Assembly: GCA_016873095.1 (NCBI GenBank)
Contig: VGYC01000051.1
Coordinates: 1-40,463 of the forward strand
Reading direction: 5' to 3'
From: Planctomycetota bacterium
GTDB lineage: Bacteria > Planctomycetota > Planctomycetia > Gemmatales > Gemmataceae
Length of the DNA: 40,463 nt
This document shows, one piece after another, positions 1 through 40,463 of the stretch; within the stretch, counting starts at the first letter, position 1; the number at the start of each line of letters is the position of its first letter. The translations under genes and the position numbers were made by a program. The notes beneath the pieces were generated by a model. The model did no database searches. It saw nothing but the letters and a program-made list of their open reading frames with translations, and was not told the DNA's origin.

Positions 1-242
1 CGCGGTGCCAGGATCTGGGCAAGCCTCCCGGCATCCGGCCCCTTCAATTGCACCTGGCGTTCGCAGGCAACATCCCACTGCGATACGCCATTGATGATCC
101 GCCAGTACTCCGCTTCCGGGTGTCCATAGCTCGTGGGCATGAGCATGTGGTTGTAGGTTGTAAAGGCCGTCACGCCTTCGGCGAGGGTTGCCTCAAAGTA
201 TGGGGATGGACGCAGGCGTGCCGACGGGGTAATGCCGAACAA
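1..242 (-). CDS. GcvT/DmdA-like aminomethyltransferase-family protein, N-terminal part (runs off left edge)
   Basis: Read on the minus strand, about 80 residues are visible from a TTG codon at 242-240, which sits 8 nt after a GGGA ribosome-binding motif. The segment YNHMLMPTSYG followed by EYWR and WDVACERQVQLKGPD matches the N-terminal folate-binding region of the GcvT superfamily. It most resembles the DmdA-like branch (dimethylsulfoniopropionate demethylase and relatives), where YNHMLLP and WDVSAERQVEI are typical. Family members pass one-carbon units from a methylated substrate to tetrahydrofolate. The gene is divergent from a GcvA-like LysR regulator, which may control it. The substrate cannot be set from the N-terminus alone; glycine-cleavage T protein and sarcosine or DMSP demethylases are all possible. 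No ATG lies in a good place, so the start is a judgement. Confidence 0.72.
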   Translation of the reverse strand, partial: MFGITPSARLRPSPYFEATLAEGVTAFTTYNHMLMPTSYGHPEAEYWRIINGVSQWDVACERQVQLKGPDAGRLAQILAP

Positions 243-295
243 TCTTATTGTCCCTTCATGATCGCGCGCGCCTGAGCGCCATCGTCGCAACCGGG

Positions 296-312
296 GCAGG
301 TGAGCGACCTGC
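296..312. promoter_or_regulatory. Inverted repeat upstream of the GcvT/DmdA-like gene
   Basis: GCAGGT-GAGCG-ACCTGC is a perfect 6-bp dyad with a 5-bp spacer. It lies about 54 bp upstream of the TTG start of the minus-strand gene, inside the region shared with the LysR gene. Position and symmetry suit a regulator site, but a short dyad of this kind can arise by chance. Confidence 0.35.
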
Positions 313-392
313 GCCGATAGTTGAGTTTAACCTTCTGATGACGTGCCAAGTAGTCCAGTGCTCATTGACGGGTGTCCATTTCTGGCCCAGTA

Positions 393-414
393 TTTTTCAT
401 ATGTGCCTGAAAAA
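393..414. promoter_or_regulatory. Probable LysR operator (TTTTTCA-N8-TGAAAAA)
   Basis: A perfect 7-bp inverted repeat, TTTTTCA then 8 bp then TGAAAAA, ends 21 bp before the LysR start codon. It contains the T-N11-A core expected of LysR boxes, and it is AT-rich in GC-rich DNA. A TTGACG hexamer at 365-370 could be a -35 element, which would put the dyad over or just after the -10 region. This would suit negative autoregulation of the LysR gene. The role is inferred from symmetry and position. Confidence 0.5.
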
Positions 415-435
415 AGTTCGTTATCGAGAGGGCAG

Positions 436-1368
436 ATGAAACCAGTGATCAGCAGGCGGCGACTGCCCCCCCTGAATGCCATGCGCGCCTTCGAGTCGGC
501 GGCACGTCATGAGAGCTTCAAGGAAGCTGCCGCGGAACTCAAGGTTTCGCAGTCGGCCATCAGCCACCAGGTAAAGGGGCTGGAGGCTGCCCTGGGCGTG
601 GAACTGTTCGTACGCAAGGCGCGTGCCGTCGAATTGACCCGGGCCGGGAAAATCTATTACGTGGTATTGCGCGACGCATTCGAACGCATCTCCGAGGGAA
701 CTGACTTGATACGTGCACGCGGATCCGCGGGTGCGATAACGCTCCAGGCGTATTCGACATTCACCGTTCGATGGCTGATTCCCCGATTGCCGCGTTTTCA
801 GCTACTGCATCCCGAGGTTCTGGTGCGTCTCCACACCTCGCAGGATGATGTGAATTTTGATCGTGACGATGTCGATGCCTGCGTGATGATTGGAGTACCG
901 ACCAACCAGGAATTGCACTACGACCACTTGTTTGGCTGTGAGTTGTATCCAGTGTGCAGTCCGACCTTGTTGGAAAAGCGCGGACCGATTGACTCACCGG
1001 AACGTCTCGCCGAGCACACCATGATTCAGGTATATCCGTCGGAGAATGACTGGTGGGTGTGGCTAGAAGCCAATGGCGTCGGTGATGTCGATCCCGATTC
1101 CGGCTTGCAGTTCGACAGCTACGACCTGGCTCTGGTTGCGGCCCTGCAAGGGATGGGTATCGCCCTTGGTCAACAACCGTACATGAGCAGGGACATGAAG
1201 TCGGGCATGCTGGTCGAGATCTTCCCGGGCCGGCGCATCAGGAATCCGAACGATTGGTATTTCGTCTGCCGGAAGGGAAAAAAGGACTGCTCGAAAATCG
1301 AAGCCCTCAGGTCCTGGCTGCTACAGGAAGTTGCAGCCGATTCCGAGCTGTCCGTCGGCCGAATCTGA
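436..1368 (+). CDS. LysR-family transcriptional regulator, GcvA-like
   Basis: A 310-residue DNA-binding regulator. The N-terminus reads RRRLPPLNAMRAFESAARHESF and then QSAISHQVKGLE, the winged-helix HTH of the GcvA/AmpR-type LysR group (about residues 8-68). The remainder is the periplasmic-binding-like effector domain, and total length is normal for the family. The ATG at 436 was chosen because GAGAGGG lies just upstream and the protein then begins exactly at the usual GcvA N-terminus; an in-frame start at 343 would add unrelated residues. It is divergent from the GcvT/DmdA-like gene, and LysR regulators typically control their divergent neighbour. It converges on the acyl-CoA dehydrogenase gene. 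The effector is unknown. Confidence 0.93.
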   Translation: MKPVISRRRLPPLNAMRAFESAARHESFKEAAAELKVSQSAISHQVKGLEAALGVELFVRKARAVELTRAGKIYYVVLRDAFERISEGTDLIRARGSAGAITLQAYSTFTVRWLIPRLPRFQLLHPEVLVRLHTSQDDVNFDRDDVDACVMIGVPTNQELHYDHLFGCELYPVCSPTLLEKRGPIDSPERLAEHTMIQVYPSENDWWVWLEANGVGDVDPDSGLQFDSYDLALVAALQGMGIALGQQPYMSRDMKSGMLVEIFPGRRIRNPNDWYFVCRKGKKDCSKIEALRSWLLQEVAADSELSVGRI

Positions 1369-1379
1369 CCCGGGCCGAC
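1354..1379. terminator. Hairpin at the LysR / acyl-CoA dehydrogenase convergence
   Basis: GTCGGCC and GGCCGAC form a 7-bp GC-rich stem around a 12-nt loop that holds the LysR stop codon. Placement between converging genes suits a two-way terminator. There is no T-run after the stem, so it is not a textbook rho-independent terminator. Confidence 0.3.
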
Positions 1380-1392
1380 AGCCTGAAGCGGC

Positions 1393-2559
1393 TCAGTAGG
1401 ACTTTGGCAGTCCGAGCGCTTTCTCCGCGATATTGCACAGGATCAGCTGCGGGCTGATGGGCGCAAGGCGGGTGATCAGGACTTCGCGCAGCAGCCTTTC
1501 CACGTGGAATTCCTTTGCATAGCCCATGCCGCCGTGGGTCATCACGGCCTGGGTGCAGGCTTTGAAACCCGCCTCAGCCGCCAGGTACTTGGCGGCATTG
1601 GCCTCAACACCGCACGGCTGGCCGGCATCGTAAAGGCTGGCGGCACGCATGGTCATCAGCCATGCCGCCTCCAACTCGATCCAACTCTGCGCCAGCGGAT
1701 GCTGAATCGACTGGTTCTGACCAATCGGCCGGTCGAAAACGACGCGGTCTTTGGCATATTGCGTGGCGCGGGCAAGGGCGTTGCGGCCGATGCCGATGGC
1801 TTCCGCCGCGATCAGGATGCGTTCGGGATTGAGGCTGTGCAGCAGGTAATGGAAGCCCTTGCCTTCCTCCCCGATCCGGTCTTCGACCGGCACCGGCAGG
1901 CCGTCGATGAACACTTCACATGAATCCACCGCCGCGCGGCCCATCTTGGGTATGGTTCGCACGTCACAATGATCGCGATTCAGCCTGGTATAGAACAGCG
2001 TCATTCCATCGGTGGGACGTGCACAGGCTTCTTTGGACGTGGTTCGTGTCAGCAGCATGACCCGGTCAGCTTCCTGTGCGGTTGAAGTCCAGATCTTCTT
2101 TCCGTCCACCTGGTAGCCGGCATCGGAACGTACCGCGCGGGTTTCTATTGACGTCGTGTTGAGCCCGGCATCGGATTCGGTGACGCCGAAACACGCCTGG
2201 CTCGTGCCCTGGATCAGGCCCGGCAGCCAGCGATGCTTCTGTTCCTGGCTGCCAAAGACCACGATCGGGTGGGGACCAAAGATATTGATGTGGATGGCAG
2301 AGGCGGCGCTCATTGCACCGGATGAATTGGCCACGGTATGCATCATCAGGGCCGCCTCGGTCGCGCCCAGTCCCGCACCACCAAACTCCTCAGGCATGGT
2401 GATGCCGAGCCAGCCCCCATCCGCCATGGCACGGTGGAAGTCGACCGGGAATTCTCCCGACTGGTCGTGTTCCAGCCAGTAATCATCACCGAACGCGGCG
2501 CAGACCCTGCGCACTTCGTCGCAAATTGCCTGTTGATCCGGAGACAGCGAAAAATCCAT
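1393..2559 (-). CDS. Acyl-CoA dehydrogenase
   Basis: A 388-residue flavoprotein of the acyl-CoA dehydrogenase superfamily, which introduces an alpha-beta double bond into an acyl-CoA thioester and passes electrons to ETF. N-terminal alpha-helical domain about 1-118; FAD/substrate signature CFGVTESDAG at 123-132; KKIWTS at 154-159; C-terminal helical domain with GGMGYAKEFHVERLLREV; usual tail ending LGLPKSY. Length is typical. It is the last gene of the five-gene minus-strand operon, 69 bp after the SDR. With the hydratase and dehydrogenase upstream it gives three of the four classical beta-oxidation chemistries. No obvious T-E-Q-type catalytic tail is seen, so chain length and substrate cannot be assigned. 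Confidence 0.93.
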   Translation of the reverse strand: MDFSLSPDQQAICDEVRRVCAAFGDDYWLEHDQSGEFPVDFHRAMADGGWLGITMPEEFGGAGLGATEAALMMHTVANSSGAMSAASAIHINIFGPHPIVVFGSQEQKHRWLPGLIQGTSQACFGVTESDAGLNTTSIETRAVRSDAGYQVDGKKIWTSTAQEADRVMLLTRTTSKEACARPTDGMTLFYTRLNRDHCDVRTIPKMGRAAVDSCEVFIDGLPVPVEDRIGEEGKGFHYLLHSLNPERILIAAEAIGIGRNALARATQYAKDRVVFDRPIGQNQSIQHPLAQSWIELEAAWLMTMRAASLYDAGQPCGVEANAAKYLAAEAGFKACTQAVMTHGGMGYAKEFHVERLLREVLITRLAPISPQLILCNIAEKALGLPKSY

Positions 2560-2628
2560 CAGCCCGTTCTCGCGTCAGCCCGCGAATGGCTGTCGACCCG
2601 GACGTCGAACGCATCTCCCCCGGAGCTC

Positions 2629-3429
2629 TTACATGGCATAGCCGCCGCTCACACTGATGCACTGACCCGTGACATAGGACGTCTTGTCCGAAACCAGTAA
2701 CAGCACCATCGGGACAATATCGTCCGGGTCGCCAACCCGTCGCAGCGGGTATTGGCGGAGCACCTTCTTCAGAGTCTCGTCGTTCTGGAAAATGAGGCTC
2801 TGGTGACTTCCCTCGCGCCACAAGCTGTCATTGCCTGCGTCACCGGAATTCTTCGGCAGGGTCAGACCAGGACACACGACGTTGACATTCAACTGGTGTT
2901 TGCCGAATTCGCGTGCCAGGGCCTTGCTGAGCGTGATGATCCCACCCTTGCAGGCACCATAAACGGCTTCCTTGAACTCCCCCACCCGGCCCGCATCCGA
3001 GCCGATGGTGATGATCTTGCCGTAAGATCTCGCGATCATTGAGGGTGCCACCGCGCGGATGCAGTGGATTGGCCCCCACAGGTTGATCGCAACTTCGCGT
3101 TCGAAGTCCTCGTAGGACTTGTCGACGAACAGTGCGTTGTTGGTCCAGCCGGCATTGTTCACCAGGATGTCAATCTGCCCGAATCGCTCGAGCGCGCATG
3201 CAGCCATGTGTTCAACCTGCTGCCGGTCCCCCACGTCGGTCTTCACGAACAGCACATCATCGCGACCGGATGCGCGTAATTGCCTGACCACGCGTTGCGC
3301 CTGCTCTTCATCGACGTCCGCGATGACGACATGGGCCCCTTCCCTGAACAGCCCTTCCGTGATCGCCTTGCCGATATTCGAAGCGCCACCCGTTACGATG
3401 GCGGTCTTTTCCTGCAATCCCAAGTCCAC
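2629..3429 (-). CDS. SDR-family oxidoreductase (FabG-like)
   Basis: A short-chain dehydrogenase/reductase of 266 residues. Using the GTG at 3429, visible motifs are TGGASNIG (13-20, dinucleotide binding), NNAG (91-94), Ser144, and the catalytic pair Tyr157/Lys161 in YGACK. The final GQCISVSGGYAM tail is typical of FabG-like SDRs. The GTG has a GGGGG ribosome-binding motif 9 nt upstream; a longer reading from an ATG at 3480 or 3456 would add atypical residues, so the GTG is preferred. It follows the enoyl-CoA hydratase by 66 bp in the operon and probably acts as the hydroxyacyl-CoA dehydrogenase step. That substrate role is inferred from context only. Confidence 0.9.
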   Translation of the reverse strand: MDLGLQEKTAIVTGGASNIGKAITEGLFREGAHVVIADVDEEQAQRVVRQLRASGRDDVLFVKTDVGDRQQVEHMAACALERFGQIDILVNNAGWTNNALFVDKSYEDFEREVAINLWGPIHCIRAVAPSMIARSYGKIITIGSDAGRVGEFKEAVYGACKGGIITLSKALAREFGKHQLNVNVVCPGLTLPKNSGDAGNDSLWREGSHQSLIFQNDETLKKVLRQYPLRRVGDPDDIVPMVLLLVSDKTSYVTGQCISVSGGYAM

Positions 3430-3495
3430 AGCAATTAACCCCCTAGTTCCGGCCATTCTGCTCGATAATCGTAGCGTCAAGGATCCAGGTCCCCC

Positions 3496-4290
3496 TCAGG
3501 GTGTCTTCTTCTTGGAAGTTTCCTGGAATTTCCTGATGCGTTCCCTTATCTCGTCCGCAGCCTGTGTGCGATTGCGTTCGAAGTAGATTTCTTCCAGCCA
3601 AAGCGCATCCGCCAGCGGCATGTCGATTCCCAGCATGGCGACTTCCTTGGCGAAGCGCACGGCGGTCTTGCCGTTATCACAGATTGCCTGAGCGATTTTC
3701 ATGGCTTCGCCCAGCAGCGCTTCCCGCGGCACGACCTTCTGTACCAGTCGCAGGCGCAGCGCCTCCTGCGCTGCTATCGGCTCCCCGGTCAGCAGCATCA
3801 GCATCGCATCGCCGAGTCCTGCCAGGCGCGGCAACCATTGCGTTCCGCCGCCGCCGGGCAAGGCACCCAGCTTGACTTCCGGCAGACCGAGCAACGCACC
3901 TTCAGCGGCGATGCGGATGTCGCAACCCAGCGCCAGCTCAAGGCCGCCGCCAAACGCATAGCCATTGATGGCGGCGATGGTGGGTTTGTTGATCTTGAGT
4001 GAATTCGGGGTAACCCAGTACCGGGTCCTCGATTGCGGCGGCAGGTTCAGGAAGTCAGGTGCTTTCCTAATGTCGATGCCAGTGGAGAATGCCCGGCCGC
4101 TGCCGGTGTAGACCAGCACGCGAAGTTCGTCATCAGCCGCGAATTCCTCCAGCCGCCGCCGATGCTCAATCATCAATTCCATGTCGAACGAGTTCATCGC
4201 CTGGGGGCGATTGAGCGTAAGCACCGCGACAGCACCCTGTGTTTCCCAAATCAGGGGCTTGGCTGTTTCCAACGACTTGTCTTCACGCAT
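3496..4290 (-). CDS. Enoyl-CoA hydratase/isomerase (crotonase family), catalytically intact
   Basis: A 264-residue crotonase that hydrates 2-enoyl-CoA esters. Both catalytic glutamates are present: Glu118 in GGGLELALGCD and Glu138 in GLPEVKLG. The oxyanion-hole segment FSTGIDI lies near residue 70. Length is normal. It sits between the alpha/beta hydrolase and the SDR in the minus-strand operon, in the expected order for beta-oxidation-like degradation. The basic, Lys-rich C-terminus (SKKKTP) is unremarkable. Substrate is unknown. Confidence 0.93.
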   Translation of the reverse strand: MREDKSLETAKPLIWETQGAVAVLTLNRPQAMNSFDMELMIEHRRRLEEFAADDELRVLVYTGSGRAFSTGIDIRKAPDFLNLPPQSRTRYWVTPNSLKINKPTIAAINGYAFGGGLELALGCDIRIAAEGALLGLPEVKLGALPGGGGTQWLPRLAGLGDAMLMLLTGEPIAAQEALRLRLVQKVVPREALLGEAMKIAQAICDNGKTAVRFAKEVAMLGIDMPLADALWLEEIYFERNRTQAADEIRERIRKFQETSKKKTP

Positions 4291-4338
4291 GCTTTGAGAC
4301 TTGTACCTTCAACTTGACGGGATTAATTGACCCCGGGT

Positions 4339-5115
4339 CTATCGATGCTGGCGTTCGATGAATTCAAGGATATGATCGTTGGTGACATCGCGCGCCTCCC
4401 AGTGCACGCAGTGTCCCGCGCCGGGAATCACGCGGAGTTCCGCGCCAGGAATGGCCTTGGAGATCATCTCTGAGGCGCGAGGCGGGCAGTAAGGATCGAG
4501 CTCTCCCGCAAGTACCAGGCTGGGGCATTTGATGGCACCGAGTTCCTGGATCATGGGTTCATCCGCGAGTCGTAACATCGCCCGGCAGGCGTTCAGGTAG
4601 CCACCCGGATCCCGGACCGCGGCTGTTCGCAGTTGCTGGTATTCAGCGACGAGCTGCTCGTCTCCCATTGAGAAGCATCCGCGTGCGTCAGCCTGCGTAA
4701 TTGAAGCAATCGCTGCCAGGCCACCGTGCGTCACCTGCTCGATACGTTGGCGGAAGAATGCCTGACCGGAACGGCCTACAGTACATGAACTGGCGACGAG
4801 AATGAGTCCCTGCGCCATGGCAGGGAAGTCCAGCGCGAACCGTTGTGCAATGACGCCACCCATCGAAAAGCCGATGAGCCAGGCTGAAGCCATCTCATGG
4901 GCGCTCAGGATCTGCGCCAGGTCATCTGCCATCTGCTGAACGGTGCCATTCCCGGCGCCCACGGGGCTGGCGCCGAAACCCCGCACGTCATAGCAGAGGA
5001 CATTCATCGAGCGCTGCAGGAAGGCCTGCTGCCGTGACCACGCATTACGCGTTTCAGACAGCCCGTGGATCAGGACTACGGCTTTCCCTGCCCTCGATGC
5101 GATTACTGCGGTCAT
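4339..5115 (-). CDS. Alpha/beta hydrolase
   Basis: A 258-residue alpha/beta-hydrolase-fold protein. The triad is visible: nucleophile Ser84 in GFSMGG, Asp207 in GELDPYCPP, and His235 in GAGHCVHWE. The oxyanion motif HGLSE follows beta-strand 3 (residues 12-21). It resembles 3-oxoadipate enol-lactonase and meta-cleavage-type hydrolases, but this fold is too broad for a firm substrate. The N-terminus is short (HG motif at residue 17), so a missed upstream start is possible, although the 36-bp gap to the LLM gene leaves little room. It belongs to the five-gene operon and may cleave an ester, lactone or C-C bond before beta-oxidation. Confidence 0.88.
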   Translation of the reverse strand: MTAVIASRAGKAVVLIHGLSETRNAWSRQQAFLQRSMNVLCYDVRGFGASPVGAGNGTVQQMADDLAQILSAHEMASAWLIGFSMGGVIAQRFALDFPAMAQGLILVASSCTVGRSGQAFFRQRIEQVTHGGLAAIASITQADARGCFSMGDEQLVAEYQQLRTAAVRDPGGYLNACRAMLRLADEPMIQELGAIKCPSLVLAGELDPYCPPRASEMISKAIPGAELRVIPGAGHCVHWEARDVTNDHILEFIERQHR

Positions 5116-5151
5116 CGGCGTCGTCTGGTAGTGCCGGCCCCTGCTGTTCGA

Positions 5152-6153
5152 CTACTTCAAGTGCCTGATAATGCCGTCGTTGATCTCTTCCATGCGAGCC
5201 TGCCGTCCGCCGACGCCCGCCCGGAATGCCAGAGTAACACCGTCAAGGCCCAGCATCGCCAGTTCGCGAATCCTGTGCAGGCATTCTCCGGCGGTACCGA
5301 CAAGGGCGACGTAATCAATGAATTCGGGCGACACGGAACGCTTGTGCCCGGCATGCGAAGACATGTGCTCCAGCCGATTGTAGCTCTCACTGGCGCGCTG
5401 GAAGTCCTGCCTGAAGGGCTCCAGGAAATCGGGCAGATTCTTCCACTGGTGGAATGTTTCAGCCTGGGATGCGGCCCAATGGCTGACATCGTCACGAGCG
5501 CGGTCACGATCATCCGATATGCCTATGCAGGTCCACAGGTCAAACTTGATTTCGTTGAAATCGCGGCCGACCTCTGCTGCGCCCTTCCGCACGTGATCCA
5601 TCTGCCACTTGACGAATTCTGCGTTTGCGCCACCCATCAGGATGACACCGTCGGCCACGCGGCCGCACATTGCAAGAATACGGGGTTGATTGGCGGCAAC
5701 GTAAATCGGTATCTTGCCGGTGGCCGTCACCAGGTGATAAGGCTTTCCGTCAGCACCCTTGACTTCCCCGCCGCTGCACAGCGTATGGATGGTGTTGATG
5801 GATTCCTCCAGAAAACTGATGGAGGCGGGCTTCAGCCCTATGGAATAGACACCGGTCCAGCCGCTGCCCAGTCCGATGATGGCGCGACCATTGCTGACTT
5901 CATTCAGCGCCGTGAATCCGTTGGCCAGCGTGGTGGGATGCCGCGTGACCGGATTGGTGACCCCGGTCGACAGCTTGATCGTCGAAGTTTGAGTGGCACA
6001 AAGCGCAAGCGCGATGTAACAGTCCTTCATCGACAGCTGGACATCGGCGATCCAGGCACTGTCGAAGCCCAGCTTTTCGGCGTTCCGAACGACTTCAACG
6101 GTGTGCAGGATGGGCTCGCGGGGGCTGATTCCCAGGGATACTCCGACCTTCAT
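5152..6153 (-). CDS. LLM-class (luciferase-like) flavin/F420-dependent oxidoreductase
   Basis: A 333-residue TIM-barrel protein of the bacterial-luciferase-like superfamily. Supporting segments are the N-terminal MKVGVSLG strand, LGFDSAWIADVQLSM, TNPVTRHPTTLA, IIGLGSGWTG and GRVADGVILMGG. This family uses either FMN or coenzyme F420; the sequence is of the Mer/FGD-like kind often labelled F420-dependent. It is the first gene of the minus-strand operon ahead of the alpha/beta hydrolase, enoyl-CoA hydratase, SDR and acyl-CoA dehydrogenase. A complete F420 biosynthesis operon 10 kb away makes F420 use plausible, though not shown. It could open or reduce the pathway substrate. It lacks the SDHFQPWRH signature of the true Fgd in this window. 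Confidence 0.88.
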   Translation of the reverse strand: MKVGVSLGISPREPILHTVEVVRNAEKLGFDSAWIADVQLSMKDCYIALALCATQTSTIKLSTGVTNPVTRHPTTLANGFTALNEVSNGRAIIGLGSGWTGVYSIGLKPASISFLEESINTIHTLCSGGEVKGADGKPYHLVTATGKIPIYVAANQPRILAMCGRVADGVILMGGANAEFVKWQMDHVRKGAAEVGRDFNEIKFDLWTCIGISDDRDRARDDVSHWAASQAETFHQWKNLPDFLEPFRQDFQRASESYNRLEHMSSHAGHKRSVSPEFIDYVALVGTAGECLHRIRELAMLGLDGVTLAFRAGVGGRQARMEEINDGIIRHLK

Positions 6154-6274
6154 TTCACGCGCTCCTCGGAAGTTGGCGGCTACCTTGAGCCACCTGCGAA
6201 AACCACGATCCTCTGACTGGAGAACCTGCCGAACGATCAGTATTCCCGCCGGATTAACGGTGCTGGAACGAAAA

Positions 6275-6302
6275 TTGCCCGATCGCTGTGGTCAAATATA
6301 CC
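6275..6302 (+). promoter_or_regulatory. Candidate sigma70-type promoter for the GTG-start crotonase
   Basis: TTGCCC (6275-6280), a 16-bp spacer and TATACC (6297-6302) lie in the 225-bp region between the divergent LLM and crotonase genes. Read on the other strand, the same stretch gives TTGACC just upstream of the LLM gene, so opposed promoters may overlap here. The match is only fair and the 5' leader would be about 70 nt. Confidence 0.3.
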
Positions 6303-6378
6303 GCAAATAGGGGTTCTGCTAATGTAGAAGAGCGTCCGCGTCTGAGAGGCGACATTTATCATTAGTGATCCCATTCGA

Positions 6379-7107
6379 GTGACGCGCCAGGCGGGCGTTG
6401 TTTCACTTTTCCTGAATCGACCCGAACGCAGGAACGCGTTGTCGCTGGTGCTACTGAGAAGACTCAGCGAAGCGCTGTCGAGCGAAGTCGGTGAAGGCAC
6501 GGCGGCGGTAATCATCAGCGGCGTCGACGGGAGCTTCAGTGCAGGCGCGGACCTCGATGACCTGACTGGAACGCTGGCCGACCTGGCGATGGATGACGCC
6601 ATCGAAGAGGTGACAGGGAAGATCCTCGCGCTGCCGGTTCCGGTAATTGCCGCCATCGACGGACCTTGTATGGGCGGCGCGGTCGACCTCGCCCTGAGCT
6701 GTGACCACCGCATCGCCTCGGAGGATGCGATCTTCCACGTGCCTGCCGCCCGCCTGGGCCTGCTTTACAACCCGCGCTCGGTCGTGAGAATGCAGCGACG
6801 GCTTGGCCGCGATGCAGTCTTCCGGATGCTGGTCCTCGGCGAACGGCTGGACGCCGACGCCGCACTGCTTGCCGGGATTGTCTCCAGCGTAGTCAACGGT
6901 GTCAGTTACGAAGCAGCCCAGGCGATCGCCCTGAGCACCGACGGAAACTTCCTGCCGGCAGTGACCGCAACCAAGCGCTTGCTCAATGCGATTGATGCGC
7001 CCGGCTATGACCCCGCAGAGTGGGAAGCGCTGCGTCGTGAGATGTTGTCGTCTCCGGAGCGGCGGGCGGCAGTTGTCCGCGAAAAAAAGCGCCGCGGGCG
7101 GCAATAG
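6379..7107 (+). CDS. Divergent crotonase-family protein lacking both catalytic glutamates
   Basis: A 242-residue crotonase-fold protein starting at a GTG. The oxyanion-hole segments are kept (GSFSAGADL near 51-59, PCMGGAVDLALSCD near 97-109). The two hydratase glutamates are replaced: Asp103 stands where the first Glu is expected, and Ala123 in HVPAARLG where the second is expected. It is therefore unlikely to be an ordinary enoyl-CoA hydratase. Crotonases with such changes act as isomerases, thioesterases, decarboxylases or C-C hydrolases, or have no known activity. The C-terminus is strongly basic (EKKRRGRQ). It is divergent from the LLM operon and converges on the CaiD-like gene. No ATG is available near the start; GTG fits the family N-terminus. 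Confidence 0.85.
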   Translation: MTRQAGVVSLFLNRPERRNALSLVLLRRLSEALSSEVGEGTAAVIISGVDGSFSAGADLDDLTGTLADLAMDDAIEEVTGKILALPVPVIAAIDGPCMGGAVDLALSCDHRIASEDAIFHVPAARLGLLYNPRSVVRMQRRLGRDAVFRMLVLGERLDADAALLAGIVSSVVNGVSYEAAQAIALSTDGNFLPAVTATKRLLNAIDAPGYDPAEWEALRREMLSSPERRAAVVREKKRRGRQ

Positions 7108-7178
7108 GGGATCCCTCCGACTCTCGTGCGCCGCATGACCCGTGGCCAGCCGGCCAGACCACGCTTCCTGCTACCGGA

Positions 7179-7979
7179 TCACTGGCCTTTGAATTCCGCT
7201 TTGCGTTTCTCGACGAATGCGCTGATCCCTTCCCTGGCGTCATCGGACCGGAGCAACTTCCGGTAAATTGGCAGATCGGCAGTACGCATGGTGCGGAATG
7301 CGTCCTGGATGGAATCGGTCTCGATGGCGCGCAGCAATTCCTTGATCGACTGCAGGGCCAATGGCGCTACGCCCGCCAGCTTGCTGGCCCATGCCCTGGC
7401 AGTGGGCATGAGCTGATCCTTCGGCACCACGGCATTCACGAGGCCATAGCGTGCGGCCTCCGCCGCTCCCATGCGCTCACCCAGCAGGAGCATTTCCATG
7501 GCCTTGTTATACGGCAGGCGCCGCGGCAGGCGCTGAATGGCGCCCGCGTCCGGGACGATTCCGAGGGGCATTTCCGGCAGCGCAAATTCGACATGCTCGG
7601 CCGCCACGATCAGGTCACAGGCCAGCGCGATCTCGACTCCGCCGCCAAGCGTAATCCCGTTCAATGCCGCAATGACCGGCTTGTTCAGATTCCAAAGTTC
7701 GGTAATGCCGGCAAACCCGCCAGGGCCATAGTCATCCTCCCACCAGTTATCCAGCGACATCTCCCCGGCTTGAACTGCTTTCAGATCCCAGCCGGCACAG
7801 AAAATCCGCTCGCCAGCGCCGGTAATAATGCCCACCATCAGATCGGGATCATCACGCAGTGTCACGAAGGCCTCGCCCAGCGCACGGCTTACCTTCATGT
7901 CGATGGCATTGGCCTTGGGCTTGTCGATGACAATCTCGAGAACACCGCCGCTGCGAGACACGACAACATGATCTGACAT
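7179..7979 (-). CDS. CaiD-like enoyl-CoA hydratase
   Basis: A 266-residue crotonase with both catalytic glutamates (Glu117 in GGGVEIALACD, Glu136 in ALPEMPLG). It follows E. coli CaiD (crotonobetainyl-CoA hydratase) over much of its length: KPKANAID near 20, GAGERIFCAGWDLKA near 54, DYGPGGFAGITE near 83, and GIVPDAGA near 140. CaiD hydrates crotonobetainyl-CoA to carnitinyl-CoA. No caiA, caiB or caiC partners are adjacent, so the substrate is uncertain and a general enoyl-CoA hydratase is possible. The ATG at 7979 gives the family-typical MSDHVVVSRSGG start; an in-frame ATG at 8045 would add an unrelated 22-residue leader. The gene is divergent from the molybdenum hydroxylase genes with a 98-bp shared upstream region, so co-regulation is plausible. 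Confidence 0.88.
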   Translation of the reverse strand: MSDHVVVSRSGGVLEIVIDKPKANAIDMKVSRALGEAFVTLRDDPDLMVGIITGAGERIFCAGWDLKAVQAGEMSLDNWWEDDYGPGGFAGITELWNLNKPVIAALNGITLGGGVEIALACDLIVAAEHVEFALPEMPLGIVPDAGAIQRLPRRLPYNKAMEMLLLGERMGAAEAARYGLVNAVVPKDQLMPTARAWASKLAGVAPLALQSIKELLRAIETDSIQDAFRTMRTADLPIYRKLLRSDDAREGISAFVEKRKAEFKGQ

Positions 7980-8077
7980 GGCGCTAACCTTCGCTCGTTG
8001 TTGAGCGGCAAGTATATTCGCGACCGGGTACCGGATTGCCAACACGTTGGGGCGGCGAATACGCTAATCTACTTGGA

Positions 8078-8956
8078 ATGAGCGCCCCCGATTATAGAGC
8101 GCCCGAATTGCTCGCAAACGCGCTGGGCATCAAGAGGGAATTCGGCGCCGACGCGAGGGTGGTAGCGGGCGGGACCGACCTGATCCTAAGAATGAGGGAC
8201 AAGGTCTTATCACCGAAGGTGCTGATAGACCTGCGGCGGATCTCACTCGCATCGATTTCGCGCCATGCCGGCGAGATGCATCTTGGCGCTTACGTGACCC
8301 TGTCGCAGATGCTGGCAAGCGCCGAAGTCCGCGTTGCGTTTCCCGCCCTGGTCGAGGCCTGCCGGTCGTTTGCCGGTCCGCCGATCCGCAATCGCGCAAC
8401 ATTGGGCGGCAATATCGTCAACGCCTCTCCGGCCGCTGACCTGGTGCCGCCTTTGATCGCCTACGATGCCAGCGTCGTGCTTGCCTCGCTATCTGCCAGC
8501 CGCGTTCTTCCACTGATGGACTTTTTCACCGGACCCGGCAAGACGGTGATGGAGCCGCATGAGGTACTCACGGAAGTTCGCCTGCCGCTGCCGCCTCCCC
8601 GGACAGCCGCCAGCTTCACCAAACTGGGACAGCGTCGTTCCATGGCCATCGCCATTGTCAATTTGAGCGCCAGGTTGACGCTTGATCGGGCTGGCCAGAT
8701 GAGCGAAGCGCGAATCGTCCTGGGCTCCGTCGCACCAACGGCGATGCGCGCGCGCGCGGCCGAAGCAATATTGACCGGCAATGAGCCCTCCGATGAGCAG
8801 TTCGAACAGGCGGCAAACATGGCTGTCGCAGAAATCTCGCCGATCAGCGATGTGCGTTCAGGCAAGGATTATCGCAAGCGTGTGACTGGTGTTCTGGTTC
8901 GCAGGGCACTCATGGCTGCCCGGCACAAGTTGGCGGAGGTTGGCCGCAATGACTGA
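8078..8956 (+). CDS. Molybdenum hydroxylase FAD-binding (medium) subunit, CoxM/XdhB type
   Basis: A 292-residue FAD subunit of a xanthine-dehydrogenase-family enzyme. It passes electrons from the iron-sulfur subunit to the acceptor. Motifs AGGTDL (30-35) and TLGGN (108-112) bind FAD, and the C-terminal CO-dehydrogenase flavoprotein domain follows (about 180-290). The ATG at 8078 begins directly at MSAPDYRAPELL, the normal start. It overlaps the 2Fe-2S gene by 8 bp, giving the medium-small-large order common in CO-dehydrogenase-like operons. Substrate is set by the large subunit, not here. Confidence 0.93.
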   Translation: MSAPDYRAPELLANALGIKREFGADARVVAGGTDLILRMRDKVLSPKVLIDLRRISLASISRHAGEMHLGAYVTLSQMLASAEVRVAFPALVEACRSFAGPPIRNRATLGGNIVNASPAADLVPPLIAYDASVVLASLSASRVLPLMDFFTGPGKTVMEPHEVLTEVRLPLPPPRTAASFTKLGQRRSMAIAIVNLSARLTLDRAGQMSEARIVLGSVAPTAMRARAAEAILTGNEPSDEQFEQAANMAVAEISPISDVRSGKDYRKRVTGVLVRRALMAARHKLAEVGRND

Positions 8957-9452
8957 CATGGACATCCGGTTGACGGTCAATGGCAGGCTTCAGCACGCGA
9001 AAGCAGGGGTCATGCGGACACTATTGACTGTCCTGCGTGAAGACTTCGGGTTGACCGGGACCAAGGACGGGTGCAGTTCCGGCGATTGTGGCGCCTGCGT
9101 CGTGGTGATGAACGGGCAGGTGGTCAATTCTTGCATGGTGCTCGCAGCCCAGGCGGATGGCTCCCAGGTCACTACAGTGGAAGGACTCGCCAGCAATGGC
9201 GAATTGCATCCGCTGCAGCGCGCATTTGGCGGGACCTGGGCCTTCCAATGCGGCTTTTGCACGCCGGGAATGCTCGTTTCCTGCCATGCCCTGCTGTCGT
9301 CCAATGACAATCCTTCGCGCGAGGAAGTCCTGACCGCCATCGCTGGAAACTTCTGCCGTTGTACCGGCTACCAGGGTGTCGTCAACGCGGTGCAACAGGC
9401 GGCCGCGGAACTGAGATCGGCTAACGCAGAGGCCGTGCTCCAGCATGATTGA
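8949..9452 (+). CDS. Molybdenum hydroxylase 2Fe-2S (small) subunit, CoxS/XdhC type
   Basis: A 167-residue electron-transfer subunit with two [2Fe-2S] centres. The plant-ferredoxin-type cluster uses Cys42, Cys47, Cys50 and Cys62; the helical C-terminal cluster uses Cys101, Cys104, Cys136 and Cys138 (QCGFC and NFCRC). Every ligand is present. It overlaps the genes on both sides (8 bp each), which indicates translational coupling of the three-subunit enzyme. The ATG at 8949 gives the normal MTDMDIRLTVNG beginning. Confidence 0.95.
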   Translation: MTDMDIRLTVNGRLQHAKAGVMRTLLTVLREDFGLTGTKDGCSSGDCGACVVVMNGQVVNSCMVLAAQADGSQVTTVEGLASNGELHPLQRAFGGTWAFQCGFCTPGMLVSCHALLSSNDNPSREEVLTAIAGNFCRCTGYQGVVNAVQQAAAELRSANAEAVLQHD

Positions 9453-11733
9453 CTCAGGCGCCGTCGGCCGTTGGGTGAGCGCACCCGGCGCTTACGACAT
9501 CGTGACCGGAAAGGCCCGCTATTGCCCGGATCTTGATTTTCCCGGGATGTTGATCGGCAAACTGCTGTACAGCCCGCACGCACGCGCATGCATCAGGCGC
9601 CTGGATGTCACCGCGGCGCGTATGATTCCCGGCGTCATTGCGGTCCTCACGCATGCCGATATTCCCGGAGAGAACAGTTACCTGTACGCGGAGCCGGACC
9701 AGCCATTGCTGGTAGTCGATGAAGTCCGCTTCCAGGGCGATGCGGTGGCTGCAGTCGCTGCAATCGACGAACAGACGGCTGACGCTGCGCTGCGGGCTAT
9801 CGATGTCGAATATCAAGCCCTGGACGGGATCTTTGATCCGCTGGCGGCGATGCAGGCAGGTGCCGGTCAGGTAGTGGCCGGCAAAGACAACATCATGATG
9901 CACAAGACCTACAGGACCGGCGACGTGGCGGCCGCCCTGGCATCTGCCCATGTCATTGTCGAGAACACCTACCGCACCCAGTGGGCCGAGCACGCTTTTC
10001 TCGAGACGGAAGGAGGAGTTGGCCTGGTCGACGCGGATGGCGGCGTTACGGTTTATTCATCCTGCCAGGCGCCCCATCGGGACCGGATGCAAATCGCCCG
10101 CGCCCTGGGCCTGCCCGAAAGCAGGGTGCGCGTCATCACTCCTTACATTGGTGGTGCGTTTGGCGGAAAGGACGAAGCGCATGTCCAGATCCACGCCGCA
10201 TTGCTCGCACACGCGGCCCGCCGTCCGGTTCGCCTGATTCGCGGACGCCGGGAATCGATCCTGACGCACGTAAAGCGTCACCCGTTCATTGTCCACTGCA
10301 TCACTGCCGCCACCAGGGATGGACGACTGCTGGCGGTGAAGGCCAGGGCCATCGTGGATGCGGGTCCCTATTCAAATGCTACGCACGAGGTCCTGAACAA
10401 GTTTGGCGAGTTCATTGGTGGACCGTACACGGTCAAGAACCTCGAGATCGAGAAGATCGCAGTGCGCACCAACAATCCGATAACCGGTGCGTTTCGGGGT
10501 TTCGGGGCACCACAAGCAGCTTTTGTCTACGAATCACAAATGGATGATCTGGCACGGAAACTCGGCATGGACCCGCTGGAGATACGGCTGCTCAATGGCG
10601 TGGACACCGGAACCAGGATGTATACCGGTGTCGTCGTGCGCGAAGGTAAGGCCATGAAGGCGTCCCTGCGCAGGGCGGCGGAAATGATGGGTTGGCAGCA
10701 GCGCGGTGAGTTGGGACGCCAGCCTGCAACTCATTTGCGCCGAGGCTGGGGAATGGCGACTATTTTGAAAGGCTCTGGCATGGGACGTGGATTGCCGGAC
10801 CATGCCGCCGTTCTGCTGGAAATGCATCGCGATGGCTCCGTCGTGCTGCAAAGCGGTGCCGCGGACATGGGCCAGGGTATCGTCACGGTGCTGGCTCAGC
10901 TGGCAGCAGAGAGTCTTGGAGTGGAAATGTCCTCGGTCCATGTGGTCCGGGCAGATACCGCCCAGGCGCCCGACGCAGGCGCATCCTGTGCCAGCCGCCA
11001 GGTCATGGTTTCCGGCAATGCCGTGCTGCGTGCGGCCGTTCCGATACGCGACTCCCTGCTGCAGGTAGCCGCTGAAAAAACAGGTGTTGCCAGGGACCGC
11101 CTGGTCCTGCATGGCGGCAGACTGCATGTCGATGGCCAAGCACACGATCTCACGGTCGCAGAACTCGCCAGGCGCGCCTTGTTCCGCGGCTACCCCTTGC
11201 AATCGGAGGGCCGCTACGAACTTGAGTATCCGGCTGACGCACCGGAGGTGACCTACCGCTACAGCCAGGAAGTTTTCCAGTTTTGCACCCAGATTGCGCA
11301 GGTGCTGGTGGATTGCGAGACCGGGCAGGTCGCCGTGGAGAGGCTCGTCGCGGTTCATGACGCGGGGAAGATGATCAACCCAGGTGGCGTTTACGGGCAG
11401 ATAGAAGGCGGTGTGGCACAGGGTATCGGTTATGCGCTGACCGAGGAACTCCGGGTCACGGAAGGGCACACGTTGAACGCCTCACTGGAGAACTATGTGA
11501 TTCCAATGGCGCTCGACATTCCTGAACTGGAGATGGACGTGCTGGAAATGCCTGAGCCGCTCGGTGCCCCGCTGGGAGCAAAGGGAATAGCGGAATCGCC
11601 GATCATCCCGACTGCGCCGGCGATCCGGAACGCGATTCTTGACGCCATTGGCAGGCCGCTGTACCAGTTGCCGATGACCGCAGAACGGGTGTTGTCGGCA
11701 CTGGATGCAGCGCCATGTGCCGATCCGGCATAG
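9445..11733 (+). CDS. Molybdenum hydroxylase large (molybdopterin) subunit, xanthine-dehydrogenase family
   Basis: A 762-residue catalytic subunit that hydroxylates a carbon centre using water at a Mo-cytosine-dinucleotide-type cofactor. Visible are the N-terminal hammerhead domain (about 10-125), GGAFGGKDE at 236-244, GAFRGFGAPQ, and near the C-terminus GAKGIAE with the conserved catalytic glutamate at 717. It lacks the AYxCSFR active-site loop of form-I CO dehydrogenase, so it is not a CO oxidiser of that class. Candidates are aldehyde, purine, N-heterocycle or aromatic-CoA hydroxylation or reduction. The adjacent amidase, CoA-transferase-like and crotonase genes favour an N-containing or cyclic substrate, by inference. 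No MobA- or XdhC-like maturation gene is in the window. Confidence 0.93.
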   Translation: MIDSGAVGRWVSAPGAYDIVTGKARYCPDLDFPGMLIGKLLYSPHARACIRRLDVTAARMIPGVIAVLTHADIPGENSYLYAEPDQPLLVVDEVRFQGDAVAAVAAIDEQTADAALRAIDVEYQALDGIFDPLAAMQAGAGQVVAGKDNIMMHKTYRTGDVAAALASAHVIVENTYRTQWAEHAFLETEGGVGLVDADGGVTVYSSCQAPHRDRMQIARALGLPESRVRVITPYIGGAFGGKDEAHVQIHAALLAHAARRPVRLIRGRRESILTHVKRHPFIVHCITAATRDGRLLAVKARAIVDAGPYSNATHEVLNKFGEFIGGPYTVKNLEIEKIAVRTNNPITGAFRGFGAPQAAFVYESQMDDLARKLGMDPLEIRLLNGVDTGTRMYTGVVVREGKAMKASLRRAAEMMGWQQRGELGRQPATHLRRGWGMATILKGSGMGRGLPDHAAVLLEMHRDGSVVLQSGAADMGQGIVTVLAQLAAESLGVEMSSVHVVRADTAQAPDAGASCASRQVMVSGNAVLRAAVPIRDSLLQVAAEKTGVARDRLVLHGGRLHVDGQAHDLTVAELARRALFRGYPLQSEGRYELEYPADAPEVTYRYSQEVFQFCTQIAQVLVDCETGQVAVERLVAVHDAGKMINPGGVYGQIEGGVAQGIGYALTEELRVTEGHTLNASLENYVIPMALDIPELEMDVLEMPEPLGAPLGAKGIAESPIIPTAPAIRNAILDAIGRPLYQLPMTAERVLSALDAAPCADPA

Positions 11734-11778
11734 GCACTTAACGCACCAGCAGTCGTGCGCCTTCCGGGCGCAGGGTCT

Positions 11779-12480
11779 TCAGGCCCTGCGCGCCGCGTCC
11801 TCTTCGGCTTCGCGCTCGAAGTCCCCCGTGGCCGCAGCAGGCTCGCCGGCGGAGGTGTCAGGGTAGAACTCGCGCCACACCCTGTCAATGTCCGCGAGCG
11901 GCACATCGGTCGCGTGACCGCGGTCGCGAACATACTCCATGTGCCGCTTGCCGGCAGCATCAAAGGGATGGAACACCGAGTCGGTCTTGCCGTCGAAGTC
12001 GAGCGTGTTGACGCCGAAGCGCTCGCAGAGCGTGCGATTGAAGGTGGGGGTTGCCTTGAGCCATCTTCCTCCGAGCCAGAGCTCGGTGAACGCGTGATAG
12101 GCGAAGACGTCGGTTCCCATTTCGGCTTTCAGGCGCTCGGTTGTCAGGTGGTTTCGCACGTCGGCGAAACCGAGCCGGGCGGGCATGCCGGCAGCACGGG
12201 CAGCGGCGGCGAACAGGACGGCCTTGGAGATGCAGAATCCTTTGCCCGTCTCGAGTGTCGTCGTGGCTTTGAGGCCGTCGATGCTGAGAACGATGCCATA
12301 AGGGTCGTAACGAATCTCATCGCGCACGGCATAAAAGAGTCGAACGGCTTTGTCGAGTTCAGTCTGAGCGTCGCCCACGACGCGCGCCACGAATGCCCGC
12401 ACGGCGGGCGCATCCCGCTCGATGAACGGGGTCGGCGCGAGGCACTCGGCAAGATCGGCGCTGGTGGTACGTTCGGTCAT
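11779..12480 (-). CDS. Transglutaminase-like domain protein
   Basis: A 233-residue protein with a transglutaminase-like fold (about 30-150). Cys83 in TGKGFCISKA and His129 in AYHAFTELWLGGRW match the Cys-His pair of the papain-like triad. The position usually held by the catalytic Asp (W-x-x-x-D-P-T) reads W-L-K-A-T-P-T here, so the classical Asp is replaced by Thr144; Asn148 lies close by. No signal peptide is seen, so it is probably cytoplasmic. The ATG at 12480 gives the compact domain; a longer upstream reading would overlap the amidase start. It is on the opposite strand to its neighbours and divergent from the amidase gene. Related proteins may be peptidases, amidases or deglycases; the function here is unknown. 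Confidence 0.82.
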   Translation of the reverse strand: MTERTTSADLAECLAPTPFIERDAPAVRAFVARVVGDAQTELDKAVRLFYAVRDEIRYDPYGIVLSIDGLKATTTLETGKGFCISKAVLFAAAARAAGMPARLGFADVRNHLTTERLKAEMGTDVFAYHAFTELWLGGRWLKATPTFNRTLCERFGVNTLDFDGKTDSVFHPFDAAGKRHMEYVRDRGHATDVPLADIDRVWREFYPDTSAGEPAAATGDFEREAEEDAARRA

Positions 12481-12556
12481 TCCGGCTCGGATTGTACTGT
12501 CCTTGCCCCCTTTTGTGGCACCCTTGGAGAAATCGTCAGGCGTGGGCGAGCGGGCC

Positions 12557-13996
12557 ATGGCCATGGATGACATTGCATTTCTTGACGCCACGGCACAGGC
12601 CGCCCTTGTGCACGGCAAGGAAGTGTCGCCGACCGAGCTGGTCAGCGGCGCGATTGCGCGGATCGAGCGATTCAATCCCGGGCTCAATGCGGTCATCACT
12701 CCTCTTTTTGAACAGGCCCTGGAGGCAGCAACACGGGTAGCTCTGAATTCCCCTTTTGCCGGTGTACCGTTCCTGCTTAAGGATCTGGTGGCGGATTGCG
12801 CGGGCACCCCGCGATCGGACGGTTCGGGATTCCTCGCCGGCCGTTACGTTTCGCCAGGGGACAATGTACTTGTGAGCCGCTTCAAGAAAGCGGGTCTGAT
12901 CGTTCTCGGCAAGACCAATACTTCGGAGTTTGGCTTGCTGCCAACGACCGAACCTCGGCGCTTTGGCCCCACCCGGAACCCCTGGGATACCAGCCGCGGT
13001 ACGGGTGGTTCCAGCGGCGGCTCATCCGCGGCCGTCGCCGCGGGGCTGGTAGCTGCTGCGCACGCCAACGACGGCGGTGGATCGATCCGGATTCCGGCTT
13101 CATGTTGCGGCCTGGTCGGCCTGAAGCCGACGCGCGGACGAAACAGCCTGGCGCCGGACATGGGCGATATTGCCGGTGGCATCATCTGCGAACATGTTGT
13201 GACGCGATCAGTGCGTGACAGCGCCGCGATCCTGGACGCCACTGCCGGCTCGGTGCCTGGCGATCCCTGCCCGTTGCCCTTGCCGGAACGGCCGTTTGCC
13301 GCGGAAGTGGGTCGCGATCCCGGGCGCCTGCGCATCGGGTTCGGTACCGTGGCCCTGAACGGCGCGGCGGCACATCCGGAGTGTGCTGTTGCCGCGCGAT
13401 CCGCGGCCCTACTGTGCGAAGCATCGGGTCACGAAGTCGAGGAAGCTTCACCCGTAGCCGAGAGCAGCCAATTGTTCCGCTCCTTTGGCGCGGTGATGAC
13501 CGGCTACCTCGGATGGTCCATCAAGGCCTGGGCGCAACGCACCGGCTTCACACCGCAGGAAACCGATTTCGAACCCGCAACCTGGCGGCTGTATCAGCAA
13601 AGCCTGGCGCAAAGCGGGGGCGACTACCTGCAGGCCTGGCAGGCCCTGCAGCAGAGTTGTCGCGATTTCGCGGCCTTCTTCACTGATCATGACATCTGGC
13701 TCACGCCGACCCTGGTCCAGCCGCCGGTCCCTCTGGGTTATTTCGACTACAAGCACGAAACACGCAAGCAATACATCGATCGTCTTGGCCATTTCACCGG
13801 CTTCACGCTGATTGCCAACGCGACCGGACAGCCGGCGATTTCGCTGCCACTGCATTGGTCCGACCAGGGCTTGCCGATTGGCGTGCAGTTGACGGGTCGC
13901 TTTGGCGGCGAGGCGACCCTGATCCGCCTGGCGGCGCAACTGGAAAGGGCCCGGCCCTGGTTGCACCGACGCCCGCCGGTCGGCGCAGCGCCGTGA
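12557..13996 (+). CDS. Amidase signature family protein
   Basis: A 479-residue amidase-signature enzyme that hydrolyses a carboxamide to acid and ammonia. The Ser-cisSer-Lys triad is visible: Lys75 in PFLLKDL, Ser152 in GGSSGGSS and Ser176 in [10 protein letters not shown]. Length fits stand-alone amidases of the GatA/aryl-amidase type, but gatB and gatC are absent, so it is a metabolic amidase and not the tRNA amidotransferase. The start is the first of two close ATGs (12557 or 12563). It overlaps the downstream CoA-transferase-like gene by 4 bp (GTGA), so the two are co-translated. The two may act in sequence: amide hydrolysis, then CoA transfer or hydrolysis on the acid. That is inference. 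Confidence 0.92.
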
Positions 13997-15264
13997 CCCA
14001 CTGGATCAAGGCTGAAGACGTCGGCGAAATCCTGCATGCCGGCATGACGGTGTTCGTCGCGGGCGCCACCGCCGAACCCCGCGAGATTCTGCAGACCCTC
14101 GCTGCCCAGGGTTCGTGTTGTGCCGGTGTGCGCTTTGTGTCCGTTACAGTTCCGGGCGTCAACGGTGTCGACTTCTCGGCGTTGCATCCCCAGGCCAGCT
14201 CCACGGCGTTTCTGGCGACGGCAGAAAACCGGAAGTCGATCGCTGCAAACCGCGTTGATTTCATCCCGCTGCACTACAGTGATATTTACAGTTACCTCGA
14301 ACGCGAATTGAGGATCGACGTGGTCCTGCTGCAGTTGCCGCCAGCCGGCAACGACGGAGCCGTTTGCCTGGGCGTCAGCGCGGACTTCACGCCCGCAGTC
14401 CTCGACAAGGCCGGGCTGGTGATCGGCGAAATCAATCAGCACCAACCCGCGCCAGCCGATAGCCCGCGAATACCGCTTGCCCGTCTGGACTACGCACTTG
14501 CCTGCGACCGGCCGGTTCCCACGCTTGCCAGTGCATCGATCAGCGATGCCGGGCGCCGGATCGGCGGCCACGTGAGTGAACTGATCAAGGACGGCGACTG
14601 TATCCAGATCGGTATCGGCGCCATTTCCGACGCGATCATGAATGGTCTCTCCGGCAAGAACGACCTAGGCATCCACTCAGGCATGATCAGCGACGGCATC
14701 ATGACTTTGGCTCAGGCCGGGAATATCACGGGAAGCCGGAAATCCCTGGACACGGGCAGGATCGTCAGCGGCGCCACGCTGGGCAGCCAGCGCCTCCTGG
14801 AATGGGCGGGTGCCGCGCCACAACTGTCGATCCGGCCGGTCGGCTATACCCATGACAGCGGGGTCATCCGCCGGATCGACAACTTCGTATCGATCAACTC
14901 CGCCCTGGAGGTCGACCTGTTCGGACAGGTCAATGCAGACATGCTGGGGGGCCGCCAGTTCAGCGGCACGGGCGGCGCGGTCGACATGATGCGTGGCGCA
15001 GCGCTTTCCCGGGGCGGCCGATCCATCATTGCGCTCGGTGCAACTGCGGACGGCGGCAAGATCTCACGCATCGTTGCTGCGCTCGCGCCCCACACTGCGA
15101 CGACGGCCCTGCGCACGGACATCGATTACGTCGTCACCGAGTACGGCGCGCGGCGGATTCGGCACTTGCCCGCCATGGCGCGGGCCCGGGCATTGATCGA
15201 GATTGCCCATCCGGATTTCCGCGCCCAGTTGCATCAGCAGTGGAGTGAATTGGCGCGTAGCTGA
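13993..15264 (+). CDS. Acetyl-CoA hydrolase/transferase-family protein with altered catalytic site
   Basis: A 423-residue class-I CoA-transferase of the Cat1/AbfT (4-hydroxybutyrate CoA-transferase) family. The oxyanion motif GIGAISDA is at 207-214, and the C-terminal acetyl-CoA hydrolase domain ends with DYVVTEYGARR. In characterised members the catalytic glutamate lies in HTEM(I/F)SDG; here the stretch reads HSGMISDG, so Gly230 occupies the Glu position. The DNA reads TCA GGC unambiguously. The protein may be a non-transferase homologue or may use another residue. The GTG start at 13993 overlaps the amidase stop, and its stop falls 3 bp from the end of the convergent pgl gene. Confidence 0.85.
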   Translation: MTHWIKAEDVGEILHAGMTVFVAGATAEPREILQTLAAQGSCCAGVRFVSVTVPGVNGVDFSALHPQASSTAFLATAENRKSIAANRVDFIPLHYSDIYSYLERELRIDVVLLQLPPAGNDGAVCLGVSADFTPAVLDKAGLVIGEINQHQPAPADSPRIPLARLDYALACDRPVPTLASASISDAGRRIGGHVSELIKDGDCIQIGIGAISDAIMNGLSGKNDLGIHSGMISDGIMTLAQAGNITGSRKSLDTGRIVSGATLGSQRLLEWAGAAPQLSIRPVGYTHDSGVIRRIDNFVSINSALEVDLFGQVNADMLGGRQFSGTGGAVDMMRGAALSRGGRSIIALGATADGGKISRIVAALAPHTATTALRTDIDYVVTEYGARRIRHLPAMARARALIEIAHPDFRAQLHQQWSELARS

Positions 15265-15267
15265 CCG

Positions 15268-15981
15268 CTATGGAGCGTGCCTGTCAGCGTCGGACAGCGC
15301 CGCTGCCGAGGCGACATCGGCGATCACTATTGCCTGCGTGCGTGCCACCCGCCCGGCGGGGATTGCCGCATCATGCGCCACGAGGCTACGCAGCATGGCA
15401 GCCTTGGCTCCGCCGGTGACCAGCCACAGGATGCACCGGGCCCGATTCAGTGCCGCAAAGGTCAAACTGAGCCGCCGCATACCCTGATAAACGCCGCTCA
15501 CGCCAACCTCGGCATCACCCAGATCGAGCAACGCATCGCCAGGCACCAGCGATGCGGTGTGCCCATCTGGTCCCAGACCGAGTTGCACGACGTCGAGCAC
15601 CGGCGGCTTCCCCGCAAACATCGCCAACGTTTCACTGTAGCCGCTCGCGCAGCGTGCAAGCACAGCAGCATCGACCGGCATTGCGTGAAACTGTGAGGCA
15701 GGCAGGCGACCGGGGCGCACGAGCAACTCGCGGATCCGCCGCGCATTTCGGCGCTCGTCGTCGAAGCGCACGGCGCGCTCATCGACCTGGAAGACATGCA
15801 GTGAACCCCATGAAACGGGCTCACTCAGCAGTGCCTCGAGCATCTGCCATGGAGTCTCGCCACCACTCAGTGCAATCGAACAGACACCGCGCGATTTGAC
15901 CGCTGCCTCGATCTTGGCAGCGAGCGTCGCGGCCGCCATCACTGCGGCGGCCGTCGCGCTCTGCGCAACGTTCACTCTCAC
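15268..15981 (-). CDS. pgl: 6-phosphogluconolactonase
   Basis: A 237-residue soluble lactonase of the DevB/NagB-fold type. It hydrolyses 6-phosphoglucono-delta-lactone to 6-phosphogluconate, the second step of the oxidative pentose phosphate pathway. SGGETP (39-44) and GLGPDGHTASLVPGD are the family's phosphate-binding and catalytic motifs. Length is normal. It is the last gene of the F420 operon, 29 bp after gnd. Its presence completes the route from glucose-6-phosphate to ribulose-5-phosphate in one transcript, with Fgd replacing the usual Zwf. Confidence 0.94.
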   Translation of the reverse strand: MRVNVAQSATAAAVMAAATLAAKIEAAVKSRGVCSIALSGGETPWQMLEALLSEPVSWGSLHVFQVDERAVRFDDERRNARRIRELLVRPGRLPASQFHAMPVDAAVLARCASGYSETLAMFAGKPPVLDVVQLGLGPDGHTASLVPGDALLDLGDAEVGVSGVYQGMRRLSLTFAALNRARCILWLVTGGAKAAMLRSLVAHDAAIPAGRVARTQAIVIADVASAAALSDADRHAP

Positions 15982-16010
15982 CCAGACTCTCCTGGCACCG
16001 CCAGTCGTCG

Positions 16011-17468
16011 TCAGACCGAGTAGGCCTGGGAGGTCGTCGACCCGCCGCGGCCTGTCCAGTCTGTATGGAAGAACTCGCCCCGTGGATGATCGATGCGCTC
16101 GTAGCCGTGCGCACCGAAATAGTCACGTTGCGCCTGCAACAGATTCGCGGGCAGCCGGGCCGAGCGGTAGCCGTCGAAATAAGCGAGCGCTGAACTGAAA
16201 CATGGCACGGGAATGCCGAGCGTCACCGCCGTGACAACCACGCGTCGCCAGGCGGCCTGCCGGATTTCGACCGCCTGCTTGAAGTACGAATCGCGCAGCA
16301 GATTGACCAGCCCGGGACTGCGATCGAAGGCCTTCTTGATCTCGCCGAGGAATGCCGACCGGATAATGCAGCCACCGCGCCAGGTCAGGGCGATTCCGCC
16401 AAAATTCATGTTCCAGCCGCGAGTGTGCGCGGCAGCGTGCAGCAGCTGGTAACCCTGCGCGTAGCTGACGATTTTCGAGGCATACAGCGCCTGACGAAGA
16501 TCGTCGACCAGACGACTCGCATCACCGCTGAACATGCCCACCTCAAAACCAATTTGCCGGGACGCCTCCACACGCTCCGCCTTGGCCGCCGACAGGCAGC
16601 GCGAGAATACGGCCTCGCCGATCAGGGTGAGCGGCATTCCCTCGTCGAGTGCGGCGCTGACGGTCCACTTGCCAGTACCCTTCTGGCCGGCGACGTCCAG
16701 GATGAGATCGATGACATTCCCGCCATCCCTGGACTGGAAGCCGAGGATGTCCCTGGTGATCTCGATCAGGTAACTGTCGAGCTCACCAGCGTTCCAGTCC
16801 GCGAATACCTTGTGCATTTCGGCGTTGCTCATGCCAAGGCCGCGCTTCATCAAGTCATAGGCTTCGCAGATGAGTTGCATGTCCCCGTACTCGATGCCGT
16901 TGTGGACCATCTTCACGAAGTGGCCCGCCCCGTCTTCGCCGATCCAGTCGCAGCAGGGCTCGCCCTCGGGTGTTCGCGCGCAGATGGCGTGGAAGACCGG
17001 CCGGATGTGGGGCCACGCGGCGGGGCTGCCGCCCGGCATCAGCGAGGGTCCGCGCAACGCCCCTTCCTCGCCACCTGATACGCCGGAACCGACATACAAC
17101 AGGCCTGCCTTTTCGGCCTGCCGAACGCGACGAATCGTGTCGGTGAACTGGCTGTTGCCGCCATCAATCAGGATATCGCCCGGCTGCAGCAACGGTGTGA
17201 GCTTGTCGATCAGCTCGTCCATCGCCGGGCCCGCTTTCACCAGCATGAAAATCTTGCGCGGCCGCGCCAGCGATGAGACGAACTCCTGCAGGGTGCCCGC
17301 GCCGACAAATCGCTTCCCGCCGCCGCGCCCGCACATGAATTCCCGGACCTTGGCGGCGGTGCGATTGTAAAGGCAGACGGAGAATCCCTTGCTCTCGATG
17401 TTCAGGGCCAGGTTTTCGCCCATCACGGCAAGTCCGATCAGACCGATGTCAGCGATTGGATTGTTCAT
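16011..17468 (-). CDS. gnd: 6-phosphogluconate dehydrogenase (decarboxylating), NADP-type
   Basis: A 485-residue enzyme that oxidatively decarboxylates 6-phosphogluconate to ribulose-5-phosphate and CO2. Visible are the Rossmann motif GLIGLAVMG, Asn105 in GGNS, SGG at 131-133, and the catalytic residues Lys186 and Glu193 in KMVHNGIEYGD. Length fits the long dimeric class. YNRT (34-37) after beta-strand 2 carries the Arg and Thr that grip the 2'-phosphate of NADP+, so this step should yield NADPH rather than F420H2. The ATG at 17468 gives the standard start. It lies 31 bp after cofD and 29 bp before pgl, within the F420 operon. Confidence 0.96.
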   Translation of the reverse strand: MNNPIADIGLIGLAVMGENLALNIESKGFSVCLYNRTAAKVREFMCGRGGGKRFVGAGTLQEFVSSLARPRKIFMLVKAGPAMDELIDKLTPLLQPGDILIDGGNSQFTDTIRRVRQAEKAGLLYVGSGVSGGEEGALRGPSLMPGGSPAAWPHIRPVFHAICARTPEGEPCCDWIGEDGAGHFVKMVHNGIEYGDMQLICEAYDLMKRGLGMSNAEMHKVFADWNAGELDSYLIEITRDILGFQSRDGGNVIDLILDVAGQKGTGKWTVSAALDEGMPLTLIGEAVFSRCLSAAKAERVEASRQIGFEVGMFSGDASRLVDDLRQALYASKIVSYAQGYQLLHAAAHTRGWNMNFGGIALTWRGGCIIRSAFLGEIKKAFDRSPGLVNLLRDSYFKQAVEIRQAAWRRVVVTAVTLGIPVPCFSSALAYFDGYRSARLPANLLQAQRDYFGAHGYERIDHPRGEFFHTDWTGRGGSTTSQAYSV

Positions 17469-17499
17469 GACGTCAGGATAATCCACCGGGGTACGGAGA

Positions 17500-18450
17500 T
17501 CAGTTCTGGCGTGCGGCAACCCGATCGGCGGCGGCCAGCACCACGCGCGCCAGGCGCTCACGGTCCTCGAGGCTCGTCATCAGAATCGGCGCTGAAACCA
17601 CCTCGATGCCGGCGGGCATGATCGTGGCAGCGTCGGTTTCGTCCACCACGAAGACGTCGAGCAGGTCCGCGTACCGACGGGTGACGGCCTCCGCGCCGGG
17701 TTCGAGCTCCAGTTCGCGCATGATCTTGGCGGTCGGGCCCCTGACGGCCTGGCCGCCGATGACCGGCGAGACGGCGATGACCGGCGCGCGGCATTCGGCG
17801 AGGACCGCCCGAATTGCCGGGATGGCGAGGATCGGCTCGATACTGAGGAACGGATTGGACGGGCAGATGACCACCGCCCGCAGGTCCCTGCTGCCGAGGG
17901 CAGTCAACACCTCCGGATGCGGTCGGGCGGTGTCGGCGCCAAGGTAGGCGAGCTGCCGGACCCTGGGTGCACAACGCAGGCGCACGAAGTAGTCTTGGAA
18001 GTCCAGCCAGCCGGTATCGGTTTCCAGTCGTGTGCGCACGGGATCATCGCTCATCGGCAGAATGCGTGTTGCGATCCCGAGTTTCCGACGGAGTCGATCC
18101 GTTAGCTCCGAAAGCGTTTCGCCCGCCGCCAGCCGCCGCGTCCGCTCAACATGCATGGCGAGGTCAGCGTCCCCCAGCCGGAACCACGTTTCGCCACCCA
18201 GCTGCTCGAGCGCGCTCATGAACGTCCAGGTCTCATCGCGCCGGCCCCACCCCTGTTCGGGATGCGCGAGACCGGCCAGCGTGTAGACCAGCGTGTCGAG
18301 GTCCGGCGAGATGGCGAGTCCCAGGTGGCTGAAGTCGTCGCCGGTGTTGACGATGACCGTAAGCTGCCCTTGGTCGAGCACACGGGCAAGGCCAAGCGCG
18401 AGCTTCGCACCCCCAATGCCGCCCGACAGCGCGACCACCGCAGCCGTCAT
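17500..18450 (-). CDS. cofD: 2-phospho-L-lactate transferase (CofD/FbiA), F420 biosynthesis
   Basis: A 316-residue transferase joining the CofC/FbiD product (guanylyl-activated phospho-acid) to the deazaflavin FO to form F420-0 or a close relative. The N-terminal SGGIGGAKLALG stretch (9-20), NTGDDF, SPDLDTLVYTLAG and the later CPSNPFLSIEPIL and SPVIGGQAVRGP motifs are diagnostic of CofD. Length is usual. The start overlaps the cofE stop by 4 bp (ATGA), so the two are coupled, and gnd follows after 31 bp. Whether the side chain is lactyl, enolpyruvyl or glyceryl is decided upstream by CofC, not visible here. Confidence 0.96.
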   Translation of the reverse strand: MTAAVVALSGGIGGAKLALGLARVLDQGQLTVIVNTGDDFSHLGLAISPDLDTLVYTLAGLAHPEQGWGRRDETWTFMSALEQLGGETWFRLGDADLAMHVERTRRLAAGETLSELTDRLRRKLGIATRILPMSDDPVRTRLETDTGWLDFQDYFVRLRCAPRVRQLAYLGADTARPHPEVLTALGSRDLRAVVICPSNPFLSIEPILAIPAIRAVLAECRAPVIAVSPVIGGQAVRGPTAKIMRELELEPGAEAVTRRYADLLDVFVVDETDAATIMPAGIEVVSAPILMTSLEDRERLARVVLAAADRVAARQN

Positions 18451-19214
18451 CGAAACAGGTCTTCCCCCGCCGGGCGAATCAAGGACCTAGCCGGCAGGCA
18501 CCGATCCTGACGCGGCAGTCCCCGCACGATGACGACGGGTCGCGCCTCGTCGGCCTGACCCATCAGCAGGGAGGCCGCCGCTGCGATCTCATCTGCATAC
18601 CCGATCACCGTCACCTGCAGCTTGCGGCCAAACAGGTCGGGTTGCCCGCGCAAATCGAGCAGCGCAGGGAGTCCGGCGCAGCCGATCGCCACGCCGACCG
18701 TGCCCAACCGCCAGGGCCGGCCAAGGCTGTCGTTGATGACGACGCCAATCCTGCAGCCAAACCTCCGCTGCAGCCCCTCCTGAAGTCGCGCGGCGCTGGC
18801 ATCCGGGTCCCGCGGCAACATCAGTGCAAGCTGCCGGTCGTGCGGACCAGCTACGTTCGACTGGTCCACACCGGCATTCGCCATGACGAAACCGAGGCGG
18901 TGTTCTACGATCAGCACATCCCGTCCGGAACGCACGATGCGCCGCGCATCGGCCAGGATGACCTCGACGAGACGCGGGTCCTTGTTCACTTCGCGCGCCA
19001 GGGTCTCGGCTCGCTGCGAAGGCTCGATGGTCGCGAGATCGACGAACCGGCCTTCCGCTTTCGACACGACCTTCTGCGCGATGACCACGACGTCGTGGTC
19101 CTGCAGCACGAGGCCGGCGGTCGCAATACCCGCAATGATCAGTCCGGTCAGGTCGTCGCCGGGTTGTACCAGCGGAATGCCGGGCACGGCGATCAGCTGC
19201 AGGCTGGCTGTCAC
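18447..19214 (-). CDS. cofE: Coenzyme F420-0:L-glutamate ligase (stand-alone CofE)
   Basis: A 255-residue GTP-dependent ligase that adds gamma-linked glutamates to F420-0. IAQKVVSKAEGR (near 45-56), GFVMANAGVDQSN, VVINDSLGRPWRLGTVGVAIGCAG and the later YADEIAAAASLLMGQ are CofE hallmarks. It starts at GTG, 26 bp after fgd. Unlike mycobacterial FbiB (about 450 residues) it stops after the ligase domain; the FMN-binding nitroreductase-like domain that reduces dehydro-F420-0 is absent. A reductase-free chemistry or a separate reductase gene is therefore implied. Confidence 0.95.
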   Translation of the reverse strand: MTASLQLIAVPGIPLVQPGDDLTGLIIAGIATAGLVLQDHDVVVIAQKVVSKAEGRFVDLATIEPSQRAETLAREVNKDPRLVEVILADARRIVRSGRDVLIVEHRLGFVMANAGVDQSNVAGPHDRQLALMLPRDPDASAARLQEGLQRRFGCRIGVVINDSLGRPWRLGTVGVAIGCAGLPALLDLRGQPDLFGRKLQVTVIGYADEIAAAASLLMGQADEARPVVIVRGLPRQDRCLPARSLIRPAGEDLFR

Positions 19215-19240
19215 TCAGGTTTCACCGGCGGCAGCCCCGT

Positions 19241-20245
19241 TTAGCTGAACTCTGCGCGCAATCTCGGCAGCACGTGCCCGGCGTACAGGCGTATGAAATT
19301 CTCCTGATCCGGTCCAGGGGCATGAAAGACGAGATGACGGAACCCGAGTTCAACGTACGGCCGGATCCGTTCAACATGTACGTCGGGATCCGCAGAGACG
19401 ATCCAGCGCTTTGCCGCACGCTCGACCGGCAGCGCGTCGGCGAGGCGCTCCATCTCCAGCGGATCCTCGACGGACATTTTATCTTCAGCCGACAGTCCGA
19501 GCGCCGCCCAAAACCGTGTGTCCTCGAGCGCGCGCCGCGGATCGAGGTCGAATGACACCTTCATCTCGATCATCCGGTCAATGGCATCGGCCGGCCGGCC
19601 GGCCGCCAGCAGGCCCGCCGCCACGTTTGGCAGCAGCGTGTCGCGGTAAAGTTCCGGCGCCTTGCCGCTTGTGCAGATGAAGCCGTCGGCCACCTGCCCC
19701 GCATACATCGAGATCTTCGGCCCGGCGCCGGCGATGTAGATCGGCGGCATGGCTTCGGACCGGTCGTAAATCGTTGCCTTCTCCGTACTGTAGTACTCGC
19801 CCTTGAATGTAACGCGCTCCTCCGACCACAGCAGGCGAATCAGCTTGACCGCCTCGCGTAGCCGCGCAAGGCGCTCCTTGGGCTCAGGCCACTTGATGCC
19901 GGTGGCGGGCACTTCATTCAGCGACTCGCCCGTGCCAACGCCCAGAATTATGCGCCCCGGAAACATCGCCGAGAGCGTTCCGAACGCCTGAGCAACGATC
20001 GACGGGTGATAGCGGAAACTCGGAGTGAGTACGCTCGTGCCAATCGCAATGCGCGAGGTGCGCGCCCCGAGCGCGCCCATCCAGCTGACTGCGAAGGGAG
20101 CATGGCCGCCCGTGTGGCGCCACGGCTGGAAGTGGTCGCTGATGAACACGGAGTCAAATCCCTGTTGCTCCGCGAGCACCGAAAACGCCAGGAGTTGGCC
20201 CGGCCCGAACTGCTCGGCTGACGCCTTGTAGCCAAATTTCAGCAA
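19241..20245 (-). CDS. fgd: F420-dependent glucose-6-phosphate dehydrogenase
   Basis: A 334-residue LLM-fold enzyme that oxidises glucose-6-phosphate to 6-phosphogluconolactone and makes F420H2. It aligns by eye with M. tuberculosis Fgd1 from end to end (SDHFQPWRHTGGHAPF, TSVLTPSFRYHP, GVGTGESLNE, GFICTSGK, FHAPGPDQ). Catalytic residues corresponding to Fgd1 His40, Trp44 and Glu109 are His38, Trp42 and Glu107. The phosphate ligands Lys198, Lys259 and Arg283 correspond to Lys195, Lys256 and Arg280. This is much stronger than a generic LLM assignment. The start is TTG at 20245, overlapping the fbiC stop by 7 bp, so translation is coupled. It sits among cof genes and upstream of gnd and pgl. Confidence 0.95.
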   Translation of the reverse strand: MLKFGYKASAEQFGPGQLLAFSVLAEQQGFDSVFISDHFQPWRHTGGHAPFAVSWMGALGARTSRIAIGTSVLTPSFRYHPSIVAQAFGTLSAMFPGRIILGVGTGESLNEVPATGIKWPEPKERLARLREAVKLIRLLWSEERVTFKGEYYSTEKATIYDRSEAMPPIYIAGAGPKISMYAGQVADGFICTSGKAPELYRDTLLPNVAAGLLAAGRPADAIDRMIEMKVSFDLDPRRALEDTRFWAALGLSAEDKMSVEDPLEMERLADALPVERAAKRWIVSADPDVHVERIRPYVELGFRHLVFHAPGPDQENFIRLYAGHVLPRLRAEFS

Positions 20246-22662
20246 TGTCCCGCTCCCGCGATCCGTGTGCGCCGCTCCAGCGCCATATCGCTCTGCATGA
20301 CAGCTGCCCGTAGCGGCAGCGGGCGTTCATAGAGGGTCGTGCGCTGAACTGCCGGGCGGCCGATGCGGCGCGCGAGACTCCTAATCGCTGCTGCTCCGAA
20401 TTCCTGCCCGTGGACACCGCCGGCGGCCCGAGTGATGGATTCGTTCATGAGAGTGCCGCCAATGTCATTTGCACCGGCTTGGAGGCATAACGCCGCGCCG
20501 TCCGGCCCCATCTTCACCCAGGATGTCTGGATATTGGCAATGAGCGGGTGCAGTGCAAGTCGCGCCACCGCGTGCATGAGCACAGCCTCGCGCAGGGTCG
20601 GGCCCGAGCGCGCACGACCCTTGCGCCAGAGCGGCGCTTCCACGTGCACGAATGGCAGCGGCACGAACTCGGTGAAACCGCCGGTTTCGGCCTGCAGCCC
20701 GCGAATCCGCAGCAGGTGCCTGGCCCAATGCGCTGGTTGATCGACATGCCCGAACATGATGGTGGCAGTCGATCTGAGACCCATGGCATGCGCCGTTCGC
20801 ATCACCTCGAGCCACTCGCTGGTGCTCAACTTGTCTGGGCAAAGGATTGCGCGCACCTCGTCATCGAGGATCTCGGCAGCGGTGCCGGGCAGGGTCGAGA
20901 GGCCTGCCTGCCGGAGGCGGCGCAGGTAATCCGCGAGAGTCAGACCGAGAGTCCGGGCGCCGTGCAGGATCTCCAGCGGCGAGAAAGCATGGACATGCAT
21001 CTGGGGCGCTGCTTCTCTCACCGCAGCAACGATGCCGAGATAGGTGTCGCCGGTAAATCTCGGGTGAATGCCACCCTGCAGGCAAACTTCCGTGGCGCCT
21101 ACCTGCGCGGCCTCAACGGTGCGTCGGGCAATCTCTTCGAGGTCGAGGTCATAAGCCGGGCCACGCAGGCTGCGCGCACCGTAGCCCTTCGAGAATGCGC
21201 AGAAGCCGCAATGATAGGTGCAGATATTCGTGTAATTGATGTTGCGATTGACGACGTAGGTGATGCTGTCACCCACGACCGCCGCTCGCAGACTGTCGGC
21301 CGCGTCTAGGACTGCCCGAAAGTCGCTGCCGTCGGCAGCGAACAGCGTGGTGATCCCGGCTTCCGTCAGTTGCTCCCCGGCCTGTGCCGCCGCGAGCAGC
21401 GGCGCAATCGCCTGCGAAGCGGTTACTGGCGTGCGCTGCGACGGGAGCCGCCCCGTAACCGACGGGGGCAGCGCAGTCGCGGTCCCGGCATGCCAGGCAT
21501 CCGGGCGTGCGAGGCCCCGGCTGTCGGTCAGATGCAGGATGCTGGGCACGAGCGCGGCATCGACCCAGCGCGCCGGCGTACGGGCATGACCCGGGCCAAT
21601 GGCCAGGCGCTCGACGAGTTGCCGGCCGACCGCTGCGGTCTCCTGTTCAAGGTCCACGAGCTGCGGCCAGGGCGCCTCCGGATTGACGTGGTCGGGCGTC
21701 ACCGGGGATACGCCACCCCAATCATTGATGCCCGCCCGGATCAGGGGTTCGAGCTCACCCGAGCGCAGGTTAGGTGGAGCCTGCACCGACAGGCTCTTGC
21801 CGAACAGGAGCCGTGTGACCGCGATCGTCCAGAGCTGCTCCTTGAGCTCTGGCTCCGGCGCATTCTCCATCTTCGTACCGGGCTTGGCCCGGAAGTTCTG
21901 GATGATTATTTCCTGCAAATGACCGAATTCGTCGTGCAGGTCCCGCAGGCACAGCAGCGACTCGATCCGCTCCTTGCGTGTCTCGCCGATTCCGATCAAC
22001 AGCCCGCTCGTGAATGGAATGGCAAGTTCGCCGGCCAGTCGCATGGTTTCGAGCCGGCGTGCCGGCCATTTGTCCGGTGAGCCGAAGTGGGGCCCGCCTC
22101 GCTGCGACAGCCGCTCGGAAGCCGTTTCGAGCATGAGACCCATCGATGCCGACACGGGCCGAAGCCGCTGGAGCGCCATGCGGTCCATGACTCCGGGGTT
22201 GAGGTGCGGCAGCAGTCCGGTCTCACGCAGCACCAGACCTGCCATCTGCTCGAGGTAATCGAGTGTCGTCGTCAGGCCGCGCTCCTCGAGCGCGCGCCGG
22301 GCGATCAGGTAGCGCAGCTCCGGCTGGTCGCCCAGCGTGAACAACGCTTCCTTGCAGCCGGCAGCCTGGCCTGCGCGCGCGATGTCCAGCACGGCCTCCG
22401 GCGACAGGTAGGGACTCGCGAGCAGGCGCGGCGCCTTGGCGAAAGTGCAGTAATGGCAAACGTCGCGGCACAACTGCGTCAGGGGGATGAAGACCTTGCG
22501 CGAATAGGTAACCACCCTGTCGAAGCCTGCCAGGGTAAGCGCCTCGGCTGCCTGCATGAGCGGCTCGAGCGGCGCTTCAATGAGGTTGAACGCCGCCGTC
22601 GAATCCAGCACGCGGCCGCAGGCCGCGTTCTCGATTACCCGCAACGTGTCTGAGTCAGGCAT
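20239..22662 (-). CDS. fbiC: FO synthase (FbiC, fused CofG-CofH radical SAM enzyme)
   Basis: An 807-residue bifunctional radical SAM enzyme that builds the deazaflavin FO from tyrosine and 5-amino-6-ribitylaminouracil. Two complete CX3CX2C clusters are visible: Cys65/69/72 (CRDVCHYC, CofG half) and Cys481/485/488 (CTYHCGFC, CofH half). A low-complexity linker near 380-420 joins the halves. Length is close to actinobacterial FbiC (about 850). Many archaea and cyanobacteria have separate CofG and CofH, so the fusion places this system with the bacterial FbiC lineage. It overlaps cofC by 28 bp and fgd by 7 bp. Confidence 0.97.
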   Translation of the reverse strand: MPDSDTLRVIENAACGRVLDSTAAFNLIEAPLEPLMQAAEALTLAGFDRVVTYSRKVFIPLTQLCRDVCHYCTFAKAPRLLASPYLSPEAVLDIARAGQAAGCKEALFTLGDQPELRYLIARRALEERGLTTTLDYLEQMAGLVLRETGLLPHLNPGVMDRMALQRLRPVSASMGLMLETASERLSQRGGPHFGSPDKWPARRLETMRLAGELAIPFTSGLLIGIGETRKERIESLLCLRDLHDEFGHLQEIIIQNFRAKPGTKMENAPEPELKEQLWTIAVTRLLFGKSLSVQAPPNLRSGELEPLIRAGINDWGGVSPVTPDHVNPEAPWPQLVDLEQETAAVGRQLVERLAIGPGHARTPARWVDAALVPSILHLTDSRGLARPDAWHAGTATALPPSVTGRLPSQRTPVTASQAIAPLLAAAQAGEQLTEAGITTLFAADGSDFRAVLDAADSLRAAVVGDSITYVVNRNINYTNICTYHCGFCAFSKGYGARSLRGPAYDLDLEEIARRTVEAAQVGATEVCLQGGIHPRFTGDTYLGIVAAVREAAPQMHVHAFSPLEILHGARTLGLTLADYLRRLRQAGLSTLPGTAAEILDDEVRAILCPDKLSTSEWLEVMRTAHAMGLRSTATIMFGHVDQPAHWARHLLRIRGLQAETGGFTEFVPLPFVHVEAPLWRKGRARSGPTLREAVLMHAVARLALHPLIANIQTSWVKMGPDGAALCLQAGANDIGGTLMNESITRAAGGVHGQEFGAAAIRSLARRIGRPAVQRTTLYERPLPLRAAVMQSDMALERRTRIAGAGHC

Positions 22663-23312
22663 GGGCCTCCGTCGGCAGCCAGCGGCAGTAACGCATAGGT
22701 CGGGTCCACGCGCACTCGCAGGCGACTCAGGTCCTCGGCCATGTCGAGGTCAAATTCCAGGCCTGGCGCCCGCACAAGTTCCGGCTTCAGACCAAGACGC
22801 ATCGCCTCCTTGAAATGACGCAGGCGGCTACCGGGGCCGAAATGGAATCGAAATGCCGCCGGGGCTGCCAGGTAAAGGCCATTGGTGCTCATTCCCTCGA
22901 TATCGGTCGCCAGCGCAAAGCCCGTACGCCGGCCGCTCTCGACGAGTGCGTCGATATCTGCGGCGGTGATCATCGGCAGATCGGCCGGGAGCACGACGAG
23001 TTCACCCATTCCCCGGTCGACGAGCGTCTGCCGCGCCGTGTCCAGCACCGCGTTGAGGCCATGACCTGAGTCCTCGAGCACGGGAATGTCGGACGGCACC
23101 GTATCGCGCTCGGGGCTGACGACGACGATACGGTCGATCGTCCGCGCAGCCCTGAGTGCCGTGAGCACCCGTTCCAGCATGAGTCGCACGAGCGACAGGC
23201 GCGCCTCGGCCGCGAGCCTGCCCGCGAGACGGCCCTTGCACTCCGCCCGCCGCTTGACGGCAACCAGAGCCCAGCAGGTGTCGGGTGGCGGGTCGGTCAA
23301 GTGGAAGTGCAT
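22635..23312 (-). CDS. cofC: Phospho-acid guanylyltransferase CofC/FbiD, F420 biosynthesis
   Basis: A 225-residue nucleotidyltransferase that activates a three-carbon phospho-acid with GTP for transfer by CofD. VAVKRRAECKGRLAG near the N-terminus, LEDSGHGLNAVLD, VVLPADLPMITAADI and STNGLYLAAPAAFRFHFGPGS are typical CofC motifs. It is the first gene of the operon and overlaps fbiC by 28 bp. The family accepts 2-phospho-L-lactate (archaea), phosphoenolpyruvate (mycobacteria) or 3-phosphoglycerate (Mycetohabitans); the specificity here cannot be read by eye. The ATG at 23312 was preferred over one 30 nt upstream because it gives the usual short N-terminus. Confidence 0.94.
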   Translation of the reverse strand: MHFHLTDPPPDTCWALVAVKRRAECKGRLAGRLAAEARLSLVRLMLERVLTALRAARTIDRIVVVSPERDTVPSDIPVLEDSGHGLNAVLDTARQTLVDRGMGELVVLPADLPMITAADIDALVESGRRTGFALATDIEGMSTNGLYLAAPAAFRFHFGPGSRLRHFKEAMRLGLKPELVRAPGLEFDLDMAEDLSRLRVRVDPTYALLPLAADGGPCLTQTRCG

Positions 23313-23416
23313 CTGGCTTGCCTCACGCGAGCGTCGTAGCAACTATTATGATCACATCGCCGCTCGGCGGTCTCCGGTTTGGCGAATTCACCGGACCTGC
23401 CGCAAGACCGGACGAT
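23313..23416 (-). promoter_or_regulatory. Upstream region of the F420 operon, with two dyads
   Basis: This 104-bp gap precedes cofC and must hold the operon promoter if transcription starts here. TCCGGT-N11-ACCGGA (23373-23395) is a perfect 6-bp dyad and CGCCG-CT-CGGCG (23358-23369) a tight hairpin. On the minus strand CATAAT (23350-23345) could be a -10 box; no strong -35 partner is visible. Both dyads lie upstream of that hexamer, as an activator or repressor site might. Confidence 0.35.
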
Positions 23417-24079
23417 CTACGTCACCCTGTCCGGCAATTCCCCATAGATGATGATCGAGAGCATGCGGATGGGCACTTTGACCAGTTTTTCGGGGCCATG
23501 TGCTATGTCCCCCCGGAAGGTCAGCGAATCGCCGGGACGCAGATGGTAGCTTCGCTGCCCGAGCCGGTAAACGATCTTGCCGCTCAGCACATGAATGAAC
23601 TCGGTTCCCGGGTGTTCGAACCCCGGAAACACCTCGCTCTTGTCGGTGAGCGTCACCAGGAAAGGCTCGAAGACCTTTTGCGGCCCGCGCTGCGCCGCAA
23701 GGAGATGATAGGTATGGCCGCGCTTCGTTCCGCGGCGCACTACCTCAAGACCCTGGCCCGCAGGCACGAGCTGCGCGTCCTCGCCCTCGATGCCGATTTC
23801 CTGCAACAGGTGGGAGGGCCGCACGCCGAGCGCGCCGGCCAGGGACACGATCGTCTCGAGGCTCGGGCTGGTACGCCCGGTTTCAAGGCGGCTCAGCATC
23901 GCAGCGCTGATACCAGCGCGTGTGGCGACGACGGCGAGCGTCAGGCCCAGGCTGTCACGAATGCGCCGGGCCACCCGGCCGAGTTCCGCAGCTGAAGCGA
24001 ACGCGCAGGCCGCGGTACCCGGCATCGGGGCCATGGATTTCGCGAACTTTGGTCTTGCGCGCCGGCCTGCGGTATGCAT
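23417..24079 (-). CDS. XRE-family regulator with C-terminal cupin domain
   Basis: A 220-residue regulator with an N-terminal HTH (about 34-92, GLTLAVVATRAGISAAMLSRLETGRTSPS pattern) and a C-terminal cupin (about 140-213, HPGTEF, VLSGKIVYRLGQR, LRPGDSLTF, AHGPEK). This architecture is common in regulators of amine, polyamine and amino-acid catabolism, where the cupin senses a small ligand. The first 33 residues fall before the HTH; a start at Met16 or Met19 is possible. It is divergent from the mgd operon and a 17-bp palindrome lies between them, so it probably controls methylamine use and itself. It also lies upstream of the F420 operon on the same strand, 104 bp away, so read-through into cofC is possible. 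Confidence 0.92.
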   Translation of the reverse strand: MHTAGRRARPKFAKSMAPMPGTAACAFASAAELGRVARRIRDSLGLTLAVVATRAGISAAMLSRLETGRTSPSLETIVSLAGALGVRPSHLLQEIGIEGEDAQLVPAGQGLEVVRRGTKRGHTYHLLAAQRGPQKVFEPFLVTLTDKSEVFPGFEHPGTEFIHVLSGKIVYRLGQRSYHLRPGDSLTFRGDIAHGPEKLVKVPIRMLSIIIYGELPDRVT

Positions 24080-24092
24080 GACGATTACTATT

Positions 24093-24109
24093 GTTGCATG
24101 TCATGCAAC
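24093..24109. promoter_or_regulatory. Perfect palindromic operator between XRE-cupin and mgd genes
   Basis: GTTGCATG-T-CATGCAAC is an 8-bp perfect inverted repeat with a single central base. It sits 13 bp upstream of the annotated XRE start and 52 bp upstream of the mgdA start. It overlaps a TTGCAT hexamer (24095-24100) that, with TACACA (24117-24122, 16-bp spacer), could form the mgdA promoter. A repressor bound here would block both directions. Compact palindromes of this kind are typical XRE operators; the pairing is inferred from position. Confidence 0.65.
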
Positions 24110-24161
24110 TTGATGCTACACATGCGAGTCCACCGATCCAGTTCCAGGTGATGGATCCGCG

Positions 24162-25418
24162 ATGCCATGGCGTCTCGTCAGGTTCGCACTCTCCTCGGGG
24201 CACCCGGAGCCGCGCATGTTCACGCGGCACGAGCGGCTGAAAAGCGCCTACGACGTCGTCATCATCGGCGCGGGCGGTCACGGCCTGGCAGCCGCCTACT
24301 ACCTCGCCCGTGACCACGGCATGACGGATGTGGCCGTGCTCGACCAGAGCTATATCGGCGGCGGCAACACCGGCCGCAATACGACCATCATCCGCTCCAA
24401 CTATCTGACGCCCGATGGCGTCAAGTTTTACGACGAGAGCGTGCGGCTGTGGCGGGACCTGTCTCAGGACTTCGACCTCAACCTTTTCTACTCGACGCGC
24501 GGACATTTCACGCTTGCTCACACCGACTCGGCCATGCGCACCATGCGCTGGCGCGCAGAGGTGAACAAGCACTTCGGCGTCCAGAGCGAGGCGGTCGATG
24601 CCAAGACGGTCGCCGAGGCGATTCCAATGATGGACCTCAGCTGCGGCGGTCACGGGCCGCCGGTTCTGGGTGCGCTCTATCATGCGCCCGGCGCGATCGC
24701 TCGGCATGACGCCGTGGCCTGGGGTTATGGCCGCGGCGCTGACCGGCGCGGCGTCGAGATTCACCAGGAAACGCAGCTGCTCGGCGTCGAACTCGAGGAC
24801 CATGGATCGGGCCCGGCCGTCGTGGGCGTACGCACCAATCGGGGCCGGATCGCAACCCGCAAGTTGCTGTGCGCGGTTGCCGGATCGACTCCCGGGGTGC
24901 TCGCGATGGTGGGCCTGCGCTCGCCGATCCACATCCATCCGCTCCAGGCGATGGTCTCGGAGCCACTCAAGCCGTGGCTCGATCCCATCATTGTTTCAGG
25001 CTCGCTGCACATTTATGTCAGTCAGTCGGCGCGTGGCGAGCTCGTCATGGGCGCCTCGCTCGATCCCTATGAGCTGCACTCGACGCGTTCGACGCTCGAC
25101 TTCGCGGAGTCCCTGAGCGCCCACCTGCTCGAGTTGTTCCCATTTCTATCGGATGTGAGGATCGTGCGGCAGTGGGCCGGCATGGCCGACATGACGCCCG
25201 ACTTCGCGCCGATCATGGGCAAGACGCCCGTGCAGGGTTTCTATCTCGACTCGGGCTGGGGAACCTGGGGCTTCAAGGCGACCCCGGTGTGCGGAAAGAC
25301 AATGAGCTACACGGTTGCGAATGATCAGGACCACCCGCTGATCCGCGGCTTCGCCTTCGACCGTTTCGCGCACTATGCACTGACCGGCGAGAAAGGCGCC
25401 GCCTCGGTCGGTCATTAG
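24162..25418 (+). CDS. mgdA: N-methylglutamate dehydrogenase beta subunit (SoxB-like)
   Basis: A 418-residue FAD-dependent oxidoreductase of the DAO/sarcosine oxidase beta type. The FAD-binding GAGGHG lies at 36-41, GNTGRNTTIIRSNY follows near 67, and the C-terminal GWGTWGFKATPVCGK is characteristic. As part of a heterotetramer it oxidises the N-methyl group of N-methylglutamate, giving glutamate and a formaldehyde-level C1 unit. Sequence alone would allow heterotetrameric sarcosine oxidase; the following gmaS and mgsABC genes make NMG dehydrogenase the better call. Start at 24162 is likely; a second in-frame ATG is at 24216. First gene of an eight-gene operon. Confidence 0.88.
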   Translation: MPWRLVRFALSSGHPEPRMFTRHERLKSAYDVVIIGAGGHGLAAAYYLARDHGMTDVAVLDQSYIGGGNTGRNTTIIRSNYLTPDGVKFYDESVRLWRDLSQDFDLNLFYSTRGHFTLAHTDSAMRTMRWRAEVNKHFGVQSEAVDAKTVAEAIPMMDLSCGGHGPPVLGALYHAPGAIARHDAVAWGYGRGADRRGVEIHQETQLLGVELEDHGSGPAVVGVRTNRGRIATRKLLCAVAGSTPGVLAMVGLRSPIHIHPLQAMVSEPLKPWLDPIIVSGSLHIYVSQSARGELVMGASLDPYELHSTRSTLDFAESLSAHLLELFPFLSDVRIVRQWAGMADMTPDFAPIMGKTPVQGFYLDSGWGTWGFKATPVCGKTMSYTVANDQDHPLIRGFAFDRFAHYALTGEKGAASVGH

Positions 25419-25420
25419 CC

Positions 25421-25690
25421 ATGAAGATCCTCACCTGCCCGATCAACGGCCCGCGGCCCATCACCGAATTCGCATATGGCGGGGAACTGCGCGAGATGCC
25501 GGATCCGGCGCGTGCGACGGATGCCGAGTGGACCGACTACGTATTCAATCGCAACAGTGTGCCAAGCACGAAATGCGAGTGGTGGTGCCATACGTCGAGC
25601 GGCGTGTGGTTCATCGCCGTGCGGGATACGGCATCAGACGTCACATTGCGTACCTTCCTGTATGCGAGATCGGCCGGGGGCGCCCCGTGA
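25421..25690 (+). CDS. mgdB: N-methylglutamate dehydrogenase delta subunit (SoxD-like)
   Basis: An 89-residue zinc-binding small subunit of the heterotetrameric oxidase. ITEFAYGG, WTDYVFNRN and CEWWCH are the family pattern. SoxD zinc ligands are two Cys near the N-terminus plus a His and Cys in the WCH region; here Cys6 is present but the second position of CPxC is Asn9 (CPING). The start follows the mgdA stop by 2 bp and the stop overlaps mgdC by 4 bp. Confidence 0.88.
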   Translation: MKILTCPINGPRPITEFAYGGELREMPDPARATDAEWTDYVFNRNSVPSTKCEWWCHTSSGVWFIAVRDTASDVTLRTFLYARSAGGAP

Positions 25691-28614
25691 ATCGTCTCGC
25701 AGCTCGGCCGGGTGAATGGATCGACCGCTCGCAACGGATTGCATTCTCATTCGAGGGCCACGCACACCACGGTTACCAGGGCGACACCCTGACGAGCGCG
25801 CTGATCGCGTCAGGCGTACGCACGCTCGGACGCTCGTTCAAGTATCACCGTCCTCGCGGCGCGTTGTCCGTCGCGAATCACGACGCGAATGCCATTGTGC
25901 AGATTCGACGCGCCGGTCGCAGCATCCCGAACCAGCGCGCCGATCTGCTGCCGATCGCAGAGGGACTCGAGGCATTCGCCGTCAACACGCAAGGCGGCCT
26001 CGCCAGGGATCGCCGCCGGCATCTCGACCGCCTGTCGGCGTACTTGCCGGTCGGCTTCTACTACAAGGCCTTCCACAGCAAGCGGCTGTTCCCTTACTGG
26101 GAACGGCTGTTCCGCAATCTGACGGGGCTTGGCGCCGTCGATCTCGACGCGCCGCGGGTCGTTACACCGAAGCGTCACGAATTCGCCGACGTCGCAGTGA
26201 TCGGGGCCGGGCCTGCGGGACTCGCCGCGGCCGTGGCGGCAGCGGACGCGGGCGCCGAAGTTGTGCTCGTGGATGAGAATCCAAGGATTGGCGGCAGCGC
26301 GACCTACGCGCTCGCTTCCGAAACAGCGAGCGCGCAGCGGGTTGCCGATCTTATCGGCTCCGTGACCTCGCACCCGCGCATCCGTCGATTCGTGACGACC
26401 GTCGCGACAGGTCTCTATGCCGACCACCTGCTCGCCCTCGTCACGCAGGACCGCCTGCTCAAGCTGCGTGCCGGCTCGGTCATCATCGCCCAAGGGGCCT
26501 TTGAGCAACCGGCGGTGTTTCGCAACAATGACCTGCCCGGCGTCATGCTGGCATCCGGCGCGCAGCGACTCATGCATCGCTACGCGGTGGCGCCGGCTTC
26601 GCGCGTCGGCATTCTAGGCGCAAATGTCCATGCATACCGCGCGGCGCTCGACGCACGCGCGGCCGGCATTGAGGTTTCGGTCCTGCTCGACCTGCGCGAG
26701 AGACCTGGACCGCAATCGCTGCCCCTTGCCGAGACGCTACGGGCCCAGGGCGTGCGGGTGCTGAACGGCACCGGCGTGTATGCGGCGCATCGCGGTGGTA
26801 GCGGAGACATTGACAGCATTGAACTCGCCGAGTGGCGCGAGGGTGCGTGGCGGCGCTCGTCGGCCAACGCGATCGCGGTTGACGGACTCTGGATGAGCGT
26901 CGGCTTCGCGCCGGCCGACGCGCTGCTGAGGCAGGCGGGTGCGGTGGTGCAATATGACGCGCGCGCGTGTCAGTTCGTGCCCGGCGTGCTGCCGCCCGGT
27001 CTGTTCGCCTGCGGCAAGGTCAACGGCGTGTTCGATCTCGATGCGCGAGTTGCTGACGGCCAGCGCGCTGGCACCGCGGCGGCTCTTCACTGTGGATTCG
27101 AATCGAGATCCTGTTTTGGTGTCGGCGCGCCCGATCAGGAGACGGCAACGCACCCGTATCCGATCGTCGAGCATCCGGAGGGCATGAACTTCGTCGATTT
27201 CGATGAAGACCTGCAGCTCAAGGATTTCGCCAATGCCGTCCAGGAAGGATTCGACAATGCCGAACTGCTGAAGCGCTTTACGACGGTGGGCATGGGCCTG
27301 AGCCAGGGCAAGCACTCCAACGCCAACGCGCTGCGCGTGCTCGCGCAGCTGCGCGGCATGCCGCTCGATTCAATTGCCCAGACGACCGCCCGGCCGATGT
27401 TTCAGTCCGTCCCTATGTCGCATCTCGCGGGTCGCGGATTTTCGCCCGAGCGGCGTACGCCGGTGGATGCCGATCACGAGTCGCTCGGTGCCGTCTGGAT
27501 GCCGGCCGGCAACTGGCGACGCCCCGCGTACTACCGGCGCGACCGGCTGACGCGCGAGGAATCAATCGCGGCGGAAGTGCGCGCGCTCCGTGGGGGCATC
27601 GGCCTGATCGACGTCGGCACGCTCGGCAAGATCGAGGCGCACGGCTCGCAAGCGGGCGAGTTCCTCGATCGCGTTTACACGGGGCATTTCGGTTCATTGA
27701 AAGTCGGCATGACGCGCTACGGCCTGATGCTCGATGAAAGCGGCGTCATTGTCGACGACGGCGTCATCGCGCGGCTCGCGCCGGAAGTGTTCTATTTCAC
27801 GACCACGACGGGCAATTCGGCCGCACTATTCCGCGAGCTGGTACGGCTGGCGACGTGGTGGCGAATGCCGGTCAGCCTGGTCAATCTTACCGGGCACTTT
27901 GCCGCCTTCAACCTCGCCGGCCCGCGTTCCCGGGAGGCGCTGGCCAGGCTCACGTCGCTCGCACTCGACGATGCGGCGTTTCCCTATCTGGGGGTGCGCG
28001 AAGCAAAGATCGCCAACGTCCCGGCTCGGTTGCTGCGGGTCGGCTTCGTGGGCGAGCTCGGCTACGAAATTCACGTGCCTTCCGGCTCAGCTGCTGAGGT
28101 GTGGAACGCGATACGCACTGCCGGGGCGGATTTCGGCATCACCTTGATTGGCGTCGAGGCACAGCGCATGTTGCGTCTCGAGAAAGCGCACATCATCGTT
28201 GGCCAGGACACGGATGGCCTGACCAACCCGTTCGAGATCGGCGCCGACTGGGCCGTGAAGATGGACAAGCCCTTCTTTATCGGCCAGCGAAGCCTTGCCA
28301 TCATCGCGAAGAATGCGCCACGTCAGCAGCTCGTGGGATTCGCACTCGAGCCCGGTCGCTACGCCGGAATCCGCGAATGCCACCTCGTCATCCGTGACGG
28401 CGACATCGCGGGCCGCGTGACCAGCGTCGGACAGTCTCCGACACTTGGACGCACCATCGGCCTTGCGCTGGTGACGCCGGCGGCCGCCAGGGATGCGACC
28501 CTCAGCATTCGTATCGACGGTGGCGCACAAGTCGCGGCGCCAATCGTTCCGTTGCCATTTTATGACCCTGCGGGTGCCCGGCAGCGGATCGACAGCGGTG
28601 GAGCTCGCTCATGA
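25687..28614 (+). CDS. mgdC: N-methylglutamate dehydrogenase alpha subunit (SoxA-like)
   Basis: A 975-residue subunit of the sarcosine-oxidase-like complex. It has an N-terminal 2Fe-2S-ferredoxin-like fold remnant (FSFEGHAHHGYQGDTLTSAL, 20-39), a pyridine-nucleotide/FAD-type Rossmann domain with GAGPAGLA at 173-180, and a C-terminal GcvT-like folate-binding domain (about 600-970, with GEVGYEIHVPS-type sequence near 795). The GcvT domain hands the released C1 unit to tetrahydrofolate. The start is the GTG at 25687, overlapping the mgdB stop, since upstream in-frame codons lie inside mgdB. The stop overlaps mgdD by 4 bp. Confidence 0.9.
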   Translation: MNRLAARPGEWIDRSQRIAFSFEGHAHHGYQGDTLTSALIASGVRTLGRSFKYHRPRGALSVANHDANAIVQIRRAGRSIPNQRADLLPIAEGLEAFAVNTQGGLARDRRRHLDRLSAYLPVGFYYKAFHSKRLFPYWERLFRNLTGLGAVDLDAPRVVTPKRHEFADVAVIGAGPAGLAAAVAAADAGAEVVLVDENPRIGGSATYALASETASAQRVADLIGSVTSHPRIRRFVTTVATGLYADHLLALVTQDRLLKLRAGSVIIAQGAFEQPAVFRNNDLPGVMLASGAQRLMHRYAVAPASRVGILGANVHAYRAALDARAAGIEVSVLLDLRERPGPQSLPLAETLRAQGVRVLNGTGVYAAHRGGSGDIDSIELAEWREGAWRRSSANAIAVDGLWMSVGFAPADALLRQAGAVVQYDARACQFVPGVLPPGLFACGKVNGVFDLDARVADGQRAGTAAALHCGFESRSCFGVGAPDQETATHPYPIVEHPEGMNFVDFDEDLQLKDFANAVQEGFDNAELLKRFTTVGMGLSQGKHSNANALRVLAQLRGMPLDSIAQTTARPMFQSVPMSHLAGRGFSPERRTPVDADHESLGAVWMPAGNWRRPAYYRRDRLTREESIAAEVRALRGGIGLIDVGTLGKIEAHGSQAGEFLDRVYTGHFGSLKVGMTRYGLMLDESGVIVDDGVIARLAPEVFYFTTTTGNSAALFRELVRLATWWRMPVSLVNLTGHFAAFNLAGPRSREALARLTSLALDDAAFPYLGVREAKIANVPARLLRVGFVGELGYEIHVPSGSAAEVWNAIRTAGADFGITLIGVEAQRMLRLEKAHIIVGQDTDGLTNPFEIGADWAVKMDKPFFIGQRSLAIIAKNAPRQQLVGFALEPGRYAGIRECHLVIRDGDIAGRVTSVGQSPTLGRTIGLALVTPAAARDATLSIRIDGGAQVAAPIVPLPFYDPAGARQRIDSGGARS

Positions 28615-29174
28615 AATCGCCGGTTCGACCGGTTTCCTCCATGCTGCGGGACGTGACCGCACGTCCGCGATTTGGTTGCAAGGGGCCGCTGGCGGAAGCC
28701 TGGCTGCACGAACTCGGTCTTTTCGTGCCGCAGGCGTCGAATTCCTGGAGTTGCGAACGCGGGGATATCCTGCTCGCGCGACTGGCAACCTCGGAATTCC
28801 TGGTGGAATCGCTTGCGCCAGAGCATGCGCAAATCAGGAATATCGCGGCATCGCTGCTCGATCCGGCGCAGCGGCGACCCGGCCTCGTGCCAGTCCCACG
28901 GCAGGATCTCGTGCTAGAGCTTGCGGGCGCAGGGGCTGATGGTCTGCTCCTTGAGACCTGCAACGTGAATTTCGCGCCGCTCGCGCTCAATGCCGGGGCG
29001 TGCGCCGGTCCGGTCGTCCTGACACAGATGGTCGGCGTCGGGCTGACCGTGATACCGCGCCGTGCCGACGGCGAAGTGTCATATTTGATCTGGTGCGATC
29101 CGAGCTTTGGACACTACCTGCGCTCGACGCTCGCCGGAATCGCCGATGACATGATTCGAAGTGCCAGCAGTTGA
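28611..29174 (+). CDS. mgdD: N-methylglutamate dehydrogenase gamma subunit (SoxG-like)
   Basis: A 187-residue protein in the SoxG position, with LLETCNVNFAPL and the C-terminal SFGHYLRSTLAG pattern typical of the gamma subunit. SoxG is a poorly conserved GcvT-like subunit, so the assignment rests partly on operon position. It overlaps mgdC by 4 bp (ATGA) and ends 12 bp before gmaS. Confidence 0.83.
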   Translation: MKSPVRPVSSMLRDVTARPRFGCKGPLAEAWLHELGLFVPQASNSWSCERGDILLARLATSEFLVESLAPEHAQIRNIAASLLDPAQRRPGLVPVPRQDLVLELAGAGADGLLLETCNVNFAPLALNAGACAGPVVLTQMVGVGLTVIPRRADGEVSYLIWCDPSFGHYLRSTLAGIADDMIRSASS

Positions 29175-29186
29175 GGGGAGACACGA

Positions 29187-30521
29187 ATGACACCGCAACA
29201 GGCCAGTAAATGGTTTGCCAGCAACAAGATTCGCTATGTGCTGGCGCAGTTTGTGGACATCCATGGCGCGGCCAAGGCGAAAGCGGTCCCGGTGGAGCAC
29301 TACGACATGGTGCTCGGCGACGGAGCCGGATTCGCCGGCTTCGCGGTCTGGGGTTTCGGCATGGGGCCGCACGGTCCCGACTACATGGGCGTCGGCGATC
29401 CACAATCGCTTGTCGCCCTGCCATGGATGCCGGGCTTCGCGCGCGTCGCCTGTGATGGTCATGTGCGCGGCAAGCCCTATCCCTACTGCTCGAGGGTGGC
29501 GCTCAAGAACCAGCTGAAGCGACTCGAATCGAAGGGCCTGACGATGTATGCCGGCATTGAACCCGAGTTCATGCTGCTCAAGCGCACCGCGAACGGCGGC
29601 CTTGCCCCGTTCGATGATACCGACACGCTTGACAAGCCATGCTACGACTACAAGGGCCTGGCGCGCGCCAGCGCGATCCTCGACGAGATCACGACGAGCC
29701 TCAGGGCAGTCGGCATCGACGTGTACCAGATCGATCACGAGGACGGCAACGGCCAGTTCGAGGTGAATTTCACCTATGCCGACGTGCTGAAGACGGCGGA
29801 CAATTTCATGTTCTTCAAGATGGCGGCGTCGGAGATCGCGCGCAAGCACGGCGTAACCGCGACATTCATGCCGAAGCCCTTTTCGAACCGCGCCGGAACG
29901 GGAGCGCACTTTCACATTTCGATGGGCAACAAGAAGACGCCGAATCTGTTCTACGCCAAGAACGACAAGCGCGGACTTTCGCTTTCGACAATGGGCTATC
30001 AGTTTCTTGCGGGCATCCTCACCCACGCACGCGCGCTCACTGCCATCTGTGCGCCGACGATCAACTCCTACAAGCGGCTGGTTGTCGGCCGTTCGCTGTC
30101 GGGTGCGACCTGGGCGCCAGCCTACATTGCATATGGCGACAACAATCGAACGGCTTGTGTACGGATTCCGGGCGGACGTATCGAAATGCGCCTGCCGGAT
30201 GGTGCGGCCAATCCCTATCTTGCCAGCGCCGCGATTCTCGCCGCGGGCCTCGACGGCATCGAGCGACAGCTTGACCCGGGCGAGCCGCTGAACGAGAACC
30301 TGTACGAGTTCTCGCAGAAGGAGCTTAAGCGGCGGAAGATCGGATTGCTGCCGCAAAACCTGGCCGAAGCGATCGATGCACTCGAAGCCGACGACGTGGT
30401 AATGGCGGGCATCGGCACGGATCTTGCGAAGGAATTCGCCAGTATTAAGCGCATGGAGTGGGTCGAGTACTGCCGTCACGTGAGCGACTGGGAAACGTCG
30501 CGCTACTTGGAAATGTTCTAG
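29187..30521 (+). CDS. gmaS: Gamma-glutamylmethylamide synthetase (type III glutamine-synthetase-like)
   Basis: A 444-residue ATP-dependent ligase that joins methylamine to glutamate, forming gamma-glutamylmethylamide, the entry step of the N-methylglutamate pathway. [50 protein letters not shown] and [26 protein letters not shown] are GmaS/GlnT-family motifs. Length matches characterised GmaS (about 440). GAGGGGAGA gives a good ribosome-binding site. GlnT-type glutamine synthetases are close relatives, but mgs and mgd genes on both sides settle the role. Confidence 0.92.
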
Positions 30522-30530
30522 GAGGCACAC

Positions 30531-31424
30531 GTGTGTGGGATCGTTGGATTGCTCGTCAAGAAGCCTGTGCTGCGCGAACGCCTGGGTGAAATGATGGTGC
30601 CGATGCTCATCGGGATGACGGAGCGCGGTCCCGATTCCTCTGGAATGGCCGTATTCACCGAGCCAGTCACCGGCAAGCGCCGCAAGCTGAGTCTTTACTG
30701 CGCGGACGCTTCCTTTGACTGGAAGCATGCCGAGGGCGTGCTGTCCGAGAGATGCGACGATGTATCGCTGGCGGTCGGGGCGAATCACGCTGTACTGACC
30801 ACGACGTCGGAGCCCGTCGCCCTGCGCGCCTGGCTGCGCACGGAGTTTCCGGACATGCGCGTGTTGAGCGTTGGCCGCTCGATCGACCTTTACAAGGACG
30901 TGGGTCTGCCCGTCGAAGTGGCGGAGCGTTATCACTTCGCTACATTGCGTGGCACGCACCTCGTCGGGCACACGCGCATGGCCACGGAAAGCGCGGTGAC
31001 CCCCGAAAACGCCCATCCTTACACGGCGGGGGAGGACTGGTGCCTCGTGCACAACGGCTCGCTTGCCAACCCCGGCAGCATCCAGCGCAAGCTCGAGAAG
31101 CTTGGCGTGCACTTCGAGAGCGATTGCGACACGGAATGCGCGTGCCGCTACATCCATTGGCGGCTCGACGAAGGCGACACGCTCGAGCAGGCTCTCGAGA
31201 AGGCATTCGAGGATTTCGACGGCTTCTTTACCTTCCTCATGGGCACGCATGACAAGCTGGCACTGGTACGCGATCCATTCGCGTGCAAGCCCGCGGTGGT
31301 CGCGGAAACCGACGACTACGTGGCGATCGCGTCCGAATTTCGCTCGCTGGCACACCTGCCCGACGTGCGCCATGCCAGGGTCTTTGAGCCGAAGCCGGTG
31401 CAGGTGTACTCATGGTCCGTGTAG
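30531..31424 (+). CDS. mgsA: N-methylglutamate synthase subunit A (class II glutamine amidotransferase)
   Basis: A 297-residue Ntn-type amidotransferase domain resembling the N-terminal part of glutamate synthase. It begins MCGIVG, so Cys2 becomes the N-terminal nucleophile after Met removal. GHTRMATESAVTPENAHPY and LVHNGSLANPGSI are family motifs. AGGAGG lies 5 nt before the GTG start. Acting with MgsB and MgsC it releases methylamine from gamma-glutamylmethylamide and channels it toward N-methylglutamate. Confidence 0.92.
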   Translation: MCGIVGLLVKKPVLRERLGEMMVPMLIGMTERGPDSSGMAVFTEPVTGKRRKLSLYCADASFDWKHAEGVLSERCDDVSLAVGANHAVLTTTSEPVALRAWLRTEFPDMRVLSVGRSIDLYKDVGLPVEVAERYHFATLRGTHLVGHTRMATESAVTPENAHPYTAGEDWCLVHNGSLANPGSIQRKLEKLGVHFESDCDTECACRYIHWRLDEGDTLEQALEKAFEDFDGFFTFLMGTHDKLALVRDPFACKPAVVAETDDYVAIASEFRSLAHLPDVRHARVFEPKPVQVYSWSV

Positions 31425-32122
31425 TGCGTACAGGCCAGTCCGCGCCGGCGCAATTCGACCTCTCGAAGCAGTCGGTGAGTGAACTCAACAAGTTTGTTCA
31501 CGGCCACCTCGAGGGCGTCACGGAGGTGCGCGTCGAGAACCCCGACGGTGCGCACAGCATCGCGGTCGCGGTCGATGCGCCGCTGCGCATCGAAATTGGC
31601 GGCAACGTGGGTTATTTCTGCGCCGGGCTCAACAAGCAGGCAACTGTCATGATCGACGGCAACGCGGGCCCGGGAGTCGCCGAGAACATGATGTCGGGCC
31701 GGGTCGAGGTCGCAGGATTCGCAAGCGGGGGCGCGGGTGCGTCAGCCCACGGCGGGTTGCTTGTGATTCATGGCGACGCCGGCCTCAGGTGCGGCATTTC
31801 GCTCAAGGGCGCGGACATCGTGGTGGGCGGCGACGTGGGCAGTTTCTCTGCATTCATGGCGCAGGCCGGGCGCATTGTCATTTGTGGCAACGCGGCTGAA
31901 GGACTGGGTGACTCGCTCTATGAAGCCGTCGTTTATGTCCGCGGCGGGATCCGCTCGCTCGGCGCCGATGCGGAAGTCCAGCCGATGGGCGCCGAGGACA
32001 CGGCCGCGGTGACCGCCTTGCTGGCCGCCGCGGGCATCGGTCACCCGGCCCGGGAGTTCAAGCGCGTGGGTTCGGCGCGCAAGCTCTATCACTGGAATGT
32101 CGACGCCAACCAGGAATACTGA
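31412..32122 (+). CDS. mgsB: N-methylglutamate synthase subunit B (GltS gamma-type beta-helix)
   Basis: A 236-residue protein rich in regularly spaced GG/GN motifs (IEIGGNVGYF, IDGNAGPGV, IVVGGDVGSF, IVICGNAAEG). This is the right-handed beta-helix (GXGXG) domain equal to the C-terminal part of glutamate synthase alpha subunit. It bridges the amidotransferase and FMN subunits and overlaps the end of mgsA by 13 bp, so they are translated together. Confidence 0.9.
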   Translation: MVRVVRTGQSAPAQFDLSKQSVSELNKFVHGHLEGVTEVRVENPDGAHSIAVAVDAPLRIEIGGNVGYFCAGLNKQATVMIDGNAGPGVAENMMSGRVEVAGFASGGAGASAHGGLLVIHGDAGLRCGISLKGADIVVGGDVGSFSAFMAQAGRIVICGNAAEGLGDSLYEAVVYVRGGIRSLGADAEVQPMGAEDTAAVTALLAAAGIGHPAREFKRVGSARKLYHWNVDANQEY

Positions 32123-32143
32123 GGTTTGAAGACGGGAGAAGCT

Positions 32144-33517
32144 ATGGCCACTCAACCCCTGCTGCAAATGCCGGCCACTCCGGAGCGCCTGCAACGCGAG
32201 GAAAGCGCATTGTATGACCGGCAGGTCCTAGACTATATCGAGCGCGCCGCGGCCACCGGGCTGTATGAAATCCGCGGACTCGGCGCCAAGCGCCGCCTGC
32301 CGCACTTCGATGACCTCGTGTTTCTTGGGGCGTCGCTATCGCGCTATCCGCTCGAGGGCTACCGCGAGAAGTGCACGACTCGGACGATCCTCGGCACGCG
32401 TTTCGCCAGGAAGCCAATCGAGCTGGACATTCCCATCACGATCGCGGGCATGAGCTTTGGCTCGCTCTCCGCGAACGTGAAAGAAGCGCTCGGCCGCGCC
32501 GCCACCTCGGTTGGAACCTCGACGACGACCGGCGATGGCGGCATGACCCTGGAAGAGCGCGTTTCGTCAAAAACGCTGGTCTACCAGTGCCTGCCATCGC
32601 GCTATGGCTTCAACCCGGATGACCTTCGCAGGGCAGATGCGATCGAGGTCGTGATTGGCCAGGGCGCGAAGCCCGGCGGCGGCGGCATGCTGCTCGGGCA
32701 GAAGGTCAGCGCGCGGGTGGCGGCGATGCGCACGCTTCCGGAGGGGATTGATCAGCGCTCGGCCTGCCGCCATCCGGACTGGACAGGTCCCGACGATCTT
32801 GCGATCAAGATCAAGGAGCTGCGCGAGGCGACGGACTGGGAGAAGCCCATCTACATCAAGATCGGCGCAACTCGCGTGTTCAACGACGTCAAGCTTTGCG
32901 TGCATGCTGGAGCCGACGTGATTGTGGTTGACGGCATGCAGGGTGGCACTGCCGCAACGCAGCTCGCGTTCATCGAACATGTCGGCATTCCGACGCTGGC
33001 CGCCGTCCGGCAGGCGGTCGAGGCGCTCGAGGAACTGAATATGAAGGACAAGGTGCAGCTCATCGTCTCGGGCGGCATTCGCACGGGAGCGGACGTTGCA
33101 AAGGCCCTGGCGCTTGGCGCGGATGCCGTCGCGATCGGACAGGGAATCCTGATGGCTCTCGGCTGCAACTCGGACAGCTACGTGCAGGGTGGAAAACACT
33201 ACTCGGCAGAGGCCGACTATCGCCGGCTGATGACCGCCCCCGGGTTCTGCCACCATTGCCACACGGGCTTCTGCCCGGTCGGCGTAACCACCCAGGATCC
33301 GGTGCTCGAGCAGCGCCTGGAACCCGAGGTCGGTGCGAAGCGTGTCAGGAACTACCTCAAGACCCTGAACCTGGAACTCACCACACTCGCCCGCGCCTGC
33401 GGCAAGCAAAATGTACATCACCTCGAGCGCGAAGATCTGGTGGCGCTCACCGTCGAAGCGGCGGCGATGGCGAGGCTGCCGCTCGCGGGAACCCGGTGGG
33501 TGCCGGGGCAACCCTGA
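32144..33517 (+). CDS. mgsC: N-methylglutamate synthase subunit C (FMN, glutamate-synthase-like)
   Basis: A 457-residue FMN-binding TIM-barrel protein like the central glutamate synthase domain. ITIAGMSFGSLS, GDGGM, GQGAKPGGGGMLLGQKVS, DGMQGGTAATQ and SGGIRTGADVAKALALGADAV are family motifs. CHHCHTGFCPVG near 368-380 supplies cysteines for a 3Fe-4S cluster. With MgsAB it condenses released methylamine and 2-oxoglutarate, and reduces the product to N-methylglutamate. The ATG at 32144 follows GGGAGA; a TTG at 32126 is a less likely start. Last gene of the operon, converging on the sulfotransferase gene. Confidence 0.92.
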   Translation: MATQPLLQMPATPERLQREESALYDRQVLDYIERAAATGLYEIRGLGAKRRLPHFDDLVFLGASLSRYPLEGYREKCTTRTILGTRFARKPIELDIPITIAGMSFGSLSANVKEALGRAATSVGTSTTTGDGGMTLEERVSSKTLVYQCLPSRYGFNPDDLRRADAIEVVIGQGAKPGGGGMLLGQKVSARVAAMRTLPEGIDQRSACRHPDWTGPDDLAIKIKELREATDWEKPIYIKIGATRVFNDVKLCVHAGADVIVVDGMQGGTAATQLAFIEHVGIPTLAAVRQAVEALEELNMKDKVQLIVSGGIRTGADVAKALALGADAVAIGQGILMALGCNSDSYVQGGKHYSAEADYRRLMTAPGFCHHCHTGFCPVGVTTQDPVLEQRLEPEVGAKRVRNYLKTLNLELTTLARACGKQNVHHLEREDLVALTVEAAAMARLPLAGTRWVPGQP

Positions 33518-33537
33518 ATTTCCGACCCGAGGACCTG

Positions 33538-35106
33538 CTACGGAATGCCCAGCGCCTCTTGCAGCGGGCGCAGGTGTTTTTCGTAGCACTTCCAACGGCC
33601 CACTGCATCCCGGTAAACCGGTTTTCTGACCTCCGCGTCACTGGGTGTGCTGACCGACCGACCTGTCCGATGGAATGCCAGGCAATCGGGATGGAATTCC
33701 AGCCCACAGTGAGCTAATAGCAGATTCACCTGGTTCTCGGTGTCACGGACCAGCGTCTCATAGCGGATGTGGTGAATGTGGCCTGGAAACAAGTCGTCCC
33801 AATACGCCATGAGGTCCTGGTACAAGCGATAGTACGAGCCCAGTGCCGACAGGTTCGTCGCGTAGCCATGCGCCGCAGTGAAAAAATGCTGATAAATGGA
33901 CAGGCAATTGTCCAGCGGATCCCGTTCGCAAAGCACGATGCTGGCATTCGGCATCATGGCCGCATACAGGCCGATGCGCAGGAAATTATGCGGTAGTTTG
34001 TCGGTGATACGTCGCGCCTGCCCGGCGCTTGCCCTGAGCTTGCCGACATACTTTCGGCAGGATTCCGCCAGTTCGCCGCGGTCAACCCGGCCGATATCCA
34101 CCGGAAATGGCTTGCCAGTCCGTTGCTCGACGTCCTCGACCAAAATGCGGGAATACCCTGCTTCGCCACCGCCATGCACCGCGGGATGACTCGCAAGGAT
34201 CTGCTCAACCAGGCTGGTACCGGACCGTGGCATGCCGAGGATGAAGATCGGCGTGTTGTCCGTGATTGCGTGGCGTTTGAAATTTTCGACGAATTCCCGG
34301 TTGATTCCCTGTTTGTGCCGGTCGAAGAATGCAGCTTGCGCCTCCAGCGACCAGGTCTGGGCGTGGTTCTGCAGCTCGTTGGCTTCAAGAAAATACTTGA
34401 AGGCCCGGTCGTATTGCCTGCGTTGATCAAATGTTCGTCCCAGGGCATAGCCAACCGGGATTCGGTCCTCAGCCGGGACAGTCCGCGTACGCCAGGCTGT
34501 CTCCATCTTGCTCACTTGTTCCGCGTCATCCGCCAGCCGCCCGAGCAGCGCCAGGCGATAACAGGCTTCGCCATGCAGCGGCGATTGCAAGAGCGCCCTT
34601 GCGTAGCATGCGGCTGCGTTCGCAAGGTCTCCGCTCGCCTGATGCAGGGATCCACGGGTGACGAGCGCATTGGCATTGGCGGGGTCCAGGGCAAGGGACC
34701 GGTCCACCGCCCTCGCCGCTTCGTCAGGCTTGCCATCGTCTTGCAGCAGCGAGCCAAGCGCCGCATGCGCGCGGGCGTCTGCGGGTGCGAGCGAAACAGC
34801 CCGCTCCAAGCTCGCCAGTGCATCGGCCAGCAAGCCTTGCTGATGCTGGATGACGCCCAGATTGAACACGGCAACAAAATCGTCGGGGCGCGTCGCAACG
34901 GCTTTCTTCAGTAACGGTATTGCCCGGCTGGAGTTGCCCTCATCGTGATAGAGCATCCCGAGCATGTAATTGGCGGCATGGTGATCGCTGTCCCGCGCGA
35001 GGATGTTGCGCAGCTCGTTTGCAGCCAGCAGGGTCTTGCCGGCCCGCCGAAATTTCTCGGCGCGCCGGATCTCCTCCAAATATGACGGGACGCCCCGCGC
35101 CATCAT
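33538..35106 (-). CDS. TPR-repeat sulfotransferase-family protein
   Basis: A 522-residue two-part protein: tetratricopeptide repeats at about 10-240 (AANYMLGMLYHDEGNSSRAI, AVFNLGVIQHQQG, AHAALGSLLQDDG), then a sulfotransferase domain from about 285. The 5'-PAPS-binding loop IFILGMPRSGTSLVEQIL is at 287-304, and SIVLCERDPLDNCLSIY is the 3'-phosphate-binding region. Such fusions occur in many Pseudomonadota; substrates are mostly unknown, possibly proteins held by the TPRs. No signal peptide is visible. The ATG pair at 35106/35103 overlaps the stop of the upstream serine-hydrolase remnant (ATGA), so it was probably the second gene of a pair whose first gene is now broken. Expression may depend on a new promoter. 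Confidence 0.88.
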   Translation of the reverse strand: MMARGVPSYLEEIRRAEKFRRAGKTLLAANELRNILARDSDHHAANYMLGMLYHDEGNSSRAIPLLKKAVATRPDDFVAVFNLGVIQHQQGLLADALASLERAVSLAPADARAHAALGSLLQDDGKPDEAARAVDRSLALDPANANALVTRGSLHQASGDLANAAACYARALLQSPLHGEACYRLALLGRLADDAEQVSKMETAWRTRTVPAEDRIPVGYALGRTFDQRRQYDRAFKYFLEANELQNHAQTWSLEAQAAFFDRHKQGINREFVENFKRHAITDNTPIFILGMPRSGTSLVEQILASHPAVHGGGEAGYSRILVEDVEQRTGKPFPVDIGRVDRGELAESCRKYVGKLRASAGQARRITDKLPHNFLRIGLYAAMMPNASIVLCERDPLDNCLSIYQHFFTAAHGYATNLSALGSYYRLYQDLMAYWDDLFPGHIHHIRYETLVRDTENQVNLLLAHCGLEFHPDCLAFHRTGRSVSTPSDAEVRKPVYRDAVGRWKCYEKHLRPLQEALGIP

Positions 35107-35662
35107 TCTCCCGGGGCGAAAGGCCGGATCCGGTTGGCGGCCTTTATCATTTCCAGCGACCGTGTGCCGCCATTCCCGATGCGAAATCCGATCATGCGGT
35201 TGGGCATGAGGCAGACCAGCATCCCTCCCCATCCATGCATCTCGGCTATGGAAGTGGAAAATCCGGATTCCGTCGTATATGGCGTATGCCACAGGCTCAT
35301 GTGATACGAATTCTTGCCAAACCCGTTTGATTCCCCGGTGGGTAGGCCACGTTTGTCGGTCTGGTACAGGGCCTCGGCAAGCTTGGTCGGGCTGAGGATC
35401 TGCTTGCCTTTGTGCCGGCCGCCATTTTGCAGCAGCATCGATACCTTGGCGATGTCGTCAACCGTCACGAACAAGCCCCATCCCAGGAATGGAATACCCT
35501 GCGAGCCATCCGGCTCCACCGTGAACTTCGAAGACATGTGATGAATGCCGATCGGCTTGTACACTTCCTCGGTCATCATCTGCCACAGATCGGCATTCTC
35601 CCCCTCCCTGCTCGTCAACAGGCTGTCCAATGCCGCGGCTACCGTAAAGGTGTCGCGGTCAC
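35103..35662 (-). pseudogene. Serine hydrolase (beta-lactamase/S12-like), 5'-truncated remnant
   Basis: The recognisable part is about 185 residues: DTFTVAAALDSLL, EEVYKPIGIHHM, FLGWGLFVTVDDIAKVSMLLQNGG, and EMHGWGGMLV, which matches the third (H/K-x-G) motif of class C-type serine hydrolases. The first half, with the catalytic SxxK and YxN motifs, is gone; upstream of about 35,660 the frame stays open but encodes antisense of a TonB-receptor remnant. The 3' end is intact and overlaps the TPR-sulfotransferase start. The remaining piece cannot be an active hydrolase. Confidence 0.82.
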
Positions 35663-36042
35663 AACTCGAGGCGGTGATCGTCACGGCAACACGCAGGGAA
35701 TCCCGCATTGTCGACGTGCCTAACGTCATCTCCGCAATCTCCGGCAATGATATCGAACGCCATGGCGTGCGGGATCCTTCCGACCTCGTGCGTGTCGTAC
35801 CCGGCATCGCCTACCTGGAACAAGGGCCGCGCGTCGCAAATAACAACAACTACATCATTCTTCGCGGCCTGAATGCGGCCAGCCACAGCAGCCAACTGAG
35901 TTACGACCTCAGCGCCGTCTGGAACCGGCCGCTGAGTGAATCGTCATTACTGCGTTTCGCGGCGGGCAGGCGTGATTTGGGCGGATTCATCGACTACACT
36001 GACCGGGTGCAGCCCGACTCCAAACGGCATGAAATTCCGTGA
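35663..36042 (+). pseudogene. TonB-dependent receptor, truncated and internally deleted remnant
   Basis: LEAVIVTATRRES through LVRVVPGIAYLEQG and NNYIILRGLN is the N-terminal plug of a TonB-dependent outer-membrane receptor. Then, from about 35,878, the frame jumps to a barrel segment (YDLSAVWNRPLSESSLLRFAAGRRDLGGFIDY) with no room for the rest of the plug, and stops soon after. There is no signal peptide or start: upstream sequence is the opposite-strand hydrolase remnant. At least two deletions are needed to explain it. Full receptors are 700-900 residues; about 125 remain. Confidence 0.85.
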
Positions 36043-36115
36043 CTCGACCACTCGCCAGCGTACCATGAGGTTCCTGAACCCTTCCATTATTGAACACTCT
36101 TGGAGCACATCAGTC

Positions 36116-36568
36116 ATGCGCATCCACGCGATCTTCGCTGTCCTCATCGCGACAATCTACGCAGAAACCGCATCAGCCGATCTTGAACCATACAAGGACT
36201 ACGACATCAGCGATGCCGTGTGGGCAATCACGACCATCCGCGTTGCAGACAACATGGACGACATCTATTTGGAGGCGATAAAGAGCGCATGGGCTGAGGG
36301 CAACGAAGTGGCGAAAGCGCTCGGACACATTGAGGACTATTTGATCCTCCGCAGCGATCTGCCCCAGAGTGGCGAGTTCAATTTGATGTTGATCGTAAAA
36401 TACAAAACTACTTCGGACCGCGCTCCCAGCAAAGACCGGCACGACGCCGTGATGACGATGTGGGGTCAGAAAAGAACCGAGGCATGGGCGAAGTTCCAAC
36501 ACGAAAACGTTTCTGGTATGCGCGAAATTACTGGTCAGTACCTGATGCGTGAGATCAGTTTGCGCTAG
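36116..36568 (+). CDS. Small exported protein of unknown function
   Basis: A 150-residue protein with a clear signal peptide (MRIHAIFAVLIATIYAETASA, cleavage after about 21). The mature part, with AVWAITTIRVADNMDDIYLEAIKSAW, EDYLILRSDLPQSGEFNLML and MREITGQYLMREI, suggests a compact alpha/beta fold, perhaps ferredoxin-like. I do not recognise a named function. The ATG at 36116 was chosen over upstream codons because GGAG lies 10 nt before it and the signal peptide starts there. The remnant of a TonB receptor precedes it; whether it was part of the same operon is unknown. Confidence 0.7.
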   Translation: MRIHAIFAVLIATIYAETASADLEPYKDYDISDAVWAITTIRVADNMDDIYLEAIKSAWAEGNEVAKALGHIEDYLILRSDLPQSGEFNLMLIVKYKTTSDRAPSKDRHDAVMTMWGQKRTEAWAKFQHENVSGMREITGQYLMREISLR

Positions 36569-37035
36569 TGATAACGCTGCAGAAATCAGCAGTCAGCGTG
36601 AGGTGAGCATTCGGGCCAAGTACGTATGCCCGCATCGACATGCCGTAACGACCGCTCCTAGTGATCTGCCGGCATTCTTCGGACCAGCTGCCACTAGACA
36701 ATGGCTCATCGGGATCGCTGAACCCGGGTGAGCGCGGCTGCAAGCCGATCCGCGTGTGGCGTGACCTGAGAGCGGCATTATGGATACTGAATGCTGGCGG
36801 TCAGCGGCTTTGGCCTTCGCCTCCCAGGCGGACCGCAAGCCCGCGCACCGCCGCTTCCGGCATTGGAGCCCACACGCAGTGATGTGGGTGGCGCTGGCCG
36901 ATTTGGCGGATAGTCTGCGCGAGCAGGCGGCGCCGGGTTTCCCGGGGTACCTCTGCGATGCGGCATCCGGGTTCGCCATTGGCGGCTGTGACAAGTCGGC
37001 GCCCGCTGCCCTCACCGCGCCGGTCAGCGCTTAGC
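36569..37035. other. Intergenic stretch with no supported gene
   Basis: Between the small exported protein and the CocE promoter. Short open frames on both strands show no family-like features, signal peptides or ribosome-binding sites. No RNA gene, repeat array or insertion sequence ends are seen. It may be decayed DNA linked to the rearrangement just upstream. Confidence 0.5.
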
Positions 37036-37063
37036 TTGACTCTTGCACGTGAAGGAATACTAT
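37036..37063 (+). promoter_or_regulatory. Sigma70-like promoter for the CocE-type hydrolase
   Basis: TTGACT (37036-37041), a 16-bp spacer and TACTAT (37058-37063) give a good match to the consensus. Transcription would begin near 37,070, leaving a leader of about 58 nt before the ATG at 37128. No terminator precedes it, but a 467-bp gap does. The following epimerase-like gene may share it. Confidence 0.55.
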
Positions 37064-37127
37064 CCGACGGTCAGCTTACGTGAGAAGAATCCTGATTAGC
37101 ATGCTACTTCATCGAGTGGGGAGACGT

Positions 37128-38987
37128 ATGAGGCGCATCGCATTAATCATCGCATGCATGAACGTCTATCTCGGTGCCGCGATGGCAGAAGAAGTGAAAG
37201 CACAACCAGCATACGAGGTGCGAGTTGAGAAGAGCGTCATGGTCAAGATGCGCGATGGCATCAGCTTGTCCATGGATCTGCATTCGCCTGCGGGGGCTTC
37301 TGGCAGACTTCCGACCATCCTGCTGAGGACTCCGTATGGCAAGAGTCGGTCCTCGACCGAAGCGGATTTGATGAGAAAGTCGCTGGTTGGCAGAGGGTAT
37401 GTCGTGGCGATCGTGGACATGCGCGGCCGCTTTGAGTCGGAGGGGGGCCCCTACAAGCCAGGGTTTGGTGACCGCAATGACGCCTACGATACGGTCACAT
37501 GGATCGCGAGTCAGCCATGGTCCAATGGTCGAGTGGCCACGATGGGTTGTTCCTACTTGGGAGATACCCAGGTCGTGCTCGCGACCACACGGCATCCAAA
37601 TCACGTTGCAGCAGTTCCAATGGCATCGACAACTGGCTACCTGGGCTATGGACGCCCATGGATCGCTTATGACGGTGGGGTCTTTGAGCTTGCGCAGACC
37701 GCTGGTTGGTTTTCTGGCAGCGGAAGCGAAATCGTCTATGGACCGCCGCCTTGGGTAAACCGCCAGGAGTGGTTCCGCTCTGACGCCGCCAAACTGTTTC
37801 GTCAAACGGAGCAACGCGACCAAATCGAGTATTTCTCCAGAATCTGGGAGTTGCCCATCATCGACATCCTGAATAATTCTGGAGCACCGCCGACGGATTA
37901 CGAAAACTTCGTGTCCAACAATCCGGATGGCGAGTATTTCCAGAAGCTCGACTGGGCCAAGAAATCGGACCGCTTTGACACGCCGATGCTATTCGTAGAC
38001 TCCTGGTACGACTACGGCCCCGCCGAGACGCTGGATCTGTGGAATCTGGCGCAAGAAAACTCTGTCACCAAGAAATCGCGTGATAACCAGTTTGTGATCA
38101 TTGCGCCGACAACGCACTGCGAGTATTCCACCGCCGATGGCAGCGAGCATTGGGTTGTGGGCGAACGTGATATGGGGAAAGCCGGGCTCAATTTCGTGGA
38201 TATCCAGAATCGCTGGTACGACCACTGGCTGCTAGATGTCGACAATGGCGTGACCGACATGCCGAAGGTGCAGTACTTCCTGATGGGCAAGAACGAATGG
38301 CGAAGCTCGGATGTGTGGCCATTGGCCAACACGAATTACAGGAAGTTCTATCTGCAAAGCGCCGGCCGGGCCAACAGCCGGTATGGCGATGGATCACTTT
38401 CGCTGCAGATGCCTGGCGAGCAGCCGGCCGACCGTTTTGTCTATGACCCGGCGACACCGGTGCCATCGCTCGGCGGCCAGACCTGCTGTACCGGTCTCGA
38501 TACGGGCGCAGGTGCCTACGATCAGTCAAAGATTGAAATGCGTCACGATGTACTTGTGTACACATCTGATGTGCTGGAAAAGGGACTAGAGGTCACGGGA
38601 CCCTTGCAGGTCGTCCTCTATGTTTCTTCCTCTGCCAAAGATACAGACTTCATGGCCAAGCTCGTGGACGTTTATCCAGACGGCCGCGCATTCAACGTGC
38701 AGGAAGGCGCGCTCAGGATGCGATATCGGGAGGCATTCTCCAAGCAATTGCGCATGAAGCAAGGCGAGGTCTACGAGGCCCGTATTGACTTGCATGCTAC
38801 GGCCAATTATTTCGGCCCCGGACATCGTGTGCGGTTGGAAGTGTCGAGCTCCAGCTTTCCGCGATTCGACCGAAACCTCAACACCGGGGGAAACAACTAC
38901 GACGAATCGCAATGGGTCGTTGCAGAGAACATGGTCCACCACTCCGCTCAGTATCCTTCCCATTTGTTGCTGCCTGTGATCGATTGA
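37128..38987 (+). CDS. Secreted CocE/NonD-family hydrolase (X-Pro dipeptidyl-peptidase S15-like)
   Basis: A 619-residue alpha/beta hydrolase with a signal peptide (MRRIALIIACMNVYLGAAMA, cleavage near 20). Nucleophile Ser142 lies in MGCSYLGD (GxSYxG is the CocE/S15 form), the Asp in VDSWYDYGPAETL, and the His in APTTHCEYS. The C-terminal jelly-roll domain starts around 430. Family members cleave cocaine-like esters, glutaryl-cephalosporins or X-Pro peptides; the natural substrate here is unknown. The start at 37128 follows GGGGAGA and gives a clean signal peptide; an earlier in-frame ATG-type start at 37080 would bury it. Confidence 0.92.
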   Translation: MRRIALIIACMNVYLGAAMAEEVKAQPAYEVRVEKSVMVKMRDGISLSMDLHSPAGASGRLPTILLRTPYGKSRSSTEADLMRKSLVGRGYVVAIVDMRGRFESEGGPYKPGFGDRNDAYDTVTWIASQPWSNGRVATMGCSYLGDTQVVLATTRHPNHVAAVPMASTTGYLGYGRPWIAYDGGVFELAQTAGWFSGSGSEIVYGPPPWVNRQEWFRSDAAKLFRQTEQRDQIEYFSRIWELPIIDILNNSGAPPTDYENFVSNNPDGEYFQKLDWAKKSDRFDTPMLFVDSWYDYGPAETLDLWNLAQENSVTKKSRDNQFVIIAPTTHCEYSTADGSEHWVVGERDMGKAGLNFVDIQNRWYDHWLLDVDNGVTDMPKVQYFLMGKNEWRSSDVWPLANTNYRKFYLQSAGRANSRYGDGSLSLQMPGEQPADRFVYDPATPVPSLGGQTCCTGLDTGAGAYDQSKIEMRHDVLVYTSDVLEKGLEVTGPLQVVLYVSSSAKDTDFMAKLVDVYPDGRAFNVQEGALRMRYREAFSKQLRMKQGEVYEARIDLHATANYFGPGHRVRLEVSSSSFPRFDRNLNTGGNNYDESQWVVAENMVHHSAQYPSHLLLPVID

Positions 38988-39014
38988 CAAAGACGCGACC
39001 TTTCGAAGCCTGGA

Positions 39015-40187
39015 ATGATGAACAGGGGGCGGAGGCGGTTTCTACAGGCCAGTTTGGGCGGTACAACGGCACTGATGTCCGGACATATCAGGAGCAGCTC
39101 CGAGAGCGGCAATGCGTGTGCGAGCAAAGGCGACAATAAGGCTCTGAGAATACTGATCCTCGGCGGCACTGGTTTCATCGGACCGCACATGGTGCAGGAA
39201 GCGTTGCGACGTGGCCACAATGTCACTTTGTTCAACCGTGGCCGGACCGCCCGAGATCTTTTCCCCGACCTTGAGTTGCTGGTTGGGGATCGCGATAACG
39301 AACTGGGTGCGTTACGCGGCCGTACATGGGACGCTGTTGTCGATAATTCAGGTTACGTGCCGCGGCACGTAGCAGATTCAGCGACGCTGCTGTCATCCGC
39401 GGTTTCACACTACCTGTTTGTCTCCAGCGTTTCCGCATACGCAGCCATGAGCGGCAATGCGACTGCAGCGAAGTACCATGACGTCGATATGCCGAACACC
39501 GAGTATGGCTCGCCTCTTGCAGCAATGCCGGACGAATCGGTCGAAGAAGTGACGTCCCTGACCTATGGACCACTCAAAGTACTTTGCGAACGTGCAGTTA
39601 CCGAGGTGATGGAGGAACGTCGCGTCACAATCCTTCGCCCGACCTGGGTAGTAGGTCCTGGTGACACATCCGACCGGCTGACTTATTGGCCCGTACGGGT
39701 CGCGCGGGGTGGCGAAGTGCTGGTTCCTGGAACTTCCGAGGATCTTCTGCAGATCATTGACGTAAGAGATCTGGCGATTTTTGTCGTCGACAGCGTCGAA
39801 CGACGCCTCGCCGGAATCTTTAATATGGTGACTGCGCCAGGCTCGTATTCGATGGGACGGTTCATGCTCGACAATTGCGCACTCACCAGAAGCGATGCAA
39901 GTCTCACTTGGGTCGACTTGCCATTCATAATCGAGAACGAGCTGCTCAAGGACGGTACGTTTGGAATCTGGGCGCCCCCTAGCGGTGATACGAGGTCGGA
40001 TGCAATCGTCAGTAGTGCCCGTTCATTCGAACATGGCCTAAGAGCCCGGCCGCCACGCGAGACGATTCGAGATACGCTTGGTTGGTGGTGGTCCCTGTCA
40101 GAAGAGCGCCGGAGGGACATGCATGCGGGTCTGAGTGCCGATCGAGAAGCGCGCCTCCTCGCGGCTTGGCGAATGCGCGCCTCGTAG
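39015..40187 (+). CDS. Tat-exported NAD-dependent epimerase/dehydratase-family protein
   Basis: A 390-residue extended SDR. The N-terminus GRRRFLQASLGG carries the twin-arginine signal pattern (RRxFLxA). Then ILGGTGFIG (48-56) binds NAD(P), and Tyr184/Lys188 in TYGPLK form the YxxxK pair. The rest resembles sugar-nucleotide epimerase or isoflavone-reductase-like proteins. Tat export makes sense because the dinucleotide-bound protein would fold in the cytoplasm; an exported SDR of this kind is uncommon. It begins 27 bp after the CocE gene and probably shares its transcript. Substrate unknown. Confidence 0.88.
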   Translation: MMNRGRRRFLQASLGGTTALMSGHIRSSSESGNACASKGDNKALRILILGGTGFIGPHMVQEALRRGHNVTLFNRGRTARDLFPDLELLVGDRDNELGALRGRTWDAVVDNSGYVPRHVADSATLLSSAVSHYLFVSSVSAYAAMSGNATAAKYHDVDMPNTEYGSPLAAMPDESVEEVTSLTYGPLKVLCERAVTEVMEERRVTILRPTWVVGPGDTSDRLTYWPVRVARGGEVLVPGTSEDLLQIIDVRDLAIFVVDSVERRLAGIFNMVTAPGSYSMGRFMLDNCALTRSDASLTWVDLPFIIENELLKDGTFGIWAPPSGDTRSDAIVSSARSFEHGLRARPPRETIRDTLGWWWSLSEERRRDMHAGLSADREARLLAAWRMRAS

Positions 40188-40189
40188 CG

Positions 40190-40463
40190 TCACCTGCCCC
40201 GCGATGTGCCACTGGTTGACCGGGGATCGATCCAGGACTGAAAGGTTCTGGTGCATCTGAAGTCATCGGGTCTGCCAGGCAGGCTCGTCCCGGTGGGTGC
40301 CAGGGCAGCCTTGACTTTCATCAGGTTTTTCGCTGAGAAGAGGCGCAATGCGACGCTCGTGCACACCCAGCTCGTATTTCGGTCGCCGAGATAGTCGTTG
40401 TGGCTGGACCAGGGGTAGTCGCGGGCATCCCTGACAAGTCCTGCACGCACCGGATTCAGGTGA
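40190..40463 (-). pseudogene. RayT/IS200-like (Y1) transposase, C-terminal part, probably decayed and cut by window edge
   Basis: From the right edge the minus strand reads HLNPVRAGLVRDARDYPWSSHNDYLGD, the well-known C-terminal segment of REP-associated tyrosine transposases (RayT). After about 40 residues the usual ending is replaced by unrelated Arg/Ser/Pro-rich sequence, suggesting a frameshift or truncation. The catalytic HUH and Tyr lie outside the window. RayT proteins mobilise REP palindromes; no REP array is seen here. Converges with the epimerase gene, 2 bp apart. Confidence 0.68.

Follow-up and report, generated by a model that had tools for sequence, protein, structure and literature searches.

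A serine hydrolase remnant and a TonB-dependent receptor remnant that meet head to head in the window are, with a probability of about 90%, the two sides of the scar of a single deletion inside a gene pair that already stood head to head. The window is the whole stretch of DNA that was analysed (40,463 nucleotides), contig C51, positions 1-40463, of an 8.36-Mb draft genome that comprises 548 contigs and is 95.5% complete. A sequence-only reading had described an abrupt switch between the two genes near 35,660, and we placed the changeover at 35664/35665, inside the interval of 35600-35720 given there. DNA similarity to the hydrolases of two relatives, L008 and L009, reached 35664, and similarity to the L009 receptor ran from 35665; over 12-bp steps from 35653 to 35665, hydrolase-side matches fell from 10 to 4 and receptor-side matches rose from 1 to 9. 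The insertion of a mobile element at the joint was rejected, as zero bases separate the two limits of similarity. That neither remnant has its start, as that reading had stated, was borne out: the hydrolase piece begins at about residue 435 of 620 in L009 and the receptor piece at residue 61 of 815.

Features of the locus in the window and of its counterpart in L009 (own coordinates of each)
Feature	Position	Strand	Description
Window: TPR-sulfotransferase	33538-35106	-	Intact, 522 aa; start overlaps hydrolase stop
Window: serine hydrolase, C-terminal remnant	35103-35664	-	Residues 435-620 of 620-aa L009 ORF; lacks SxxK and Tyr of YCD, retains HGWGG
Window: probable deletion joint	35664-35665	none	Lacks 1678 bp relative to L009; no clear microhomology
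Window: TonB-dependent receptor, piece 1	35665-35877	+	L009 residues 61-131, about first half of plug; 59 of 71 residues identical
Window: second joint, inside receptor	35877-35889	+	In-frame loss of 240 bp (80 codons)
Window: receptor, piece 2	35887-36042	+	L009 residue 215 to about 270; stop at 36040-36042
Window: next ORF, 150 aa	36116-36568	+	Right-limit neighbour; as far as seen not part of receptor
L009: sulfotransferase 2	343-1947	-	
L009: TonB receptor	2051-4498	-	815 aa; Plug and barrel domains
L009: hydrolase	4696-6558	+	620 aa; Beta-lactamase match just under cut-off
L009: sulfotransferase	to 8120	+	

A contig scan with the hydrolase piece, which detects close relatives only, matched 15 stretches, two of which were relatives: L009 (CALDVW010000048.1, a MAG of an uncultured Xanthomonadales) and L008 (DAOWGA010000007.1, a MAG of Lysobacterales bacterium CSMAG_1979). 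Comparison with a related genome that keeps both genes intact had been proposed as a check, and L009 was found to carry the whole pair as neighbours; the intact pair was seen in this one MAG only. The L009 locus has three genes in common with the window and, read in reverse, gives the same order and orientation of sulfotransferase (-), hydrolase (-) and receptor (+), but with receptor and hydrolase at full length and with a second sulfotransferase adjoining the receptor, where no such gene was seen in the window. Hydrolase tail and sulfotransferase formed one collinear DNA alignment that was 68% identical (L009 5967-7991 against window 35699-33670). In L009 coordinates, the absent sequence consists of 1301 bp of hydrolase ORF, 197 bp of intergenic sequence and 180 bp of receptor, a split that rests on the start codon in the ORF list; if the L009 hydrolase starts as in L008 (position 4774), the protein would have 594 aa and the gap 275 bp, with the total unchanged.

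The loss of the 5' half of the hydrolase that the sequence-only reading described is real, but its extent is larger, with the front ~70% of the gene missing. By tblastn, the remaining piece matched residues 432-618 of the L009 ORF (E 2.4e-100), with the DNA limit at residue 435, and its protein identity was 80-81% to L009 and 81-82% to L008. SVTK (L009 residue 323) lies in the deleted part, in agreement with the proposed removal of the SxxK region, and the tyrosine of YCD (434) is likewise absent, whereas HGWGG (577) is retained; the intact L008 and L009 hydrolases have both SVTK and YCD. We take these three to be catalytic motifs of the beta-lactamase family. The window piece thus lacks the SxxK and YxN-type motifs of a PF00144 serine hydrolase, and neither it nor the minus-strand ORF across the joint had a Pfam match at E <= 0.1. 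The intact L008 and L009 hydrolases scored 24.8 and 26.5 bits against Pfam Beta-lactamase, just below the curated cut-off of 27, and we named the piece a serine hydrolase because its intact relatives carry this near-cut-off match. A name of 3-succinylated cholic acid synthase was rejected (a weak NCBIfam match of 24.2 bits against a cut-off of 800), and no solved structure matched the L009 hydrolase sequence at E <= 0.01.

Damage to the receptor goes beyond the joint and includes a further deletion, this one in frame, and premature termination, both absent from the earlier account. Piece 1 matched Pfam Plug (5.3e-6; 27.3 bits against a cut-off of 23.9) over profile positions 3-56 of 107. In tblastn with the L009 receptor, piece 1 aligned to residues 61-135 (E 8.0e-31, 81% identical) and piece 2 to residues 209-270 (E 5.9e-19, 61% identical); the two overlap at 35869-35889 with an offset of exactly 80 codons, and in L009 the hexamer GCCACC is common to both ends of the lost 240 bp. 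Over 35887-36018, 31 of 44 residues of piece 2 are identical to L009, and similarity fades near 36018-36054. Residues 271-815 of the L009 receptor found nothing better than E 0.8 in the window and nothing at E <= 0.001 in the genome. The window has a Plug fragment only, whereas the L009 protein has both Plug and barrel. The first 60 L009 codons are without a counterpart at the joint, and the receptor N-terminus has thus been removed, with its putative signal peptide, as the sequence-only reading had proposed. The ORF that follows the receptor matched no Pfam or NCBIfam family, and 98 other genomes yielded no relative of it at E <= 1e-8.

These observations suggest an ancestor in which sulfotransferase and hydrolase occupied the minus strand and a plus-strand TonB receptor started a few hundred bp away and ran in the opposite direction. 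One deletion of ~1.7 kb, the size taken from L009, would have eliminated 70% of the hydrolase from its front end, the upstream region that both genes shared and 60 codons at the receptor start. At least two further receptor lesions, the in-frame 240-bp loss and the loss of everything beyond residue ~270, would have left the two pieces. Comparison with L009 revealed no convincing microhomology at 35664/35665, and this joint may have formed by illegitimate end joining; the second perhaps arose by short-repeat slippage. We infer a single event of this size in the lineage of the window, this order of events and this mechanism, and with them a loss of promoter and of function. Judged by what is left of them, hydrolase and receptor are both presumably dead. 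They are ordinary pseudogenes, the product of ordinary gene decay: a relative holds intact homologues, the local copies are without essential parts, and the missing parts do not occur elsewhere in the genome (E <= 0.001; draft, 95.5% complete). Neither gene had a further copy in this genome (G000) at E <= 0.001.

The same search bears on the idea that the true genome holds an intact pair and that the assembler skipped 1.7 kb, which we consider unlikely. The genome is fragmented into its 548 contigs, and a repeat inside the missing part would escape detection; however, the missing hydrolase and receptor parts are not found elsewhere in the assembly, and the further receptor lesions would be unexplained by one assembly slip. 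Both copies of the only direct repeat pair listed for 35000-37200 (24 nt, 71% identity; 35101-35124 and 35853-35876) lie away from the joint; the list for this interval also has four imperfect inverted repeat pairs.

L008 retains an intact hydrolase, and its receptor is gone: 91 C-terminal residues of sulfotransferase 2 (4424-4696, 76% identical to L009) abut the hydrolase, with the changeover at about 4690-4777. A search of the available 2.0 Mb of the L008 genome with the L009 receptor returned four matches that were only 28-40% identical. This arrangement is best explained by a single deletion of ~4 kb covering the receptor and most of sulfotransferase 2; given the sulfotransferase 2 remnant, the receptor was probably lost from the same place. 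Window and L008 are thus alike in having lost the receptor by deletion at apparently the same locus, but L008 spared the hydrolase, and one of its breakpoints falls within sulfotransferase 2 and the other upstream of the hydrolase. Of three such loci seen, the window's and that of L008 have the receptor lost or broken. The differing receptor deletions in these two could reflect repeated selection for loss of the locus, perhaps with a receptor that admits a phage or toxin and, in the window, a sulfotransferase brought under a new upstream region; three copies are too few for inferring selection, and we regard this as improbable. The L008 contig also carries a gene with 77% DNA identity to the window gene at 10079-11707, which looks like a molybdenum-hydroxylase large subunit gene; the L008 counterpart is ~3 kb from the hydrolase, and the window gene ~23 kb away.

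L008 and L009 also bear on the claim that a recombination or deletion fused two unrelated loci, of which the deletion stood and the unrelated loci did not. Within the window alone, the pieces do seem unrelated and truncated, and the L008 hydrolase is not beside a receptor. In L009, however, the two genes are head-to-head neighbours, arranged as in the window and with the same sulfotransferase beside the hydrolase, a point that fails only if L009 is misassembled, and L008 retains a remnant of the very sulfotransferase found past the receptor in L009. A rearrangement that joined unrelated loci is therefore highly improbable.

The sulfotransferase matched Sulfotransfer_3 (1.5e-40) and TPR in Pfam, with the longer ORF from 35292 scanned, and was 52.6% identical to its L009 counterpart over 519 aa. 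The overlap of the hydrolase stop with the sulfotransferase start is common to window and L009, and the two genes therefore probably once formed one operon, transcribed from within the segment now missing. The sulfotransferase, although intact, has probably lost the upstream region that drove it. A consensus scan, to which other promoter types are invisible, found no minus-strand promoter-like site near the joint; two promoter-like sites were listed against 1.0 expected, with the only minus-strand site at 36804-36777.

Both frames do run open across the joint, as had been pointed out: a minus-strand ORF of 234 aa (35103-35807) and a plus-strand ORF of 165 aa (35545-36042) are stop-free there. 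Random stretches of the window were open in a random frame and strand in 48% of cases at 120 bp and 44% at 143 bp, in a control that includes coding frames, so these open frames are unremarkable and do not count as evidence. That the joint made a useful gene, with the 234-aa ORF translated as a coupled leader for the sulfotransferase, is highly improbable: the ORF is open, its stop overlaps the start of an intact sulfotransferase as in L009, but upstream of the joint it consists of antisense receptor sequence, frames open over such lengths are common in the window, the consensus scan gave no minus-strand site close to the joint, and the SxxK and YCD motifs are gone.

The state of the hydrolase piece fits a fairly recent loss: its 186 comparable codons contain no stop or frameshift, and its branch dN/dS (0.118) is like that of the copies in which the gene is intact (L008, 0.188; L009, 0.052), ratios that are rough given the high dS (0.78-1.35). 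The divergence of the piece probably gathered mostly while the gene was whole. Some decay after truncation is possible, which would speak against a very recent loss, since the window piece exceeds the other two copies both in branch dN (0.066; 0.042 in each of the others) and in unique amino-acid changes (17; 10 and 13 in the others).

Searches for a second intact hydrolase/receptor pair in family, order, class, plasmid and viral-contig collections yielded none. The L009 hydrolase had no match at E <= 1e-20 in any other genome searched from the family (94), the order (101) or the class (396 drawn from it; the sets overlap, and in the class search at most three candidates per genome were scored), and the ancestral state was therefore not seen in the window's own lineage. 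The L009 receptor matched none of 397 class genomes at E <= 1e-100, a limit too strict even for the window's own pieces. A DNA search with window 33500-38900 against 58 relatives, scoring five candidates per genome, matched three, each over ~70-75 bp inside the sulfotransferase. Eight stretches of viral contigs matched a search pattern and none encodes a relative. Among plasmids, seven records were found, all under 60% identity; the best, a serine hydrolase of Paracoccus aminophilus plasmid pAMI4 (NC_022049.1), is 34.5% identical over 84% of the L009 hydrolase. It has hydantoinase genes as neighbours and an Stf0 sulfotransferase ~5 kb away; none of the 10 features in the stretch examined is a TonB receptor. 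We found no paper that joins TonB-dependent receptor, sulfotransferase, beta-lactamase and divergent transcription. The removal of inactivated bacterial genes by deletion is described for Salmonella genomes by Kuo and Ochman 2010 (PMC2916853); inactivated genes are deleted in both cases, but the window offers a single locus in a draft genome.

Elsewhere in the window, an F420 cofactor cluster at 16011-23342 encodes CofD, CofE, a fused CofGH, CofC and an F420-dependent glucose-6-phosphate dehydrogenase, each above its NCBIfam cut-off, and has gnd (also above its cut-off) beside it. A cluster at 25528-33517 encodes a type III glutamine synthetase that scored above its cut-off and two proteins that stayed below theirs, one sarcosine-oxidase-alpha-like and one glutamate-synthase-like; the set resembles N-methylglutamate pathway clusters. 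At the contig end, an open frame at 40190-40462 had no Pfam or NCBIfam match; by its motif it looks like a REP-associated transposase. GC content is 56-59% from ~35 kb to the right end, 61-68% from roughly 6 to 35 kb and 58-61% in the left 6 kb.

What appears to be a chimera of unrelated loci is, on the reading of a deletion within a gene pair, the residue of a natural pair, and the two open frames across its joint are a caution against gene calls made from them. The different deletion of the same receptor in a second relative, L008, is a small lead that the locus may be easily dispensable.
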